Assembly: GCF_026278345.1 (NCBI RefSeq)
Contig: NZ_CP111085.1
Location: 1,624,001-1,688,000, forward strand
Direction: 5' to 3'
Source: Tellurirhabdus rosea
GTDB taxonomy: Bacteria; Bacteroidota; Bacteroidia; Cytophagales; Spirosomataceae
Length of the DNA stretch: 64,000 bases
Part shown: positions 1-64,000 of the stretch, piece after piece
How the letters are laid out: every line of letters starts with the position of its first letter
Position numbering within the stretch: position 1 is the stretch's first letter
The notes under the pieces: generated by a model
What the model was told of the DNA's origin: nothing
What the model saw: only the letters and a program-made list of their open reading frames with translations
Databases searched by the model: none
Made by a program: the position numbers and the translations under genes

Positions 1-110
1 TGGCTATTGGTGTCAGGAAGCCCGCAGTCCCCTAGTGCGGTTCTCAAGGCGTCCGTTATTCCGACAGCTAAGCGGCGGATTGAAATGATAATCCGTTGCC
101 CGGCTGTTGT
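1..110 (-). ncRNA. Candidate structured non-coding RNA (partial, at window edge)
   Basis: The 110 bases downstream of the small coiled-coil gene contain no ATG, GTG or usable reading frame on the minus strand, but show two hairpins: CGGATT pairing with AATCCG around an 8-base loop (about 77-96), and CCGCA pairing with TGCGG (about 24-42). In related genomes the pheT/coiled-coil genes are commonly followed by zapA, 6S RNA and rny, so 6S RNA is the first family to test. This is inference from position and foldability only; no family consensus was matched, and the element may continue beyond the edge. Confidence 0.27.
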
Positions 111-461
111 TTATGTCAAATTACCCAGGTAGGCAATACACCGGTCGATTTCGTCGATGTATACCGTCAATTGTTGCTTCAACTCGGCAATCGTCGCTGT
201 GTCGTTACGATTGTCACTTACAATTTTACTAAAATTTGTTGATTTTGAAAAAGATGACGGAATTGCCGCCGCTTTTTCCACTTTTTTCTGCAATTGGCGA
301 ATTTCCTGCTGCTGTTGCTGCAGGGTATTGTTCAGCCGTTCGTTCTCCGCCTGGAGCTGGCCCATGACACTCCGGGCAGCCTGCAGTTCACCCACCAGCC
401 GGGCAATTTTATTTTCCAGAAAATCAAACTGGGAAAAAATCGGGTAGTTGCCTGGTCCCAT
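111..461 (-). CDS. Small coiled-coil protein downstream of pheT
   Basis: A 116-residue soluble protein with no signal peptide or membrane segment. Residues about 12-65 form a heptad-rich, Gln/Glu/Leu-rich coiled coil including the run QQQQQ; residues 66-90 are Ser/Asn-rich and probably a linker, and the C-terminus (about 91-116) is a second short helix. It lies 141 bases downstream of pheT on the same strand, separated by an inverted repeat. The order pheT then a small coiled-coil protein is common in Bacteroidetes, often just before the division protein gene zapA, which suggests but does not prove a cell-division link. No defined family is recognised. Confidence 0.75.
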   Translation of the reverse strand: MGPGNYPIFSQFDFLENKIARLVGELQAARSVMGQLQAENERLNNTLQQQQQEIRQLQKKVEKAAAIPSSFSKSTNFSKIVSDNRNDTATIAELKQQLTVYIDEIDRCIAYLGNLT

Positions 462-498
462 GGTTGTACGGCGGATTAACGTGCGTCGGGTTAAAATT

Positions 499-602
499 GG
501 TTTATGGTTTAGGGTTTATAGTCTATGGTTTATAGTTGCTCTGCCAATCCGGGCTATGGCGAAGCAACTATAAATCTTAAACCCTAAACTATAAATCCTA
601 AA
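499..602. repeat. Inverted repeat of TTTATGGTTTAG-type words
   Basis: The left half is built from repeated words TTTATGGTTTAG, GGTTTATAGT and TTTATAGTTGC; the right half (563-602) carries the complements GCAACTATAAA, CTTAAACCCTAAAC and TATAAATCCTAAAC. Together they can form a long AT-rich stem around the loop at 541-562. It sits between two genes on the same strand (pheT and the coiled-coil gene), and the pheT stop codon adjoins the right arm. The same words return at 48111-48181. Confidence 0.85.
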
Positions 603-3032
603 CTACTTCCTGATTACAGCGCCCAGTTCCCGCTCAAAAGTCGCCATCAACCGCTGCATCGTCTTATCGATAACCGCATCGTTGAGGGTTTGGTTGGGAT
701 CCTGCAGAATAAAGCTTACGGAGTACGATTTCTTATCCTGCCCCAGATTCTCGCCTTCGTACACGTCGAAAACGTTGATGTCGCGCAGGAGTTTCCGCTC
801 CGCCTGACGGGCCAGACGCGAAATCTGGTCGTAGGTCACGGTCTTGTCCAGCACCAGCGACAGGTCGCGGCGCACTTCCGGGAAACGCGGCACCTCGGCA
901 AAGACGACCTTGCTGCTGTACTGTTTCACCAGATATTCCCAGTCGAAATCGGCGTAAAACACGGGCTGCTTGAGGTCCACGAGTTTGGCCAGCGACGGCT
1001 TCACGAGGCCCAGGGTCACGACCGGTTTTTTGTTGAGCCGGTACGTCAGGCCGTACTGGAACAGGGCCGGGTCGGCGGGTTCTGAATCCGTTACGGTGAG
1101 CCGCAGCGAGGTCAGCACTTTCTGCACCGCCGCCGCCAGATCGTGGTACTGCACCGGACGCCCCTTCGTCGCCCAGCTTTCGCTCTGGTCGTTGCCGACC
1201 ATCCACATACCCAGCCGCCGTTTTTCGACGTACTTTTCTCCGGCCTGGGAGTAAATCTTTCCAAATTCAAAAATCTTCAGGTCTTTCTGACGACGGTTGA
1301 GGTTGTAAACCAGCGTTTCCAGCCCCGAGAACAGCAGCGTCTGCCGCAGCACCGACAGGTCTTCGCTCAGCGGATTCAGCAGCGTCACGTCCGCATTCGG
1401 CAGCGTCGCCCGAATGGCTTCGTTCAGAGCCGGGCGCGTCATCGAATTGGTCATCGTTTCAAAAAAACCGTTGGCCGCCAGAACCTGGCTGATGCGGAAC
1501 TGCAGCGCATCTGGATCGGTCTCGGGAAAATCCGACAGAAAATCGGCCCGCAGCGAGTCCGACAGCGGCACATTGTCCACGCCGTAGATGCGCAGAATTT
1601 CTTCCACTACATCGGCCTCCCGTTCCACATCCACGCGGTAGGGCGGCACCAGCGCCGTAAATCCTTCGTCCGTCGCGTCCGCCAGCCGGATATCCAGACT
1701 TTCGAGGATGCGCCGGATTTCGGCCCGGTCGAGCGTGAGGCCGATCAGCCGGTCGATGTTCCGGTAACGCACCGGCACCGGCCGGTCGGCCACGGGGCTG
1801 GGGTACAGGTCCACCACCTCGGAGCTGACCGCGCCGCCCGCCACTTCCTGAATCAGCAGCGCCGCCCGTTGCAGGGCATACACCGGCAGATTCGGGTCCG
1901 TGCCCCGCTCAAAACGGAACGAGGCGTCGGTCTTCAGACCGTGCTTCTGCGACGTTTTCCGAATCCAGGCCGGATGAAAATAGGCGGATTCGAGGAAAAT
2001 GGCCGTGGTGCTTTCCGAAACGCCCGACGTCTTTCCGCCGAAAACGCCCGCAATGCACATCGGCTCGTCGGCGTTGCAAATCATCAGGTCCGAAGCCAGC
2101 AGCTTCCGCTCCACGCCGTCGAGGGTGACGAACGGCGTTCCTTCCGCCACCGTTTTGACGATGACCTGTCCGCCCGCGATGGCCGCCGCGTCGAAGGCGT
2201 GCAGCGGCTGACCGAGTTCGTGCTGCACGTAGTTAGTGATGTCCACCACGTTGTTGATCGGCGCCAGTCCGATGGCCTGCAGCCGTTTCTTGAGCCAGTC
2301 GGGCGATTCGGCGACCTTCAGGCCGGAGATCGTCAGACCGGCGTAACGCGGGCAGGCTTCCGGATTTTCGACGCGCACCTCCAGGGTCAGGTCGGTATTC
2401 GCCACCAAAAAAGCCTCCACCGACGGGCGGCGGACCTCCCGGTTCAGAACGGCTCTCAGGTCGCGGGCGACGCCCAGGTGCGAAGCGGCGTCGGCCCGGT
2501 TGGGCGTCAGGCCGATTTCAATGGTAAAGTCATCTTCCAGGCCAAAATAGGCCGCCGCCGGCGTACCGTTGGGCAGTTGAGCGACCGGACCGTTCGGGTC
2601 CAGCACGATAATGCCCGCATGGGAGGTTCCCAAGCCGATTTCGTCTTCGGCGCAGATCATGCCTTCCGAAGCCGCCCCGCGGATTTTGGCCTTTTTGATG
2701 ACGAACGGCTCCCCGCCCGTCGGGTACAGGGTAGCTCCGACCAGCGCCACGACCACCTTTTGTCCGGCGGCTACGTTCGGCGCGCCGCAGACGATGTTCA
2801 GCGGCTGGCTCTGTCCGGCGTCTACGGTGGTAATGCTCAGTTTATCGGCGTCGGGGTGTTTTTCGCAGGTCAGTACTTCTCCAATGACTACGCCTTTCAG
2901 CCCGCCCGGAACGGCTTCTACGGGTTCAATTCCTTCTACTTCCAGGCCAGTGCCGGTCAGCACCCGGCCAATTTCTTCGGGTGATTCCGGCAGGTCAATC
3001 AGCTGCTGCAGCCATTTATACGAAATCTTCAT
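603..3032 (-). CDS. pheT: Phenylalanine--tRNA ligase beta subunit
   Basis: This 809-residue protein is the beta chain of the alpha2-beta2 cytoplasmic phenylalanyl-tRNA synthetase, which charges tRNA-Phe. Domains in order: an N-terminal segment, an EMAP/OB-type tRNA-binding domain (about 43-155, with the typical HPDADKL and NIVCGAPN motifs), B3/B4 editing region (about 215-395), B5 (about 405-480), catalytic-core-like region, and a C-terminal anticodon-binding FDX-ACB domain (about 714-807). Full family length, no damage. The ATG start MKISYKWL is the canonical N-terminus. The alpha-chain gene pheS is not adjacent, as is usual in Bacteroidetes. A TATCTTTG box lies 52 bases upstream. Confidence 0.98.
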   Translation of the reverse strand: MKISYKWLQQLIDLPESPEEIGRVLTGTGLEVEGIEPVEAVPGGLKGVVIGEVLTCEKHPDADKLSITTVDAGQSQPLNIVCGAPNVAAGQKVVVALVGATLYPTGGEPFVIKKAKIRGAASEGMICAEDEIGLGTSHAGIIVLDPNGPVAQLPNGTPAAAYFGLEDDFTIEIGLTPNRADAASHLGVARDLRAVLNREVRRPSVEAFLVANTDLTLEVRVENPEACPRYAGLTISGLKVAESPDWLKKRLQAIGLAPINNVVDITNYVQHELGQPLHAFDAAAIAGGQVIVKTVAEGTPFVTLDGVERKLLASDLMICNADEPMCIAGVFGGKTSGVSESTTAIFLESAYFHPAWIRKTSQKHGLKTDASFRFERGTDPNLPVYALQRAALLIQEVAGGAVSSEVVDLYPSPVADRPVPVRYRNIDRLIGLTLDRAEIRRILESLDIRLADATDEGFTALVPPYRVDVEREADVVEEILRIYGVDNVPLSDSLRADFLSDFPETDPDALQFRISQVLAANGFFETMTNSMTRPALNEAIRATLPNADVTLLNPLSEDLSVLRQTLLFSGLETLVYNLNRRQKDLKIFEFGKIYSQAGEKYVEKRRLGMWMVGNDQSESWATKGRPVQYHDLAAAVQKVLTSLRLTVTDSEPADPALFQYGLTYRLNKKPVVTLGLVKPSLAKLVDLKQPVFYADFDWEYLVKQYSSKVVFAEVPRFPEVRRDLSLVLDKTVTYDQISRLARQAERKLLRDINVFDVYEGENLGQDKKSYSVSFILQDPNQTLNDAVIDKTMQRLMATFERELGAVIRK

Positions 3033-3083
3033 AAAGCAATCTACCTATAATCTCTTTGCTGGGTAAGCAATTGGGTTAAAACA

Positions 3084-3091
3084 CAAAGATA
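3084..3091 (-). promoter_or_regulatory. Promoter -7 box of pheT
   Basis: On the minus strand this reads TATCTTTG, an exact match to the Bacteroidetes -7 consensus TAnnTTTG, 52 bases before the pheT ATG. No good -33 TTTG is seen at the expected distance. Confidence 0.5.
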
Positions 3092-3106
3092 GGGGAAAAT
3101 AAGTCG

Positions 3107-3231
3107 GTAATAAGTCGTAAGTCGGTAAGCGGTCCGCCGCTGCGGTCGTAAGTCGCTCCGCCGGTTTCCGATTGAGGCGAAGCCGCTTACGACCGCAGCG
3201 GCGGACCGCTTATCGACTTACGACTTGTTGC
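3107..3231. repeat. Very long hairpin made of CTTACGACTTAC-type words
   Basis: Positions 3126-3152 and 3186-3212 are a perfect 27-base inverted repeat (core GGTCCGCCGC / GCGGCGGACC). Pairing continues outward with only G-T wobbles to about 3107 and 3231, giving a stem near 45 bp around a 33-base loop. Further copies of the word CTTACGACTTACCGACTTAC continue to 3268. It lies between the DUF1684 gene and the pheT promoter, both read on the minus strand, so it could end the first transcript. Confidence 0.92.
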
Positions 3232-3260
3232 AGACTTACGACTTACCGACTTACTACTTG

Positions 3261-3899
3261 TTACCGACCGCCCCCGAGCTTCTCTCCTGCTTTCACGGCG
3301 ACCGGAAGGGTGTTCTCTTTCGGCGGCAGCGGGCAGGCGTACTCGTGGTTAAAGGCGCAATAAGGGTGGTAAGCCGTGTTGAAATCGACTACCAGCCGGT
3401 TTTCCTTTACTTCGTCCTCTTCAAAGTCGATGTAGCGGCCCCCTCCGTAAGTTTCCTTTCCATTGGTCAGGTCCTTAAAGAGTAGAGACAGCGTCGTGCC
3501 GTGTTTCAGAAGAAGCACCCGGCAGACTTCGCCCTGCAGACTGAATACGGCATGGGCATATTTGGTATACACATCTTCCGAGCCGTCGCTCATCGGAATG
3601 ACCAGTCGCTGGGATTTGTCGGCAAAAGGTTCAATCCGGGCGGTGACCCGGTAGGCGGGGTCGGGGTCAAAATAAGAAAGCCCTTTAAACGCTTTCCTGT
3701 CCGTAATGGGTGATTCGGCGCTGGTTTGGTAAAAATCGTCCTTTTCTTTCCGCTTCCGGGCCAGTTCCTGCCGGTACGCTTCGGGGTCCGATACATCCGA
3801 AGAATTACCGCACGATGTCCCAAAAAAGCAGAAAAAATTTACCAAAAGAAAAAGTGAGCTGTTGGACCACAGCAATCGGGCAAAGAATTTACTTTTCAT
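3261..3899 (-). CDS. DUF1684 family lipoprotein
   Basis: A 212-residue predicted lipoprotein: hydrophobic signal at residues 1-29, lipobox GTSC with acylated Cys30, then an Arg/Lys-rich helix. The C-terminal half carries the DUF1684 hallmarks: a YGGGRYID segment, an acidic stretch, DFNTAYHPYCAFN, and CPLPPKENTLPV near the end. The biochemical role of this family is unknown. It is transcribed divergently from the sugar cluster that follows and probably ends in the large hairpin at 3107-3231. The signal peptide supports the chosen ATG. Confidence 0.9.
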   Translation of the reverse strand: MKSKFFARLLWSNSSLFLLVNFFCFFGTSCGNSSDVSDPEAYRQELARKRKEKDDFYQTSAESPITDRKAFKGLSYFDPDPAYRVTARIEPFADKSQRLVIPMSDGSEDVYTKYAHAVFSLQGEVCRVLLLKHGTTLSLLFKDLTNGKETYGGGRYIDFEEDEVKENRLVVDFNTAYHPYCAFNHEYACPLPPKENTLPVAVKAGEKLGGGR

Positions 3900-4003
3900 T
3901 TAATTACCAACGGGTTACAGAACCCGACAAGCGTTTCCTGCCGGGTCGTTTCCGGGCGGGTTTGAGGCCCGGAACTGGTTGAAGTGGCCTATTTGTATAG
4001 TTC

Positions 4004-4011
4004 TAACTTTA
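4004..4011 (+). promoter_or_regulatory. Possible promoter of the sugar cluster
   Basis: TAACTTTA is one base from TAnnTTTG and lies 75 bases before the first ATG of the cluster. A TTG at 3979-3981 could be the -33 element, although the 22-base spacing is long. Confidence 0.35.
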
Positions 4012-4086
4012 GCAACAGGGAAAAATATTAGTAACTTTCCCTATAATTTTCGGCGTTTTCATCCGCAGGAAGAACATTCCCTAAAT

Positions 4087-4458
4087 ATGGCTCAGCTACT
4101 CGAATTAAATACATTTTCTTCAGAATCCGGCAATCTCACCGTATTTGAAAAAATAATTCCGGGTACGATAAAACGGGTTTTCTACGTCCACGAAAACGCC
4201 GGCGAAATTGGCATCGGATACCGGCATCACAAAGCCTGGAGCGCGTTTATGTGCCTGAACGGGAGCTGCCGGATCTACGTCAACACCGGGGCGGGCGAAG
4301 AATTGTATGTTCTGGACGAGCCCCAGAAATGCCTCATTCTGGAACCGGGCGACTGGCGGAGAATCGACCGGATCGGCGAAGGGGCCGTTCTGCTGCAGCT
4401 TTCAAACGAAGTGTACGACCCCGCCGATTACATCTACGAAAAATACCAGCACGCATGA
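4087..4458 (+). CDS. FdtA/WxcM-like sugar 3,4-ketoisomerase (cupin)
   Basis: A 123-residue single cupin domain related to dTDP-4-keto-6-deoxyglucose 3,4-ketoisomerases. Its C-terminal segment, EPGDW then [16 protein letters not shown], is typical of that family. The catalytic region normally reads HAHK; here it is RHHK (residues 46-49), so the first histidine is replaced by arginine and the exact reaction is uncertain. The frame is open further upstream, but the extension is unlike the family and this ATG gives the expected N-terminus. Its stop overlaps the next start (ATGA), implying translational coupling with the aminotransferase. Probable product: a 3-keto sugar nucleotide. Confidence 0.85.
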
Positions 4459-5552
4459 TTCCATTTCTGGATTTATACCAGGTCAATGCCCCGCACCGGG
4501 CCCGCATTGAGGAGGCCATGCAGCGGGTAGTTCAGTCGGGCTGGTATATTCTGGGGAAAGAGGTGCGGCAGTTTGAAGAACAGTTTGCCGCTTATGTGGG
4601 CACCCGCCACTGCATCGGAGTCGCCAACGGCCTGGATGCCCTGACGCTGATTCTGAAAGCCTACGACTTTGCGGCCGACAGCGAGGTCATCGTGCCGGCC
4701 AACACCTACATCGCCTCCATCCTGGCCGTTACGCACGCGGGCCTGACGCCCGTGCTGGTCGAGCCCGACCTGCGGACTTACCTGATCGACCCGGCGTTGA
4801 TAGAGGCCCAAATCACCCCGCGGACCAAAGCCATTCTGGTAGTACACCTCTACGGCCGCTGCTGCGACATGAAGCCCATCCGGGCGCTGGCCGACCGATA
4901 CGGACTGAAAATCATTGAAGATGTGGCCCAGGCCCACGGCGCGCAGTACGAAGGCCGGATGGCCGGCAATCTGGGCGATGCGGCGGGGTTCAGTTTTTAT
5001 CCCGGCAAAAACCTCGGGGCACTCGGCGACGGCGGAGGCATCACCACCAGCGACGACCAGCTCGCCGACCGCCTGCGGCACCTGCGCAACTACGGTTCCA
5101 GCATCAAGTATTTCAACGACTACATTGGCCTCAACAGCCGCCTCGACGAATTGCAGGCCGCTATCCTGTCGGCCAAACTGCCGTTTCTGGAAGCCGAAAA
5201 CGAGCGCCGAAGAGGACTCGCCCGGCTTTACCTCGACGGGATTCGTCACCCGGACCTGACGCTCCCCCCGGCGGGCACGGCGGAACAGGACGCCTGGCAC
5301 CTGTTTGTCGTCCGCCATCCGAAGCGCGAAACGCTGGTGGACCACCTGAACCAGAACGGCGTTCAGACCGTCATTCATTACCCCGTGCCACCGCACCAGC
5401 AGCGGGCCTACGCCGCCTGGAACGGACTTCCGTTTCCCATTACGGAGCAGATTCACCGCGAAGTGGTCAGCCTGCCGCTCAGTCCGGTGCACCGCGAAGA
5501 GGATATTCAGCGGGTCATTGCGGTGATCAACCAATGTCCCTGCGAACGTTAG
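4455..5552 (+). CDS. DegT/DnrJ/EryC1 sugar aminotransferase (FdtB-like)
   Basis: A 365-residue PLP-dependent aminotransferase that would aminate the 3-keto sugar made by the upstream isomerase. Visible motifs: start MIPFLDLY typical of the family, GVANGLDAL (about 55-63), [10 protein letters not shown] with Asp156 contacting the PLP ring, and [14 protein letters not shown] with Lys185 as the PLP-binding lysine. The chosen ATG overlaps the previous stop by ATGA; the longer frame upstream is only the isomerase read in another frame. The isomerase/aminotransferase pair points to a dTDP-3-amino-3,6-dideoxyhexose (Fuc3N or Qui3N type), but no acetyltransferase is adjacent. Confidence 0.94.
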
Positions 5553-5624
5553 CCCGTTCCTCAACGCCCACGACCCTGCCCGGCCGGAACCGAATTCATT
5601 TTTCATTATTCATTATTCATCGCT

Positions 5625-6602
5625 GTGCTTCTCTCCGTCGTCATCCCCGTTTACAACAGTGAAACCACGCTGCCTCCGCTGCTGGAGCGACTGCAGACCG
5701 CCCTGTCGGCCTATGCGTTCGAGGTGGTGCTGGTCAACGACGGCAGCCGCGACCGTTCCGAGCAGGTGGCTATCCGGCTGGCCGAGCAGTACGAGAACGT
5801 CACGGCGGTTGCCCTGCGGCGTAATTTCGGCGAGTTCAACGCGGTGCTCTGCGGACTCAACTACGCCCGCGGCCGGTACACGGTCATTATTGACGACGAT
5901 TTCCAGAACCCGCCCGAAGAGATTCTGAAGCTGGTGCAAACGGCCGAAACGGGCGGTTACGACGTTGTCTACAGCTATTACGCCAGCAAGCAGCACCACT
6001 GGTTCCGCAACCTCGGCAGCCGCCTGACCAACGCCCTGGCGACCCATCTGCTCCAAAAGCCGAAAGACCTCTACCTGTCGAGCTTCAAGCTCATTCGCGA
6101 CGAGGTCGTGCGGGAAATCGTCCGGTACACGGGGCCGTATCCGTACATCGACGGACTCATTTTCCGCGTTACCCGGAATGTCGGGGCGGTGCAGGTGCAG
6201 CACGAAAAACGGCAGGAAGGCCGCTCCAACTACACGGTCGGCAAGCTCGTCTCGCTGTTTGTCAACGTGCTGGTTTGCTACTCGCCCCTGCCCCTGCGGG
6301 TGTTCACGCTGGCCGGAGCGGGCCTCTCCGGAAGTGGGCTGCTGGCCGGAACCGCCCTGCTGGCGGCGGCTCTGCTGGGCTACGGGGTAGCGGGCTGGCA
6401 GGTCGTTCTGTGCGCCCTGCTGCTGCTGACGGGCTTCGTGACCCTGTTTCTGGGCGTGATGAGCGAGTACCTCGGTAAACTGTTTATGGCCCAGAGTGGA
6501 CTCCCGGCTTTTGTAGTGAAAAAAGTGGTCCGTCGCCAGGCATCCGCCGCTCCGGTCGGGAGCAGCCGGGAGGCCGGGCGATTGCCAACTGACGACTTTT
6601 AG
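5625..6602 (+). CDS. GT2 glycosyltransferase with two membrane segments
   Basis: A 325-residue GT-A glycosyltransferase of the DPM1/ArnC/GtrB type. SVVIPVYNSE opens the nucleotide-binding fold, VLVNDGSRD follows at 36-43, and IIDDDFQNPPEE (about 88-99) holds the Asp motif for metal and nucleotide. The C-terminal quarter has two hydrophobic helices (about 228-258 and 260-282). Such enzymes move a sugar from a nucleotide to polyprenyl phosphate on the inner membrane face. The start is a GTG; no in-frame ATG exists before the conserved strand. It lies 72 bases after the aminotransferase and probably uses or partners its sugar product. Confidence 0.9.
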   Translation: MLLSVVIPVYNSETTLPPLLERLQTALSAYAFEVVLVNDGSRDRSEQVAIRLAEQYENVTAVALRRNFGEFNAVLCGLNYARGRYTVIIDDDFQNPPEEILKLVQTAETGGYDVVYSYYASKQHHWFRNLGSRLTNALATHLLQKPKDLYLSSFKLIRDEVVREIVRYTGPYPYIDGLIFRVTRNVGAVQVQHEKRQEGRSNYTVGKLVSLFVNVLVCYSPLPLRVFTLAGAGLSGSGLLAGTALLAAALLGYGVAGWQVVLCALLLLTGFVTLFLGVMSEYLGKLFMAQSGLPAFVVKKVVRRQASAAPVGSSREAGRLPTDDF

Positions 6603-6620
6603 GCGACTGACGCCCTTTTT

Positions 6621-7394
6621 ATGATCGGAAAACACGACGAATACGAAAAAATGTTTCGGCTGGAGCAGCGACTGTGGTGGTACCGCATCCTGCACGGCCG
6701 GGTGTTGCAGGCCATCGAAGCCCGGTTTGGCTCCCGCCGCGACCTCCGCATTCTGGATGCGGGCTGCGGCACGGGCGGGATGCTCAGTTCCCTGACCGAA
6801 GCGGGGTATACGGACCTGCGCGGCGTCGACGGCTCGGCCGATGCCGTGGACTTCTCCCGGCAGCGCGGCCTGAACGTGAGTCTGTTGAACCTGAACGATT
6901 TCGGCGGCTACGCACCCGGCGAAACCTACGACGTGATCGTCTGCAACGACGTGTTCTGCTACTTCGACGATGCGGGCCTGCGGACGCTGCTGCGCGAAAT
7001 GCGGAAACGGCTGGCTCCGGGCGGTGTGCTGATTTCCAACAACAACGCCTTCAACGTCTTCCGGGGCTCGCACGACCAGGCCGTGGGGAGCCAGCGGCGG
7101 TTTGTCCGGGCGGATTTCGAACGGTTTGCCCCAGAGGCCGGGCTGCGGATTGCCCATTCGACCTACTGGAGTCTGGCGCTCGCCCCGCTCATTCTGGCGA
7201 TCCGGCTCTGGCAGTCGTTTCAGTTGAAAGTGGGTCTGCAAAGTCCCGACCAGCCCGCTTCGGACGTCTATTTTCCGGGAAATATCATTAACGAAACGCT
7301 GTACCGGATTGTAAAAACCGAACAAACGGTGCTGCCCCGAACGCCTTTCGGAAGTTCGCTGTTTATGGTCCTGAGTCGGAGCAACGCCGATTAA
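6621..7394 (+). CDS. Class I SAM-dependent methyltransferase
   Basis: A 257-residue soluble methyltransferase. Motif I ILDAGCGTGG is at residues 44-53; an acidic post-I residue sits in RGVDGS, and YDVIVCNDVFCYF is the motif II region. The last third is hydrophobic and may contact membrane or lipid-linked substrate. It starts 18 bases after the glycosyltransferase and closes the cluster, so it probably methylates the cluster's sugar or glycan; that substrate is inferred from position only. Confidence 0.88.
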   Translation: MIGKHDEYEKMFRLEQRLWWYRILHGRVLQAIEARFGSRRDLRILDAGCGTGGMLSSLTEAGYTDLRGVDGSADAVDFSRQRGLNVSLLNLNDFGGYAPGETYDVIVCNDVFCYFDDAGLRTLLREMRKRLAPGGVLISNNNAFNVFRGSHDQAVGSQRRFVRADFERFAPEAGLRIAHSTYWSLALAPLILAIRLWQSFQLKVGLQSPDQPASDVYFPGNIINETLYRIVKTEQTVLPRTPFGSSLFMVLSRSNAD

Positions 7395-7399
7395 CTGCT

Positions 7400-7407
7400 T
7401 ACCTTTG
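7400..7407 (+). promoter_or_regulatory. Promoter -7 box of ribE
   Basis: TACCTTTG matches TAnnTTTG exactly, just after the methyltransferase stop and 73 bases before the ribE ATG. No clear -33 TTTG at the usual distance. Confidence 0.5.
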
Positions 7408-7435
7408 GCACCCTAACCGTTCCATTTGGTTTGTA

Positions 7436-7478
7436 GTTAATCAGCGCAATCCGTTAATCCGTGTAATCAGCGTTCAGA
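7436..7478 (+). repeat. Dispersed leader repeat upstream of ribE
   Basis: The leader carries TTAATCCGTGTAATC at 7454-7468, identical to 54304-54318 just before the YdjC-type gene. It ends in GTTCAGA immediately before the start codon, as a related element does before dtd (53236-53272). Confidence 0.7.
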
Positions 7479-7480
7479 AT

Positions 7481-8071
7481 ATGTTCACCGGCATCATCGA
7501 ATCCCTCGGCACCGTAACCGACATCATCCCCGAAGGGACCAACCTCACGTTTCGCCTCCAGGCCCCCATCGCCCCTGAGTTAAAAATAGACCAGAGCCTG
7601 AGCCACAACGGCGTCTGCCTCACCGTCACGTCCGTGGAAGGCGGGCAGTACACGGTCACGGCGGTGGACGAAACGCTCCGGAAAACGAATCTGGGCCGGT
7701 TGCAGGTCGGCAGCCGGGTCAATCTCGAACGCTGCATGCCCGCCAACGGCCGCTTCGACGGGCATATCGTGCAGGGGCATGTGGACCAGACGGCCGTTTG
7801 TACGAACGTGGCCGATATGGGCGGAAGCTGGCTGTTTGACTTCCAGTACGACCCGACGGTCGGCAACGTGACGGTCGAGAAAGGCTCCATCTGCATCAAC
7901 GGCGTCAGCCTGACCGTTTTCAATTCGGAAGCCGATTCGTTCCGCGTCACCATCATTCCGTACACGTACGAACACACCACCTTCCGGGACCTCCGGCCGG
8001 GCGACGTCGTCAATCTGGAGTTCGACATTGTGGGGAAATACATAAAAAAAATGCTGGCGCAGTACCGGTAA
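7481..8071 (+). CDS. ribE: Riboflavin synthase
   Basis: A 196-residue riboflavin synthase, which dismutates two 6,7-dimethyl-8-ribityllumazine molecules to riboflavin. It has the required N-terminus MFTGIIE, the first lumazine-binding barrel (1-97) with SHNGVCLTV, and the second barrel (98-196) with ICINGVSLTV, so the internal duplication is intact. Length and start are canonical. No other riboflavin gene is adjacent. It has its own -7 box upstream, and its leader contains a repeat shared with two other genes of the window. Confidence 0.97.
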   Translation: MFTGIIESLGTVTDIIPEGTNLTFRLQAPIAPELKIDQSLSHNGVCLTVTSVEGGQYTVTAVDETLRKTNLGRLQVGSRVNLERCMPANGRFDGHIVQGHVDQTAVCTNVADMGGSWLFDFQYDPTVGNVTVEKGSICINGVSLTVFNSEADSFRVTIIPYTYEHTTFRDLRPGDVVNLEFDIVGKYIKKMLAQYR

Positions 8072-8125
8072 GCGGGTTGAATCCGTTAATTTTACCGGTT
8101 AAAGAGTCAATTTGTTAACGATTGC

Positions 8126-8920
8126 ATGGCTAAAATCAGCACCCGCTCCAAAGCCGACCTGCTTGTACATATCGGAATCGTCGTCAGCCTGATTGTCGCC
8201 CTTTTCCTGGGCTTTTTCTTTATCTGGCTGCCTTACACTACCAACCACGGCCAGACCGTGACGGTCCCGGACCTGAAGCGCATGAGCGCCGACGAACTGG
8301 AGGATTTTCTGGCCGACCATGACCTGCGTTACGAGATCAGCGAAGACTGCACCTACGTGGCCGGCGCCGAGCCTTATACGGTCTATCTGCAGTACCCCAG
8401 ACCGGGCACGAAAGTGAAGGAAGGCCGGAAAATCTACCTGACCATCACCACGCCCAATCCGCCGATGATCATCATGCCGAAGCTGGTCGACCAGACGCTC
8501 ATCAGCGCGCAGTACGCCCTGACGAGCAACGGACTGGGCCTCGGAAAACTCAAGTTTGTGCCCGACCCGGCCCAGAACTCGGTGCTGAAACAGCTTTACC
8601 GCGGGAAGGAGATTCTGCCGGGCACGCGGCTCCCGAAAGGCTCCATCATTGACCTCGAAGTCGGGGATGGCTACGGAAATACCAAATTCCCCGTTCCGAA
8701 CGTTGTAGGAATGCCGCTCGACGAAGCCAAACTGACCATCAAGGGATCGAACCTGCAGGTGGGCACCGTCATTGAAGTAGATGACCCGGAAAAAGAGGTG
8801 GGCACGGTCCTCAAACAGAACCCCGCCGCCAAATCCGGAGCCACTATCCGCGTCGGAGAAATCATCGACCTCTGGATCGTCGGGCCGGCCGAAAACATCG
8901 ATGAGAGCCCGGAGCAATGA
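8126..8920 (+). CDS. Membrane-anchored PASTA-domain protein
   Basis: A 264-residue protein with a short basic N-terminus, one transmembrane helix (about 14-37), and three periplasmic PASTA domains (about 44-110, 115-184 and 190-258), recognisable from VTVPDLKRMSADEL, IIMPKLVDQTL and FPVPNVVGMPLDEA. PASTA domains bind peptidoglycan fragments or scaffold envelope complexes. Unlike Firmicutes PASTA kinases there is no kinase domain, and none is encoded nearby; stand-alone PASTA proteins of this form are usual in Bacteroidetes. Its TGA overlaps the next start by ATGA, but a strong terminator-like stem follows at 8951-8985. Confidence 0.92.
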   Translation: MAKISTRSKADLLVHIGIVVSLIVALFLGFFFIWLPYTTNHGQTVTVPDLKRMSADELEDFLADHDLRYEISEDCTYVAGAEPYTVYLQYPRPGTKVKEGRKIYLTITTPNPPMIIMPKLVDQTLISAQYALTSNGLGLGKLKFVPDPAQNSVLKQLYRGKEILPGTRLPKGSIIDLEVGDGYGNTKFPVPNVVGMPLDEAKLTIKGSNLQVGTVIEVDDPEKEVGTVLKQNPAAKSGATIRVGEIIDLWIVGPAENIDESPEQ

Positions 8921-10836
8921 GCCCATTTTTAGATTTGCATGCATCCAGCCAACCCGTGCCGCTCCGCCAGGATGCGGCACGGGTTTTCGGTTTATACAAG
9001 GCCCTGCTAAGTTTACTGGTTATCCTTCTCGGTAACCTGTCCGCTTCGGCTCAGCTTAACCTCTGGCCCGTTCAGCCCGTCTCGGAACCGGGGGCTAGCC
9101 ACAGTCCGGCCCGCCGGGCGGCGCTGGTGCTGCCTTTTTTCGACGATTTCTCGACCGCAACGGCCCAGCCGGACCCGGCCCTGTGGAGCAGCGGCGGCGT
9201 TTACGTCAACAACACCCTGGGCCTGAATGCGCCCTCGCGCAACGTGGTGACCTTCGACGGTCTCGACCGGACCGGGCGGCCCTACGGACTCGGCAACGCA
9301 ATGGGCGTGCAGAGTACCGACACCCTGACGTCCCAGGCCATCGATCTCTCGGGGCTGTCCCCTTCCGACTCGGTCTACCTGAGTTACTACTGGCAGCGGC
9401 AGGGACTGGGCGAATTGCCGGACGACGAAGACTCTCTCCGGCTCCAGTTCCTCAACAGCCAGGGCAACTGGGCGACCGTCTGGAAATCCCCGGCTTCATC
9501 GTCCACCAGCGCCTTTACACAGACCCTGATTCCGGTCCGCGACCGGGCTTACCTCCACGGTGCCTTTCGGTTCCGCTTTCAGACCTTCGGTCGGGCTTCC
9601 GGTTCCTTCGACAACTGGAATCTGGATTATGTCTACCTGAACCGCAACCGCAACGCTGGCGACCGGTACATCCGGGATATCGCGGTCCGGACGCCGGTAT
9701 CGCCTTATCTGAAGCGGTATACGGCAATGCCGCTGCGGCAATACCTGGTGAATCCCGCCGCCGAAACGGCCGACAGCGTTCGGACCGATCTGGTCAATCT
9801 CTTCAATAATTTCAACTTTACCACCCTGCGTTTCCGGGTGCGCGAGGAGATCAGCGGGCAGGTCATTCAGACGTACGAAGACCCGTCGGCCCAGCCGATT
9901 GCGTCGCTGGCATCGCAGGGGAAACGGGTACGTCCGACGCCGCTTCCCGCTACCTTTGCCGGACAGCGCGCGCTCATTCGCTCTACGTTTGACATCCTGA
10001 CGACCGACGACCAGAACCCGTCCCTACCGACGGTCAACCTGCGGCGAAACGACACCATTTCGAGCCTTACCGTGCTGGATGATTACTACGCCTACGACGA
10101 CGGCTCGGCGGAAATGGCTATCAACAGCGGCCGGACCTACACCCGGTTCATGCTCCGGTTTGTCACCAACCGGCCCGACGCCGTCACCGGACTGCGCATC
10201 AATCTGGTACCCTACCTTCAGGATGCCAGCAACCAGGCTTTTTCGATTGCTGTCATGTCGAGCCAGCAGGGGCGGCCGGGCACCGTCCTGCATCAGCAGT
10301 CGGCTCAGGTCAGATACGGCACTTCCCGCAACGGCTTTGTCGAATTTCCGTTCAACCGGCCCGACGGAGTAGCCGTAACGGACACGTTTTTTGTAGGCTG
10401 GACCCAGGTTACCGAAGCCGCGCAGGGTTTTGCGGTGGGCTTTGACAAAAATGGTACGGCATACGCGCCGAACTTTTACGTAAACCTCGGCTCAGGCTGG
10501 AATCTAGGCTCCGACGTCAGCAGCGACGTCCGGGGCATCCCGATGATCCGGCCGGTGATGGGCGGACGGGCCACGACCGTCGTGACCGGCACCCAGAACG
10601 AGCCGCTGGCCCCGCTGCGGGTTTACCCCAATCCAACGCGCGGCCCCATCCGCTGGGACCATTCCGACCTCCGGCAGATTGACGTGTTCGACGCCGCTGG
10701 AAAACTTTTGCGCACGATCGCTCCCGTTAACGGCCAACAGGAGACTGACCTCAGCAATCTAAGTCCCGGTTTGTATTATCTTCGCTTGCAAAACGATCGG
10801 CAGGCAGTCACGCAGAAGGTGTTGCTGGCGCGGTAG
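8917..10836 (+). CDS. Secreted protein with T9SS C-terminal sorting domain
   Basis: A 639-residue exported protein. The signal peptide is LLSLLVILLGNLSASAQ, ending near residue 46, unusually far in. The body is Ser/Thr/Asn-rich beta structure without a recognised catalytic motif. The last 75 residues are a type A T9SS sorting domain: VYPNPTRGPI, IDVFDAAGKLLR, LSNLSPGLYYLRL and a basic end. It should cross the outer membrane by type IX secretion. The start is uncertain: the ATG overlaps the PASTA stop, but an intrinsic-terminator-like hairpin lies inside the first 25 codons, and no ATG exists between it and the signal peptide. Confidence 0.85.
   Translation: MSPFLDLHASSQPVPLRQDAARVFGLYKALLSLLVILLGNLSASAQLNLWPVQPVSEPGASHSPARRAALVLPFFDDFSTATAQPDPALWSSGGVYVNNTLGLNAPSRNVVTFDGLDRTGRPYGLGNAMGVQSTDTLTSQAIDLSGLSPSDSVYLSYYWQRQGLGELPDDEDSLRLQFLNSQGNWATVWKSPASSSTSAFTQTLIPVRDRAYLHGAFRFRFQTFGRASGSFDNWNLDYVYLNRNRNAGDRYIRDIAVRTPVSPYLKRYTAMPLRQYLVNPAAETADSVRTDLVNLFNNFNFTTLRFRVREEISGQVIQTYEDPSAQPIASLASQGKRVRPTPLPATFAGQRALIRSTFDILTTDDQNPSLPTVNLRRNDTISSLTVLDDYYAYDDGSAEMAINSGRTYTRFMLRFVTNRPDAVTGLRINLVPYLQDASNQAFSIAVMSSQQGRPGTVLHQQSAQVRYGTSRNGFVEFPFNRPDGVAVTDTFFVGWTQVTEAAQGFAVGFDKNGTAYAPNFYVNLGSGWNLGSDVSSDVRGIPMIRPVMGGRATTVVTGTQNEPLAPLRVYPNPTRGPIRWDHSDLRQIDVFDAAGKLLRTIAPVNGQQETDLSNLSPGLYYLRLQNDRQAVTQKVLLAR
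8951..8987 (+). terminator. Terminator-like hairpin inside the 5' end of the T9SS gene
   Basis: AACCCGTGCCGC (8951-8962) pairs perfectly over 12 bp with GCGGCACGGGTT (8974-8985), leaving an 11-base loop, and is followed by TTTT. It looks like the terminator of the PASTA gene yet lies within the frame of the next gene. Confidence 0.75.
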
Positions 10837-10870
10837 GCGGTTGCTTCCGTTTTACCATTAACTTGTACGC

Positions 10871-11818
10871 ATGTCTTTTTTCAAACGCTTATTCGGCGGT
10901 TCTTCCGAACCGGATACTAATACCCCCAGTACTTACCTGCATTACAAACGCGTTCCGGAGTTTAAAACTTACCTCCTACAAGAACAGTATGATGTCTTTG
11001 CGCAGCACTACAAAGCAATGGCCTGGGACGAACAAGGTCTAGTGATTGAAGGCCTCACCTGCCAGCCGGAGCTGGACGGCCCGGTGGAGACCTGGACCCG
11101 CGCCCAGCCCGATCAATACCTTGCGTTCCTGCTGCAGGGCATTGCCATGACCCGCAAAGCTTGGGATATCCGGACCAGTAAACTGGCCAGCGAGGTAACG
11201 GAAGAACAGGCCCAAGGTTTCTTCGAACACCTCGCCCTTGCTTTTCAGGCGCTGGAGCGGGCCTCTCATCTTAACCAGACCGACCCGCTCGTACCCGCCC
11301 GGATGATTCCGGTGCTGATGGGACAGGAAAGTGACACCGCCACGGCTTTTTCGTACTTCGAAGCCGCCCGCGCCCTGCAACCATCGCACCCCGGCGCGCA
11401 CATGTCTATGCTGCTGTATCTGGCTCCTAAATGGCATGGCTCCATTGAGGAAATGGCGAGGTTTCTGGACACGTACGTCGATTCGGATACGTACCCACTC
11501 CTAACCTCCGTGCGGCTCTCGGCCGTTTTTGAAGAATGGACCAATCTGAAACTAGAGGGAGATGAAGAGGGTTACAAGTCTTTTTTTGCCGATGAAAACC
11601 GGCGGGCGTATATTCGGGGCCTGTACGAACGCTTCCGCGAGCCAACGGACGGGAAGCTGCTGACGCCCTTCGTACGCAACTGGTTTGGTCTGGCTCTGCT
11701 CAAGATCAAAGAACACGACCTGGCCTCCCGCGAAATTCGGGCTATCAAAGGCAAAATGGCCGTCTCGCCCTGGCGCATGGTCGGCATTACGTCGTATGAT
11801 ATGCTTTTCAAAAAGTAA
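10871..11818 (+). CDS. Protein of unknown function, helical repeat-like
   Basis: A 315-residue soluble protein without signal peptide or membrane helix. It begins MSFFKRLFGGSSE, a short amphipathic basic start seen in several cytoplasmic bacterial proteins, and is mainly alpha-helical. Segments near residues 120-190 (FEHLALAFQALERAS, FSYFEAARALQPSHPGA) resemble tetratricopeptide-type helix pairs with the usual Ala/Leu pattern and a Pro at the turn. No catalytic motif is visible and no family is confidently recognised. It lies 34 bases after the T9SS gene; TAACTTGT ends four bases before its ATG, so it may have its own, possibly leaderless, promoter. Confidence 0.8.
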   Translation: MSFFKRLFGGSSEPDTNTPSTYLHYKRVPEFKTYLLQEQYDVFAQHYKAMAWDEQGLVIEGLTCQPELDGPVETWTRAQPDQYLAFLLQGIAMTRKAWDIRTSKLASEVTEEQAQGFFEHLALAFQALERASHLNQTDPLVPARMIPVLMGQESDTATAFSYFEAARALQPSHPGAHMSMLLYLAPKWHGSIEEMARFLDTYVDSDTYPLLTSVRLSAVFEEWTNLKLEGDEEGYKSFFADENRRAYIRGLYERFREPTDGKLLTPFVRNWFGLALLKIKEHDLASREIRAIKGKMAVSPWRMVGITSYDMLFKK

Positions 11819-11869
11819 AGCAGTAAGAAGTTCATCATTCCAACCAACAACCCATAAACACGAAAAACC

Positions 11870-12172
11870 ATGGACATAACCGTACAGGAACTGAAAGAAC
11901 GCCTTGACCGCGGCGAGAAAGTCAATCTCATCGACGTGCGGGAGGATTACGAATATGACCAGGACAACCTCGGCGGCGAACTGATTCCGCTCGGAGACCT
12001 GCCCCATCGCCTCGATGAACTGGAAGATCGCCGCGACGACGAAATCATCGTGCAGTGCCGTTCGGGCGCCCGTTCCGCCAAAGCCCAGCAGATTCTGGAA
12101 CAGAACGGCTTCTCCAACGTCCGCAACCTCGTAGGCGGAATTCTCGCCTACCGGGAGAACGAAAGGAAATGA
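11870..12172 (+). CDS. Single-domain rhodanese-like sulfurtransferase
   Basis: A 100-residue rhodanese domain. IDVREDYEYDQDN is the CH2A region, and CRSGARS is the active-site loop with catalytic Cys63. Such GlpE/YgaP-like proteins carry persulfide sulfur in the cytoplasm; the acceptor here is unknown. It starts 51 bases after the unknown helical gene. Its TGA is formed by the first bases of the perfect palindrome that separates it from miaA. Confidence 0.95.
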   Translation: MDITVQELKERLDRGEKVNLIDVREDYEYDQDNLGGELIPLGDLPHRLDELEDRRDDEIIVQCRSGARSAKAQQILEQNGFSNVRNLVGGILAYRENERK

Positions 12173-12243
12173 ATGATGAATGATGAAGGCTTCGCCTCAA
12201 TCCGATATGGAGAAAGAGGCGAAGCCTTCATCATTCATCATTC
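12171..12243. terminator. Perfect 28-bp palindrome between convergent genes
   Basis: 12171-12198 and 12216-12243 are exact reverse complements, with a 17-base loop. The outer half is the tandem word GAATGAT; the inner half is GAAGGCTTCGCCTC. Both flanking stop codons overlap the arms (12170-12172 forward, 12242-12244 reverse). It is well placed as a bidirectional terminator. Confidence 0.9.
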
Positions 12244-13153
12244 ACTGCGGCCCACCGCCGCGGTTCATTCCATACTCCAAAACCCCCTCCGCGTCTTCTG
12301 CGCCGAACCAGCGGTAATTTCCTCCGTTTCGGAACCAGGTGAGCTGGCGTTTGGCGTAGCGGCGGGAATTGCGTTTGAGCAGTTCGACCATCGTTTCGTA
12401 GTCGTATTCTCCATCCAGAAAACCAAACACTTCCTTGTAACCCACCGTCTGTAAGGCGTTCAGGTGTCGGTAGGCGGCCAGCGAACGGACTTCCTCGACC
12501 AGACCGCGGGCCAGCATCTCGTCCATGCGCGCGTCGATTCGGGCGTAGAGTTCGTCGCGGGGACGGTCGAGGGCGACGAATACGGGGGTAAAGGGGCGCG
12601 GGGCGGTCTCCTGTCGGCGGAAGGAAGAAAACGGCTGGCCGGTCTGGATGGTCACTTCCAGCGCCCGCACCACCCGCTGGGAATTTTGCAGATCGGCTGT
12701 GGCGACATACACGGGGTCGCGCTGCCGCAATTCTTCCTGCAACGCGGCCAGTCCTTCGGTTTGCAGGCGCTGCATCAACTGCTTGCGGAGCGCCGGGTCG
12801 ATTTCCGGAATATCGTCGAGGCCGAAACAGACGGCATTGATGTACAGGCCCGTTCCGCCGGAGAGAATCACGATATCTTTTTTCTCAAAAAGAGTATCCA
12901 GCACGGCCAGGGCTTCCCGTTCGTAATGGCCCGCGCCAATTAGCTGCGTAATGCTGTGCGAATCCACAAAATGGTGCCGGACACCCTGCATCTCCTCCGG
13001 CGTCGGTTTGGCGGTGCCGATGGCTAGTTCCCGGTACAGCTGCCGCGAATCCGCCGACACCACGTCCGTATCGAGTTCTTTCGCCAGTCGGACGCAAAGC
13101 GCGGTTTTGCCCACGGCCGTGGGTCCGGCTACCACAAGAAGGGTCTTTTGCAT
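12242..13153 (-). CDS. miaA: tRNA dimethylallyltransferase
   Basis: A 303-residue enzyme that transfers dimethylallyl from DMAPP to A37 of tRNAs reading UNN codons. It has the P-loop GPTAVGKT (residues 10-17), SADSRQLYREL with the catalytic Asp, GGTGLYINAV, and the late TVGYKEVF segment followed by a KRQLTWFR motif. Length is normal. The ATG is preceded by TAGCTTTG with only four bases between, so the message may be leaderless or the true start may lie slightly downstream. Confidence 0.97.
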   Translation of the reverse strand: MQKTLLVVAGPTAVGKTALCVRLAKELDTDVVSADSRQLYRELAIGTAKPTPEEMQGVRHHFVDSHSITQLIGAGHYEREALAVLDTLFEKKDIVILSGGTGLYINAVCFGLDDIPEIDPALRKQLMQRLQTEGLAALQEELRQRDPVYVATADLQNSQRVVRALEVTIQTGQPFSSFRRQETAPRPFTPVFVALDRPRDELYARIDARMDEMLARGLVEEVRSLAAYRHLNALQTVGYKEVFGFLDGEYDYETMVELLKRNSRRYAKRQLTWFRNGGNYRWFGAEDAEGVLEYGMNRGGGPQ

Positions 13154-13157
13154 GGCT

Positions 13158-13165
13158 CAAAGCTA
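13158..13165 (-). promoter_or_regulatory. Promoter -7 box of miaA, possibly leaderless
   Basis: On the minus strand this is TAGCTTTG, an exact TAnnTTTG match, separated from the miaA ATG by only AGCC. Transcription would start at or next to the initiation codon. Confidence 0.45.
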
Positions 13166-13231
13166 CGAACCACAATTCGTTAAACCATCTGCCCGTTTTT
13201 TTAGTCAAAAGGGAAACAATTGTTAATCCGA

Positions 13232-13987
13232 ATGAAACGTATAACCCATATTTTTTTCCTGATTCTCTGGTTACCGGCTCTGGCGCAGGCGCAGGGAGGG
13301 CTGGCGCAGGCGGGGCTGGAGGCCATTCAGTCGCTGACGCTGACCAACCAGCAGGTAGCCACCTACTCGCGTCAGGCTGTGCAGCAGATGGACGCCCAAA
13401 ACCCTGTAGCGGGACCCAATGACCCGTACACGCAACGTCTGAACCGGATCGTGAGCCGTCACCGCAGCATCAACGGCATTCCCATCAATTACAAAGTGTA
13501 TAAAGTGGCCGATGTCAACGCCTTTGCGACCGCCGACGGCAGCGTTCGGGTGTTCAAAGGGCTGATGGACATCATGAGCGACCAGGAGATTATGGCCATC
13601 ATCGGGCACGAAATCGGGCACGTGGTCAATAAGGATTCGCACGACGCCATGAAAAGCGCTCTGCGCCGCTCGGCCATCCGGAATGTCGGTGCGGCTCAGG
13701 ACGGGGTCATTGGCCGCCTATCGCGTTCACAATTGGGTGGCATCGCCGACTATCTGGTGGGTGCCAAGCACAGCCGGGACCAGGAGTCCGAGGCGGACGA
13801 TTTCGCCTACAACTTCCTGAAACGCAACGGATACAGCGTCATGGCGCTGGCTACTTCGTTTGAAAAACTGGCGCAGAAAGGCAGCAGCGGCGGCAAGGTG
13901 GGCGAAATTCTGTCCACGCACCCCGACAGCAAAAGCCGGGCCCAGCGGGTCCGCGACCGGGCGCGGCGGGACGGACTGGCGCGCTAA
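13232..13987 (+). CDS. Secreted M48-family metalloprotease
   Basis: A 251-residue exported Zn protease of the LoiP/YcaL type. The signal peptide is residues 1-21, ending ALAQAQ. The catalytic motif HEIGH is at residues 126-130, the third ligand lies in QESEADDFA, and a C-terminal STHPDSKSRAQRVRD segment is typical. There are no membrane helices, unlike HtpX. It probably acts in periplasmic protein quality control. The ATG at 13232 is preferred over an in-frame TTG four codons upstream. A strong terminator follows. Confidence 0.93.
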   Translation: MKRITHIFFLILWLPALAQAQGGLAQAGLEAIQSLTLTNQQVATYSRQAVQQMDAQNPVAGPNDPYTQRLNRIVSRHRSINGIPINYKVYKVADVNAFATADGSVRVFKGLMDIMSDQEIMAIIGHEIGHVVNKDSHDAMKSALRRSAIRNVGAAQDGVIGRLSRSQLGGIADYLVGAKHSRDQESEADDFAYNFLKRNGYSVMALATSFEKLAQKGSSGGKVGEILSTHPDSKSRAQRVRDRARRDGLAR

Positions 13988-14008
13988 GCAGCTTCCCCGT
14001 TTTTTTGC

Positions 14009-14038
14009 AAAACCGAAGGTCTACCCGCCTTCGGTTTT
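14009..14038 (+). terminator. Intrinsic terminator of the M48 protease gene
   Basis: AAAACCGAAGG (14009-14019) pairs with CCTTCGGTTTT (14028-14038) around an 8-base loop, 22 bases after the stop, with a T run. Confidence 0.88.
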
Positions 14039-14277
14039 ATTTTGCGCTTTCGTTTCGACTGGCTACCGGCGTACAGCCTCTCACCGCCGATTCATCCGGC
14101 CAAACGGAGAGCTTTATCGCTGGCGCGGACCGATGGCGACGCCCACAAAGACCCGGCGCACCGTTACCCGTTGCACCAAAACGCCATCCTACCGGAGTGG
14201 GAAAAGCGTACTAGGCCGGCAACGGTCGTTTGCAGAATAGCGCCAGCCCGCCCCCGCAAAAAACTACTTTTCAGCCT

Positions 14278-14308
14278 TTTGGTTGAATAGAAAAGCTGAT
14301 TACTTTCG
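14278..14308 (+). promoter_or_regulatory. Promoter of the DUF4230 gene
   Basis: TTTG (14278-14281), 19 bases, then TACTTTCG (14301-14308): close to the Bacteroidetes TTTG-N19-TAnnTTTG consensus. The ATG is 16 bases downstream. Confidence 0.6.
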
Positions 14309-14324
14309 TATCTATTCATCCCTT

Positions 14325-15023
14325 ATGGAATCATCGGATCTGGTCGTTCTCTTTTTTACCCTACTTCTGGGAGGCGCCGGCGGCATGGCGGTCTCCAGCT
14401 GGCTCAAAAGCCGGAAATCCGGCACTGTAACGGACGTCCGAATCGATTCGACCATGCTGGTGGAGCGGATCGAAAAAGTATTCAAAGTGGTGATGGCCGA
14501 AGGGTATTTCTCCGAAATCCTGACCTATCAGGATCAGAAAAAATATCTTTATTTTCTCAACGACGAAAAACGGGCGCTCATCATCGCCAAAGCCAAGGTG
14601 CTCGTCGGGTACGATTTTGCCAAAATGCGCTTCCGGCAGCCTGCCGACGGCGACAAACGGCTCATAATCGAGTACTTTCCGGAGCCCGAAGTGCTGTCCA
14701 TTGATACCGATTACAAATTCTACGACCTGGACCCCGGCCTGCTGAATCATTTCAAAAGCGAAGATTACACCCGCTTGCTCGACGAAGCCAAAAAGACCAT
14801 GTACGACCGCGCCCTGCAAAGCGACCTGCCCCGCATCGCCAGCAACCAGATTCAGTACATGATTTTCCAGCTGGCCGACTCCCTGGGCTGGCAACTCGAA
14901 CTGCCGCCCGCCGAGCAGCGCAAACTCGACGAGATCGCGCATCGGTACGACGACCTGAAAGCCGACCCCCGGGAGCTTCCGGGAGATATTCTGGACGACA
15001 TCAAGAAAGAAACCAACGAATGA
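14325..15023 (+). CDS. DUF4230 membrane-anchored protein
   Basis: A 232-residue protein with one N-terminal transmembrane helix (about 5-24, LVVLFFTLLLGGAGGMAVSS) followed by a soluble domain of the DUF4230 type: an early IEKVFKVVMAEGYFSEIL segment, then alternating strand/helix elements with KVLVGYDF and VLSIDTDYKFYDLDPG. Function unknown. The ATG at 14325 is preferred to an upstream in-frame TTG because it directly precedes the membrane helix and follows a good promoter. Its TGA overlaps the next gene by ATGA. Confidence 0.88.
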   Translation: MESSDLVVLFFTLLLGGAGGMAVSSWLKSRKSGTVTDVRIDSTMLVERIEKVFKVVMAEGYFSEILTYQDQKKYLYFLNDEKRALIIAKAKVLVGYDFAKMRFRQPADGDKRLIIEYFPEPEVLSIDTDYKFYDLDPGLLNHFKSEDYTRLLDEAKKTMYDRALQSDLPRIASNQIQYMIFQLADSLGWQLELPPAEQRKLDEIAHRYDDLKADPRELPGDILDDIKKETNE

Positions 15024-17020
15024 ACCCTGCTCTACTGACCGGCCTGCAGGCTTTACTGGCTCTGACGGCCTTTTTTGGGCTGACTCGCGCCGCGTATAGC
15101 CAGTCCGTTGACGATGCTTCCGAAGCCTGCCGGACTGCCAAGGTCCGGGCGTTTGGCAGGCTGGTCCCAACCAGCGCCCAGGCCCGGATGCAGTACCCCG
15201 GCGACCCCGGCATTGACGTGCATTACTACAAACTGGACCTGCGCCTGACCCACAGCCCGCAGTACCTGCGGGGAGCGGTAACGGTCGGCCTCCGCCCGGT
15301 GTCGGGCAACGTGACCCAGTTTTACCTCGATTTCAACGACACCCTCCGGGTCGATTCGGTCAGGGCGGGGGCCGTCCGGGTGGCGTTCTCCCGCAGCCGG
15401 GGACAGCTGATAATCCGGCCGGAACGGGCGCTGGCGGCGAATGCCTCGTATTTCGTCACCGTTTATTACCAGGGGCGGCCCGACCCCAGCGGGCTGGGCA
15501 GTTTTGCCTTCAGCTTCCACGGCCCGCAGCGCGACCCGGCCATCTGGAGCCTGAGCGAACCCTACGGCGCCCGCGACTGGTTTCCCTGCAAGGATACCCC
15601 GGCCGACAAAGCCGACTCCTCCGACGTCTGGATCACGGCTCCGCGCTTTTTTGTGTCGGTCTCCAACGGGCGGCTTGAAGGCGTTTCGGACAATCCGGAC
15701 GATACCCGCACTTACCGCTGGCGCAGCCGCTACCCGATTGCGCCCTACCTGATTTCGCTGGCGATGAGCAACTACACCCAGGTGGACCAGACGTTTGGGA
15801 CCATGCCCGTCATGCATTATCTGTACCCCGAATCGGCCACGACCTCCGTCCGCGGGTCGCTCGACGAAACGACCGCGATGCTGAGCTTTTTCTCGGACTT
15901 CTTCGGCCCGTATCCGTTTCTGAATGAAAAATACGGGCACGCGCAGTTTGGCTGGGGCGGCGGCATGGAGCACCAGACCATCAGTTCGATGGGCGGATTC
16001 ACCCGGACGCTGATTGCCCACGAGCTGGCGCACCAGTGGTTCGGCGACAAGATCACCTGCCGGACCTGGGAGCACATCTGGCTCAACGAAGGCTTTGCCA
16101 GCTACGCCGAAGCGCTTTTCACTGAAAATATCGCCGGAAAAGCCGCGTTCCAGTCGGCCATGACGTCGTTTCTGAACCGCGCCCGCAACGCGCAGGGAAC
16201 GCTGTATGTGCAGGACATCGGCAATGCCAACAACATTTTCAACAGCAACCGGACCTACGCCAAAGGCGCGGCGGTGCTGCACATGCTTCGGGGCCTTGTG
16301 GGCGACCAGACCTTCCGGCGGATTCTGCGGGAGTACGCTTCTTCCAATCTGGCCTACGGGACTGCCGTAACGGAAGATTTTGAGGCCATCGCCAGCCGGG
16401 TGTACGGCCAGTCGCTGGGCTATTTCTTCAAACAATGGGTTTATGGGGAAAACTACCCGATCTACACCGCCACCGGCACCGTCCGTTCGGGCAATGCCAG
16501 CCAGTGGACGCTCAGCCTGCGCCTCCAGCAAAGGACCGGCACGACCAACCCGGGCTTCTTTACCATGCCCGTGCCTGTCCGCATTACGACTACCGCCGGA
16601 GACACCACGGTGACGGTCTTTAACAACGCCGCCGACCAGACCTTCGAGCTGCTGCTTCGGGCCGCTCCCACCGGCTTTGCCATCGACCCGGACAACTGGA
16701 TTCTGAAGCAGGTCGAATCCACCCAGTTGCAGGCGATTACGGGCCTGCAGGAGCCGGTGGCCGAAACGGCCATTCGGGTCGTGCCCAATCCGGTCCGCGA
16801 GCAGCTCACCGTCCGGCTGGAAACGCCCTACCCGCTGACTGGCCGCTTTTCGCTGACCGACCTGTTGGGCCGGGAGGTCGCTGCCCTGCCCGAACGGGTA
16901 TTTCCGGAAGGCCGTCATCAGGTGGAGTGGCCTGTAGCGCACCTGGCCGCCGGACGGTATACGCTTGTTTTTCAGACGGGTAAACAAAAGCGGAGTCAGC
17001 CCGTGTTACTGGTGAAGTAA
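15020..17020 (+). CDS. Secreted M1 aminopeptidase with T9SS sorting domain
   Basis: A 666-residue zinc aminopeptidase of the gluzincin M1 family. A signal peptide covers about residues 1-28. The N-terminal beta saddle is followed by the catalytic domain with GGGMEHQTI (the exopeptidase GxMEN-like motif), HELAHQW at 334-340 and the third zinc ligand Glu357 in LNEGFAS. The last 80 residues are a T9SS type A sorting domain (VVPNPVREQL, LTDLLGREVA, LAAGRYTLVF, basic end), so the enzyme should be surface-attached or released. Its start overlaps the DUF4230 stop, so the two are probably co-translated. Confidence 0.95.
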   Translation: MNPALLTGLQALLALTAFFGLTRAAYSQSVDDASEACRTAKVRAFGRLVPTSAQARMQYPGDPGIDVHYYKLDLRLTHSPQYLRGAVTVGLRPVSGNVTQFYLDFNDTLRVDSVRAGAVRVAFSRSRGQLIIRPERALAANASYFVTVYYQGRPDPSGLGSFAFSFHGPQRDPAIWSLSEPYGARDWFPCKDTPADKADSSDVWITAPRFFVSVSNGRLEGVSDNPDDTRTYRWRSRYPIAPYLISLAMSNYTQVDQTFGTMPVMHYLYPESATTSVRGSLDETTAMLSFFSDFFGPYPFLNEKYGHAQFGWGGGMEHQTISSMGGFTRTLIAHELAHQWFGDKITCRTWEHIWLNEGFASYAEALFTENIAGKAAFQSAMTSFLNRARNAQGTLYVQDIGNANNIFNSNRTYAKGAAVLHMLRGLVGDQTFRRILREYASSNLAYGTAVTEDFEAIASRVYGQSLGYFFKQWVYGENYPIYTATGTVRSGNASQWTLSLRLQQRTGTTNPGFFTMPVPVRITTTAGDTTVTVFNNAADQTFELLLRAAPTGFAIDPDNWILKQVESTQLQAITGLQEPVAETAIRVVPNPVREQLTVRLETPYPLTGRFSLTDLLGREVAALPERVFPEGRHQVEWPVAHLAAGRYTLVFQTGKQKRSQPVLLVK

Positions 17021-17050
17021 GCCCCGGACGGGCGGACCGCTGGGCGCGAT

Positions 17051-17081
17051 TTTCGATCTGCAAAAAAATGGCGTAGCTTTC
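17051..17081 (+). promoter_or_regulatory. Probable promoter of the VOC protein gene
   Basis: TTTC (17051-17054), 19 bases, TAGCTTTC (17074-17081); one mismatch in each half of the TTTG-N19-TAnnTTTG pattern. The ATG is 41 bases downstream. Confidence 0.45.
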
Positions 17082-17122
17082 CGGGCAAAGCTGCTTTATA
17101 CAGGCAGTTGACCCCTTTTTGT

Positions 17123-17566
17123 ATGAAAAAATTCCTGATTGCCCTCTCCTTTTCGCTGCTTACCGTTACTGTTTCCCTGGCCCAGACGACGGGCAGTCTC
17201 GGCATTGTCCGGCATAATCACCTGGCGCTTCAGGTGAAAGACATTCCCGTCAGCGCCGCCTTTTACCGGGAAGTTCTCGGGCTGAACCCGATTCCGGTGC
17301 CCGACAATCTGAAGGCCATCCGCGCCTGGTTCGACATCGGCAACGGGCAGCAGATTCACCTCCTGGCCGGGCGCACCACCCCCATCGTGAACGACCGGAA
17401 CGGCAGTCATTTCGCGGTTTTTGTGGCCTCCATCGACCAGTCCGAGCAGTTTCTGAAAGACCGGAAGATAGCCTACCACCGGCAGGTCCGCTTCGACGGC
17501 GTTGCCCAGATTTACTTTGCTGATCCGGACGGGTATCTCATCGAATTAAACCAGACGGTCAAGTAA
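17123..17566 (+). CDS. Exported VOC (glyoxalase-fold) protein
   Basis: A 147-residue protein: signal peptide MKKFLIALSFSLLTVTVSLAQ, then one vicinal-oxygen-chelate domain. It starts IVRHNHLALQVKDI (first metal His), continues through FYREVLGLN, then NRNGSHFAVFV (second His) and YFADPDGYLIELNQT (Glu ligand). The metal-binding set looks intact. The substrate is unknown. Export of a single-domain VOC protein is less common than the cytoplasmic form. The ATG at 17123 gives a clean signal peptide; an in-frame TTG five codons upstream is rejected. Confidence 0.9.
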   Translation: MKKFLIALSFSLLTVTVSLAQTTGSLGIVRHNHLALQVKDIPVSAAFYREVLGLNPIPVPDNLKAIRAWFDIGNGQQIHLLAGRTTPIVNDRNGSHFAVFVASIDQSEQFLKDRKIAYHRQVRFDGVAQIYFADPDGYLIELNQTVK

Positions 17567-17585
17567 CAAAATCGCCGCCATCAAA

Positions 17586-17615
17586 TTGACTTTCAGCACT
17601 CATTTTGTACCTTTA
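17586..17615 (+). promoter_or_regulatory. Promoter of the PAS sensor kinase gene
   Basis: TTG (17586-17588), 19 bases, then TACCTTTA (17608-17615). Spacing is ideal with one mismatch in the -7 box. The ATG is 66 bases downstream. Confidence 0.6.
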
Positions 17616-17681
17616 ACGAACAGGAGAGCGTTGGTTGCGGGGTTATTTTCCTGACGGCATATTTCAGCAATAGCATTGGTC

Positions 17682-19241
17682 ATGTTCCCTCCCGGCACAG
17701 AACAGCAGCAGGGATTATCCTTGCTGAAAGACACGCTTAACCTGGCAAATCACGGTATCAGCCTCTACGAGACCGTCCGGGACGACGATAACCAGATCGT
17801 CGATTTCCGGGTGGTGGCGATGAACCATCTGGCGGAACAGCTGCACGGCGTTTCGGCGGAGCAAAGCGAAGGCAGGCTGGTCACCGCAATTTTCCCGGCC
17901 ATTCGCTCGCATCCAAACTGGGCCCGGACCATCCGGGTAGCCGAGACTGGTCTTCCTTTTCACGAGACGGTTTTTACCACCTTTCCGCTGGCGCACACCG
18001 ACGGCTGGTTCGACCTGTCCATCCGGCCCTGGCATACGGGAGTTGCCATCACGTACCAGCCTCTCCGGGCGGACCTCGGGAAGGAAACCACCTGCCAGCA
18101 GCGACCGCAGCTGGAGCAGCAGGCCCGGCTTTTCGACAGCGTGCTGGATCAGATGCTCAATGGCCTGCTGATTCTGAAAGTGATCCGGGACGAAAAAGGC
18201 CAGCTGGACGATGTGGAATACGTTCGGGCCAGCCGCTCGCTGGAACAGCATGGCGTGGCTTCGGTCGAGCAACTGATCGGCAAGCGGATGCGCTCCCTGT
18301 ATCCTCACGCCACCCAGACCGAAATCTGGCGGCGGTATCAGGCCCTGCTCGAAACCGGGACACCCCAGCGGTTTGAAGAATATTATCAGGCCGACGGACT
18401 GGACATCTGGATGGACATTTCGCTTACCCTGCTGGACAACGACACGATTCTTTCGATCTACCAGCCCATCAGCGAACTCAAGCGGTATCAACAGGCCCTT
18501 GAAACGCAGAACCAGCTGCTTTGCCGGACCAACGAGAACTTGCAGCAGTTTGCTTACGTGGCGTCCCACGACCTTCAGGAGCCGCTGCGCAAAATCCGGT
18601 CTTTCGGCGATATCCTCGAAAGCCGCTACAGCCCGGTTCTGGATAACGACGGCTCGGACCTGATCCGGCGGATGCAGTCGTCGGCGGCCCGCATGACGTA
18701 TCTGGTTCAGGACCTGCTGACCTACTCCCGTCTGACAACCCACCGCCAGCCCCACGCCCCGGTCGATCTGGGCTACGTGATGCAGCGCGTGCGGCTGGAG
18801 CTGTTGTCGGAAATCGAAAAGGCTTCTATCCGGCTAGTTATCCCTGAATTGCCGCCAGTACCCGGCGACAGTCCGCAGCTTTTCCAGCTTTTTTTCGGCC
18901 TGGTCAACAACGCGATCAAATTCCGAAAATCGGAAAGTCCCTGCGAGATTACGATTAGTCATTGTCTGGTAAAAGGCGCTGAAATTCCGGCGGAAGAAGT
19001 AACGCCGATCAGCCATACCTACCATTGCATCAAGGTTCAGGACAATGGCATTGGCTTTGACCCGGTGTACACCAACCGCATCTTCACCATCTTCCAGCGG
19101 CTGCACAGCAAATCGAAATACCCCGGAACGGGCATCGGTCTTGCGATCTGCAAAAAAGTCGTGGACAACCACAACGGCTACCTCACCGCCACCAGCCAGC
19201 CCGGCGCCGGGTCAACCTTCGCAGTTTACCTACCTAAATAG
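17682..19241 (+). CDS. Soluble PAS-domain sensor histidine kinase
   Basis: A 519-residue kinase with no transmembrane helix or signal peptide. Two PAS-like domains occupy about residues 12-130 and 145-265. A dimerisation domain follows with ASHDLQEPLRKI, whose His296 is the autophosphorylation site, and then an HATPase domain with NNAIKFRK (N box), DNGIGF (G1) and GTGIGLAICKKVV (G2). The form resembles phytochrome-like orphan kinases common in Cytophagales. No response regulator is fused; the CheY-like gene at 22361 is the nearest candidate partner. The ATG is preferred to a TTG two codons upstream. Confidence 0.93.
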   Translation: MFPPGTEQQQGLSLLKDTLNLANHGISLYETVRDDDNQIVDFRVVAMNHLAEQLHGVSAEQSEGRLVTAIFPAIRSHPNWARTIRVAETGLPFHETVFTTFPLAHTDGWFDLSIRPWHTGVAITYQPLRADLGKETTCQQRPQLEQQARLFDSVLDQMLNGLLILKVIRDEKGQLDDVEYVRASRSLEQHGVASVEQLIGKRMRSLYPHATQTEIWRRYQALLETGTPQRFEEYYQADGLDIWMDISLTLLDNDTILSIYQPISELKRYQQALETQNQLLCRTNENLQQFAYVASHDLQEPLRKIRSFGDILESRYSPVLDNDGSDLIRRMQSSAARMTYLVQDLLTYSRLTTHRQPHAPVDLGYVMQRVRLELLSEIEKASIRLVIPELPPVPGDSPQLFQLFFGLVNNAIKFRKSESPCEITISHCLVKGAEIPAEEVTPISHTYHCIKVQDNGIGFDPVYTNRIFTIFQRLHSKSKYPGTGIGLAICKKVVDNHNGYLTATSQPGAGSTFAVYLPK

Positions 19242-19243
19242 GA

Positions 19244-19338
19244 TTATGAGTTATGAGTTAAGCTCCGCAGGGTCATAGCGATTCGGCGGGCTTTACTTTT
19301 AACTTTTAATTTTTAACTCATAACTCTTAACTCATAAC
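19244..19338. repeat. TTAACTCATAACTC-word hairpin between convergent genes
   Basis: The left arm (19244-19261) carries TTATGAGTTATGAGTTAA; the right arm (19313-19338) carries TTAACTCATAACTCTTAACTCATAA. The same words plus a GCTCCGC-GGTCA core occur at 21437-21524, so these two sites belong to one family. Confidence 0.85.
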
Positions 19339-20945
19339 TCCCTTGGTTCCACCAGCACCACCTCCTCTTTGTCCACCACTACCTGGCCTTCGGCCAGGCC
19401 TTTGGGTTTTCGGACGAATTTTTTGGGCGTGACGATTACGGGGCAGAGGGTATCGGTACGGCGTTTGGAGTACCAGGCGGCGAGTTGGGCGGCGCGTTCG
19501 ATTACGGTTTTCGGGAATTTCTTACCGGCCTGGTACTTGATCAGGACGTGGGAGCCCGTCACGTCGCGGGCGTGCAGCCAGAGGTCTTCCTTGAACGAAT
19601 ATTTCTGCGTGAGCAGATCGTTGTTTTTGGCATTGCGGCCGATCAGAATGGTGAATCCCTCGTGCTCGACCACCTTGAAAAGCTGACCAGGTGCCAGGGC
19701 GGCGCGTTCGTCGTTCAGCTTCTGATTTTTGAGAAATTTCCGCAGTTCGCGCAGGTTGTCGATGGCGGCGATATCCGTCAGCTGGCGGCGGATTTCTTCG
19801 GCCTCCTGCTCCCGCTTTTCGATGCCTTCCTGAATCTTGGCGACTTCGATCTTCTCGTTTTTGGCCTTCCGGTAATACGTTTCGGCGTTCTTCTGCGGAC
19901 TCAGTTCGGGCTTGAGCTTGATCGAAATAGGTTGGTCGCGGTAAAAGTCGTACAGGTCGATCCGCTCCGGGGACCGCGCTCCGGCGGGTTCGGGAATCTG
20001 GTGCAGGTTCGCCATCAGGATGTTGGCAATTTCCTCGTTGCTGACTCCTTCATCCAGTCCGAAAAGCCGTTCCATCTGCGATTCAATGTACGCCTGGGTC
20101 CGTTTCAGCCGCTTTTCGAGCAGCCGGAGCACCTCGCCTCGCTCCCGCTCAAGTGTGTTGCGTCCCATGAAGGCCGCATAGAACCGATTGGTCGCCTCCA
20201 GCGGATTGTCGAATTCCTTGCGGTACGGATCATCTTCCCCCAGCGGCACCAGCGTCAGGGCGGGCTTGTGGTCAAAGGTGGTGAGGTAATAGCGCGGCGG
20301 ATTTTCGAGCCGTCCGAGCGTTTCCTGCAACAGCGCCCACTTATCCGGGCCGTCCAGCGTGCGGAGGCCTTTTTCTTCCAGATAAAAATTAACCTCTTTC
20401 CCGAAGGTCGGAAACAGCTTGCGGTGGTCGAAGTTCGCCTGCTCAAAAGCTTCCCACGACTGGTCGAGGGTGCGGTCGAGGGCGTTGTATTTCAGGTTGT
20501 AATCTTCAACCAGCTTGTTGTTGAACAGGTCGGCGACCTCGTTTTCCTTGAATATAAGCAGGTTGGGCCGATTGCCGAAAAATTTGAACAGTAGCGCATG
20601 GCCGCCTTCCAGTTCGATGCTCAGGCAGCGTTCGTTCCGGAACGAGCGCACGGCGGTAACGGGCGTACCGGAACTCTCTTCTCCGCCCGTCAGTTCGTCG
20701 AACAAATCGACGCTGTTGGTGCGGGCCCGTTGCACCGATTCGGGGAACAGCAGTCCCGAAAAATCCGGCCGGAGGGTAGCTTTGAGGTAAAACGGGCGGT
20801 AGTAATTGAGTTTTCCCCGGGCCTGGGCAAAGACCATCACCAGTTCGTCGCGGTCCTGGCTGAAGCACTCCATAAAGCGCAGTCCTTCCAGGTTACGGGC
20901 AAGGGCGGGGGCAAGCTGGCGGAGGAAGTAATAATTGGTATGCAC
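19332..20945 (-). CDS. NFACT family protein (RqcH/FbpA-like)
   Basis: A 537-residue NFACT protein, the family of bacterial RqcH, which binds stalled 50S subunits and directs alanine tailing of truncated nascent chains. NFACT-N occupies about residues 1-190. A coiled-coil arm occupies about 270-300 and 365-410 (KNEKIEVAKIQEGIEKREQE). The C-terminal NFACT-R/DUF814 domain is at about 415-530, with LIGRNAKNNDLLT and DLWLHARDVTGSHV. Length is slightly below the 560-580 usual in Firmicutes. There is no signal peptide. The chosen ATG gives the expected N-terminus, MHTNYYFLRQLAPAL. Confidence 0.93.
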   Translation of the reverse strand: MHTNYYFLRQLAPALARNLEGLRFMECFSQDRDELVMVFAQARGKLNYYRPFYLKATLRPDFSGLLFPESVQRARTNSVDLFDELTGGEESSGTPVTAVRSFRNERCLSIELEGGHALLFKFFGNRPNLLIFKENEVADLFNNKLVEDYNLKYNALDRTLDQSWEAFEQANFDHRKLFPTFGKEVNFYLEEKGLRTLDGPDKWALLQETLGRLENPPRYYLTTFDHKPALTLVPLGEDDPYRKEFDNPLEATNRFYAAFMGRNTLERERGEVLRLLEKRLKRTQAYIESQMERLFGLDEGVSNEEIANILMANLHQIPEPAGARSPERIDLYDFYRDQPISIKLKPELSPQKNAETYYRKAKNEKIEVAKIQEGIEKREQEAEEIRRQLTDIAAIDNLRELRKFLKNQKLNDERAALAPGQLFKVVEHEGFTILIGRNAKNNDLLTQKYSFKEDLWLHARDVTGSHVLIKYQAGKKFPKTVIERAAQLAAWYSKRRTDTLCPVIVTPKKFVRKPKGLAEGQVVVDKEEVVLVEPREL

Positions 20946-20975
20946 GGGGAATCAGAGCTTCGGAGATTGGTGGGG

Positions 20976-20983
20976 CAAAGGTA
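20976..20983 (-). promoter_or_regulatory. Promoter -7 box of the NFACT gene
   Basis: On the minus strand this reads TACCTTTG, an exact TAnnTTTG match, 30 bases before the ATG; the -33 element is weak. Confidence 0.5.
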
Positions 20984-21167
20984 GGGAAAATTGCCGGGCG
21001 GTGTCGGCATCGCCCGCAAGGCAACTTTTCATCCTGACCTTGCAGCCGTTTTCGCCGCAGCCTCAAGGGCACTTCCGCCAGAAAACAGGACCCGGACAAA
21101 GGCGGATTATTCCAAACATTTCCCCCCTCCGCCCGTTTATTTCCTACACATAAACCAACTCAACGTC

Positions 21168-21431
21168 ATGGCTAATCATAAAACAACGGACCAGCCCGGC
21201 TCGAATAACAAGCAGCCCAATACGGGCCGCACCCGCAATGTGGAGGCCCGCGATACCTCCGGACAGCAACCGAATATGGAACGCACCCGTTCCAATCAGG
21301 ATAAAAGCAAACAGGGAAATCCCGAACCGGATACGCATAACAAAACCAAATCCGAACTTCAGCACGAACGCGGCCCCGTCGGGCACGGCAGCCACAACAG
21401 CGACCGCAGCGGAAGCGATAGCGGAAACTGA
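21168..21431 (+). CDS. Small, extremely hydrophilic, probably disordered protein
   Basis: An 87-residue protein made almost wholly of Asn, Gln, Ser, Thr, Gly, Pro, Lys, Arg, Asp and Glu, with no Cys or Trp and almost no hydrophobic residues. It contains degenerate repeats of the form TGRTRNVEA / PNMERTRSNQ. Such composition suggests an intrinsically disordered, stress-related hydrophilin-like protein, but no family is recognised and this role is inference. The frame is open upstream, but the ATG in CGTCATGGCTAAT is the obvious start because the upstream part has different composition. It stands alone between convergent hairpins. Confidence 0.7.
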   Translation: MANHKTTDQPGSNNKQPNTGRTRNVEARDTSGQQPNMERTRSNQDKSKQGNPEPDTHNKTKSELQHERGPVGHGSHNSDRSGSDSGN

Positions 21432-21436
21432 AAATC

Positions 21437-21524
21437 AGTTAAGAGTTAAAAGTTAGGCTCCGCCTGGTCACAATCCTGACTGGCGGAGCCTAACTTTTAA
21501 CTCTTAATTCTTAACTCATAACTG
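21437..21524. repeat. TTAAGAGTTAAAAGTTA-word hairpin between convergent genes
   Basis: 21441-21464 and 21482-21505 are a perfect 24-bp inverted repeat: tandem GTTAA words outside and GGCTCCGCC / GGCGGAGCC inside, with a 17-base loop. The right side continues with TTAACTCATAACTG. It is related to the repeat at 19244-19338. Confidence 0.88.
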
Positions 21525-22277
21525 AATTTTCAATCCGTCGAAGCCCAGGCGAATGTACGGGGGGAGTTCTTTTTCGACTTCGCGGTGGAGGCCGAGTTTG
21601 TGGCTGATGTGCGTGAAGTAGGTGATCTCCGGACGGATGCGCTCGACGAGGGCGACGGCCTGTTCCAGCGTGAAATGCGAAATGTGAGGCTGGCGCTGCA
21701 GGGCATCCAGAATCAGGACGCGGGTGCCGTAGACTTTTTCCAGTTCTTCTTCCGAAATGTAGTTCAGGTCCGTCAGGTAGGTGAAATCGTGGACCCGAAA
21801 GCCGAAGACCGGCAGACGGTGGTGCAGCACGTCGATTGGAATAAACCGGACCCCCTCAACCTCAAACGGCTCGTTATCAACCTCGTGCAGCCGAACGCTG
21901 GGCACGCCGGGGTATTTATTTTCTTCAAAAGCGTACGAAAACTCCCGTTTAATCTGCTCCAGCACCCGGCCCCGGCCGTAGAGCGGCATGTCGCGGCGCT
22001 GGCGAAAATTGTACGCCCGGACATCGTCGAGTCCGGCGGTATGGTCCTTGTGTTCGTGCGTGAAAACCACCGCGTCGAGCCGTTTGATGCCTTCCCGCAG
22101 CACCTGCTGGCGGAAGTCCGGCCCGGTGTCGATCACAATACTTTTCCCCTCAACCTCCAGATGGACGGATGTCCGTAAACGCTTGTCCCGGTAATCCGCC
22201 GAGCGACAAACGTCACAGTCACAGCCAATAAGCGGCACACCGGAAGAAGTCCCGGAACCGAGGAGGGTAACGAGCAT
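21516..22277 (-). CDS. MBL-fold hydrolase, PhnP-like
   Basis: A 253-residue metallo-beta-lactamase-fold phosphodiesterase-like enzyme. It begins MLVTLLGSGTSSGVPLIGC with a cysteine cluster CDCDVC (Cys19, 21, 24) that in PhnP relatives binds a structural zinc. The active-site motif is THEHKDH (His74, His76, Asp78, His79). PhnP acts on cyclic phosphoribosyl phosphates, but homologues in genomes without a phn operon are generic, and the substrate here is unknown. The frame is open 20 codons further upstream only because it reads through the TGAATGA repeat; the conserved N-terminus sets the start at 22277. Confidence 0.92.
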   Translation of the reverse strand: MLVTLLGSGTSSGVPLIGCDCDVCRSADYRDKRLRTSVHLEVEGKSIVIDTGPDFRQQVLREGIKRLDAVVFTHEHKDHTAGLDDVRAYNFRQRRDMPLYGRGRVLEQIKREFSYAFEENKYPGVPSVRLHEVDNEPFEVEGVRFIPIDVLHHRLPVFGFRVHDFTYLTDLNYISEEELEKVYGTRVLILDALQRQPHISHFTLEQAVALVERIRPEITYFTHISHKLGLHREVEKELPPYIRLGFDGLKIQL

Positions 22278-22290
22278 AGGGATAAAATGC

Positions 22291-22356
22291 TGAATGATTG
22301 AATGACTGAATGACTGGTGGGTTTCTCGTTCAGTCATTCAGTCATTCAATTATTCA
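22291..22356. repeat. TGAATGACTGAATGA-word hairpin
   Basis: 22291-22316 pairs with 22331-22356 over 26 bp with a single G-T wobble. Both arms are tandem TGAATGA or TCATTCA words. It lies between two minus-strand genes, immediately upstream of the MBL hydrolase. The same words form 55313-55440. Confidence 0.9.
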
Positions 22357-22360
22357 ACTA

Positions 22361-22738
22361 TTACTTATCGGTCAGTTGATTCACCACGTCCACCAGCCGG
22401 TCGAAGTTCAGGGGCTTGACGAGGACGTCGTTGAAGCCGGCGGACTTAAATTCCTCCTCCGTGTAGTTTTTGGCGTTGCCGGTGATGGCGACAATGGGCA
22501 CCTCGGCTTTCGTTTTATCGGACATGGCCCGGACGCGGCGAACGCATTCCATCCCGTCCATGACGGGCATATTGATGTCCAGCAACAGAATATTGAAGTC
22601 TTCTTTTTCCAGAATCTGGATTACCTGTTCGCCGTTTTTGACGGACGTAATATCGTAATTCTGAAATTCCAGAATCTTACGGGCCAGGTTCTGAATGACG
22701 GAGCTGTCTTCAGCAATGAGTACGCGTTTAGCTGACAT
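22361..22738 (-). CDS. Stand-alone CheY-like response regulator
   Basis: A 125-residue receiver domain without an output domain. It has the acidic pair ED at 10-11, the phospho-acceptor Asp54 in LLLDINMPVMDG, Thr86, and Lys108 in LVKPL, so the phosphorylation switch is intact. It may serve the orphan PAS kinase at 17682 or the hybrid kinase at 31550, but neither is adjacent and the link is a guess. The frame is open upstream; MSAKRVLIAED is the family-like start. Confidence 0.94.
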   Translation of the reverse strand: MSAKRVLIAEDSSVIQNLARKILEFQNYDITSVKNGEQVIQILEKEDFNILLLDINMPVMDGMECVRRVRAMSDKTKAEVPIVAITGNAKNYTEEEFKSAGFNDVLVKPLNFDRLVDVVNQLTDK

Positions 22739-23163
22739 AGGGGCGTTGAAATTAATCGTAGTTGCCACAACGGCGTTGCCGCAACGGCAGGAGACGGTTT
22801 CCGCAGGTGAAATTAAGAAGCACATTCAGAAACGCAAAAAACTATTCTTCCTTCTTATCGTCAATCCGACCGCCTGCCGTGACCGCCCCGATCCGGCAAC
22901 CCCGGTCATCTTCTTTTAACTCAGGAAAATATCCCTGCAGGAATTACTTAAATCGGCCTGCAAAGCCCGTCGCCTCAATTTCCTGATCGACACCGCTTTG
23001 TTTAGACCAAATTAAGTAGTTCCATGAAAAAATTGTCTTTTGCCCACAACCTCAGGGATCGCCTTGTGCGACTCCCAGGTCTATCCACCCCGGAAACAGG
23101 CAGGCAGAAGAAGCAAGGTGGCGATTCAGTGACCGATTCAGAATCAACTAAACCCAATTCTAT
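22739..23163. other. 425-base divergent gap between response regulator and SusC genes
   Basis: It holds the promoter of the response regulator (22808-22841) and, just before susC, an open frame from ATG 23024 that runs out of frame into the susC start. No clear SusC promoter of the TAnnTTTG type was found. Confidence 0.55.
22808..22841 (-). promoter_or_regulatory. Promoter of the response regulator gene
   Basis: Read on the minus strand: TTTTTTG (22841-22835), 19 bases, TAATTTCA (22815-22808). Ideal spacing; two mismatches in the -7 box. The ATG is about 70 bases downstream. Confidence 0.6.
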
Positions 23164-26100
23164 ATGCACAACCGTTTACAAACCCGATGGCTGGTTATGG
23201 GCAGGCTCATGCTGCTGAGCCTCGTCCTGCTGGTCTGCCAGGCGACTGTCGCTTACAGCCAGAGTGTTTCCGGCCGCATCACTGCCCAGGAGAACGGCGA
23301 GGGCCTGCCCGGAGTGAGTGTTGTTATCAAAGGCACCAATCAGGGAACCTCCACCGACAACAACGGACGCTACACGCTCCGGATTTCCAACGGCAACGCT
23401 ACGCTGGTCATTAGTTTTATCGGCTACCTGAAACAGGAAATTCCCGTCAACGGGCGCTCGACGGTGGACATCCGGCTCGAACAGGACACCAAGGCGCTGC
23501 AGGAAGTGGTGGTAGTGGGTTACGGCACCCAGGAAAAGGTCAACCTGACAGGCGCGGTGGGCGTGGCCGACTCCAAACGCCTGCAATACCGCCCGATTGC
23601 CTCGGCGGGTGAAGGGCTTCAGGGCGTTATTCCGAACCTGAACGTCAACGTCCGGAACGGCGACCCGGCCTCCCCCATCCGGTTCAACATCCGGGGTTAC
23701 GAATCCATCAACGGCGGTTCGCCCCTGGTGCTGGTGGACGGCGTGCCGATGGACCTCAACCGCATCAACCCCAACGACATCGAAAGCGTCAGCGTGCTGA
23801 AAGACGCCTCGGCCGCCGCCGTCTACGGAGCCCGGGCGGCCTTCGGGGTGGTGCTCGTAACGACCAAAAGCGGCAAAAGCGGCAAGATCAACGTGACCGT
23901 CAACAGCCAGTTTTCGCTCGCCAAGCCTATTTTCAACATGGACGTGGTCACCGACCCGTATGAATTCGTCACGGCCCGGAACGCCGCCAACATGCGGACC
24001 AGCGGCATCCCGTCCTACGACGCCGACATGGTGGCCGGGACCAAGGCGTTCTCCGAAAATCCGGCAACGGCCCCGCAATGGAAGGTGGTCAACGGCGTGC
24101 TGCGCTATTACGGCTATAACGATTACCAGAACCAGATTATGACCGACTACGCCCCGACCAGCCAGCACGACGTGTCGGTTTCGGGCGGTTCCGAAAAGTC
24201 CCGGTACCTGGTTTCGCTGGGGTATTTCACCAAAGACGGCTATCTGCGCTACAACAACGAGAAGTTCAAGCGGTACAACGCGCTGATGAAGGCTGATTTC
24301 AAGGTCAACGACGCGCTGAGTCTGGATACGAAAGTGATTTTCAACTCGCAGAACAGCGACAAGCCGCACTTCTACAACTGGGACGTGAACATCAACTCGC
24401 TGGCGCGGGTGAACCCCATTCAGCTCATTCAGTTTCCGGACCTGGAGTATTATGTGACGCCCGGCGACCGGGAGAAATACGCGCCCTACATCGGCAAGTA
24501 CTTCGGCGGCACCAACTTCTTCCCCTACCTGCTCGACGGCGGCCGGACGACCTTTACCGAAAACGACCTCTGGCTCACCCAGGGCGTGACGCTGACGCCG
24601 CTGAAGGGTCTCAAAATCCGCTCGGATTTCTCCTACAACATCTTCAACCGGATGTATCAGGATGTGCAGAGCAAGATCGACATCGTCTCCGAAAACCTGC
24701 TTTCGCCCAACATGATCAGCAACGGCTTCAGCGGCGACGACTGGATTCGGAACGAGAACAACTACAACCAGTACTACGTCTTCAACGCCTACGCCGAGTA
24801 CGCCGTCCCGAAACTGGGCAACCACAACCTGACGGCCATGATCGGCTTCAACCAGGAACGGGGCCTCAACAATTACGTCGGGGCGCAGGCCCGGTCGCTC
24901 ATCACGCCGCAGGTGATCGACGTCAACGCCACCACCGGCGTGCAGCAGACCTTCGGCAGCAAGTCGCACGTGGCGCTGCGGGGCGCTTTTTACCGCCTGA
25001 ACTACAATTACAACGAAAAGTACCTGCTGGAGCTGAACGGCCGCTACGACGGCACCTCGCGCTTCCCCGCCGAAAGCCGGTTCGGCTTTTTCCCGTCCTT
25101 CTCGGCGGGCTGGCGGATCAGCAACGAGAAGTTCATGGCCGGAACGGGCCGCTGGCTGGATAATCTCAAACTGCGGGCCTCGTACGGAACGCTCGGCAAC
25201 CAGCTACTGGGCAACAACTTTTACCCGTACGTCGCCACGATGGGCATCGGGCAGTCGCCGTACATGTTCAGCAACGCGGCCATTCCGTTTGTGTCGCCCG
25301 CCGGTCTGGTCAGCCCCGGCCTGACCTGGGAAACGGTGATTTCGAAAAACATCGGGCTCGACTTCACGATGCTGCGCGGGCGACTCGATGCGTCGCTGGA
25401 CGTTTTCACCCGCGACACCAAGGACATGCTGATGGACGTGTCGTATCCGGCCATTCTGGGCACCGCCGCTCCCAAGGAAAACGCCGCCGACCTCCGCACA
25501 AAAGGCTGGGAACTGTCGCTCACCTGGCGGGATAAGATCGGCAGCGATTGGAGCTACGACGCCAACCTCGCCCTGTCGGACTGGCAATCGACCATCACCA
25601 AGTTCAACAACCCGACGGGGGCTTTGCCCAATGGGAGCAATATTTATTACGTAGGGCAGAAAATTGGCGAAATCTGGGGCTTCGAAACCGCGGGCATCTT
25701 CCAGACTCCCGATGAAGTTGCCGCCGCTCCGAAGCAGACCAACATCGGCGCCAACTGGCGGCCCGGCGACATTCGCTATGCGGATCTGAACGGGGATGGC
25801 TCCATCAGCTTCGGCAAGAATACGCTGGCCGACCCCGGCGACCGGAAAGTGATCGGCAACACCACGCCGCGGCTTTCGTTCGGCATCAATACGGGCATCA
25901 GCTACAAAAACTTCCGGCTGACGGCCTTCTTCCAGGGCATCTGGCGGCGCGACCACTGGCCGACCTCCGACAACTGGACCTGGTTCTTCCCCTTCAACGC
26001 CGGGCATGTGGAGCGGTATTACATCACCGATACCTGGACCGAGACCAACCGGGATGCATATTTCCCCGCCGCCCACATCTCGACCAACGACAAGAAGAAC

Positions 26101-26352
26101 GTGCAGGTGCAGTCGCGCTATCTGCAGAATTCGGGCTACATCCGGGCCAAGAACATCACGTTCAGCTACGAACTGCCCTCGAACCTGATGCAGAAAGTGG
26201 GCGTGGGCCGGGCGCAGGTGTACGTGACGGGCATGAACCTGTGGGAATTCTCGCGCATCCGCAAGCCGCTCGACCCCGAAAGCATCCAGTCGGCGGCCAT
26301 CGAATATCCCATGCAGCGCATCATGACGCTGGGTGCCAACCTGTCCTTTTAA
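23164..26352 (+). CDS. SusC/RagA family TonB-dependent transporter
   Basis: A 1062-residue outer-membrane transporter for oligosaccharides. The signal peptide ends at about residue 33 (VAYSQ). A carboxypeptidase-regulatory-like domain (about 35-110) starts VSGRITAQENGEGLPGVSV; the SusC hallmark EVVVVGYGTQEKVNLTGAV follows, then the plug (about 130-250, with LKDASAAAVYGARAAFGVV) and a 22-strand barrel. It ends TLGANLSF with the aromatic C-terminus needed for barrel insertion. It is followed 20 bases later by its SusD partner. Substrate is suggested by the two convergent lyase genes downstream: an acidic (uronate-containing) polysaccharide. Confidence 0.97.
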   Translation: MHNRLQTRWLVMGRLMLLSLVLLVCQATVAYSQSVSGRITAQENGEGLPGVSVVIKGTNQGTSTDNNGRYTLRISNGNATLVISFIGYLKQEIPVNGRSTVDIRLEQDTKALQEVVVVGYGTQEKVNLTGAVGVADSKRLQYRPIASAGEGLQGVIPNLNVNVRNGDPASPIRFNIRGYESINGGSPLVLVDGVPMDLNRINPNDIESVSVLKDASAAAVYGARAAFGVVLVTTKSGKSGKINVTVNSQFSLAKPIFNMDVVTDPYEFVTARNAANMRTSGIPSYDADMVAGTKAFSENPATAPQWKVVNGVLRYYGYNDYQNQIMTDYAPTSQHDVSVSGGSEKSRYLVSLGYFTKDGYLRYNNEKFKRYNALMKADFKVNDALSLDTKVIFNSQNSDKPHFYNWDVNINSLARVNPIQLIQFPDLEYYVTPGDREKYAPYIGKYFGGTNFFPYLLDGGRTTFTENDLWLTQGVTLTPLKGLKIRSDFSYNIFNRMYQDVQSKIDIVSENLLSPNMISNGFSGDDWIRNENNYNQYYVFNAYAEYAVPKLGNHNLTAMIGFNQERGLNNYVGAQARSLITPQVIDVNATTGVQQTFGSKSHVALRGAFYRLNYNYNEKYLLELNGRYDGTSRFPAESRFGFFPSFSAGWRISNEKFMAGTGRWLDNLKLRASYGTLGNQLLGNNFYPYVATMGIGQSPYMFSNAAIPFVSPAGLVSPGLTWETVISKNIGLDFTMLRGRLDASLDVFTRDTKDMLMDVSYPAILGTAAPKENAADLRTKGWELSLTWRDKIGSDWSYDANLALSDWQSTITKFNNPTGALPNGSNIYYVGQKIGEIWGFETAGIFQTPDEVAAAPKQTNIGANWRPGDIRYADLNGDGSISFGKNTLADPGDRKVIGNTTPRLSFGINTGISYKNFRLTAFFQGIWRRDHWPTSDNWTWFFPFNAGHVERYYITDTWTETNRDAYFPAAHISTNDKKNVQVQSRYLQNSGYIRAKNITFSYELPSNLMQKVGVGRAQVYVTGMNLWEFSRIRKPLDPESIQSAAIEYPMQRIMTLGANLSF

Positions 26353-26372
26353 TTCCCTAACCGACTTTCTTT

Positions 26373-28148
26373 ATGAAAAAACATACGTTCACCTTCGGTC
26401 TGGTATTCACGACGGCCCTGCTGTTCAGCAGCTGCAATGACGAATTCCTCGAACGCTACCCGCTCGACCGCGTCACCAACCAGACCTTCTGGAGCTCGGA
26501 AAACGACCTCCGGGTGTACAACAACGGCCTCTACGACCTCGCCCGCAACGACGACAACGTGCCCATTCTGCACGGCCACTACAACGGCTTTGAAAGCCAC
26601 TGGGGCAGCGTCTGGTTCCTCGACGAATTTGCCGACAACATGGCCCCGCGTCACCCGCGCCACAACTTTTTCCAGCAGATTCGCTCGGGCAAGCATACCG
26701 TCCCGACCGACCCGCAGCAGTTCGGCTATAAAGGCTGGAACTTTGTCCGGGCCTGCAACATCGGGCTGGCCAATTACGACAAGGCGAATGTGTCGCAGGC
26801 TATCAAAGACCGCTACATTGCCGAAGCCCGGCTGTTCCGCGGCTGGTTCTATGCCGATAAGGCTCAGAAATTCGGCGATGTGCCCTGGGTAGACAAGGAA
26901 CTGAACGTAGACTCCCCCGAACTCAACGCCGCCCGCACACCCCGTGAAGAGGCGATGGAAAAAGTGCTGGAAGACCTCAATTTCGCCTCGACCAAACTGC
27001 CCGACAGCTGGGGCGACGGCAACGCGCCGGGTCGGCTTAACCGCTGGTGCGCCCTGCTGGTCAAGTCGCGCGTATGCCTCTTTGAAGGCACCTGGCGGAA
27101 GTACCACGGCGGTGCCAATCCCGAAAAATGGTTGCAGGAAGCCGCCGCCGCTTCCAAGGAGCTGATCGACAAGGGGCCTTACCGCCTGTATACCACGGGA
27201 AATCCGCAAAGTGATTACAACGCCTTTCACCGCGTGCTCAATCTGGCCGGAAATCCCGAGGTGATGTACTGGCGCCGCTACCAGCTGGGCGTGTTTACCA
27301 ACCACGTGCAGTCGTACTTCGAGTATGCCGGCGGAGCGACCAAGAGCCTGGTGGAAGACTACCTGTGCACCGACGGGCTGCCCATCACGCTCTCGCCGCT
27401 GTACAAAGGGGATGCCACCATCGAGAATGTGTTCGAAAACCGCGACCCGCGCCTGCGCCAGACCGTTCTGCACCCCGACGACGCCAAGCGGTACAAGTAC
27501 CATCTGGACGACGGCCGGACGTATCCCCGGATTCAGGGCATGGAAGGCGGCTACATCTCGACGACGGGCTACCACATTATCAAGCATTACAACGCGGATG
27601 ACATGATCGGAAAAGCGTTCGATACGGGCGAGACCCCGGCCATCATCCTGCGTTTTGCCGAAGCTCTGCTCAATTACGCCGAAGCGCAGGCCGAACTGGG
27701 CAAAATCAGCCAGGCCGACCTCGACCTCACCATCAACCGCCTCCGCGACCGGGTGGGCATGCCGCATCTGAAGCTGGGGGCCGTCCCGGTAGACCCGCGT
27801 TATACCGCCGATGGGGTGTCGCCGCTCATCGCCGAAATCCGCCGGGAACGCCGCATTGAGCTGTTCATGGAAGGCTTCCGGTACGGCGACCTGCTGCGGT
27901 GGAAACAGGGCAAGAAGCTGACCATTCCGACGCTGGGCATCCGCTGGGACGCCGCCGCCATCGCCCGCTACCCGCGCGCCAATGTGCGTACCAGCGTGGA
28001 CCCGGTCAGCGGACGGACCTACATTGACGTATATCAGGGCACCGACTGGGCCAATCCGGTCTTTGACGAAAGCAAACACTACCTCTGGCCCATTCCGCTG
28101 AACACGCTGGCCCAGAACCCGAAAATCAAGCAGAATCCGGGCTGGTAA
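26373..28148 (+). CDS. SusD/RagB family glycan-binding lipoprotein
   Basis: A 591-residue surface lipoprotein: signal peptide with lipobox and acylated Cys21 (LLFSSCND), then a helical TPR-like SusD fold. The RagB/SusD N-terminal region covers about 30-190, and a C-terminal region with EIRRERRIELFMEGFRYGDL and HYLWPIPLNTLAQNPKIKQN is diagnostic. It forms a lid on the SusC barrel encoded just upstream. The gene ends two bases before a long hairpin separating it from the lyase genes on the other strand. Confidence 0.97.
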   Translation: MKKHTFTFGLVFTTALLFSSCNDEFLERYPLDRVTNQTFWSSENDLRVYNNGLYDLARNDDNVPILHGHYNGFESHWGSVWFLDEFADNMAPRHPRHNFFQQIRSGKHTVPTDPQQFGYKGWNFVRACNIGLANYDKANVSQAIKDRYIAEARLFRGWFYADKAQKFGDVPWVDKELNVDSPELNAARTPREEAMEKVLEDLNFASTKLPDSWGDGNAPGRLNRWCALLVKSRVCLFEGTWRKYHGGANPEKWLQEAAAASKELIDKGPYRLYTTGNPQSDYNAFHRVLNLAGNPEVMYWRRYQLGVFTNHVQSYFEYAGGATKSLVEDYLCTDGLPITLSPLYKGDATIENVFENRDPRLRQTVLHPDDAKRYKYHLDDGRTYPRIQGMEGGYISTTGYHIIKHYNADDMIGKAFDTGETPAIILRFAEALLNYAEAQAELGKISQADLDLTINRLRDRVGMPHLKLGAVPVDPRYTADGVSPLIAEIRRERRIELFMEGFRYGDLLRWKQGKKLTIPTLGIRWDAAAIARYPRANVRTSVDPVSGRTYIDVYQGTDWANPVFDESKHYLWPIPLNTLAQNPKIKQNPGW

Positions 28149-28149
28149 C

Positions 28150-28270
28150 CACGTAAAAAAGGGGGTTCACGCCGATTGACGCGGATTTTTGACGCGGATT
28201 TTCGCAGAATATAACCGGCGAAAATCTGCGCTTAAAATCCGCGCTAATCGGCGTGAACCCCTTTTACGTG
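28150..28270. repeat. Long imperfect hairpin between SusD and lyase genes
   Basis: The left arm (28150-28208) and right arm (28217-28270) pair across CACGTAAAA, GGGGTTCACGCCGAT, GCGGATTTT and GCAGATTTTCGC-type words. The inner word GCGAAAATCTGCGC is shared with the hairpin at 39618-39715. It lies between convergent genes and probably acts as a bidirectional terminator. Confidence 0.87.
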
Positions 28271-28288
28271 CCCCCTCTTTTCCCGTGC

Positions 28289-30241
28289 TTATCGTCCAGC
28301 AATCACAAAACTGAACTTATCGGCAGGTTTCGGCTTCAGGGCCTGGAAGTTGATCCGGTAGATGGTATCGCCCCACTTGGCAATGATCCCTTTGTCCTCG
28401 GGGGCTTTCAGCGCCACTTTTTCCACGGTAGGCTGAAACTGCGCGGGGTTGTATTTCACTACAAAATCGCGGGCCGTCCCGCCTTTGGGCCCGTAGTGAA
28501 TGACCACTTCCCCGGGCTTCGTCACTTCGGCGGGGTAGCAGGTCATCAGGTGCTGCGTCAGCGATCTGGCTTCCCGGAGCCGGACCACATCTTCAATCTG
28601 AACGTTTTTCCCGCGATTGAGCCGGATGATCCGCTGCCAGGCATCGACACCGGCCTCTTTGGGGTACGAAGGTGCAAAATCGACGTTGAACTGGGTGTAG
28701 GCGTCCGCCGCTTTGTAGGCGACCGAAGCCGCCTGAAATTCCCGGCCCGGCAGCTGCGTCTTTCCGTTGATGGTCGGCAGGTTGTGGTAGTCCGAACAGT
28801 TGTACCAGATGTCGTACCGCTGGCCGCTGAAGGTTTTGGCCGTATAGGTGCCCCGGCCCACGTCGATCAGCAGCGGCTGGCCGTCGTAGTAGACGACGTA
28901 GTTGCCAATGTCGTTGTGGTTATGGCTTTCGTCGTTGTGTCCGCCCTTGGCCGCTACGTAAAACCCGTTGGTGGTGCCTTCCTGGTCGCGGGCCACAAAC
29001 ACCTGTAAATCCGGCAGCCAGACGTTTTTCGGCAGCGGCAGACCCTGCGGCGCCTTCCGGAATTCGTCCTGCATGAACAGGGCGTAGAAGTTGCGGAAAT
29101 AGTGGAACCGACCGATGGAACCGTCCTCCGGCTGGCGGTAATACGCCCCGAATTTCATCATGTCCGGATCGCCGATGGCCTTGCCGTAGCGGTAGATCAT
29201 CGTGGCCGACATCACCGGCTGCGGGTCCGCATCGGCGAAGTTCAGGAAATAGCGGTCGCTGATCTGGGCGCGGTAGATGAAGCGGCCCATGTTTTTGATC
29301 TTTTCGTCGGCGTAAACGTAGGTAAAGGCATCGTTGCTGGCCGTATTGAGCAGGGCGATGTTGTCAAAAAGCGAGGCCGCGGCGGCTCCCCAATAGCTCG
29401 GCCCCTCGTCGCAGCCCCCGTCGGCCGGGTACGGATTGGTAAACTGGTCGAGCACCCACAGCACCTTGGCGACGCCTTCGGCCCGTTTGGTTTCGTTTTT
29501 TTCGAGCAGCAGCACGGCGTTGAGCCAGTTCGAGCAGATCCACGGGTTCCAGTTATTAGGTGCCCGTCCGGCGGCGTTGGCGACCATCCAGCCGTGCGGC
29601 TTCTCGGCCATCAGCGGCTCAAAAATCCGGTGACTGGTTTCGTGGTAAATGCGTTTGCGAATCTGGGGCGAAATGGCGTCCAGTTTATCGCCCAGAAAAT
29701 AATCGACCCAGGCCAGGTACGTGGCCGTTTCGGCGGCAAACAGGTCAACGAAGGGCTTGGAGACGTCCATCAAACCGGAGATTTCCTTCGACCGCGGCAG
29801 GTGCGCCGGCACGCCCCAGAACGACTCTTCGCAGATGGACCACACGCCGTTGACGATGGCGTCCACGAACCGGCCTTTGTTTTCCGCAATTTCGGCCAGC
29901 AGTAAGGTTCCCAGCACCTCGCGCTTCCGGAAGCTGACGGTCTGGTATTCGTCGCGGTCGCCAGTCCGGACGATCAGCAGCGATTTGGTCGCCGGGATGT
30001 GGGGCCATTCGTAATTCAAATACGGCTCAGCCTTTTGGATGTAGGCTTTCATCATCGCCGGGTCGGCTCGGGCCCACCCGGCGCGGTCTTCGCGTTTCGG
30101 AAACGGCGTCCATTTCGCCTGCGGAATCAGGACGTTGCGGAGCTGCTCTCTGGTAAATTTCCCGCTAAGCAGATTAGGTTCTTCCGCCCGCGACGGCAGA
30201 CTGAACAGCACCGCCAGCAGGACGGCAATCAGGGTTTTCAT
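28289..30241 (-). CDS. Heparinase II/III-family polysaccharide lyase
   Basis: A 650-residue secreted enzyme with signal peptide MKTLIAVLLAVLFSLPSRA. The N-terminal half is an alpha/alpha toroid, with NNWNPWICSNWLNAVLL as a probable substrate-cleft segment. The C-terminal half is the heparinase II/III-like beta-sandwich domain with GHNDESHNHNDIGNYVVY and the segment DYHNLPTINGKTQ. Family members cleave uronate-containing glycans (heparin, alginate, glucuronan and others) by beta-elimination. The exact polysaccharide-lyase family and substrate cannot be fixed from sequence reading. The frame is open 89 codons upstream, but that part overlaps the previous gene; the signal peptide fixes the start. 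Confidence 0.9.
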   Translation of the reverse strand: MKTLIAVLLAVLFSLPSRAEEPNLLSGKFTREQLRNVLIPQAKWTPFPKREDRAGWARADPAMMKAYIQKAEPYLNYEWPHIPATKSLLIVRTGDRDEYQTVSFRKREVLGTLLLAEIAENKGRFVDAIVNGVWSICEESFWGVPAHLPRSKEISGLMDVSKPFVDLFAAETATYLAWVDYFLGDKLDAISPQIRKRIYHETSHRIFEPLMAEKPHGWMVANAAGRAPNNWNPWICSNWLNAVLLLEKNETKRAEGVAKVLWVLDQFTNPYPADGGCDEGPSYWGAAAASLFDNIALLNTASNDAFTYVYADEKIKNMGRFIYRAQISDRYFLNFADADPQPVMSATMIYRYGKAIGDPDMMKFGAYYRQPEDGSIGRFHYFRNFYALFMQDEFRKAPQGLPLPKNVWLPDLQVFVARDQEGTTNGFYVAAKGGHNDESHNHNDIGNYVVYYDGQPLLIDVGRGTYTAKTFSGQRYDIWYNCSDYHNLPTINGKTQLPGREFQAASVAYKAADAYTQFNVDFAPSYPKEAGVDAWQRIIRLNRGKNVQIEDVVRLREARSLTQHLMTCYPAEVTKPGEVVIHYGPKGGTARDFVVKYNPAQFQPTVEKVALKAPEDKGIIAKWGDTIYRINFQALKPKPADKFSFVIAGR

Positions 30242-30279
30242 GGACAGGTTGGGTTTAGGTTCAGGAAAGGTTTCTTGGG

Positions 30280-31476
30280 TCAGAAGAGCGAATGCGTCAG
30301 GACAAAAAAGCTGTCTTCCGGCTCTTTGACCGGGGTTTCGTTCGGCTCCGCAAACCGGGCGGCGGCAACGACCCGGAGCGGCGCAAACTCCTCCGGGTGC
30401 AGGGCCTTGATCTGCTGGTGCGTCCACGGCTTTTTTCCTTCGGCAAACGGCAGCATCCATTCGTAGGCTTTCCGGATGCTTTTTCCGTCCGGGGTCTGGT
30501 AGGTCCACAGGTCTACCTTTACGTTCTCCGCCAATTGGGCCAGCCCGAAAAAGCCGGTCAAATTCATCAGCGAGTAATTCCAGGAAAGCGTCCGGGCCAG
30601 TTCGTGCGGCTGGCTGCCGTCCGGTTTGAGCTGGCTGGCGATGCGCTGCGTCGTTTTCTGCTCCAGAATCTGCCGGGCCAGCGCCTGATTGCCGGTATAC
30701 AGCGCCAGGGCTACCGCTTGCAAATCGTAGTACGTGCCGTGGTTGTTGTGTTCGTCCTCTTCGTCGCGGCCGATGGGGCTGGTCTGCATCCAGTCCAGAA
30801 ACTGCCGGGCCCAGTTCTGCATGCCCGCTTCGTCCCGGGTCGACCAGGCTCTGGAGCTTTTCAGAAGCTGCACCGCATCGGTCAGGGTTGCCAGCCCGCG
30901 GGTGTCGATGAGGCCGATGCCGCGGCCCTCCGTAATGCCCGGAATGGCCTGTCCGTATTTCAGGTGGGGATTCATCCGGGTGGCTTCATCGAGAAACCAG
31001 ACGCGCAGCAGTTCCGCCGCCCGGCGGGCAAAGCGTTCTTCCTCCGTGAAGTAATAGCTGACGGTCAGCACCTGCACGTCCTGGACGAGTTTCTTGAAAT
31101 TATCCGCATCCGGAATGGCCGAGCGTTCGGGGTTTACCTGCCCGTCTTTGCGGATGTAGGGCAGCCCGTCGGGTTTGGTGGGGTCCGGCCACCAGTACGG
31201 GCCCACGCTCATATAGTCGTGCTTGTCGCCGCTGGGCGGGTTCCGGGTCTTCTGCATGACCGAGTACGCCGGGTTGGACAGCGTCTTTTCGGCCGTTTTC
31301 AGCACCGCGTCCAGCGCCTTTCGCAGCCGGGTATCGCCTTTCTGAATCTTTTCTTTGTGCAAACGCAGCAACTCCCCGTTCAGCAGAAAGGTAGCCGGTT
31401 TCGCGGGTGGTCGGGCCGAAACCGGCGGGTGAAAGACGGCAAGCAGCACTAAAAGGCAACGGACAAAAAGCGTCAT
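30280..31476 (-). CDS. Alginate-lyase-superfamily protein
   Basis: A 398-residue secreted enzyme: signal peptide at residues 1-22, then an alpha/alpha-toroid domain of the alginate lyase type. Conserved-looking segments are YWWPDPTKPDGLPYI, GRGIGLIDTRG, NNHGTYYD with the probable catalytic His/Tyr, and ARTLSWNYSLMNL. Similar Bacteroidetes proteins fall in polysaccharide lyase family 38, some of which act on glucuronan, so glucuronan or alginate are both possible. It lies 38 bases before the heparinase-like gene on the same strand, forming a two-lyase unit convergent to susC/susD. Confidence 0.86.
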   Translation of the reverse strand: MTLFVRCLLVLLAVFHPPVSARPPAKPATFLLNGELLRLHKEKIQKGDTRLRKALDAVLKTAEKTLSNPAYSVMQKTRNPPSGDKHDYMSVGPYWWPDPTKPDGLPYIRKDGQVNPERSAIPDADNFKKLVQDVQVLTVSYYFTEEERFARRAAELLRVWFLDEATRMNPHLKYGQAIPGITEGRGIGLIDTRGLATLTDAVQLLKSSRAWSTRDEAGMQNWARQFLDWMQTSPIGRDEEDEHNNHGTYYDLQAVALALYTGNQALARQILEQKTTQRIASQLKPDGSQPHELARTLSWNYSLMNLTGFFGLAQLAENVKVDLWTYQTPDGKSIRKAYEWMLPFAEGKKPWTHQQIKALHPEEFAPLRVVAAARFAEPNETPVKEPEDSFFVLTHSLF

Positions 31477-31549
31477 GGTCGGGATGGGGCAAAAGGGTGG
31501 CAACTGATACCTAAAGCAGATTTGCCGCCCTATCTCCCCAACGAAGCCG

Positions 31550-34500
31550 TTACGCCACTTCGCTCTGTCCTACCAGTCTTTCCAGCGTTTCTTTGTACGT
31601 AGCCCGGAACTCCAGATACGCCTTGTCCAGCCGCTTCAGGTCTTCGGCCAGCGTGGTGGTGTCGTTGGTTTTGAGCTTCCCTTCCGCCTGACGGGCGATG
31701 TCGGCCACCCGGGCGGCTCCGATGGTGCCGGCGCTGCCTTTGAGCGTGTGCAGGTGACTTTTGACGGTCGGAATGTCGCCGATGGCAAAGGCGTCGAGCG
31801 TGCCGTGGACGAGCGTGGTGGCTTCCTGCTCAAAATCCTCGAAAATCGACAGCACCAGGTCTTTCCCGCCCAGTTGCATCAGTTGCCCGATGATGTCGGC
31901 ATCGATATGCGGCAGTTCGATTTCCTGCGCGTACTGCTGCTGGGCCGATTTACGCTGGGCCGCTTCGCGGAAAGCCTTCCCGGAGTCGATGATTTCCTTG
32001 ACTTTGGCGATGAGGCTCTGCGCGCGGATGGGCTTGGCGATGTAATCGTCCAGGCCCTGGCTCAGGAAGCGGTCGCGGTCCTCGCGCATGGAGTAGGCCG
32101 TCATGGCGACGACCGGCGGCAGCAGCGTTCCGTGCTGTTCGCGCAGGTGGCGGGTCGTTTCCACCCCGTCCATGTCCGGCATCTGAATGTCCATGAAAAT
32201 GGCGTCGTACATCAACTCGCCGCTGTTCACCCGGCTGGCCACCGCCGCCAGGGCTTCGGACCCGCTTGAGGCCGTCTCGACGATACAGCCCGCTTTGCGC
32301 AGGATTTCGCAGGCCACCTTGCGGTTCACGGCATTGTCGTCCACCAGCAGCGTCCGCGGCTGATAGTCCGTGAAGACGTTCTGCAGCGGCACGTCCGCCC
32401 CGTCGGATTTGGCCGACGACGGACTGATGGAAGTTTCCTTGACCTCAATCGTAAACCAGAACGTACTGCCTTTGCCCACTTCCGACTCCACGCCCACGGT
32501 TCCTTTCATCAGCGCCGCCAATTCCTTCGAGATGGCGAGGCCGAGGCCGGTTCCGCCGAACGACTTGCGCGAGGAGGTATCCACCTGACTGAACGAGTTG
32601 AAAAGAAGCCCGAGGTCGTCTTTGGCGATGCCGATGCCCGAATCCTGCACGTCAAACCGGATGCGGGCGATTTTGCCGCGCTTCTCCGCCAGACTGGCCC
32701 GCACCGTCACCCGGCCCCGTTCCGTAAACTTGATGGCATTCGACGTCAGGTTGGACAGCACCTGCAACAGCCGGGTCTGGTCAGCGATGATGAATTTGGG
32801 CAGGTCCGGGCCGAGTTCGTAGCTCAGCCGGTTGCCTTTGGTGCTGGCCTGCTGGCCGAAGAGCGCCACGAGTTTGTCCAGCACCTCCTGCAACGGTACG
32901 GGCGCTTCGTGGAGCTGCATTTTGCCCGCCTCGATTTTCGAGAGGTCGAGAATGTCGTTCAGGATGTTGAGCAGCGTTTCGGACGAGCGTTTGATGGTCT
33001 GCACATACTCTTTCTGCTCCTCGTTCAGCGGCGTATCGCTCAGCAGATCGATCATGCCGATCACGCCGTTCATCGGCGTCCGGATTTCGTGGCTCATGTT
33101 CGCCAGGAAGCGTTCCTTTACTTTCAGCGAGCGTTCGGCATCTTCTTTCGCCAGCATCAGTTCCTGGGCGTTGCGCTTCAGTTCGGTGATGTCGCGGGCG
33201 AGGGCGGCCACTTCGGTCACGCGACCGCCATGGTCTTCCAGCGTCAGCATGTTGAACATAAACTGCCGCTCGGTGCCATCCTTGCGCCGGATGGTCGCCT
33301 CGAAGTTCCGCAGGCTTTTGTGCCGGATTACGCGCAGCAGGGCCCGGCGCACGTCTTTCGGATCGACGTATTTGGTGATCGGCTGGCCCATCACTTCCTC
33401 GGGCCGGTAGCCGGTCCGTTTCAGCACCGATGGGCTGATCATGGTGATGCGGCCGTGGCGGTCTACCCGGCAGTAAATATCCTGGAGGTTGACAAAAATA
33501 CCCCGGAATTTCTCTTCGCTGCCGCGCAGTTCCAGTTCGGTTTTTTTGCGGGTCGTAATGTCGCGGGCAATGCCGGAAACTTCTTCGATGATGCCGCCCG
33601 AAAGCAGAATCGGGTTGAGGTTCACTTCCAGCCAGACGTTGCCTTTGGGTGTTTCGAAATGAAGCTCGACGCTCTGCGGCAGTCCTTTGAACGCAAGCCG
33701 GTACCGTTCTTCGAGCAGCTTCCGGTTGTCCGCCCCGATGATCCGCCAGCCGAGCTTTTCGGTCGTTACGTTCAGTTGCGGCACTTCTCCGAGCTGGTTT
33801 TCGATCAGCCGGGCGTAGTTTCGGTTGAAGGACGTGAGCTGGTAGCTTTTGTTGACCGACCAGATCAGGTGCGAACTGCTGTCAAAAATGGCGTTCAGGC
33901 GGGCCGTCTGTTTGGCCAGAATCGCCTCGTCCTGCTTGCGGGCAATCGCCAGCGCGACCTGACCGGAGATGAATTCCAGCAGTTCGAGGTCGCGGGCGGA
34001 GTAGGCGTTCAGGTCGGCGTAGGATTTGACGCCGATAATGCCCGTAATGCGGTCGCCGATCCGGAGCGGGGCGCAGAGCATCACCCTGGGCACCTGCCCG
34101 TAGAGGTAGATGTTGTGCGATTCGGCCAGCCGCTGGATGTCCTGTTCGTAGAGAAAGAGCGGCTTGTTTTCCCGGATGGCGTATTCGGTGAGGCCGTTGC
34201 CCAGCCGCCGCTTCGTAAACCGCATATTTCCCTGAAAATATTCGTCGACGTAGTACGGGAAATACAGGTAGCTCTTGCTCTGGTCGTAAAGCGCGATGAA
34301 GAAGTTCTCGGCGTCGATGATGTTGCCGAGTTCTTCGTGGATTTTCTGATAAAGGTCGCCCAGGTCCCGTGTGTTCAGCGTCCAGTTGGCGATGCTGTAA
34401 TAAAGCTTCTGCGCTTTTTCGGCCCGGATGCGGCTCGTGATGTTGTGCAGGATGCAGCGGAAGGCCGTGGGTTTGCCCTGGTCATAGCGGCAGTTGACCG

Positions 34501-35272
34501 AGCCCGATAGAAAGATCGTCTTGCCGTCTTTGCCCCGGAAAACGGTCTCGAAGTACGGCAGTTTTTCCCCGCCCTGAATCTGTTTCAGCCGCTGGAAAGT
34601 GCTTTCGGCATAGTCCGGGTGCAGAATGTCGCGCAGGGTCAGCGAGGCCACTTCTTCGGACCCGTAGCCCAGCACTTCGCGCCACGCCCGGTTGACGAAC
34701 ATGAACTTCCCGTCGAGGGTGATGACCTGAATCAGGTCGCTCGTGTTGTCGACCAGGTCCTGAAGCTGCGCGTTGGAATACGAAAGCGCCGAGGCCACCC
34801 GCTTTTTGTTCGTGACGTCCTCCCCGATGATGGTAAACGACGTGATGGCTCCCGCCACGTTGTTGATGATGAGCGAATTGAGCTGCACATTCCGCAGGGC
34901 GCTGCTTTTCGCCAAGAGGTTGATTTCCTTCTGTTCGAGCAGGCCGCCGCGTTCGGTCGCCTCGTCAAACTCCTGCCGGACCTGGGCCCGTTCGGTTTCG
35001 GGAATGAACCGTTCGAAGAAGTTCTGTCCGATAATATCCTCTTTGTCCCAGCCCGTAATGCGGAGCGTGTACTGGTTGGCAAACGTGACCGTTCCGTCGC
35101 GTTCGATGGTCAGCCCGATGAGATTCAGCTGGTCAACGGTCTTGCGAACGTCAAAAACGGCGACGTTCGGCGTCCGGGAGGGGTCGTCCAGCGCATTGAG
35201 GATATCCAGTTCTTTACTAAGTCGCCGAATTTCGGCCACTAGTTCATCTTTCGTTTTGGCTGACCAGCGCAC
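31550..35272 (-). CDS. Soluble hybrid histidine kinase (PAS, PAS, GAF, PAS, PAS, HisKA, HATPase, REC, Hpt)
   Basis: A 1240-residue cytoplasmic phosphorelay protein without membrane segments. Order: short coiled coil, PAS (about 45-157), PAS (166-286), GAF (300-446), PAS (455-578), PAS (585-700), HisKA with NMSHEIRTPMNG (His728), HATPase (about 830-950; SNAIKFTERG, DSGIGI, GGTGLGLAISKEL), receiver (about 995-1110; FMDIQMPDMDG), and Hpt (about 1150-1235; LHTLKGSAGTIGA). It is not the periplasmic hybrid two-component type usual for glycan loci and has no DNA-binding output. The start is a GTG. It lies 73 bases upstream of the lyase pair on the same strand, so co-expression is possible. Confidence 0.95.
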   Translation of the reverse strand: MRWSAKTKDELVAEIRRLSKELDILNALDDPSRTPNVAVFDVRKTVDQLNLIGLTIERDGTVTFANQYTLRITGWDKEDIIGQNFFERFIPETERAQVRQEFDEATERGGLLEQKEINLLAKSSALRNVQLNSLIINNVAGAITSFTIIGEDVTNKKRVASALSYSNAQLQDLVDNTSDLIQVITLDGKFMFVNRAWREVLGYGSEEVASLTLRDILHPDYAESTFQRLKQIQGGEKLPYFETVFRGKDGKTIFLSGSVNCRYDQGKPTAFRCILHNITSRIRAEKAQKLYYSIANWTLNTRDLGDLYQKIHEELGNIIDAENFFIALYDQSKSYLYFPYYVDEYFQGNMRFTKRRLGNGLTEYAIRENKPLFLYEQDIQRLAESHNIYLYGQVPRVMLCAPLRIGDRITGIIGVKSYADLNAYSARDLELLEFISGQVALAIARKQDEAILAKQTARLNAIFDSSSHLIWSVNKSYQLTSFNRNYARLIENQLGEVPQLNVTTEKLGWRIIGADNRKLLEERYRLAFKGLPQSVELHFETPKGNVWLEVNLNPILLSGGIIEEVSGIARDITTRKKTELELRGSEEKFRGIFVNLQDIYCRVDRHGRITMISPSVLKRTGYRPEEVMGQPITKYVDPKDVRRALLRVIRHKSLRNFEATIRRKDGTERQFMFNMLTLEDHGGRVTEVAALARDITELKRNAQELMLAKEDAERSLKVKERFLANMSHEIRTPMNGVIGMIDLLSDTPLNEEQKEYVQTIKRSSETLLNILNDILDLSKIEAGKMQLHEAPVPLQEVLDKLVALFGQQASTKGNRLSYELGPDLPKFIIADQTRLLQVLSNLTSNAIKFTERGRVTVRASLAEKRGKIARIRFDVQDSGIGIAKDDLGLLFNSFSQVDTSSRKSFGGTGLGLAISKELAALMKGTVGVESEVGKGSTFWFTIEVKETSISPSSAKSDGADVPLQNVFTDYQPRTLLVDDNAVNRKVACEILRKAGCIVETASSGSEALAAVASRVNSGELMYDAIFMDIQMPDMDGVETTRHLREQHGTLLPPVVAMTAYSMREDRDRFLSQGLDDYIAKPIRAQSLIAKVKEIIDSGKAFREAAQRKSAQQQYAQEIELPHIDADIIGQLMQLGGKDLVLSIFEDFEQEATTLVHGTLDAFAIGDIPTVKSHLHTLKGSAGTIGAARVADIARQAEGKLKTNDTTTLAEDLKRLDKAYLEFRATYKETLERLVGQSEVA

Positions 35273-35580
35273 GGGGATACACTTCTTAGGTTTTGTCGAA
35301 AATGTGAATTTACAGAAAACCGGGCGAAAATGATAACCGGCGACGGTATTTCACGGGGCAGGATTTCTCCAACTAAATCTGGCCGAAGTGACAACCGTAG
35401 GCCAGACGAGCTTCCTTAAAGTCGGGTAATCCGTATCGTTATGTCGTGCGGTGCCGTTTCAAATCCGCCAAAGTACGGATACTGGAGGCAACGCCGCTGG
35501 CCTGCCTCATGCTTTTACTCATCGGTCGGCTTAACCGGAATAATTTCGTTATTTTGGCCTATTCATCATCCACCGCAAGC
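35273..35580. other. 308-base divergent gap
   Basis: It separates the hybrid kinase from the small secreted genes. TATTTTGG at 35550-35557 is a weak -7 candidate for the plus-strand gene. No repeat, tRNA or convincing small gene was seen. Confidence 0.5.
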
Positions 35581-35910
35581 ATGATTCGATTTTTAGCTGT
35601 CCTGTTAATCTGCTTCTTCTGCGCCGCCTGCGAGCCGTTTATGCTCGAACGCCGGGAGTTTCCGGTCTGCGCCAAACCTTCGGCCGGCATCGGGTACTCG
35701 GCTTTTGGGCTTCAGGTCGAATTTTTTCTCGATAACCCGCAGGGCGACCTCGGCGTGGTGGGCTGGTCGATGGGCGACGGACGCAACCGCACCGGCACCC
35801 GCTTTACGTACATCTACGACCGCCCCGGCACCTACACGGTCACCATCCTCGCCCGCAACGCCTGCGACGACACCTTTACCGTTTCCCGCACCCTGACCGT
35901 ACAGCCCTGA
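35581..35910 (+). CDS. Small PKD-like lipoprotein
   Basis: A 109-residue lipoprotein: signal MIRFLAVLLICFFCAAC with acylated Cys17, then one immunoglobulin-like PKD domain. VGWSMGDGRNRTGTRFTYIYDRPGTYTVTILARN shows the PKD WxFGDG-type and YxxPGxYxVxL patterns over its length. Such a domain mediates surface or protein interaction. It starts a three-gene run of secreted proteins (six bases to the next gene). The ATG at 35581 gives the signal peptide; the open frame upstream is rejected. Confidence 0.85.
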   Translation: MIRFLAVLLICFFCAACEPFMLERREFPVCAKPSAGIGYSAFGLQVEFFLDNPQGDLGVVGWSMGDGRNRTGTRFTYIYDRPGTYTVTILARNACDDTFTVSRTLTVQP

Positions 35911-35916
35911 CCCGCC

Positions 35917-36744
35917 ATGAAGTCTTTTTCTCTGTCTTTGCTCCTGTTTTCCCTTTCGCTCTGGTGCTCCGCTCAGGTCAGAATCAGCAACGTGCGCGTG
36001 CAGGCTTCGGGCGAAACGAGCCTCGAAATTCTTTATGATGCCGCCGGTCTGGTAGCGGCGGATTCGGTCTGGTTTGAGGTGAAAAGCCGCACCGGACGTT
36101 CGCTGCAACCCGGCCGGGCGTTCATCACCGGGGATGTCGGCCTTGATGTCGCCGACGGCCCCAACCGCCGCATTCTCTGGAACGTGCTAGCGAACGGTTA
36201 CGAGCTGGACGAAGAAATCCGGGTGACCGTGCTGGTCAATCTGGTGCGCCGCACCCGGGAGGAACCCGGCGAGAAGGTGGCCGCCACGCCTCCGCCCGCC
36301 GAACCGACCGCCCCCGCTTCGCCCCGCCTGCGCCGACCCGGCGGGCCGGGATACGCCCTGCTGTCGGCCATCGCGCCGGGCATCGGCAATATTTTTGTCC
36401 AGAACCCCAAACCCCGGGTGGGGCTGCGGCCGCTGGTTACCGTCGCCACTTACGGACTGGTCGCCTACGGACTGATTCAGCGTCGTCAGTCGCGGGATGA
36501 GTACGCTCTGTACAACGAGCAGAAAAACGCCGCTGCCGCCGAGTCGTTCTACACCCGCGCCAACAGCGCCCACCAGCGGTATTACGTCGCCACCCGGCTG
36601 GCCGCGGCGGTCTGGGCCACCGACGTCATCGCGACGGCTCTGCAGGGCATCCGCAACCAGCGGGCGCAGCGAAACCGCGAGGTTCGGCTCCGCCCCGGCG
36701 TTCAGGCGGGCCAGTGGACCGCCGTTGTTCAACTTACATTTTAA
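35917..36744 (+). CDS. Exported membrane protein of unknown function
   Basis: A 275-residue protein with signal peptide MKSFSLSLLLFSLSLWCSAQ and a beta-rich N-terminal domain (about 20-110). A Pro/Arg-rich linker (about 120-142, EKVAATPPPAEPTAP) and a C-terminal part with two or three moderately hydrophobic helices follow (GYALLSAIAPGIGNIFV, LVTVATYGLVAYGLI, TRLAAAVWATDVIATAL). The last strand ends VVQLTF. The pattern resembles proteins that assemble in the envelope, but no family is confidently recognised. It sits between the PKD lipoprotein and another exported protein. Confidence 0.8.
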   Translation: MKSFSLSLLLFSLSLWCSAQVRISNVRVQASGETSLEILYDAAGLVAADSVWFEVKSRTGRSLQPGRAFITGDVGLDVADGPNRRILWNVLANGYELDEEIRVTVLVNLVRRTREEPGEKVAATPPPAEPTAPASPRLRRPGGPGYALLSAIAPGIGNIFVQNPKPRVGLRPLVTVATYGLVAYGLIQRRQSRDEYALYNEQKNAAAAESFYTRANSAHQRYYVATRLAAAVWATDVIATALQGIRNQRAQRNREVRLRPGVQAGQWTAVVQLTF

Positions 36745-36756
36745 CGGGTAGCAGGC

Positions 36757-37494
36757 ATGATACAGAAACGATACGGCGTAAGCCTTCTTGCCGCCTGGCT
36801 GTTTGCCGGAACGGTCACGGCGCAGTCGTCGGGCGGAGTGGCGTCAGCCACGAGTTCGTGGGTCCGGGTGAGTCTGAAGAAGGAAGCGCCCAAAGCCGCT
36901 CCGGCCACTTCCCCGGCCACCAAATCCGGAATGCAGGTTTTCAGTGAACCGTTCAGCGACAACAAAAACGGCTGGCGGACGGTCGAAACCGCGGCCTACT
37001 CGCTGGAAATCGCGGGCAGCAGCTACCGCATGCGCCGCAAGACGGGCAGCCGGGAGCCGGCGCTGAGCTTTATTCCGCTGCCGCCGGAGATCAACCTGAA
37101 CCAGGCCCGCCGGTTTGTTATTCAGATTGAACTGTACGGCGACGAAAAGGTGATTCCGGAGGGCGGGCTGCTGCTGGGCGTCCGGGACTCGGTGAATTAC
37201 ACGATGTTCAGCATCAACGCCAAACGGCAGGCGCTGGTGAAAGCCCTGGCCAATAACACGACCTTTGCCAGCTACATGCCGGGAACGCCGCTGGAGATGG
37301 GCGGATTTGTGCAGTCGGGACGGAATCTGCTGCGGGTCGAGAAGCTGGACCAGTCGCTGCGCTTTTTTATCAATGGGAAAGAAGTACCCGGCAGTCCGTA
37401 TCCGTTCCGGCCCTTACCGGGTAATGGAATCGGCCTCACGGCGACCGGCAACTGGACGGTTTTCCGCAATCTGTTGGTGACGGCAACGCCGTGA
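36757..37494 (+). CDS. Exported protein with a jelly-roll-like domain, unknown function
   Basis: A 245-residue exported protein: signal peptide at about 1-22 (LFAGTVTAQ), a Lys/Ala/Pro-rich linker (about 38-58), then one beta domain (about 60-245). Features such as FSEPFSDNKNGWRT, ALSFIPLPPEINLNQARRFVIQIEL, NLLRVEKLDQSLRFFINGKEV and GNGIGLTATGNWTVFRNLLV follow the layout of concanavalin-like laminin-G or DUF1080-type beta-sandwiches, where FINGKEV is the usual strand pair. No catalytic site is visible. It lies 12 bases after the preceding gene and ends at a GTCCCACGG-type hairpin shared with the convergent operon. Confidence 0.78.
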   Translation: MIQKRYGVSLLAAWLFAGTVTAQSSGGVASATSSWVRVSLKKEAPKAAPATSPATKSGMQVFSEPFSDNKNGWRTVETAAYSLEIAGSSYRMRRKTGSREPALSFIPLPPEINLNQARRFVIQIELYGDEKVIPEGGLLLGVRDSVNYTMFSINAKRQALVKALANNTTFASYMPGTPLEMGGFVQSGRNLLRVEKLDQSLRFFINGKEVPGSPYPFRPLPGNGIGLTATGNWTVFRNLLVTATP

Positions 37495-37534
37495 TGGAGT
37501 CGTTTGGAGGGCTGTGGGTGAATTGAATATTTAC

Positions 37535-37579
37535 AACCTGTCCCGCGGTTGAAACCTGTCCCACGGTTAAAACCGTGGG
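37535..37579. terminator. Direct repeat plus CCACGG hairpin between convergent genes
   Basis: AACCTGTCCCRCGGTT occurs twice in tandem (37535-37550, 37553-37568); the second copy pairs with AACCGTGGG (37571-37579), giving a 9-bp stem. The sequence resembles the CCACGGGCT-type palindromes at 48059-48079 and 51709-51794. Confidence 0.7.
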
Positions 37580-39019
37580 CTAGTCTTCGATTCGTTCGCC
37601 GCTCGGGTCGATGTCGAATACGCTGCCGTTCAGCACGACCCGGGCGCGACCGTCTTTGAATACGGTGACGTCGTCGTACTTCGGTTTGATGAGCCACCGT
37701 TTTTCGTCGGGCATCCACAGGCCCCAGAGGCCGTCCTTGCGGGCGGGCTGTTCGCCGAAATCGCCGCTTCCTTCGACCAACTGGTCATAGTCGGGGCGCC
37801 GGGAAGACTCGGCCGCCGGTTCCGAACGGGCGGGTTCCTCGGCCTGCTTCCGGGGTTCCGTTGTCCGCCCGGTTTGCCGCGGCTCATCGGCCGCGCTCAC
37901 CTCGGACCGGCTTTCATCCTGCCGCGCGGACGTTTCTTTCCGCTTCGAAGTCCGGGGTTTGCGCTCGCGGCTCTCCCGTTCTTCCGCTTCCTTTTCCGGG
38001 TCGTACTGGATGACCCAGACCGTCAGCGCCAGCATCAGCAGCGCCAGCACGACACCCCACAGACCGGCCCGGTCGAGCAGGCTGGGCTTGGCAACTTCCA
38101 CCGTCACGACGCCCAGCGTATCGCCGTTCTGCCCCCTCAGGGTATACGTTGTGGTTTTGGCCGGCACCACCGTGCGGTTGCCTTCCGGCGGGAGGTTCTG
38201 CCCCACGCCGATCAGGGTGACGGACGCGGTATTGGCGGCTTTCCAGCGCAGGTTAACGGCTTCTCCGCGACGAATGTCGGCGGGCGAGGCTTCGAACAGG
38301 ATCAGCTTGGGGCCTTCGGGCTGGGGCACGGGCGGTTTTTCTTCCCGTTCCCAGTAACTCAGGTGCCGCCAGTCGGTCGAAAGAAGCTTCTCTTTCAGCG
38401 TAGCTCCTTTCGGCGGCTTGACCGAGGCGTAAAAGTTTTCGGACAGATACGCCAGAATTTTCTTGGCCAGGGCCTGCTCGTCGTAGTCAATGGCTTTGAA
38501 AAGAAAACGCAGATTCTGGGCCGGGATGTGGCCGTCGTATTCGTCCAGAATCTCGTGAATTTTGCGGCGCACGGCTTCGTCAGACAGCAGGGGCCGGGTT
38601 TCGGCCGGCGGCGGGGCCGGTGTCTCGGCAACGGGCGCGGTTTCCGCGGGCGGCGGCACTGTCGGCGGGGCGGGGGGCGTGGCGGGCTTCAGATTCAGCA
38701 CCACCGGCACCCAGCGGTTGCGCACAAAGTCCGGGGTGAGGTAAAGCCGGGCAGCATCGGCGGCCAGGATGTTCAGATCGTCGTGGGTAAGGCGGTTGGC
38801 GCGGCGTTCGCCCAGCGTTCGGATACGGGTCCGGAGGTCTTCCAGCAGGTCGCTGTTGTTGTCGAGCTGGACGCGCACTTTTTCCATCAGCCGCCGGACA
38901 TCGTCGATATCCAGTCCCAACGGCTGCACCTTATCCAGAAAAACGCCTTCCAGCCCTTCGTATTCACCCCGCAATACAATTTCTTCCCGTATCAGGTTTT
39001 CGAGTTCCGCCAGTGTCAT
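37580..39019 (-). CDS. Ig-like/WG-repeat single-pass membrane protein, last gene of the cytoskeletal operon
   Basis: A 479-residue protein without signal peptide. Residues 1-75 form a coiled coil and about 110-140 are a Pro/Ala linker. A helical segment (about 145-235) precedes an Ig-like domain (about 240-315; RGEAVNLRWKAANTASVTL). One transmembrane helix lies at about 318-340 (LWGVVLALLMLALTVWVI), then a highly charged linker, and the last 50 residues resemble a WG-type beta repeat (KDGLWGLWMPDEKRWLIKP). The N-terminal part is probably cytoplasmic. It starts 10 bases after the retropepsin-like gene. No family assignment for the whole protein. Confidence 0.82.
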   Translation of the reverse strand: MTLAELENLIREEIVLRGEYEGLEGVFLDKVQPLGLDIDDVRRLMEKVRVQLDNNSDLLEDLRTRIRTLGERRANRLTHDDLNILAADAARLYLTPDFVRNRWVPVVLNLKPATPPAPPTVPPPAETAPVAETPAPPPAETRPLLSDEAVRRKIHEILDEYDGHIPAQNLRFLFKAIDYDEQALAKKILAYLSENFYASVKPPKGATLKEKLLSTDWRHLSYWEREEKPPVPQPEGPKLILFEASPADIRRGEAVNLRWKAANTASVTLIGVGQNLPPEGNRTVVPAKTTTYTLRGQNGDTLGVVTVEVAKPSLLDRAGLWGVVLALLMLALTVWVIQYDPEKEAEERESRERKPRTSKRKETSARQDESRSEVSAADEPRQTGRTTEPRKQAEEPARSEPAAESSRRPDYDQLVEGSGDFGEQPARKDGLWGLWMPDEKRWLIKPKYDDVTVFKDGRARVVLNGSVFDIDPSGERIED

Positions 39020-39029
39020 TCGTTCTTAC

Positions 39030-39602
39030 TCATTCAAATATGACCACATTTCGCTGGTAGTCAATGGATACTCTCCCAAATTTTGCCAGTACCGACTGGC
39101 CGAGCAGCAGCGGGGCGCGGCTTCCGCTGACAATGCTCGCATCAACATTGCGGAGCGTCCGGTCGCCGATCTTGACCGTCCGGAGCCGGACGACCATGCC
39201 GGGCGAGATGTCGCCGTTGGCATCCTGAAAATCGACTTTCCCGACAAAATCGCTGTCGCTCAATGTTCCCTGTTTATACAAAAATTGCGCTTCTGTTTCA
39301 GAAATTGAAATCAGACTGGCGCCCGTGTCCAGAATAAAATCCATCCGGACGCCGTTGACCGTCGCCGGAATCTTGAAAACGCCCCGGTGTTTGATCATTT
39401 TGACCTCCGTAGGGCCGCTGCCGTCGTCGGTCAGCTCCGTTTCGTCCGTCTGGGGCTGCCGGTCCGGCTCCTGTGCGGGGGTCCGGACCGACTGGTCGTT
39501 GGTAGCCCGACGGCGCGGAGGCCGCTGGCCGCCCGACTTGGAGCAACCCGCGCAGTCGGTCAGGAAAAGCGTAATCAGCAACAGATATAACGTGGTACGC
39601 AT
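39030..39602 (-). CDS. Retropepsin-like aspartic protease lipoprotein
   Basis: A 190-residue predicted lipoprotein (lipobox LTDC, Cys17) with a charged linker to about residue 65 and one clan AA retropepsin-like domain. FILDTGASLISI has the active-site DTGA at 92-95, and LLLGQSVLAKFGRVSIDY provides the conserved flap/hydrophobic-Gly element. A single lobe implies that it acts as a homodimer. Bacterial members are periplasmic proteases of unknown target. It follows the stator-like genes across a 118-base gap with an inverted repeat, and is 10 bases before the next gene. Confidence 0.9.
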   Translation of the reverse strand: MRTTLYLLLITLFLTDCAGCSKSGGQRPPRRRATNDQSVRTPAQEPDRQPQTDETELTDDGSGPTEVKMIKHRGVFKIPATVNGVRMDFILDTGASLISISETEAQFLYKQGTLSDSDFVGKVDFQDANGDISPGMVVRLRTVKIGDRTLRNVDASIVSGSRAPLLLGQSVLAKFGRVSIDYQRNVVIFE

Positions 39603-39617
39603 GTGTCAGGCTGGTTG

Positions 39618-39715
39618 TTTCTCGCAGATAGCACAGATTTTAAAGCGCAGATTTTCGCTGATTAGATTTTTTCTGCGAAAATCTGCGCCAGCAATCCGCT
39701 AAAATCTGCGAGAAA
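39618..39715. repeat. GCGCAGATTTTCGC-word hairpin within the operon
   Basis: The left arm (39618-39658) and right arm (39675-39715) are imperfect complements built of CTCGCAGAT, GCACAGATTTTA and GCGCAGATTTTCGC words. It separates two genes of one strand, and so could reduce downstream expression. It shares its inner word with 28150-28270. Confidence 0.87.
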
Positions 39716-39720
39716 TAAAT

Positions 39721-40344
39721 CTATTTAAATTCCCCGATTTTGGCCGTAATCTGAATGGTAAAGCGGCGGTTCCGGTCTTCGTCGGCCTCCCGCGATTTGC
39801 TGAAATAGCCGCTGCCGGCAATCAGCACTTCGCAGTTTTGAAACCGATTGAAATCCAATCCGTTCCGCTGCCAGAACTTGTGCAGGGCCAGCGCACGCTG
39901 ATAACTCAGGTTGTAACCGATGTCGGGCGTGTATCGATAATTAAACGCATTCCGCTGCGTATTTCCTTCAATGACGATCAGATAATTGATATTTTTTTCT
40001 TCAACCAGCACCCGGATTTTGCGGTACAACTGCCGCCCGGCCTCCAGCAGTTGCTGTCGGACGGGCTCGGGCAGCAGGTCAATATCCGATTGATTGGACG
40101 GAAAGTTCACATCGGCGTTGAGTTTGAAGCGTTTATTCCCCTCGTCGTAGCTGTAATAGGTCGAATCCAGTTCCTGCAAGGCCCGTTCTATATCCCGAAT
40201 CTGCTTGAATTTTTCGGCATCGACCCCGATGGTGCCCTGCATCACCACAACGGTCACGACGTACAGGACGAGCATGATAAAGAACAGGCTCGTCATCAGA
40301 TCGGCGTAACTGGGCCAGAAAAAAGACGTTTCGCGGTTCTTCAT
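39721..40344 (-). CDS. MotB/OmpA-like (ZorB-like) stator partner
   Basis: A 207-residue inner-membrane protein with one N-terminal helix. SYADLMTSLFFIMLVLYVV closely matches the MotB AYADFMTAM segment, with Asp15 at the place of the proton-binding Asp. The C-terminal domain is OmpA-like: DVNFPSNQSDIDLLP, VIEGNTQRN, GYNLSYQRALALHKFW and DRNRRFTIQI fit the peptidoglycan-binding fold. Its ATG overlaps the stop of the channel gene (ATGA), so the two are co-translated. Known for the family: such pairs form ion-driven stators (MotAB, ExbBD, ZorAB). No flagellar or gliding motor gene is adjacent. Confidence 0.92.
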   Translation of the reverse strand: MKNRETSFFWPSYADLMTSLFFIMLVLYVVTVVVMQGTIGVDAEKFKQIRDIERALQELDSTYYSYDEGNKRFKLNADVNFPSNQSDIDLLPEPVRQQLLEAGRQLYRKIRVLVEEKNINYLIVIEGNTQRNAFNYRYTPDIGYNLSYQRALALHKFWQRNGLDFNRFQNCEVLIAGSGYFSKSREADEDRNRRFTIQITAKIGEFK

Positions 40345-41810
40345 GCCATACCGTTATCCGACCCAAGAAACCGCCGGAACCGCTGCCAGCCTGTCGCCCG
40401 CTGCAACTGCTCCAGCCGCCGCAGCGTCTGGTTGGAGGTCCGCATGCTTTCGCTCAGCTGGCCCACCGTCGCCAGCAGGTCGCGCTGCCACGCCTGGCCC
40501 TGTTCGTGCAGCCGGTGGACTTCCTGCTCCAGCGTTTCGAGGCGTTTCAGATGCCCGAGGGCCGACCGGTTTTCGTCGAACAGCCGGCTCATGGCATCTT
40601 CTTCTTTCAGTTTAATGTCGCGAACCGCCTGAATCCGTTCGAACATATGCGCCCGCAGGCCGTCGAGGGCCTCGTTGACGACGTTCTGCATGCGGTCGTT
40701 GGTGTTCAGAATCAACTGTCCGCGCTGTTCCAGCTGCTCGAAATGACTGCTCAGAAAGCGCTGAAGCTGCTGCGATTCAGTGAGAACCTGGGTAAGCCGG
40801 TCGCTCAGGCCCGCCACATCGCTGGTGCGCTCGACAAGTTGCCGGGCATTGTCGGTCAGCGCCGTCAGGTTATCCAGAAACAGGGCAAACCGCTCGAAGG
40901 CCGACAGGCTGCGCTGCATCTGCTCCATCGTGCTGAGGTTGAAGGTCGCAATGCGGTTCAGGTCCATTTTGTCGAGGGCTTCCAGCAGTTCGCGCTGGGC
41001 CAGCAGGGCGTCGTAATTCTTCGTGATGATGCCTTCCAGCCGGGTCGCCGTATCGCTGAACTGGTGGCCGAAGCGGTCGAGGCTCCGGTTCAGGTCGTAG
41101 ATGCCCGAGTTGACGCTTTCGGTCAGGATGGGCAGTAGTTCGGTTTGCAGAAACGTGAAAAAATCGTGCGTAAGACTCTCGATCTCCACCTTCGCCCCCC
41201 GAAACCGCCAGGAGTTGATGACCGTAATGAGCAGTCCGATAAAGCTGGCCAGCATGGCCGCCCGGACGCCGCTGATGAGCGAGTTGACGCCTTCGAGGTT
41301 GCTCACGCCCCCGCCTTCCATAAACTGCTGGATGTTCAGCGACGGCATGTTGTAAAGACCAATGACCACGCCGAGCATCGTGCCAAGCAGGCCGAGATAC
41401 AGCGGCACGGGCAGCATGAGCGTGACCTCATCCTCCAGCGCGTCAATGTTGCGCTGGGTGATGTCTTTCAGCAGGTTGAAATCCGCCACCGCCGCTTTGT
41501 TGCGCAGCAGGTACGTATTGATGGCCGTCCGGATTTTGGTCATCGTCTCCGAATCGTCGGCGGTCTGCCGCAGGATGGTCAGTTCGGTGGTATTGACTTC
41601 GTACTCCGTAGCGTACTGTTCCGGGCGGGCCAGCAGCTGCCGGGCGTCCACCTCCTGCAAAACCGGATTGGGCACCCGCACCTTTATAATCTTAAACACC
41701 TTCGCCTCCGGAATGCTGTCCTGATACCGGCTGATGGCCCCCCAGGTTTTCACCCAAACGGCAATCTGGAGGCCAATAACGACCAGGACAACGATTAATT
41801 CGATTCCCAT
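40341..41810 (-). CDS. MotA/ExbB-like (ZorA-like) proton channel with long helical tail
   Basis: A 489-residue inner-membrane protein: helices at about 3-20, 135-153 (VPLYLGLLGTMLGVVIGLY) and 183-199 (RAAMLASFIGLLITVIN), arranged like TolQ/ExbB with the conserved LGTMLGV segment. A 270-residue cytoplasmic alpha-helical/coiled tail follows, rich in Gln, Leu and Glu. A long tail is typical of Zorya ZorA rather than ExbB, where it transmits motion to an effector. Overlap with the MotB-like gene indicates a stator complex of fixed stoichiometry. What it drives is unknown; the tubulin-like and actin-like genes in the operon are the candidates. Confidence 0.9.
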   Translation of the reverse strand: MGIELIVVLVVIGLQIAVWVKTWGAISRYQDSIPEAKVFKIIKVRVPNPVLQEVDARQLLARPEQYATEYEVNTTELTILRQTADDSETMTKIRTAINTYLLRNKAAVADFNLLKDITQRNIDALEDEVTLMLPVPLYLGLLGTMLGVVIGLYNMPSLNIQQFMEGGGVSNLEGVNSLISGVRAAMLASFIGLLITVINSWRFRGAKVEIESLTHDFFTFLQTELLPILTESVNSGIYDLNRSLDRFGHQFSDTATRLEGIITKNYDALLAQRELLEALDKMDLNRIATFNLSTMEQMQRSLSAFERFALFLDNLTALTDNARQLVERTSDVAGLSDRLTQVLTESQQLQRFLSSHFEQLEQRGQLILNTNDRMQNVVNEALDGLRAHMFERIQAVRDIKLKEEDAMSRLFDENRSALGHLKRLETLEQEVHRLHEQGQAWQRDLLATVGQLSESMRTSNQTLRRLEQLQRATGWQRFRRFLGSDNGMA

Positions 41811-41816
41811 GATGTA

Positions 41817-43118
41817 TTATTCAAAGCGGATCACCGCCTTCGTCTGTACCCGCCAGTTCCCGGCCTCCTTCACGGCACTGCCGTCCGTCCGGGTGACAAT
41901 GCGGGTGTGGGCGTCTTCAGCGTAATTATTTTCACTGTCGCAGGCGGGGTCGATGAAGTACGTCCGGTAAGTCAGGAAGCGTTTCATCCGGCCCGGTTCC
42001 GGCTCAAAGCGGAAAGCGGCCTGCTCGGGGCGCTGCGGGTGGATAATCAGTTTGTAGGCACTGTCGGGCGTGGGCACAGCCGAGCGCTGGGCGTCGTCGA
42101 ACAACCCCTGCTCGTTCGGGGCGGGGTAATAAAAAACCTCCATTTTGAGCGGTTCAGTCACCGGCACCGGAGCCGCGGCGACCGGAGCCGTATCCATCGT
42201 GGCGGCTTCAACCGCCACCGGAGCCGCCACCGCGACCGGTCCTTTCAACTGCCGGATCGCACCCAGCGGGTCGGTCACGCTGCCGACTTCCTCCCGGATC
42301 TTGTTCAGCAAATCCAGTTGGTTCTGCACGTTTTTAGGCAGAATGATAACTTCGTTGGTCGGCGTGTTGGTGGGTTTGGTTACGGGAGTCGGCTTTTCGG
42401 CCCGGCGTTTCAGGTTTTCCATTTCCTGCTGCATGGCAAAAACCGTTTCCTTCGCCCGGCGACTGACCATCAGAAAAACGGCGGCCCCGCCGAGCAGCAG
42501 CCCGCCGAGCGTTCCGGCAATAAACAGCCACATAGGCACTTGTTTTGGGGTTTCGGTGGATTGAACTGGGGTTCCGGTGTCGGCGGCGGTAACGTTGTCA
42601 GTCGAATCGGAAAGGGTATCTTCCGGTTCGACTGACGGACTTTCGGCGGCGGGTGTCGGCATGCTTCCTCCCGTCACCTGCTGAAAAACCGTCGTGGCAA
42701 TCGCTATTTGATCGTCCTCACCCAGCGCCCTTTTGTAAATCAGTTCTTTTTTATAACGTCCGTAAAAATCGCTCAGGGATTTTCTCAATTGTGCCGGAAG
42801 GGCGGTTCCCGTAGCTCCCGTAAAAGTAGCATTCTGCCTCAGTTGGTCGAAAAACGTCAGTTTGTCTGCCACCCGGTCCCAGCCTCCAATGCGCCGAATG
42901 AGGGCACCCGGTTCGCAGCCGGAACCGCAGGTTTTTAGCTCCTGCCGAATCTGTTCGGCCTTCTCGCCGTCGCCTTGTTGTCCTTTTATTCCGGCAAACA
43001 CCGCCTTGGCCACTTCTTTCTTCAGACTATCGACGGCGGGCAGGTTGTCCTGCCCGAAGACCGTCGGACTGAGGAGAACGGCCAGCAGCAGGGCCGCCCA
43101 TCGTTTCGGTGAGTTCAT
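41817..43118 (-). CDS. Exported single-pass membrane protein of the operon, unknown function
   Basis: A 433-residue protein: signal peptide at about 1-22 (LSPTVFGQ); a periplasmic helical domain (about 25-150) with a Cys pair in KTCGSGC; a Ser/Thr/Pro/Glu-rich linker; a transmembrane helix (about 196-219, MWLFIAGTLGGLLLGGAAVFLMV); then a cytoplasmic coiled coil and a Pro/Ala/Val-rich linker before a C-terminal beta domain ending VQTKAVIRFE. No known family. It is packed one base after the actin-like gene and six bases before the channel gene, so it is probably a structural link between them. Confidence 0.82.
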   Translation of the reverse strand: MNSPKRWAALLLAVLLSPTVFGQDNLPAVDSLKKEVAKAVFAGIKGQQGDGEKAEQIRQELKTCGSGCEPGALIRRIGGWDRVADKLTFFDQLRQNATFTGATGTALPAQLRKSLSDFYGRYKKELIYKRALGEDDQIAIATTVFQQVTGGSMPTPAAESPSVEPEDTLSDSTDNVTAADTGTPVQSTETPKQVPMWLFIAGTLGGLLLGGAAVFLMVSRRAKETVFAMQQEMENLKRRAEKPTPVTKPTNTPTNEVIILPKNVQNQLDLLNKIREEVGSVTDPLGAIRQLKGPVAVAAPVAVEAATMDTAPVAAAPVPVTEPLKMEVFYYPAPNEQGLFDDAQRSAVPTPDSAYKLIIHPQRPEQAAFRFEPEPGRMKRFLTYRTYFIDPACDSENNYAEDAHTRIVTRTDGSAVKEAGNWRVQTKAVIRFE

Positions 43119-43119
43119 A

Positions 43120-46100
43120 TCAGTTAACCGGTCCAGTTTGGGTATGAATCGCGTAAGCCAGTTTGTTGATGCCCCCGATGAGCGGGTAGAAAAAGAGCGT
43201 TTCTTCCAGGTCGCGGTCCAGCGACGTAGCCTCGGCCAGCTTGCGCTGTACGCCGTTCATCAGGAAGGTATCCAGATGGGTATACAGTTCCTTTTTGGCG
43301 ATCCGCAGGGATTCGGGCGAGATGTTCAGGTAATCTTCGAAGCCGAAATCCCGGTCGAGAGCGAAGAAGAAATCAATGAAGCCTTCGGCTTCCTTCAGAA
43401 CGCTCTGCGTCACCTCCGGCCGGTTCAGGTCTTCGTACCGCAGCCTTTCGGGACTTCCGGCGGGCAACCCGGCATAGACGTAACTGATTTCCTGCGCGCT
43501 GACCGGATCGGTGGACGCCCGCATCATCAGGGCACCTTTGCAGGTCACTTCCTTCGGCCGGTTCTTGTCCGTGTACAGCGTCAGGCCGCTCCGGTCGAAC
43601 GGCTGCTCGTAGACTTTCTCGAAAATTTTCTGCGAAAACTTCTGCAAAATCCCGCTGTCGGCGCTGATGATGCTGAGCAGTTTGGAACCCGTTCCGCTGA
43701 AAGTCAGCGCGCCCGGCAGGGCCAGCCCCTTGTGGTTCATCAGTTTGGCGATGTGGTACAGCAGCGCCGTGTAGAAAAGCAGCGGCACCACTTTCAGGTG
43801 ATCGTCGGCCGACAGCATCTGGTTGAACGACAGCAGGCTCTTGTCCTTCACCTCGTCGCTGCGCTCCATCGAAAACCAGAACGTGACGATTTCCTCCGAG
43901 CGGTTGTTGCGCAGAATCCGGTCGTTGTTCTCCTTCAGCTTGGGTGTCCGGTTCAGCAGATTCTGAATTTTACCTTTATACCGCTGCACAAACCCGTTGT
44001 TCTCGGCCGCCCCAAAATCGCTGAAAGCGTCGCCGTAAACGGCATTTCCGGCAAACCGGAACGAAGTCAGCAGAATCGGATGGTCGCGTTCGTAGATCAC
44101 CACGTCGGACGTTCCGCCGCCAATGTCGATGTTCACCACCGGGCGGGCTGCCGAACTGAGCAGCGGGTTAGTCTGCCGGTAGAAGTAGAACGGGGCAATC
44201 GACTCCGAAACGGGCTGCGGCGCACCTTCGTGGGCGCTGATGTGGGCGTGGTACAACTCCCGCCAGATCTGCTGGAACTGGGCGATGCGGCCCGGCGTCA
44301 TGCTGGCCGGATAGAACCAGTACACCGTCGTCTGGCTCAGGTCGCCGCCTTCCGACAGGACTTTGTTTTTGATCAGCAGCATCAGTTCTTCCAGAAACGC
44401 CCGGACGCGCCGGCTCGTCTGCTGGTTGTCGCGCGCCCATTTCAGATTCGGCGTCACCTCGTTCGGGCCCGCGGGCTGGCGTTCGATGTAGAACGGAATG
44501 TTCAGGTCGGCCAGCGTGTAGGTCGTCTGGTTGAAATCCAGCCCCTTCGACTCGGCGATGGCCGTTCGCGTCGGGAACGAATCCGGCGCACCGGGACCGA
44601 TGACGTTCGGGACAAATTCCAGATCGTAGAGGATGAAGAGGTCGGCCAGACTGGCGTTGTAGTAGTCCGGATGGACCAGCGTCCCGACCTGCTTCAGGTT
44701 TTCGGGCATGTCGAACGGACGCGGGCTCTGGTTATCGACGCTGTACTCGATATGGGTGTTGGTCGTCCCGAAATCGACCGCAAAGGCAAACCGCTTGCCG
44801 CCGCCTTCGTATTTCGTCCAGCGGGGAATGAGCAGCCCGGTCATGTCGTGGCCCTCCACCCGGATGCTGGTCCGGGCGTAATCGAACTCATGCCGCAGCA
44901 CATAGTAGTCGCTCGACGCATCCGGGTTGTTGAGGCGCGAGGTCCGGGTTCGCCGAGGCTCTGCCGCGACGGGTTTGTTGTCCCGGTCTTCGTAGAATTC
45001 CAGCGTATACTGGTTCCGCTTCTGATAGCCGGATTCGATCAGCTGAATGCGGTAATCCGGGCGCAGCGTCACCCGCCCCGAGCGGATAAACGGATAGATA
45101 TTGACCGTAAACGAATCTTCCACAATCACCCCGTCGTTGCGCTGCAAATCGGGAATGGGAATCGAATTGGGATTGATCGGCTGATTGTAAATCCGCTCGA
45201 ACGTCACAAACTGACTGCCCGGCTGCCCCGGCGCCATGACCGGAATGTCGAGCGTTACCTTAATGCCCGACGCCAGCGGCTCCATCCGCAGACGGACCCG
45301 TTCTTCGAGCAGGTCCTGCACGTCGAAGAAGTCGAAAAAGTCCTTTTTGAGCGGCAGCAGATAGCCTTTCTCGATGGCCGGCGCGTTCAGATTCCCGTCG
45401 AAAAAGCGTTCCCGGTTGATGGGGTAGCGCAGGCGAATCAGGTACGGCTCCAGAAAATCGCTGACCGTCAGCCACGGGTACAGGTCCGGCTGGCCGGGCA
45501 GCGGCCGCTGGTTGTCGCGCCAGCTTTCGTTGACGGCAAAGGGCACGGGCGTTTTGGGGTCCCAGCGGGCCTGCGGCACGTAGGTGAACGGCCGGTAAAA
45601 GTTGTTTTGCAGCACCATCGGCCGCCGCTGGTTGGGATACAACTGGGCGTATTTGTCGGACTTGATAATAAAGTCGCTGACCTGCTCAATGGCGCCTGTA
45701 TTGGCCTTTTTCTTAGCGAGCGGAAAGCCCAGCACTTCGATGACGTCGCTGGCCTGTCCGGTCGTCAGTTCCTCAAAATCGGCGTACAGCGTATCGGCCG
45801 AGAGCAGGCTCTGCCCGTTCGGCATTTCAATATGCTGGTAAAACAGGTCGGAGCGGCTCTGGCGGAGCAGGTCGCGGCTGCGGGTCAGGTACTGGTCGAG
45901 TTCCGGGAAGTTGCGGCGGAAGCCCGGATTCGCCACCTGGAGCGTGTACCAGAACTTCTGATACTCGATGTCCCGTTCGTGCAGCGGCCAGGGCTGCACG
46001 TCGAACAGCTTGTGGTTGCCGAACCGAACGTCTACCCAGCTCAGGTCGTTGCCGGAACTGAAAAACAGCGTTTTGGGCGACGTCCCGCCGATAATTTTTC

Positions 46101-46560
46101 CGCGGTAGCTCAGCATGAACAGCCGCTGGATTTTGTCGAAATTAAAGCTCTCCCGGTCCTGGTCCAGAAACAGTCGCAGCGCCTCGCCCAGCCGCTTATG
46201 ACCCTGATTCGGTGAGTTAAGCAGTTGCCCGAGGTGGTAATTGGCGTCCCAGGCCGTGATGGTGATAAATTTTTTGAGCGTGTCGAAGTTGAAAAACAGC
46301 TCGCCCACGTCGAAGGCGTCCGAGACCAGCCGCCGGTCGTTGACCGTCCCGAGCAGGTCGGCCCGTTTGGCCAGGTTCAGGAAGGCCGACCGCACCAGGT
46401 CCATGCGCGCGAACGGGCTGGGAATGGAAGTCGGCTGTTTTTCGGTCTGTCCGCCCTGCGGGTCGCGGAGGGCGTCGATCTGGTCGCTGCCATACGGGCG
46501 GGTGACGGACCAGTGCAGGATTCCCTGCGTCAGGTTATGAAGGCTAAGCGTCGTTGGCAT
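43120..46560 (-). CDS. Giant protein with C-terminal actin/Hsp70-like ATPase domain (SrfB-like?)
   Basis: A 1146-residue cytoplasmic protein without signal or membrane helix. Residues 1-585 are an unrecognised mixed alpha/beta region. From about 590 the actin/Hsp70 ATPase fold appears: phosphate-1 motif FAVDFGTTNTHIEY (about 593-606), phosphate-2 motif NIDIGGGTSDVVIY (about 810-823) and an adenosine-binding-type motif LTFSGTGSKLL (about 952-962). All three nucleotide-binding elements look intact. Overall layout is reminiscent of the SrfB family named after a Salmonella gene, but this is only a suggestion. The start is four bases after the tubulin-like stop, so both are made together. Confidence 0.88.
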   Translation of the reverse strand: MPTTLSLHNLTQGILHWSVTRPYGSDQIDALRDPQGGQTEKQPTSIPSPFARMDLVRSAFLNLAKRADLLGTVNDRRLVSDAFDVGELFFNFDTLKKFITITAWDANYHLGQLLNSPNQGHKRLGEALRLFLDQDRESFNFDKIQRLFMLSYRGKIIGGTSPKTLFFSSGNDLSWVDVRFGNHKLFDVQPWPLHERDIEYQKFWYTLQVANPGFRRNFPELDQYLTRSRDLLRQSRSDLFYQHIEMPNGQSLLSADTLYADFEELTTGQASDVIEVLGFPLAKKKANTGAIEQVSDFIIKSDKYAQLYPNQRRPMVLQNNFYRPFTYVPQARWDPKTPVPFAVNESWRDNQRPLPGQPDLYPWLTVSDFLEPYLIRLRYPINRERFFDGNLNAPAIEKGYLLPLKKDFFDFFDVQDLLEERVRLRMEPLASGIKVTLDIPVMAPGQPGSQFVTFERIYNQPINPNSIPIPDLQRNDGVIVEDSFTVNIYPFIRSGRVTLRPDYRIQLIESGYQKRNQYTLEFYEDRDNKPVAAEPRRTRTSRLNNPDASSDYYVLRHEFDYARTSIRVEGHDMTGLLIPRWTKYEGGGKRFAFAVDFGTTNTHIEYSVDNQSPRPFDMPENLKQVGTLVHPDYYNASLADLFILYDLEFVPNVIGPGAPDSFPTRTAIAESKGLDFNQTTYTLADLNIPFYIERQPAGPNEVTPNLKWARDNQQTSRRVRAFLEELMLLIKNKVLSEGGDLSQTTVYWFYPASMTPGRIAQFQQIWRELYHAHISAHEGAPQPVSESIAPFYFYRQTNPLLSSAARPVVNIDIGGGTSDVVIYERDHPILLTSFRFAGNAVYGDAFSDFGAAENNGFVQRYKGKIQNLLNRTPKLKENNDRILRNNRSEEIVTFWFSMERSDEVKDKSLLSFNQMLSADDHLKVVPLLFYTALLYHIAKLMNHKGLALPGALTFSGTGSKLLSIISADSGILQKFSQKIFEKVYEQPFDRSGLTLYTDKNRPKEVTCKGALMMRASTDPVSAQEISYVYAGLPAGSPERLRYEDLNRPEVTQSVLKEAEGFIDFFFALDRDFGFEDYLNISPESLRIAKKELYTHLDTFLMNGVQRKLAEATSLDRDLEETLFFYPLIGGINKLAYAIHTQTGPVN

Positions 46561-46563
46561 GGG

Positions 46564-48051
46564 TTAGTAATCCGTTACTTTGGTTATTTTTTCACGGATG
46601 AAGCGTTCGGTTCCTTCCGAAAACAGGTGAATGAATTTGTCGGGTTCGCTGGGGTAGGCTTTTCCTTCGGCGGTAGCGTTCAGGGTCCGGTCGAAATCGT
46701 TGACGATGTCGAGGTCCACGGCCACTTCCTTACCCCAGAGGTTTCGTTTGGTCGGCTCAAAGCCCCGGACGGTCTGCCCGAGGTTGCCCGAATCCAGCAG
46801 GAACGGGCTGAAGCCGCGCCGATTGGTTTCCATTTCTGCCAGCCACTGCCGGAAGCCTCCATCAAATTTCCGGACGCTGTTCATAAACGCCGAATTCATG
46901 AACTGGCTCGAAATAGGCGGATTGGACTTGGCCCAGACCGTGTTGCCGGCGGCCTGATTCAGCCGGCTTTTCAGATATGTGCTGAAAAAAGCAAACTTGG
47001 ACAGCGGCAGACTCACCTGACGGCGGGTGTCTTTCGCTAAATGGTCGAGCTGCAGGCTGGTGCCGTCGCCTTCGAGTCCGAATTCCTTACTGACGGGGTT
47101 ATCCGGCCGGCCGTTGGTGGTGGTCAGGTCGTAGTCCGGCGTATTCATGAAATCCACGATGGCCAGGGCCGAAACCAGCTCGACAAAGTGGGCGTCGTTG
47201 CGCTGTCCGCCGTTGCCGGGGTCGTAGTTGTAGGCTTTGGTCACGTCGTCGCCGACATAATACAGGGCATTGACCGAGTGGTTCACGTTCCGGGCGTAAT
47301 AATACAACGCCGCCTTGGTTTTGGCGATGAAGGAAGCCGGGTCGATGAGCCGGTTTTCGTCGTTGTTCAGGCTGAAATACGGCATTACCGAAACGGCCCC
47401 GATGCGGGCATCACGCAGATAAGCCGGGTTCGGAATGTTGCTGGCCTGCGCGCCGCGGATGTTTTTGAGCAGAATCGGAAAGCCCGCCGCGCCGGTCCCG
47501 CCGAAGATCGAACTGATGATGAAAATCCGGTCATCGGCCGCAAAATTGGTCGCAAACGCCCCAAACACATCCGAGTTTTTGAACTGGTTGAGCACCGTGC
47601 TGCCGATGTTCGGGTTGCCGACAAAGCCGATGTCCATCTTCGTCCCGAGGTTTTCCTCCGAAAACAGCAGGCTCGCCAGCGCCTTGTTGGCCGGGTCCAG
47701 TCCGCCGTAGTCGATGTATTCCTCGAAGGTGCTCTGCTGCACGCCCTGCAGGTCGAAGACGTAGGTATCGGCAATGGTCGCGTCGGCCCCGATGGAGCGG
47801 TTCAGCGTTTTGATCTCCGTCCCAAAAAAGCCTTCTGCCGGTTTGTTTTTGAGCGTATTACGGATGTTGCCGTATTCGCGCAGCAGTTCTTTGGTCCGCA
47901 GCAAATCCTCGTTCTGGGCGTGCGGGTCGAGGATGATGGGAATCACCTCGCTCGTATTTTCCATTTTAACGCCCGAAGCCAGCAGCATCGTCAGGGCTTT
48001 GAGCACCCGGGAGCCGGTCCCTCCGATGGCAAAGACAAATAGTTTTGGCAT
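46564..48051 (-). CDS. Tubulin/FtsZ-superfamily GTPase-like protein
   Basis: A 495-residue cytoplasmic protein of the tubulin-like type distinct from FtsZ. The first motif FAIGGTGSRVLKAL (7-20) forms the N-terminal nucleotide strand and loop. The tubulin signature appears as SSIFGGTGAAGFPIL (180-194), equivalent to GGGTGTG of FtsZ. Acidic residues follow in a helix-rich middle. It lacks the FtsZ C-terminal peptide and is longer than FtsZ. FtsZ-like families of this kind were predicted by Makarova and Koonin to belong to membrane-remodelling systems with vWA and OmpA proteins. The ATG at 48051 is chosen over a GTG four codons upstream that lies in a palindrome. Confidence 0.9.
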   Translation of the reverse strand: MPKLFVFAIGGTGSRVLKALTMLLASGVKMENTSEVIPIILDPHAQNEDLLRTKELLREYGNIRNTLKNKPAEGFFGTEIKTLNRSIGADATIADTYVFDLQGVQQSTFEEYIDYGGLDPANKALASLLFSEENLGTKMDIGFVGNPNIGSTVLNQFKNSDVFGAFATNFAADDRIFIISSIFGGTGAAGFPILLKNIRGAQASNIPNPAYLRDARIGAVSVMPYFSLNNDENRLIDPASFIAKTKAALYYYARNVNHSVNALYYVGDDVTKAYNYDPGNGGQRNDAHFVELVSALAIVDFMNTPDYDLTTTNGRPDNPVSKEFGLEGDGTSLQLDHLAKDTRRQVSLPLSKFAFFSTYLKSRLNQAAGNTVWAKSNPPISSQFMNSAFMNSVRKFDGGFRQWLAEMETNRRGFSPFLLDSGNLGQTVRGFEPTKRNLWGKEVAVDLDIVNDFDRTLNATAEGKAYPSEPDKFIHLFSEGTERFIREKITKVTDY

Positions 48052-48058
48052 ATCTGTA

Positions 48059-48079
48059 CCCACGGGCGTCAGCCCGTGG
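48059..48079. repeat. CCACGGGC palindrome before the tubulin-like gene
   Basis: CCACGGGC (48060-48067) pairs with GCCCGTGG (48072-48079) around a 4-base loop, just upstream of the tubulin-like start. It is a copy of the element duplicated at 51709-51794. Confidence 0.85.
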
Positions 48080-48110
48080 AAAGTTGGTGTTTCAGGATGG
48101 AAAAATCAGG

Positions 48111-48181
48111 CTTATAGTTTAGAGTTGACAAGTAAACGTCTGACTATCAACCATAAACTCTAAACCATAAACCTTAAACCA
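48111..48181. repeat. TTTATGGTTTAGAG-word inverted repeat within the operon
   Basis: CTTATAGTTTAGAGTTGA on the left is followed after about 18 bases by TCAACCATAAACTCTAAACCATAAACCTTAAACC words on the right (from 48147). They pair imperfectly. The word family is that of 499-602. It falls between the small membrane protein and the tubulin-like gene, splitting the run of genes. Confidence 0.82.
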
Positions 48182-48187
48182 ATTTAT

Positions 48188-48622
48188 CTACTTCGACGGC
48201 CAGAGCATCGGCCGGTGTTTGGCGTTGCGGCTGAAACCTTTCATCAGTATCGAAATGAGGAAGAACAGCAGGAACGTCAGCACGGCCATTTCGGCGCTGA
48301 AACTGAAGAAAACGGTGCCGCCCTGGTCGAAGAAAAAACCCTGGTCCGGCTCGTCCGGCACCCGTTCGATCTCCTTGTTTGCCATCTGCAGGCAGGTTAC
48401 CAGCGTAACGACGAACATCAGTCCACCGCTGACCAGCAGCATCGTCAGCCAGTGCCCGAAGCCGCTGAAACTGACCTTATTCAACGGCCATATATAAAAA
48501 GCAAAAGCGACCAGAAAGGCGATGGCGATCGCACTCACCGTCAGCGTCGACAATAATTCCTGGGCGTACAAGTCCTCCAGCAGGCCGTTCTCTACGAACA
48601 AATCATAAAAATTGTACAGCAT
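48188..48622 (-). CDS. Three-helix inner-membrane protein of the operon
   Basis: A 144-residue protein with three strongly hydrophobic segments (about 26-46, 54-79 and 105-128) and a short acidic extracytoplasmic loop (IERVPDEPDQGF) between helices two and three. There is no known motif. It lies 24 bases after the vWA lipoprotein and is separated from the tubulin-like gene by 136 bases with two repeats. A membrane anchor or pore for the complex is possible, but there is no direct evidence for this. Confidence 0.83.
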   Translation of the reverse strand: MLYNFYDLFVENGLLEDLYAQELLSTLTVSAIAIAFLVAFAFYIWPLNKVSFSGFGHWLTMLLVSGGLMFVVTLVTCLQMANKEIERVPDEPDQGFFFDQGGTVFFSFSAEMAVLTFLLFFLISILMKGFSRNAKHRPMLWPSK

Positions 48623-48646
48623 TTCTGTGTATTGATGGATTGGTGG

Positions 48647-50110
48647 TTAATCTTTTAACGTCAGCGTCAGGGCAAAAAACTGCTCCTGCCCCGAGGCATT
48701 GTAGGCGCTTTCGACGCCCTGAAGCAGGTTTTGGAGACCAAAGGTGCTTTCGGCATCCGGCCGGGCGTCGTTGCGGGTGCTGGTTTCGGCGACCCAGCGG
48801 GGCGGGAAATCGCGTTTCAGCCGGATAACGGCCGTGCGCGTTCCCCGGGCGGGTTTGGAAGCCAGCAGCCAGATTTTGTGCGTGGCGCCGCCGCCCCGGT
48901 AGACCTCCACTTTCTCGACCTTGAAATTGTCCTTTCCTGCGATCTCAAACTGGGTTTTATCGGTCATGAACGATTCGGGCAGATTGAGTTTCGACAAATC
49001 AACCGCCACCGGAATCCGCAGGGATTTATCGGGAGCCGCTTCCACATCTTCCAGCGTATGGATGCCTTTTTCGTCGCGGTCGGCGCGGGCAAACCGGCCT
49101 TTTTTGCCCGGATCATTCAGCAGAACGGAGAAATACGGCTCGGTGGCCGCTTTGTTTCTGGTAAAAAACCAGAAATCATCGTAGCCCGGCAAATCGCGGA
49201 AGTCCCGCAGCGTCGCGTACTTTTCGTCCTGCATGAACTGCTGCATGGCGGCGTTTTGGCCGATGAAGCAGAGGTAGTACGGCCGCTCGCCGCGGTGCCG
49301 CACCGTGCCGCCCGCCGCCGGGTAATACGGCCCGTCGAAGTCGGATGTGAGCTTGACGACCAGCATGGAATGCGTATTGGCATAATTGCCGAAAACAGTG
49401 GTCATCAGCGCTTCCGCCGCATTGAGAGTCTTGTCTACGCTCTGCCCTCTCAGAGTGGGGTCGGAGTAAATCAGGTCGGAAGCCAGCACGGAAATGTCCG
49501 AACCGCCGGTCTGCTTGAGGATTTGTGAGAAAATCAGTTCGAAGTCCGTACTCGTGGTCTTGCCTTTGGTTTTGGCGACGTTGAAGATATTCTGCGCTTT
49601 TGTAAACTGCGACTGACTCAGCCCCAGCGGATTGACCTCCGTATTGACAACGAATAATTCGGTTTTGTCGGGAGTTACGGCTTCAAACCCGTTGATGACC
49701 TGATTCAGCGTCCGTTTGAAGTCGCCGCTCGAACCGGGGGCATCGTAGGGAAACATGCTCCCGCTGGCTTCGAGGTACAGTTTCAGCTCCAGCGACTGGC
49801 CCGCCGAGCCTTCCAGCTCAATGACGGGAGGCTTGCCGGTTTCGTTCCGAATGTCGCGGTAGGCTTTGCTCCGCTTCAGGTACGCCAGCAGAGCCGCGTC
49901 GCCGCCCTCCGAAAGGCTGGCCGTCGCTTTTTCGTCGGCCAGCTTATCGCCGTTGTCGGTGATGAACTGACGGAGTTCCGCCGCCTCTCTGGCATCAAGT
50001 TTCTGATCGGAAAAGCCACTTTCAATTTTGGTATCCAGTTCATCTTTCGGCCCGCTGCAACTGGTCAGCAGGGCGGTTACAGACAGAGTTAAGGCAATTA
50101 TTCGATTCAT
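48647..50110 (-). CDS. vWA-like lipoprotein of the operon
   Basis: A 487-residue lipoprotein with lipobox LLTSC (Cys18) and a charged helical stretch (about 25-90). A von Willebrand A-like domain begins at about residue 107: LELKLYLEASGSMF stands where the MIDAS motif DxSxS is normally found, but reads E-A-S-G-S (114-118), so metal binding may differ. FVVNTEV and VLASDLIYSD fit later vWA strands. The C-terminal 150 residues are a separate beta-rich domain (SFMTDKTQFEIAGKDNF, AVIRLKRDF). vWA proteins act as adaptors in AAA/GTPase-driven assemblies. It is second in the operon, 62 bases after the cold-shock-like gene. Confidence 0.87.
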   Translation of the reverse strand: MNRIIALTLSVTALLTSCSGPKDELDTKIESGFSDQKLDAREAAELRQFITDNGDKLADEKATASLSEGGDAALLAYLKRSKAYRDIRNETGKPPVIELEGSAGQSLELKLYLEASGSMFPYDAPGSSGDFKRTLNQVINGFEAVTPDKTELFVVNTEVNPLGLSQSQFTKAQNIFNVAKTKGKTTSTDFELIFSQILKQTGGSDISVLASDLIYSDPTLRGQSVDKTLNAAEALMTTVFGNYANTHSMLVVKLTSDFDGPYYPAAGGTVRHRGERPYYLCFIGQNAAMQQFMQDEKYATLRDFRDLPGYDDFWFFTRNKAATEPYFSVLLNDPGKKGRFARADRDEKGIHTLEDVEAAPDKSLRIPVAVDLSKLNLPESFMTDKTQFEIAGKDNFKVEKVEVYRGGGATHKIWLLASKPARGTRTAVIRLKRDFPPRWVAETSTRNDARPDAESTFGLQNLLQGVESAYNASGQEQFFALTLTLKD

Positions 50111-50172
50111 TGTGTCTCGCAGACCTCCGGTCTGCCGGGTTGATTCTTTGTTAAACGGACCAGACGTCCGGA

Positions 50173-50811
50173 TTACCTTCGTCGGTAGGGCAGCAGATAC
50201 GCCGCCACAAACAGGGCCGCCAGCAGGTACAGGTACGTTTCGGAAGCCGTATCGCCTTCAAACCCGTCGCAGCTTTGCATCCAGAAGGCCATCCCGGTAC
50301 AGAGCACAATGGGCCAGTACAGCAGCCGAACCAGCCAGCGCCGCGTGCCGCTTCCGAAGAGGTACGACGCCAGGGCCAGCATCACGGCCGTCAGGATGCC
50401 CCAGAACGACTCCAGCAGGGCGGGCGTCCGGCCTCCCCGGGGCGAGGGTTCGTTGCCCGACAGGGCCAGCGCGATCAGCGCCGCGAGCGCAATCAGCGAG
50501 CCCGGCCAGTTCAGCCACCCACCCCGCTGCGCCGGCACTTCCGAAGCCGCGTACGGCTCATACCGCTCCGGCACGACCTCCGCCCTGACCGGAAGCACCT
50601 CGTCGGCGGGTACCACCGGGGGATTTGTCAGCGTCACGGGCACAACCGGCGGGCGGCCTTCTTCACTAACGTCTACCTGTATGGTCAGATTATCCGCAAC
50701 CACCGCGTTTTCCGGCAAATCTTCGCGCCGGAAGTACCGCACCCTGCCCGCTTCGTCGCGCAGCAGGCCGCAGCGGGTCAGTTCATCGTAGTGAATTATC
50801 GTTCCCTGCAT
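50173..50811 (-). CDS. Cold-shock-like N-terminal domain fused to a multi-helix membrane protein
   Basis: A 212-residue protein. Residues 1-60 (MQGTIIHYDELTRCGLLRDE, VRYFRREDLPEN) resemble a degenerate OB-fold cold-shock domain of the kind fused to membrane domains such as DUF1294. A linker (about 60-98) follows. The rest contains about four transmembrane segments (SLIALAALIALALS, FWGILTAVMLALASYLFG, LLYWPIVLCTGMAFWM, YLYLLAALFVAAYLLPY). The aromatic RNP motifs of true cold-shock proteins are incomplete, so nucleic acid binding is doubtful. It is the first gene of the cytoskeletal operon and divergent from rsmA. Confidence 0.8.
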   Translation of the reverse strand: MQGTIIHYDELTRCGLLRDEAGRVRYFRREDLPENAVVADNLTIQVDVSEEGRPPVVPVTLTNPPVVPADEVLPVRAEVVPERYEPYAASEVPAQRGGWLNWPGSLIALAALIALALSGNEPSPRGGRTPALLESFWGILTAVMLALASYLFGSGTRRWLVRLLYWPIVLCTGMAFWMQSCDGFEGDTASETYLYLLAALFVAAYLLPYRRR

Positions 50812-50837
50812 CCGTTCTGCCGGCTGGTGAAAGCGGG

Positions 50838-50845
50838 TAAAAGTA
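50838..50845 (-). promoter_or_regulatory. Possible promoter of the cytoskeletal operon
   Basis: On the minus strand TACTTTTA, one base from TAnnTTTG, 26 bases before the first ATG of the operon. No clear -33 element. Confidence 0.4.
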
Positions 50846-50917
50846 GCGAATGGTCAAATAAATCGCTATAAATTGATGATGACCTGAGGATACGACTTAT
50901 TAATGGTCGCCGGGTCG

Positions 50918-50925
50918 TACCTTTG
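50918..50925 (+). promoter_or_regulatory. Promoter -7 box of rsmA
   Basis: TACCTTTG is an exact TAnnTTTG match, 24 bases before the rsmA ATG; the -33 region is weak. Confidence 0.55.
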
Positions 50926-50949
50926 TGCACGATTTAATCCCCTGCGCGT

Positions 50950-51723
50950 ATGTCCGTTCGCCCGAAAAAACACCTTGGTCAGCATTTTCTGAAAGATTTG
51001 AGCATTGCCCAGCGTATCGCCGGGCTGCTGTCGGGGCATGGCGGCTACCCGAACGTGCTCGAAATCGGCCCCGGCATGGGCGTTCTGACGCAATACCTGC
51101 TGCCCGACGGGCGCTTTACGACGCACGTCATTGAAATCGACGCGGAGTCGGTCGTGTACCTGAACGACCATTTTCCGATGCTTCGCGGGCGGATTATTGA
51201 AGGCGATTTTCTCAGAAAAAACCTGGCGACGCTGTTTGAAGGGCCGGTGGCCGTGATCGGCAATTTTCCCTATAACATTTCGTCGCAGATTTTCTTTAAA
51301 GTGCTGGAGCATCGCCAGCAGGTGCCGGAAGTGGTGTGCATGCTGCAGAAAGAAGTTGCCCAGCGCATCGCTTCGCCGCCGGGCAACAAAGATTACGGCA
51401 TTCTGAGCGTGCTGCTGCAGGCGTTTTACGACATCAAATACGAATTCACGGTCGATGCGGGCGTGTTCCAGCCGCCGCCGAAAGTGCAGTCGGGCGTTAT
51501 CAGCCTGCGGCGCAACGGCGTGGAAAAGCTCGACTGCGACGAAAAGAAATTTTTCCAGGTCGTCAAACAGGGGTTCAACAACCGCCGAAAAACCCTCCGC
51601 AACGCGCTGAAGCCGCTGGGCCTGCCCGAAGCCATGCAGACCCATCCGCTGCTGGACAAACGGGCCGAGCAGCTGGGCGTGAAGGAGTTTGTGGAATTGA
51701 CACAATGTATCCACGGGCTTTAG
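50950..51723 (+). CDS. rsmA: 16S rRNA (A1518/A1519) dimethyltransferase
   Basis: A 257-residue KsgA/RsmA enzyme that dimethylates two adjacent adenines in the 3' hairpin of 16S rRNA late in 30S assembly. It shows KKHLGQHFLKD at the N-terminus, SAM motif I LEIGPGMGVLTQYL (about 36-49), and catalytic motif IV NFPYNISSQI. Length is normal. The last codons (CIHGL and the TAG stop) come from a CCACGGGCT palindrome that continues past the gene, so the natural C-terminus has probably been altered by the repeat. Confidence 0.97.
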   Translation: MSVRPKKHLGQHFLKDLSIAQRIAGLLSGHGGYPNVLEIGPGMGVLTQYLLPDGRFTTHVIEIDAESVVYLNDHFPMLRGRIIEGDFLRKNLATLFEGPVAVIGNFPYNISSQIFFKVLEHRQQVPEVVCMLQKEVAQRIASPPGNKDYGILSVLLQAFYDIKYEFTVDAGVFQPPPKVQSGVISLRRNGVEKLDCDEKKFFQVVKQGFNNRRKTLRNALKPLGLPEAMQTHPLLDKRAEQLGVKEFVELTQCIHGL

Positions 51724-51794
51724 CCCGTGAGGTGAAGCCCGGGAATACGAAAACCTGCTGTCCATGTAGAATCACGGGCTGAAGCCCGTGGATA
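51709..51794. repeat. Pair of inverted CCACGGGCT palindromes (REPIN-like)
   Basis: The first copy, TATCCACGGGCTTTAGCCCGTGA, is cut by the rsmA stop; it holds the 8-bp stem CACGGGCT (51712-51719) / AGCCCGTG (51722-51729). The second copy is inverted, with stem 51773-51780 / 51783-51790 and ending GTGGATA. Two REP-like palindromes in opposite orientation 43 bases apart match the REPIN/BIME layout. mgtE starts four bases after it. Confidence 0.85.
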
Positions 51795-51797
51795 CTT

Positions 51798-53150
51798 ATG
51801 ACTTTCGAGCTAACCAAAGAATTTTTAGAGCGTATTCAGTCCTCCATCGACGTGCGGGATGCTGCCACCCTGCGGGCGGAGATGGAAGAGTTATACCCCG
51901 CCGACATTTCCCGCATTCTGTACGAACTGGATAATGAGTCGGCTCGGTACGTGCTGGGTCTGCTCGACCGCGACATCGGGGCCGAAATTCTGGCCAACCT
52001 CGACCCGTCGGACCGCGTTGGCTTTCTGAAAGGCTTTACGTCGGAGGAGTTGGCGCCGTTTATCGAGAACATGGACTCCGACGATGCCGTGGACATACTC
52101 AACGAGCAGTCCATCCGGACCCGCGAAGAGGTGATTGCGCTGCTCAAGGACCGCGAACAGGCCCGTTTTATCCTTGATCTGCTCCATTACGACGAAGACG
52201 TAGCAGGCGGCCTGATGCAGAAGGAACTCATCAAGATCAACGTCAACCTGACGGTCAACCAGTGCATTGAGGAAATCCGGCAACAGGCAGAAAACGTCGA
52301 GAATGTGTACTCGGTCTACGTCGTGGACGACATGGGCAAGCTGCTGGGACGCGTTTCGCTGAAAAAAATTGTGCTCTCGCGGAAGACGGCCAAAATCGCC
52401 GACATCTACGAGGACGATATTCATTTTGTGGAAACCTACCGCCCGGCGGCCGAAGTCGCCGAGATCATGCAGCGGTATGACCTGGAAGCCGTGCCGGTCG
52501 TCAACGTGCAGGGGCGGCTGCTGGGCCGCATCACCATCGACGATATTCTGGACGTCATTACCGAACAGGCCGAAGAAGACATTCAGGTCATTTCGGGTCT
52601 GACGGGCGAAGTGGAAGAAGACGACAACGTCTGGCAGCGGGCCCGGGTGCAGCTGCCGTGGCTCATTGCCGGGGCCTTCGGGAGTCTGCTCGCCGCCACC
52701 GTTATCAACGGGTTTCAAAGCGAGCTGGGTAAGATTGCGGCCCTGGCGGCGTTCATACCCATCATTGGCTCGACGGGCGGCAACGTCGGGATTCAGACGT
52801 CTTCGCTCATTCTGCAAAGCCTCGCCGACACCTCCGGCCTGACCGCTTCGCTCGGCCAGCGGTTGCTCCGGACCCTGCTGGTCGCGCTCATCAACGGCCT
52901 GACGGTGGGCCTCATCGCCGGGCTGTATACGTTCCTGATCGGCGAACCGCGGCTGTTTCTGGTGGTGGCAACTTCGCTGCTGGCCGTGGTGCTGCTGGCC
53001 TCATTTATGGGCACCATCACCCCGTTGCTGCTCAACCGGATCGGCATCAACCCCGCCGTGGCGTCGGGGCCGTTCATCACAACGGCCAACGACCTGATCG
53101 GCATTGGCGTCTATTTTCTGATTGCCGATTTTCTGTTGTCGGAACTGTGA
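51798..53150 (+). CDS. mgtE: MgtE-type magnesium channel
   Basis: A 450-residue Mg2+ channel: cytoplasmic N domain (about 1-130) with LYPADISRILYELD and LANLDPSDRVGFL, two CBS domains (about 135-260; TVNQCIEEIRQQ, AAEVAEIMQRYDLEAVPVV), a plug helix, and five transmembrane helices (about 285-448) with IIGSTGGNVGIQTSSL and PFITTANDLIGIGVYF lining the pore. It is full length. The cytoplasmic part senses Mg2+ and closes the pore at high concentration. It is placed directly after the REPIN-like element downstream of rsmA. Confidence 0.97.
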   Translation: MTFELTKEFLERIQSSIDVRDAATLRAEMEELYPADISRILYELDNESARYVLGLLDRDIGAEILANLDPSDRVGFLKGFTSEELAPFIENMDSDDAVDILNEQSIRTREEVIALLKDREQARFILDLLHYDEDVAGGLMQKELIKINVNLTVNQCIEEIRQQAENVENVYSVYVVDDMGKLLGRVSLKKIVLSRKTAKIADIYEDDIHFVETYRPAAEVAEIMQRYDLEAVPVVNVQGRLLGRITIDDILDVITEQAEEDIQVISGLTGEVEEDDNVWQRARVQLPWLIAGAFGSLLAATVINGFQSELGKIAALAAFIPIIGSTGGNVGIQTSSLILQSLADTSGLTASLGQRLLRTLLVALINGLTVGLIAGLYTFLIGEPRLFLVVATSLLAVVLLASFMGTITPLLLNRIGINPAVASGPFITTANDLIGIGVYFLIADFLLSEL

Positions 53151-53235
53151 TTTAGCTATTACAAAGGTGAATACATTGGCACGAGGCGGGTTGATTTTCT
53201 GGTTTCCAGTATTATGAACTTCTCCACGACAAAAT

Positions 53236-53272
53236 CATTTAATCATAAAAATCAGCTTAATCGCAGTTCAGA
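53236..53272 (+). repeat. Dispersed leader repeat upstream of dtd
   Basis: ATTTAATCATAAAAATCAGC followed by TTAATCGCAGTTCAGAC lies just before the dtd ATG. A closely related sequence, ending GTTCAGAC, is at 59650-59696, and related words precede ribE and the YdjC-type gene. Confidence 0.65.
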
Positions 53273-53275
53273 CAG

Positions 53276-53728
53276 ATGATCGCCGTAATTCAGCGCGTTA
53301 CCCGTGCTTCCGTCACCATCGAAGGAACCCTCAAAGGCCAGATCCAGACCGGGTTCCTGGTCCTGCTGGGCATCACCCATACCGACACCCGCGAAGACCT
53401 CGAATGGCTGAGCAAGAAGATTGTCGGGATGCGCGTTTTCAACGATGCCGAAGGGAAAATGAACCTTGATCTGGCGGCCGTCGGAGGCGATATTCTGCTG
53501 ATCAGTCAGTTTACGCTGCACGCCAGTACCAAAAAAGGCAACCGCCCCGGCTTTACCGAAGCCGCCCGCCCCGAAACGGCCATTCCGCTGTATGAGCAGA
53601 TGATCGCCCAGCTCACCGCCGACCTCGGCAAACCCATCCAAACGGGCGAATTCGGCGCGGATATGAAGGTGGAACTGCTCAACGACGGCCCGGTGACGAT
53701 TGTGATGGATACGAAGAATCGAATTTAA
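53276..53728 (+). CDS. dtd: D-aminoacyl-tRNA deacylase
   Basis: A 150-residue DTD enzyme that hydrolyses D-amino acids (and glycine mischarged on tRNA-Ala) from tRNA. MIAVIQRVTRASVTI is the typical N-terminus, ILLISQFTLHA has the conserved SQFTL active-site loop, and the GNRPGFTEAA segment corresponds to the cross-subunit Gly-cisPro loop, here with RPGF rather than the more usual RPSF. Length is canonical. It is preceded by a repeat leader and followed by a CGTTTTCTG-type hairpin. Confidence 0.96.
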   Translation: MIAVIQRVTRASVTIEGTLKGQIQTGFLVLLGITHTDTREDLEWLSKKIVGMRVFNDAEGKMNLDLAAVGGDILLISQFTLHASTKKGNRPGFTEAARPETAIPLYEQMIAQLTADLGKPIQTGEFGADMKVELLNDGPVTIVMDTKNRI

Positions 53729-53730
53729 CT

Positions 53731-53837
53731 CCGTTTTCTGTCTTCCGTTTTCTGTTTTACGTCATTTCGCCTGCGTAAAGCCCAATATCATGCCGCACAC
53801 CTGAGAACTGACAACGGAAAACGGAAAACAGAAAACC
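53731..53837. repeat. CCGTTTTCTGTCTTC-word inverted repeat
   Basis: The left side (53731-53760) has CCGTTTTCTG twice; the right side (53811-53837) has ACGGAAAACGGAAAACAGAAAACC. They pair over much of their length around a 50-base loop. It lies between dtd and the DUF2237 gene on the same strand. Confidence 0.85.
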
Positions 53838-53845
53838 ATTACCTT

Positions 53846-54208
53846 ATGCCTAACAACGTTCTTGGCCAAACGCTTACCTGCTGCTGCACCAATCCCCTGA
53901 CGGGATACTTTCGGGACGGGTACTGCCGCACGGACGAATCGGACTCGGGTCGCCATGTCATCTGCGCCATCATGACCCGGTCGTTTCTGCAATTTACCCT
54001 TAGCCGGGGCAACGACCTCGTTACGCCCCGGCCGGAGTTCCGCTTTCCGGGCCTGAAACCCGGCGACCGCTGGTGTCTCTGCGCCCTGCGCTGGCGGGAG
54101 GCGTTCGAAGCCGGGGTTGCGCCGCCGGTCCTGCTTTCCTGTACGCATGAACGTGCCCTCCAATACGTTACGTTAGAAATGCTGGGGGCGATGGCTTTTG
54201 AAGAATGA
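53846..54208 (+). CDS. DUF2237 family protein
   Basis: A 120-residue soluble protein of the DUF2237 family. It starts NVLGQTLTCCCTNPLTGYFRDG, with the typical cysteine run and TGYxRDG motif, continues through HVICAIMTRSFLQFT and RGNDLVTPRPEFRFPGLKPGDRWCLCALRW, and ends TLEMLGAMAF. The family has no known activity; the conserved cysteines suggest metal or redox chemistry. The start is the ATG directly after the hairpin. Downstream lies a 23-base sequence repeated after the MazG-like gene. Confidence 0.9.
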   Translation: MPNNVLGQTLTCCCTNPLTGYFRDGYCRTDESDSGRHVICAIMTRSFLQFTLSRGNDLVTPRPEFRFPGLKPGDRWCLCALRWREAFEAGVAPPVLLSCTHERALQYVTLEMLGAMAFEE

Positions 54209-54216
54209 AACCGTTC

Positions 54217-54239
54217 TGAACCGCGCGGCGGACCGTCGG
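54217..54239 (+). repeat. 23-base dispersed repeat, copy 1
   Basis: Identical over 23 bases to 59582-59604; contains CCGCGCGG and GGCGGACCG. It lies eight bases after the DUF2237 stop. Confidence 0.85.
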
Positions 54240-54328
54240 CATTTTACCGCTTAGGCGTTATTCTGTGATTATTCGATCAGGACGGAGCATCATCATCAAT
54301 CCCTTAATCCGTGTAATCCCGGTCCAAG

Positions 54329-55312
54329 ATGAAGTCCGTTCTCCTTCTCTCCTTCCTCCTGCTTTCGGCTACCCTGAAAGCCCAGACCTATGCCGAGCGC
54401 CTCGGCTTTCCGAAAGGCAAAAAAGTGGTTATCCTGCACGTCGACGATGCCGGCATGAGCTACGAAGCCAATCAGGGCACGCTTAAATCCATGCAAAACG
54501 GCATTGCCACCTCCACCAGCGTCATGATGCCCTGCGCCTGGGTGCCGCAGTTTATGGAACAGGTGCAGAAAAATCCGTCTCTCGATGTGGGCGTTCACCT
54601 GACCATGACTTCGGAATGGAATCCTTACCGCTGGTTTCCGCTCGTGGGCAAAGACAAGGCACCGGGCCTGTACGACGAGCAGGGTGGTTTCTGGCACTCG
54701 GTAGCCCAGGTGGTGGAGCACGCTAAACCGGACGAAGTGGAGGCCGAAATGCGGGCGCAGATTGCCCGTTACCGGCAGTTTGGCGTTCAGCCCACGCACC
54801 TGGATTCGCATATGGGCACGCTGTTTGAGATGCCGTTTCTGCCGCGCTACGTGAAAGTCGGCATAGAAGAAAAGATTCCGATTCTGTTTCCCGGCGGCCA
54901 CGCCACGCTCATCAGCAGCATCAACCGCGTCCCGGAAGCCCTGCGGCCCATGCTCAAACAGATTGGTGAGCAGTTATGGAATGCCGGACTGCCCGTGCTC
55001 GACGACCTCGACGGCACCAGCTACAGCTGGAAAATGCCCGCCGGAACGCCCGTGACAGACGAAAGCCTTCAGAAATTCAAGACCCAGAAATTCATCGAAC
55101 TGCTGCAATCCTGCAAGCCGGGCATCACCTACATCATCATGCACAGCGCCGACGCCGGGGCGCATTTCGACCAGATCAGCAACTCCGGTCAGACCCGCCG
55201 CGGCGACATGCTCGCCATGCTCGACCCCGCCCTCAAAGCCTATATTCAGAAAGAAGGCATCATCCTGACCACCTGGCGCGAGCTGAGCGAGCGGCGGAAG
55301 AAAGTACAATGA
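54329..55312 (+). CDS. Exported ChbG/HpnK (YdjC)-type deacetylase
   Basis: A 327-residue exported protein with signal peptide MKSVLLLSFLLLSATLKAQ and a YdjC-type carbohydrate deacetylase fold. Motifs: ILHVDDAGMSYEAN (catalytic Asp/metal Asp), SLDVGVHLTMTSEW with the metal His, and QPTHLDSHMGT supplying the further His. Relatives remove N-acetyl groups from chitobiose or hopanoid-linked sugars; the substrate here is unknown. Its leader shares a 15-base word with the ribE leader. The stop lies in the first TGA of the TGAATGA repeat that follows. Confidence 0.92.
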   Translation: MKSVLLLSFLLLSATLKAQTYAERLGFPKGKKVVILHVDDAGMSYEANQGTLKSMQNGIATSTSVMMPCAWVPQFMEQVQKNPSLDVGVHLTMTSEWNPYRWFPLVGKDKAPGLYDEQGGFWHSVAQVVEHAKPDEVEAEMRAQIARYRQFGVQPTHLDSHMGTLFEMPFLPRYVKVGIEEKIPILFPGGHATLISSINRVPEALRPMLKQIGEQLWNAGLPVLDDLDGTSYSWKMPAGTPVTDESLQKFKTQKFIELLQSCKPGITYIIMHSADAGAHFDQISNSGQTRRGDMLAMLDPALKAYIQKEGIILTTWRELSERRKKVQ

Positions 55313-55440
55313 TTGAATGATTGAATTTTGAATGATTGAATTTTGAATGGTTGAATGACTGAATGGCTGAATAGCTCCACCTCAATTCAAAAGCTGCGGA
55401 GCCAATCAATCATTCAACCATTCAAAATTCAGCCATTCAA
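55313..55440. repeat. TGAATGATTGAATTT-word hairpin between convergent genes
   Basis: The left half is tandem TGAATGATTGAATTT and TGAATGGCTGAATAG words; the right half (55383-55440) has the complements TCAATCATTCAACCATTCAAAATTCAGCCATTCAA. The inner core AGCTCCACC pairs with GCGGAGC imperfectly. Both neighbouring stop codons are TGA words of the repeat. Family shared with 22291-22356. Confidence 0.87.
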
Positions 55441-56186
55441 TACTGTATCGCCCAGTACGGGTTTCGCTGGGCCTTGATGCTGTCGCGGATGTGGTCGGTG
55501 AGGAGTTTTTCGTAGTCGGCGTCCTTGATTTTTTTGCCCTTCAGTTTGGGCAGGGTCAGGTCCTTCTTCACGTCTTTGAATTCGACGTTCAGGGCGGTGA
55601 TCACGACATCCCCGTCATTGATGTCCAGTTCCATGATCAGGCCGGGCAGGCCGTAATAGCGCTCCGGACCAGCCGGAATCGTCAGGTCGTTGGCAAACCA
55701 GGCCGTAATTTTCTGGTTTTTGACCGGATCAAACGTTTCGGCCTTCATGCAGACATACCCGGCTATGTCTTTCAACTGATTCAGGATTTTCCACTTCGGC
55801 GTGCGCAGCGAATCCTCGATAATGTAGGTTTTGCCGAGCATTTCATGGATTTCCGTTTTCTTTTCCTGGGCGTAATTCCGCTGAATGAGGTAGTCGGTCT
55901 GTCGCCACGACCACTGGCCGTCTTCCGACTGCCCGGATTCGCTCAGGTAGGTGTACACGCTCTGGTTTGGATCGAAGGCCAGCTTCATTTTGGTCTTGCC
56001 GCCTTCGTCGCGGCTGCCCCAGGTCATCGTGACGCGGTCTTTCTCTTCCTTGCTCAGGTACGGGAGTCGCTGGATGATTTTAGCCCAGTACTCGACCCGC
56101 TGGTAGGTCACCAGCCCCTGGCTTTTATCCTGTCCGTGAGCCGCTGCCCCCAGCAGCAGTCCCACGGCGATCAACCAATGTTTCAT
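55437..56186 (-). CDS. GLPGLI family protein
   Basis: A 249-residue exported protein, signal peptide about 1-18 (LLLGAAAHGQ). It carries the name-giving motif in GPERYYGLPGLIMELD and a Cys in AGYVCMKAETFD, followed by TAWFANDLTIPAGP, all typical of the GLPGLI family of Bacteroidetes. Function unknown; members are often encoded beside large carboxypeptidase-regulatory/beta-barrel proteins, as here. It starts 28 bases after the barrel gene and so forms a two-gene operon with it. Confidence 0.93.
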   Translation of the reverse strand: MKHWLIAVGLLLGAAAHGQDKSQGLVTYQRVEYWAKIIQRLPYLSKEEKDRVTMTWGSRDEGGKTKMKLAFDPNQSVYTYLSESGQSEDGQWSWRQTDYLIQRNYAQEKKTEIHEMLGKTYIIEDSLRTPKWKILNQLKDIAGYVCMKAETFDPVKNQKITAWFANDLTIPAGPERYYGLPGLIMELDINDGDVVITALNVEFKDVKKDLTLPKLKGKKIKDADYEKLLTDHIRDSIKAQRNPYWAIQY

Positions 56187-56214
56187 CTTGATTTCTGCTT
56201 TAAAGTCCGTTTAA

Positions 56215-59073
56215 TCACCAGCCGCTCCGACGCATCTGGGCTTTCACGCCCCGAAGGTTATAGGTAAAGCTCAGCATGAAATAGCGCGAAAGGGTCTGTA
56301 CGCTTTCCCGCACCGAGAAGTTCTGGGACGCATACTGGTTCACGCCCAGATTCCGCTTAAACACATCGTAGACCGAGAACCGCAGTTCGCCCCGGTTGTC
56401 TTTCAGGAAAATCTTGTAGACCGACAGGTTCAGAATGGGGATCCGCTGGTCAAAGCCAAACTGCGGGTTGCTGTTGCGGTAAATCTGGTAGTTGAAGTTG
56501 CTGTTGAAATACAGGTCTTTCGGCAATTTCAGGTTTAGCTCGCCGCCGTAACGGTCGTTGTAGAAGTCCTGGTCCTGCGTCTTGTTGATCGAATACCGGA
56601 CGTTGTTGATGTTCCAGTTGGCGTTGGCGTAGAACGTCAGCCAGTCTACCGGCGTCAGATCGAGCCGGGTGCCAAAGTTGTAGTTGCTGGAGGTCGTCTC
56701 GTTTTTCACGGCGTTCACAAACACCGGATTCTCGCCCCAGTTCAGCGATGAGTTCAGGTTGAGGGTCGCCTTGGTCTTCTTGAGCGGAAACCCAAAGTTC
56801 AGGTACGTCCCGAAACTCTGACCGCCGGAAATGTTCCCCGGCCGGGTCAGCGTCACCAGCGTTTGCGGATTGATGATCTGGTTGTAAACGAGCTGGTTAA
56901 CGTTGTAGCCGTAGTTGATATTGGCAAAAAAGTTGATAAAGTTCGCCGGATTGAACATGCTGAATCCGCTCGAAACCCGGTGGGTCAGCTGCGGCAGCAG
57001 GTCCGGGTTGCCTTCGCGCAGATAACGGGGGTTGCTGTTGTCGAGAAACGGCTGCAAATCCCGGGAAGACGGCATCCGGACATCAACCGTGTAGTCCATG
57101 TACAGCCAGCGGTTGTTTTTCAGGTCGTAATTGAAACCGACATTCGGGACGATGGTCGTGAAGGTACGGCCCACGGTCCGGAAATTGGTCGAACTCTGGT
57201 CCGGCGCAAACCGTCCGTCCAGCGTAAACTGCTGCCCGGCCGCCCCTACCGACACGTTCATGCCCTTGTACGTGTAGCGCAGGCCGGTTCCTACCCGGTG
57301 GTACAGGTAGTCATTGACATAGTACTGGCTCAGGGTGTCGTTGCGGACCGGAATATCGCTCGCCCGGATATCTTTCACATCCCGGTCTACGCGGTCGTAG
57401 CGAATGCTGAAGTTGTAAAACGACTCCCAGAAGACTTTGCTGGAAAGCGGTTCGACGTAGAGCAAACCGGCTTTAAGCTGGCTCTGGCGGCTATCGGTCT
57501 CCGTGGTCTGGTTCTGATTCAGCAGGCGTTCGCCGGTATTGACGCCGACAAACTGGCTTTTGGCAAACTGCCCGCCGTCGCCATGCGTATCGTTGAAGCT
57601 GTAGCTGAGACTGGCGGCGAAGTTCCGGCCTTTCTTCTTGAATTTATGGCGGAAAATCAGCGTGTTGATAAACGCCAGCGAGTTGAAGTCATTGCGGTTG
57701 CTGACGTCGGTGGTGCTCGTCAGGGTGTCGCTCCGCAAAAAATCCTGCCGGCTGCTGTAGCGTTCAATGCCGTCGCCGAAGCGCCCGTTGGCCAGAAAAA
57801 TGAGCGTGTTGAGCGAATCCAGATTTTTCTCCAGGCGGAACGTCAGGCGGTGATTGCGGTTAAACGAGGACCGCAGGTTATCATCGTTCGTTGTGAATGA
57901 ACTGTTATCCGGCAGAATTGTCTTGCGTTCGCTTTCGGCATCCAGAATCTGGCGGTTCTGGTTGTAGTAATAATTCCCGCTGACTTTCGTCTTTTTGGTG
58001 TCGTAATTGTAGTTGCTGCCGCCCGCCAGGTTGCTGGAGAAGCCTCTTCCGCGGTTCCCGGAAGTAGGAATGGAAAAGCTGTTGTTATCGTCCCCGTCCG
58101 AGAAGATAATAAACCGCCCGCCATTGCTGAAGCCAAACTCCGGATCATCCGACCAGTTGAACGACTGGCTGCCGCGAAAATCCTGATAATCATCCCACGA
58201 AAGGCCGGTCTGGTTGGTGTTGTTGCCCAGTCCGACGATCGAAAACTGTTCTTTTTTATTGAATCGGTTGTAACTGCCTTTGGCTTCTGCTCTGGGTGCG
58301 TTGGCCGACCCTTCTACCTTCGACATGGGTCCCGCCCCGGCCGTCAGTTTCCCGAAACCGCCTTTTTTGAAGCTTTCCTTCAATTCGAGGTTGATGGTTT
58401 TTTCTTTTTTGCCATCGTCAATGCCCGTCAGTTTGGCCTGTTCGGTTCGGTCGTTAAACACCTGAACTTTGGTCAGGGCCTCGGCCGGGAGGTTTTTGGT
58501 TGCCTGTTTGGGGTCGGTGCCGAAAAACTGTTTGCCGTCGACGGTCACCTTCCGTACATCCTGACCCTGGGCCTTGATGTTGCCGTCCTGATCGACCTGC
58601 ACGCCGGGGAGCTTCCGCAGCAGTTCCTCGACCGTAGCCCCGGGCGGCACCTTGAACGAACTGACGTTGTATTCGATCGTGTCGCCTTTGATCATCAGCG
58701 GAGCCTTAGCGGTCTTGATGACCACTTCAAACAGTTCCTTGGTGATGGGCTTCATTTTCAGCGTTCCCAGATCGAGAACGGCATCCTCGCCTGTAGTCAC
58801 TTCCTGCTGGAACGGGATGTAGCCGACGAAAGACATTTTGAGGAGGTAGGTCCCTTTTTTGACGTTTTTGAACTCAAACGCGCCCTTGCTGTTGGAGCGT
58901 CCGTAGTTGATCAGCGTAGAATCTTTGGGCGTGAGGAGCATGACGGTCGCCTCGGAGAGGGCAGCACCGGCCGAATCGGCAGCGGTCCCCCGGATGGTCA
59001 CACGGGCGGGGGCCTGCGCCAGAGCCGCCTGCCATCCGACAATGGCAAGCAGCAACAGGAAAAGGTTTCGCAT
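56215..59073 (-). CDS. Outer-membrane beta-barrel protein with carboxypeptidase-regulatory domain
   Basis: A 952-residue outer-membrane protein: signal peptide at about 1-20, a carboxypeptidase-regulatory-like domain (about 24-105, VTIRGTAADSAGAALSEATV), a plug-like region (about 115-220) with GATVEELLRKLPGVQVDQDG, and a long Tyr/Asn-rich barrel (about 380-952) ending in FTYNLRGVKAQMRRSGW. It belongs to the TonB-receptor-related outer membrane beta-barrel family, but the canonical TonB box is not clear. With the co-transcribed GLPGLI protein it forms a recurrent Bacteroidetes pair, possibly for metal or peptide handling; this role is inference. Confidence 0.94.
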   Translation of the reverse strand: MRNLFLLLLAIVGWQAALAQAPARVTIRGTAADSAGAALSEATVMLLTPKDSTLINYGRSNSKGAFEFKNVKKGTYLLKMSFVGYIPFQQEVTTGEDAVLDLGTLKMKPITKELFEVVIKTAKAPLMIKGDTIEYNVSSFKVPPGATVEELLRKLPGVQVDQDGNIKAQGQDVRKVTVDGKQFFGTDPKQATKNLPAEALTKVQVFNDRTEQAKLTGIDDGKKEKTINLELKESFKKGGFGKLTAGAGPMSKVEGSANAPRAEAKGSYNRFNKKEQFSIVGLGNNTNQTGLSWDDYQDFRGSQSFNWSDDPEFGFSNGGRFIIFSDGDDNNSFSIPTSGNRGRGFSSNLAGGSNYNYDTKKTKVSGNYYYNQNRQILDAESERKTILPDNSSFTTNDDNLRSSFNRNHRLTFRLEKNLDSLNTLIFLANGRFGDGIERYSSRQDFLRSDTLTSTTDVSNRNDFNSLAFINTLIFRHKFKKKGRNFAASLSYSFNDTHGDGGQFAKSQFVGVNTGERLLNQNQTTETDSRQSQLKAGLLYVEPLSSKVFWESFYNFSIRYDRVDRDVKDIRASDIPVRNDTLSQYYVNDYLYHRVGTGLRYTYKGMNVSVGAAGQQFTLDGRFAPDQSSTNFRTVGRTFTTIVPNVGFNYDLKNNRWLYMDYTVDVRMPSSRDLQPFLDNSNPRYLREGNPDLLPQLTHRVSSGFSMFNPANFINFFANINYGYNVNQLVYNQIINPQTLVTLTRPGNISGGQSFGTYLNFGFPLKKTKATLNLNSSLNWGENPVFVNAVKNETTSSNYNFGTRLDLTPVDWLTFYANANWNINNVRYSINKTQDQDFYNDRYGGELNLKLPKDLYFNSNFNYQIYRNSNPQFGFDQRIPILNLSVYKIFLKDNRGELRFSVYDVFKRNLGVNQYASQNFSVRESVQTLSRYFMLSFTYNLRGVKAQMRRSGW

Positions 59074-59190
59074 AGGGTTAAGAATGGTAGAACTTTGGCA
59101 GTTAGGGATAGAGTATGGATTTTGGAAAGGAATTAACTGTAATAGACACGAATGAACTAAAAAATTAGTTTAAGCGGCGCAAGGCATTTA

Positions 59191-59220
59191 TTGAACGGTA
59201 AACGAAAGAGGCTAACTTGC
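59191..59220 (+). promoter_or_regulatory. Promoter of the MazG-like gene
   Basis: TTG (59191-59193), 19 bases, TAACTTGC (59213-59220). Ideal spacing, near-consensus -7 box, 38 bases before the ATG. Confidence 0.62.
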
Positions 59221-59257
59221 GCCCAATCGTTGCAACGTTCACAAAATTTAACATTTA

Positions 59258-59584
59258 ATGACTTTACAGGAAGCACAGAAAACCGTGGACGACTGGATCA
59301 AAACTATCGGCGTTCGCTACTTTAACGAACTGACCAACATGGCGATTCTGACGGAGGAAGTGGGCGAACTGGCCCGAATCATGGCCCGCCGCTACGGCGA
59401 ACAATCGGAGAAGGAGTCGGATAAAAACCGGGATCTGGGCGACGAAATGGCCGATGTGCTCTGGGTCCTGATCTGCCTGGCCAACCAGACCGGCGTCGAC
59501 CTGACCGAAGCTTTCCGGAAAAATATGGAAAAGAAAACGCAGCGCGACGCCACGCGGCATAAGGAGAATGAGAAACTGTCTTGA
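59258..59584 (+). CDS. MazG-like nucleotide pyrophosphohydrolase
   Basis: A 108-residue all-alpha NTP-PPase of the short, single-domain MazG type. LTEEVGELAR (about 29-38) provides the first EExxE metal-binding motif and DLGDEMADVLWVL the second ExxD motif. It probably hydrolyses non-canonical or damaged (d)NTPs. Length matches single-domain relatives. Its own promoter is present. The TGA stop is the first three bases of a dispersed 23-base repeat. Confidence 0.94.
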   Translation: MTLQEAQKTVDDWIKTIGVRYFNELTNMAILTEEVGELARIMARRYGEQSEKESDKNRDLGDEMADVLWVLICLANQTGVDLTEAFRKNMEKKTQRDATRHKENEKLS

Positions 59585-59604
59585 ACCGCGCGGCGGACCG
59601 TCGG
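59582..59604 (+). repeat. 23-base dispersed repeat, copy 2
   Basis: Identical to 54217-54239. The first three bases form the stop codon of the MazG-like gene. Confidence 0.85.
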
Positions 59605-59696
59605 GTTTACGCTGATTTTAATGATTAACTGTGATTTTTATTGAGGCGCAGCTTAATCATGTAAATTATTAAAATCAGCGTAAATCAGAGTTCAGA
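59605..59696. repeat. TTTACGCTGATTTTAAT inverted repeat
   Basis: TTTACGCTGATTTTAATGATTAA near 59605 pairs with TTATTAAAATCAGCGTAAA near 59668, with an inner ATTAACTGTGATTTTTATT region. It lies between convergent genes and ends in GTTCAGAC, like the dtd leader element. Confidence 0.85.
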
Positions 59697-61061
59697 CTAC
59701 AATCCGTACTTGTCCACCAGGTACATCACCGCGGCCATGCTGGCGGCGCCGAGTTCGAGTTCGCGCTTGCTAACGGCCTCGAAGCGGTCGGCGGCCGTGT
59801 GGTGGTAATCAAAATAGCGCTGCGAATCGGGCTTGAAACCGAACAGCACCGTACCAGACTGGGCCAGCGGGCCGATGTCCGCCCCACCGCCGCCGGGACC
59901 GATTTCGTGCAGCCCGTAAGGTGCCAGTAACTCTTTCCATTGCAGGACTTTCGCCTTCTGTTCGGGCGTCCCGACCAGTCCGAAGCCGCGGGGCGTGAAT
60001 CCGCCGTTGTCCGATTCAATAGCGGCAATATGCTTTTCGTTGTTCTTTTTGGCGTAATCGGCGTAACCAATCCCGCCCTTGAGCCCGTTTTCTTCGTTCA
60101 TGAACATAACGGCACGCAGCGTCCGCTTAGGCTTGTACCCCAGCTGCTTCAGCACCCGCAGCACTTCGATGGACTGGACGCAGCCCGCCCCGTCATCGTG
60201 CGCCCCTTCGCCCAGGTCCCAGGAATCCAGATGGCCGCCGACCACGATGATTTCGTCGGGACGCTCGGTGCCCCGGATTTCAGCCACCACGTTATAGGAT
60301 TTAGCATCGGGCAGCGTTTCGCAGTTCTGTTTGAAATAGAAGGTAAGATTCGGGTTCTGCTTCAGCAGGGCACTCAGTTTGTCGGCTCCGTTGGTACTGA
60401 TGGCGGCCGCCGGAATCAGGGGAACACCCGGCCCGTACCGCAGGGAACCCGTGTGCGGAAAATCATCGGGGTTGGACGCCATCGACCTGACGATGGTCCC
60501 GACGGCCCCGAACTTGGCGGCGAAGGTGGCCCCGCCGGCGCGCTGGTCAACGGCCCCGCCGTACGCTTCGAACGTATTCAGTTTGGTGGGGTCCATCGGG
60601 CGGTTGAAAAAGACAATTTTGCCTTTGATCCGCCCAGCGCCCAGTTCGTCGAGTTCCTTCAGGCTTTTCACCTCCACGACCTGCGCCTCGATGCCCTTGG
60701 AAGGCGTGGCGACGGAGCCGCCGAGCGCGGCAATGGGTACCGTAATCCGGTCTTTACCAGACTTGATGTACGCCTCTTCCTTTGCGCCGCGGACCCAGTG
60801 CGGCACCATCACTTCCTGCAGGAAAACGCGGTCGAAGCCCTGCTTTTCCATCAGGTCTTTCGACCAGTCGACGGCCTTCTGCGCCCCGGCCGAGCCGCTC
60901 AGGCGCGGTCCGATCTGTTTGGTCAGCTGACGAAGCCATTCGTAGGATTGTCCCCGGGCGAGGGTTTCGTTGTAAATGTTCCGGATGAAGACGGAATCGG
61001 GAGTTTGCGCCGTAACGGTGGTACTAGCCAGCAACGCACTCAGGTACACTATTTTTCTCAT
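59697..61061 (-). CDS. Exported M28-family metallopeptidase
   Basis: A 454-residue exported zinc peptidase resembling plasma-glutamate carboxypeptidase-type (carboxypeptidase Q) enzymes. Signal peptide at about 1-18 (LLASTTVTAQ). A PA-like insert (about 110-230) precedes the catalytic core: VVGGHLDSWD (zinc His/Asp), AHDDGAGCVQS (bridging Asp), FMNEENGLKG (catalytic Glu plus ligand Glu), IESDNGG (Asp ligand) and DYHHTAADRF (His ligand), all intact. The frame opens 15 codons upstream, but MRKIVYLSAL starts the signal peptide. Confidence 0.95.
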   Translation of the reverse strand: MRKIVYLSALLASTTVTAQTPDSVFIRNIYNETLARGQSYEWLRQLTKQIGPRLSGSAGAQKAVDWSKDLMEKQGFDRVFLQEVMVPHWVRGAKEEAYIKSGKDRITVPIAALGGSVATPSKGIEAQVVEVKSLKELDELGAGRIKGKIVFFNRPMDPTKLNTFEAYGGAVDQRAGGATFAAKFGAVGTIVRSMASNPDDFPHTGSLRYGPGVPLIPAAAISTNGADKLSALLKQNPNLTFYFKQNCETLPDAKSYNVVAEIRGTERPDEIIVVGGHLDSWDLGEGAHDDGAGCVQSIEVLRVLKQLGYKPKRTLRAVMFMNEENGLKGGIGYADYAKKNNEKHIAAIESDNGGFTPRGFGLVGTPEQKAKVLQWKELLAPYGLHEIGPGGGGADIGPLAQSGTVLFGFKPDSQRYFDYHHTAADRFEAVSKRELELGAASMAAVMYLVDKYGL

Positions 61062-61175
61062 ACGGTAAAAAAAGCAAATAAAATCAGGTTTTTCGTAGCA
61101 AAACACCTTGATTTGATTATTTCCGGCGTTCTTACTACTTCTTAGTAGAACAAAAGCAGAAGTAACCTGACCTCT

Positions 61176-62240
61176 ATGCGTGTATTAACTGCCATCCACG
61201 ACCCCGTTTTTGTCCCCCGCCTTTACTCCCGGTTCGACCAGTTTTTACTCCGCTTCATCAAGGACGAGCGCGACCTGCCGTTTGTTCACCTTTGCCTTCG
61301 GATCACGCTGACCCTGATTCCGCTCAGCATCCTGCTTTATATGCCGTTCGTGACGGGCTGGGTCTGGTGGGCCGTGGCGGGCGTTCATTTCTTTCTGAAC
61401 AATGTGGCGTTCAAAGGACCGTACGGGCTGATGCTGCACTGTACCTGCCACCGGCCGCTTTTCCGGAAAGAATACGACTTTATGAACAACTACATTCCGT
61501 GGGTGCTGGCGCCTTTTTTCGGACAAACGCCGGAGACGTATTTCAGCCACCACATCGGCATGCACCATGCCGAAAACAACCAGGAAGACGACGACAGCAG
61601 CACCATGGCGTACCGGCGGGACAGCCTTCGCGGCTTTCTGCGGTATTTTCTGGATTTTCTGCTGACGGGTCTGCACGGTCTGATGAGCTACCTGAACCGC
61701 AAAAAACGGCGCAAGCTGGCGACCAAAGCCTTTGTCGGAGAGATCACCTTTTTTACCGTCTGCCTCATCCTGGCCTTTGTCAACTGGCAGGCAACCGTGG
61801 CGGTGTTCATCCTGCCGTTCTTTATTTTCCGGTTTGTGACCATGCTCGGCAACTGGACCCAGCACGCGTTTATCGACCCGACGGACCCCGGCAATCCGTA
61901 CAAAAACAGCATTACGTGCATCAACGTCAAGTACAACCGCAAGTGCTGGAACGACGGTTACCACATCAGCCACCACGAACGCCCGGCCATGCACTGGACC
62001 GAGCATCCGGCGTATTTCCAGAAAACGCTGCCCAAATACGTAGCCAACAAAGCGCTGATCTTCGACGGCATCGGTTATCCAACCGTGTTTTTCTGCCTGA
62101 TGACCAAAAAATACGACGTGCTGGCCAGGCACGTCGTTAATCTGGATGGGACTTTTGCGAACGAGCAGGAGATCGTCCGCCTGTTGCAGCAACGGACGCA
62201 ACCGGTCCGTCAGGCGCAAAGCCAGCCCGCTTTTGCCTGA
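61176..62240 (+). CDS. Membrane fatty-acid desaturase-like protein
   Basis: A 354-residue integral membrane di-iron protein. Hydrophobic helices lie at about 40-58, 62-78, 103-116, 187-203 and 206-224. Histidine boxes: HCTCH (88-92), HHIGMHH (125-131), His229 in NWTQHA, and HISHH (262-266) followed by MHWTEH, the arrangement of acyl-lipid desaturases/hydroxylases. The substrate position is unknown. The gene stands alone, with a weak TTTG-N20-TACTTCTT promoter candidate at 61112-61143, and ends three bases before the convergent dipeptidase gene. Confidence 0.92.
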   Translation: MRVLTAIHDPVFVPRLYSRFDQFLLRFIKDERDLPFVHLCLRITLTLIPLSILLYMPFVTGWVWWAVAGVHFFLNNVAFKGPYGLMLHCTCHRPLFRKEYDFMNNYIPWVLAPFFGQTPETYFSHHIGMHHAENNQEDDDSSTMAYRRDSLRGFLRYFLDFLLTGLHGLMSYLNRKKRRKLATKAFVGEITFFTVCLILAFVNWQATVAVFILPFFIFRFVTMLGNWTQHAFIDPTDPGNPYKNSITCINVKYNRKCWNDGYHISHHERPAMHWTEHPAYFQKTLPKYVANKALIFDGIGYPTVFFCLMTKKYDVLARHVVNLDGTFANEQEIVRLLQQRTQPVRQAQSQPAFA

Positions 62241-62242
62241 CG

Positions 62243-63502
62243 TTATCGTCCAATCTGCTCCGGGGTGGCTCCTTTTTCCACGGCTTTCATGACCCGGAAA
62301 AAGTTGCCGCTCCAGATTTTTTCGATGTCTTTTTTGGAATAACCGCGCCGCACAAATTCGACCGTGAAGGCTTCGTACTGGCTCACGTCGAAGCAGTCGG
62401 CCAGGGCCCCGCCCCCGTCGAAATCGGCGCCCATGCCCACATGGTCGATGCCGATGACTTTGACGATGTGGTCGATGTGGTCCACGGCATCTTTCACGGT
62501 TGCCAGCTGCACCGGGTAGGCTTTGTTCAGTTCCATAAACTCGGCCCGGGCTTTTTTCTGCTCCTCTTCGGGCAAACTGGCCATGCCCATGCGACTTTTA
62601 AGGCCGTATTTCTTCATCAGCGCATCCAGGGCCGCCGTCCGTTCGGGGCTGGCCGGGATAGTCTTCACGTAATCGCTCAACAGGTTCAGCTGGATGACGC
62701 CGCCGTTTCGGGCCAGCGCTTTCAGCATGTCGTCGGTCAGGTTGCGCGGATGGTTGCAGATGGCCCGCGCCCCGGAATGCGTCGCCACGACGGGCACCCG
62801 GGACAGACGGATAACGTCGTAGAAGGTGGAGTCTGACACGTGCGAGAGGTCGATGATCATTCCCAGCCGGTTCATTTCGGCCACCACCTGTTCGCCGAGC
62901 GGGCTCAAGCCCTGGTACTCCGCCCCTTTCGGATCGGTCGAGGAATCACAAATGTCGTTGTTGCTCGAATGGCAGAGGGTCATGTACCGGGCGCCGAGGT
63001 CGTAGAACTTCTTCAGAATCGACAGGTCGTGGCCCATCGGGTAGCCGTTTTCGACCCCGATGAAGATGGCCCGTTTGCCGGTTTTGCCGATGCGGTAGGC
63101 GTCTTCCGGGGTGGTCGCGAGTTCGGCTTCGCCCGTGGTCGCTTTCAGGCTTGAATGAACCGCGTCAAAAATCCCGAACGCTTTCTTTTTCGCCGTCGCG
63201 TGGCCTTCTTCCGTCCGGGGACCCTGCCCCAGATAAACGGCAAAAAAGATGGCGTCGAGACCCCCCTTGCGCATCCGCGGGTAGTCTACCTTGCTGTTCG
63301 TCCGGTACGGGTCGTTGTCCTGGGTTATGTCGAAACCGCCGCGGGAGAGCAGCATCGGCGTATCGGCGTGCGTATCCAGCGTAAAGGCTTTTTCGTGAAT
63401 CTTGCGGGCTTTTTTCAGAAGTGCACTGTCGTCCTGTGCGGTTGCGGGCAGAAAGCCGGCTGCCAGACAGGCCAGTAAAGTGGATTGGAGAAGGTTTTTC
63501 AT
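62243..63502 (-). CDS. Exported membrane-dipeptidase family (M19) hydrolase
   Basis: A 419-residue exported dipeptidase: signal peptide at about 1-22 (GFLPATAQ), then the M19 TIM barrel. LDTHADTPML carries the HxD zinc ligands, IGVENGYP the bridging Glu region, LCHSSNNDICDSS and IDLSHVSD the later His ligand, VVATHSGARAICNHPRN another zinc His, and IGIDHVGMGADFDGGG the catalytic-side Asp. All metal ligands appear present. It is full length and faces the desaturase gene tail to tail with only two bases between. A TAACTTTG box lies upstream. Confidence 0.95.
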   Translation of the reverse strand: MKNLLQSTLLACLAAGFLPATAQDDSALLKKARKIHEKAFTLDTHADTPMLLSRGGFDITQDNDPYRTNSKVDYPRMRKGGLDAIFFAVYLGQGPRTEEGHATAKKKAFGIFDAVHSSLKATTGEAELATTPEDAYRIGKTGKRAIFIGVENGYPMGHDLSILKKFYDLGARYMTLCHSSNNDICDSSTDPKGAEYQGLSPLGEQVVAEMNRLGMIIDLSHVSDSTFYDVIRLSRVPVVATHSGARAICNHPRNLTDDMLKALARNGGVIQLNLLSDYVKTIPASPERTAALDALMKKYGLKSRMGMASLPEEEQKKARAEFMELNKAYPVQLATVKDAVDHIDHIVKVIGIDHVGMGADFDGGGALADCFDVSQYEAFTVEFVRRGYSKKDIEKIWSGNFFRVMKAVEKGATPEQIGR

Positions 63503-63527
63503 GGGAAAGGGATTTGTGACCCAAACA

Positions 63528-63535
63528 CAAAGTTA
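63528..63535 (-). promoter_or_regulatory. Promoter -7 box of the M19 dipeptidase gene
   Basis: On the minus strand TAACTTTG, an exact TAnnTTTG match, 26 bases before the ATG; no clear -33 element. Confidence 0.5.
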
Positions 63536-63635
63536 CCCGGAGGCAGGTACAGAATTTCACGGCGTTTAAAAATAACCATACGAACACGGTGAGACTCTGC
63601 ACTTTCCTCCGGGCAACCCGGTGGTTAGGTCAATT

Positions 63636-64000
63636 TTATTTAGCAAACCACAGCTTCATCTTCATGTCGTTGGCCCCGCCCTGCCGGGTCAGTGCTTCCT
63701 TGAAGTTGGTGTAATTGAGCGATTCCTCCGAACCCGGATACGGCAGGCGCGTCGGGATGACCCCGCCGTTGACGTTGATGACCGACGGTTTCAGGGCCGG
63801 GATGCCCGTGCGGCGGAACTCCGTCCACGCTTCGACACCCTGCCCGTACAGCGCGATCCACTTCTGCTCCATGATCTGGGTGTACCCTTCCGCCCCGGCT
63901 TTGAGGGCGTTGGCCGCCAGGTACTCGGCGGTGGGCGTCAGTTTGTACTGGCTGTGCGAGGCCGCTATGCCGCTACTGTAGTTGGCCGCCGCCGTTCCCG
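63636..64000 (-). CDS. SusD/RagB-like lipoprotein, C-terminal fragment cut by the window end
   Basis: The frame is open from the stop at 63636 to the window edge, giving about 120 C-terminal residues. AANALKAGAEGY, IMEQKWIALYGQGVEAWTEF and RRTGIPAL are characteristic of the C-terminal domain of one SusD-like subfamily, which ends with a short Lys-rich tail. The N-terminus, signal peptide and presumably the SusC partner lie beyond 64000. It marks the end of a second nutrient-uptake locus, separate from the one at 23164. Confidence 0.9.
   Translation of the reverse strand, partial: GTAAANYSSGIAASHSQYKLTPTAEYLAANALKAGAEGYTQIMEQKWIALYGQGVEAWTEFRRTGIPALKPSVINVNGGVIPTRLPYPGSEESLNYTNFKEALTRQGGANDMKMKLWFAK

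Follow-up and report, generated by a model that had tools for sequence, protein, structure and literature searches.

FtsA and FtsZ represent an actin-family protein and a tubulin-family GTPase that cooperate at the membrane. According to the available sections of Makarova and Koonin (2010, PMC2875224), the tubulin-like gene FtsZl1 (Pfam Tubulin_2) occurs in an operon with genes for vWA, OmpA-type and membrane proteins, and such systems are patchily distributed across bacteria, including Bacteroides and cyanobacteria. Membrane remodelling was predicted for FtsZl1-type tubulins in 2010, and our literature search found no paper giving a tested role. Tubulin and HSP70-family genes have already been reported in other GTPase systems, for which conflict roles were proposed; in the accessible text of section 29, tubulin and HSP70 are non-overlapping themes found in other phyla (Kaur et al., 2020, PMC7159879). 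The available text on the Zorya system (PMC11890865) contains neither the term tubulin nor cytoskeleton. Here we describe a locus in a 64,000-nucleotide stretch of Tellurirhabdus rosea DNA (the window) that encodes a large actin-family protein, ACT, next to a tubulin-like protein, TUB. No published description of this pair or of its motor was found; the family may be among those listed in PMC2875224 (Additional file 6).

ACT is a 1146-residue protein, probably an ATPase, whose open reading frame starts with ATG on the minus strand (43120..46560). Upstream on the same strand lies TUB (46564..48063, minus, GTG start), a 499-residue tubulin/FtsZ-like protein of a divergent Tubulin_2 (FtsZl1) type carrying the motifs IGGTGSR and FGGTGAAG. 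The coordinates of the two frames (46564 versus 46560) bear out the earlier remark that TUB ends three bases ahead of ACT, and the gene that follows, encoding a 433-residue protein, starts 1 bp downstream of ACT. TUB from the window missed the Tubulin_2 (PF13809) cut-off, with 16.5 bits versus 27, and 20 of 22 TUB homologues matched this model with E values no higher than 0.1, the best being 4.1e-10. For the GGGTG(S/T)G loop, the TUB family shows conserved variants, e.g., FGGTGAAG and FGGTGASS. Opposite ACT, the plus strand contains an antisense open reading frame of 1117 residues (42862..46215), which we take to be an artefact because the ACT frame is open on the minus strand and conserved at the protein level in homologues.

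The loops and the two-lobed predicted fold of ACT make it a member of the actin/Hsp70 (ASKHA) superfamily. Its C-terminal half (residues 589-1146; 43123..44796, minus), delimited by PDB profile matches and the predicted fold, contains three motifs in the expected order, all on the minus strand and identified from the ACT sequence and the homologue alignment: the phosphate-1 motif DFGTTNT (596-602; 44755..44775) within VDFGTTNT, with D596; the phosphate-2 motif DIGGGTSD (812-819; 44104..44127) within NIDIGGGTSD, with D812; and the adenosine motif SGTGSK (955-960; 43681..43698), with G956. Eleven active-site residues (D596, G598, N601, K707, E786, D812, G814, G815, T817, D819 and G956) are identical in 19/19 homologues of alignment A1, from which L038 (partial), L061 (no ACT) and L033 with other Spirosoma loci (near-copies) were left out. 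Both cyanobacterial ACT orthologues have the motifs, some of them as variants. The resemblance goes beyond chance: the 19-homologue profile matched MreB chains in the PDB (E 9.2e-6), and the predicted fold, assigned to residues ~588-1115 by profile and predicted structure, matched MreB, DnaK, ParM and FtsA, with a Foldseek E of 1.2e-6 to MreB 8azg and a VIA Z of 10.6 to ParM 7x54_A (rmsd 6.2 over 245 residues). The full-length model is weak to modest (mean pLDDT 56), and the folding alignments A4 and A7 excluded L030 (broken frames), L021 and L023 (both partial). Altogether, these results confirm the actin-like C-terminal half and the motif order put forward in the preliminary description, and the motif-bearing half coincides with the predicted actin-like fold.

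Alignment of the homologues also showed E786 within SESIAP (44203..44205, minus) to be invariant; we propose it as the catalytic glutamate, presumably equivalent to that of Hsp70. Some actin-fold proteins do not hydrolyse nucleotide, and ACT could likewise be a nucleotide-binding scaffold or switch that has lost its ATPase activity; given that none of the 19 homologues departs from D596, E786, D812 or the loop glycines, we regard such a loss as quite improbable.

The position of ACT within the superfamily bears on what its ATP cycle might do. Z scores are tied among the fold matches, which are spread over MreB, ParM, FtsA, actins, Hsp70s and sugar kinases, and the structural alignments with Hsp70s extend to residues 1111-1118, whereas those with MreB end near 1016-1024. 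These features are consistent with an Hsp70-like remodeller that assembles or disassembles TUB or another client through its ATP cycle and never polymerises itself; the large N-terminal half could serve as the client-binding part, and HSP70 has been reported together with tubulin in other systems, judging from the accessible text of Kaur et al. (2020, PMC7159879). No Hsp70 substrate-binding domain was recognised in ACT, however, and the commonest sub-threshold Pfam matches among the 19 homologues were FtsA (13/19) and EutA (10/19), with no sub-threshold match to HSP70 in any of them. We lean against a pure remodelling role while giving it appreciable weight. The window ACT itself fell short of the FtsA (PF14450) cut-off, scoring 16.7 bits versus 31.8.

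The preliminary description had left the N-terminal 585 residues unassigned and suggested a new adaptor. This half (residues 1-588; 44797..46560, minus), as delimited in the homologue alignment, is as well conserved as the rest of the protein, with a mean pairwise identity over the 19 rows of 0.262 versus 0.258 for the C-terminal half, and includes invariant residues such as W17, P47, A51, G158, T160 and P162, among others. It aligns across phyla, including cyanobacteria, within one family. Equal conservation and membership of a single family that reaches the cyanobacteria argue that the N-terminal half is not an adaptor appended to an actin, and that proposal is not supported. Folded alone, this half gave a poor model (mean pLDDT 46, pTM 0.30), for which the best Foldseek row was an immunoglobulin-like chain (E 9.8e-4); VIA returned beta sandwiches at residues ~484-586 alone, with Z up to 6.9, which is under the informative level of the tool. 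Residues ~484-586 may form a beta-sandwich-like part, a low-confidence assignment, and because of the low Z and the poor model we claim no fold for the N-terminal half. The profile and structure searches upheld the actin-like fold of the C-terminal half and returned weak beta-sandwich matches at best for the N-terminal half.

A relationship to SrfB had also been raised. SrfB proteins share with ACT a length near 1000 residues and a DIGGGTTD loop. The search revealed nothing beyond this common phosphate-2 loop. In favour of ACT being a divergent SrfB protein, 5/19 ACT homologues touch Pfam SrfB (PF07520) with E values no higher than 1 (0.056 at best), and the profile comparison between the two families reached a probability of 94.9. 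That comparison covers only 43 columns, all round the phosphate-2 loop, against 847 columns aligned at E 1e-39 between ACT and its cyanobacterial relatives; the window ACT gave no SrfB match at E up to 0.1, and the genuine SrfB protein found in 1/198 genomes of the phylum scored E 1e-182. The annotated neighbours of SrfB genes are SrfC, plus SrfA in one case, whereas a scan of ten window proteins with an E limit of 0.1 found no SrfC. We reject membership of the SrfB family, which we consider extremely improbable.

ACT belongs to a four-gene core, which comprises genes for a lipoprotein, possibly a vWA protein, a three-helix membrane protein, TUB and ACT. The 487-residue lipoprotein (48647..50110, minus) contains ExSGSM and SD, which read as vWA-like motifs. 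It did not match Pfam vWA, and protein E headed its PDB profile matches, the best of which ranged from E 0.009 to 0.25; as these unrelated proteins rank above a Ro60 chain (region 370-485, E 0.27), we retain the vWA identity as a possibility only. Between this gene and TUB lies a gene for a 144-residue protein with three TM-like stretches (48188..48622, minus). In 16/19 flanking loci read, a lipoprotein-size gene is followed by the small gene, then TUB and then ACT, and this order is repeated on two contigs of the viral collection and on plasmid L074. The first core gene has a BLAST match in 13/19 loci, compared with 2 for the small gene; elsewhere both are assigned by place and size. Downstream of ACT, the 433-residue protein (41817..43118, minus) has an N terminus that looks signal-like by eye and one TM-like stretch at 198-216. 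Further along are a putative lipoprotein of 190 residues, assigned to the clan AA aspartic proteases and carrying DTGAS (39030..39602, minus), and a 479-residue WG-repeat protein (37580..39019, minus; Pfam just below cut-off), whose membership of the cassette is unsure and which is also found near the cassette in Spirosoma. Membership is also unsure for a 212-residue protein at the 5' end (50173..50811, minus); only L034 has a homologue in the corresponding position. Cyanobacterial loci differ from the Bacteroidota cassette in their further genes. No P-loop GTPase or Ser/Thr kinase was matched among ten window proteins scanned.

The cassette is rare: it occurs in Bacteroidota, and some plasmids of cyanobacteria carry it too. 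Among 395 Bacteroidota genomes, ACT occurs in 12 and TUB in 13, and every ACT genome also carries TUB (Fisher p 5e-22); the lone TUB without ACT (G390) is interrupted by 7 in-frame stops, and one of the 12 shared genomes (G284) has a TUB with an in-frame stop. At class level, ACT adjoins TUB at 14/15 TUB loci, and the order TUB then ACT is retained on the cyanobacterial plasmids. The tie between ACT and TUB is strong, as shown by the presence of TUB in 12/12 ACT genomes and by the gene order kept on these plasmids. ACT and TUB distances are correlated (Spearman 0.90, 18 loci), as mere linkage would also produce. Three scans of viral contigs returned only two contigs with the cassette. The ACT tree departs from taxonomy, as G371, from the family of the window, groups with G016, to which it is related at phylum level only.

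In one clade, which includes the window, a ZorA/ZorB-like ion-channel motor has been added to the cassette. It consists of a 489-residue ZorA/TolQ/ExbB-like subunit with a coiled-coil-like tail (40341..41810, minus) and a 207-residue ZorB/MotB-like subunit (39721..40344, minus) with a TM helix carrying the invariant D15 and an OmpA-like domain. PADLOC identified the ZorB-like subunit clearly (E 2.4e-13) and the ZorA-like subunit weakly (E 0.001), and PDB profile searches linked the former to 8vvn_B (E 1.9e-15) and to a ZorAB entry, 8qyd (chain F, E 2.2e-9). The TM aspartate of the ZorB type is identical in 10/10 sequences. Matches of the ZorA-like profile to apolipoproteins and designed bundles were set aside as coiled-coil composition. 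When seven cassette-bearing genomes were searched whole, three contained both types as single copies located within the cassette, and in the other four neither was found anywhere; across 296 genomes, the ZorB type occurs in three, all of which have ACT. Since 13/23 ACT loci in the tree are labelled motor-less (labels were set by hand, and two of the 13, L065 and L075, are truncated on the downstream side), the motor is not essential to the ACT/TUB pair.

The presence of ZorA/ZorB-like subunits raises the alternative of a Zorya-style anti-phage defence, in which the motor would sense damage to the envelope when a phage injects its genome, with the tubulin/actin pair acting as effector or relay. 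Such a role would fit the patchy spread (12/395 genomes), the occurrence on plasmids and on two viral-collection contigs, the discordant grouping of G371 with G016, and the conflict roles suggested for tubulin- and HSP70-bearing GTPase systems in the available part of Kaur et al. (2020, PMC7159879). It is at odds with the occurrence of the ACT/TUB pair without the motor and with the lack of any PADLOC match to ZorC, ZorD or ZorE among 13 window proteins scanned. Nor was a defence gene present among ten flanking genes (seven from other loci, which gave no functional hint, and three from the window), and a further ten proteins scanned revealed no defence context. A Cas3b match in one L040 protein (E 0.0038, 79 residues) was set aside as chance. 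We judge a defence role unlikely.

The reading that we favour, with somewhat better than even confidence for complex, membrane tie, motor coupling and envelope role taken jointly, is that ACT serves a dedicated envelope-associated machine as its ATPase subunit. The actin/Hsp70-type half of ACT would bind and hydrolyse ATP, and the large N-terminal half of the protein would form one cytoplasmic assembly with TUB, a physical complex in which polymerisation might also occur. The predicted membrane segments of the three-helix protein and of the bitopic protein could tie this assembly to the inner membrane, where it would face the lipoprotein, possibly a vWA protein, on the outside. In the clade of the window, ion flow through the wall-anchored ZorA/ZorB-like channel may drive or gate the assembly through the cytoplasmic tail, and the likeliest purpose would be to remodel the envelope in a regulated way or to keep it under surveillance. 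It is tempting to speculate, although we find it doubtful, that the cassette defines a new class of envelope machine, built on an obligate pair of actin-family ATPase and tubulin-family GTPase and driven or gated in one clade by a proton-channel rotary motor. One operon would then unite an ion motor with members of two cytoskeletal superfamilies. ACT/TUB would be a second actin-family/tubulin-family pair inherited together, beside FtsA-FtsZ. For FtsZl1-type tubulins, concrete handles are provided by a conserved actin-family partner whose active-site residues are intact and, in some lineages, by a dedicated ion motor.

Compared with described systems, ACT is roughly three times as long as the 371-position FtsA model, scores under the FtsA cut-offs and has different operon partners. 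The cassette motor resembles that of Zorya in its ZorA/ZorB-like subunits, channel aspartate and OmpA-like domain, as far as the available text describes them (PMC11890865), but tubulin-like, actin-like and lipoprotein genes stand in place of ZorC, ZorD and ZorE, judging from the 13 window proteins. The GTPase systems of Kaur et al. (2020, PMC7159879) can have tubulin, HSP70 and vWA genes, but the available sections describe them as centred on GTPase and GAP1 genes, which were not seen in the ACT cassette and set the two apart. FtsZl1 systems share with the cassette a tubulin-like gene with OmpA-type, membrane and possibly vWA partners as well as patchiness; the accessible text names no actin-family partner and lacks the terms MotB and TolQ, and its FtsZl1 type protein has 1051 residues with a coiled coil, versus 499 for TUB (PMC2875224). 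The best reading of the cassette is as a divergent relative of the FtsZl1 systems of Makarova and Koonin (2010, PMC2875224).

The gene of the actin-like protein ACT (43120-46560, minus strand, 1146 aa) lies in a tight minus-strand run, 3 bp from the gene of the tubulin/FtsZ-like protein TUB and 1 bp from a 433-aa gene, which is itself followed after 6 bp by two motor genes overlapping by 4 bp. The best Pfam match of ACT was FtsA, below cut-off (E 0.0096), and a PADLOC scan of the protein gave no match. A profile of 19 ACT homologues (A1) matched MreB (E 9.2e-6) and an actin-family chain (2e-5) in the PDB, with further matches to Hsp70 and FtsA chains at E values of 0.004 to 0.02. Using an AlphaFold2 model built from 20 sequences (mean pLDDT 56), Foldseek matched MreB with an E value of 1.2e-6. 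In VIA, residues 588 to ~1018 aligned with ParM, PilM, sugar kinases, MreB, FtsA and actins, and the alignment to Hsp70s including DnaK ran on to residue 1111-1118 (Z 8.8 to 10.6 among the best 50 rows); most of these matches were tied, which leaves the branch of ACT within the superfamily undecided. The active-site positions are identical in 19/19 rows of A1, including E786 within SESIAP, which we take to be the counterpart of the Hsp70/MreB glutamate. Altogether, the profile matches, the fold matches of the model and the invariant active site support the term actin-like ATPase as to predicted fold and likely chemistry, in agreement with the C-terminal half proposed in the preliminary description. 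A 1117-aa open frame antisense to most of ACT (42862-46215, plus strand) illustrates the length of antisense frames in this genome.

The preliminary description had raised SrfB as a comparison and the N-terminal 585 residues as a possible new adaptor. A profile of five SrfB proteins aligned with A1 over only 43 columns, around the phosphate-2 loop, and with the cyanobacterial ACT pair over 38, indicating a shared superfamily only, and membership of ACT in the SrfB family was rejected. On a Runella sp. SP2 plasmid (L076, 1-11065), SrfB and SrfC genes immediately follow the BREX genes pglZ and brxL. In A1, the N-terminal motifs TSIPSPFAR and GGTSPxTLFF are conserved as strictly as the ATPase-half motifs, and mean pairwise identity is 0.262 for the N-terminal versus 0.258 for the C-terminal half. 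Two cyanobacterial plasmids (L074 and L075) encode a 1096-1118 aa protein after a tubulin-like gene, and the alignment of these proteins with A1 spans 847 columns (probability 100, E 1e-39; profile positions 49-1018). The L074 protein carries SIPSPWAR, GMTSPATL, VDFGTS, DIGGGTSD and GGNGSR; its L075 counterpart shares GGNGSR and shows the other four in variant form. From the equal conservation and the cyanobacterial alignment we infer that the whole protein, both halves, is one old family, which speaks against a newly added adaptor. Residues 484-586 may form a beta sandwich, modelled with low confidence.

Pfam Tubulin and Tubulin_2 matched 21 and 20 of 22 TUB homologues, respectively, at E up to 0.1 (best E 2.9e-8 and 4.1e-10), the window TUB alone falling under both cut-offs. 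The best PDB profile match had an E value of 0.0036, and cyanobacterial and Bacteroidota TUB aligned with probability 100 over 320 columns; judged by its profiles, TUB is tubulin/FtsZ-like. When A1 and the TUB profile A2 were run on the same 395 Bacteroidota genomes (E up to 1e-10), ACT was found in 12 and TUB in 13, all 12 lying within the 13 (Fisher p 5e-22). The two genes are direct neighbours by coordinates in 11 of the 12 shared genomes; the twelfth, G309, holds a partial ACT match within 3 kb of TUB. In one of the 12 (G284), TUB is interrupted by an in-frame stop. The thirteenth TUB genome (G390, assembly contamination 13%) has seven in-frame stops in TUB. This copy (L101, G390:C38:42249-43721) would belong either to a cassette in decay or to a contaminating contig. 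At class level, ACT adjoins TUB at 14 of 15 TUB loci (exception G495), counting the ACT of G412, recognised by place and alignment. ACT and TUB distances were correlated across 18 loci (Spearman 0.90), a correlation that linkage alone could yield.

In 16 of 19 flanking loci read, a gene of 416-531 aa is followed by one of 108-159 aa, then by TUB and ACT, with one additional small ORF in L036; in L037 the ORF filter left the small gene uncalled, in L038 the contig ends within ACT, and in L061 TUB stands alone. This order is repeated on two viral-collection contigs and on L074, and L075 lacks the first gene at that position. BLAST matched the first gene to that of the window in 13/19 loci and the small gene in 2/19, the remainder being identified from position and length. 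In the window the product of the first gene carries a lipobox; a cysteine is conserved in 90% or more of 21 rows, and the vWA-like motifs have weak profile support. For the second gene, three TM-like stretches were seen in each of the window, L067 and L074 proteins. The window gene at 39030-39602 (minus strand) encodes a putative lipoprotein typed as a clan AA aspartic protease (DTGAS), which is also found with the cassette in Spirosoma, in a Prevotellaceae bacterium and elsewhere (38-57% identity among five aligned); the system may include a periplasmic protease. Further downstream, PAS, GAF, receiver and Hpt domains are combined in a hybrid histidine kinase of 1240 aa (31550-35272, minus strand). 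Among the viral-collection contigs, L066 (IMGVR_UViG_3300034171_000222, 815-8116) holds a full core cassette beside genes on the opposite strand that resemble phage genes on visual inspection. In L067 (IMGVR_UViG_2857903310_000004, 9710-13593) a distant cassette is followed by a TPR-containing protein (880 aa) together with a pair of visually similar proteins (192 and 193 aa), the first of which had no match in a Pfam scan.

Both ZorA-like and ZorB-like genes are present at 9/19 loci plus the window. A single TM helix with an aspartate identical in 10/10 rows, and OmpA-like residues, characterise the ZorB type, which matched MotB-related 8vvn_B (E 1.9e-15) and the ZorAB entry 8qyd, chain F (E 2.2e-9); the ZorA type matched a MotA/TolQ/ExbB chain (E 1.2e-4) and ZorA (E 0.0017). 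In L058 (3415-7564, minus strand), ACT is separated from the motor genes by two proteins of 460 and 931 aa; the larger gave a spectrin-repeat match below threshold and weakly matched the 433-aa protein (E 3e-4). Whole-genome searches (E up to 1e-5) placed the motor in 3/7 cassette-bearing genomes, always as part of the cassette, and gave no match in the remaining four; the ZorB type occurred in 3/296 genomes, all three with ACT. In the 23-row ACT tree, all 10 motor-labelled rows fall inside one 16-row group and the motor needs 4 changes versus 7.7 in shuffles, on a tree whose long branches make deep forks unsure and in which truncated loci account for two of the 'no motor' labels. Spirosoma cassette loci have no motor gene, and the simplest account is a single gain with later loss, e.g., in Spirosoma.

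The ACT tree is discordant with taxonomy, G371, from the family of the window, grouping with G016, its kin at phylum level only. Because the cassette also occurs on plasmids and viral-collection contigs, horizontal transfer is likely, with old paralogy as the alternative. Patchy distribution, together with the motor type, makes a defence system a serious rival explanation of the cassette, but none of the 13 window proteins scanned matched ZorC, ZorD or ZorE and the flanking genes scanned look ordinary. In the mechanism we propose, ACT and TUB would act as an inner-membrane-bound NTPase pair, its state set by the lipoprotein and membrane proteins and, where the motor is present, also by ions passing through a channel anchored to the wall; it is the passage from gene linkage to a complex, and from a complex to force, that we infer.

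Operons of FtsZl1 (Pfam Tubulin_2) with vWA and OmpA-type genes are described by Makarova and Koonin (PMC2875224), whose text, as far as consulted here, names no actin-family partner such as ACT beside TUB. According to Kaur et al. (PMC7159879), other, GTPase-centred systems can contain tubulin and HSP70-family genes. Our literature search found no paper on the ACT-TUB pair together with its motor.
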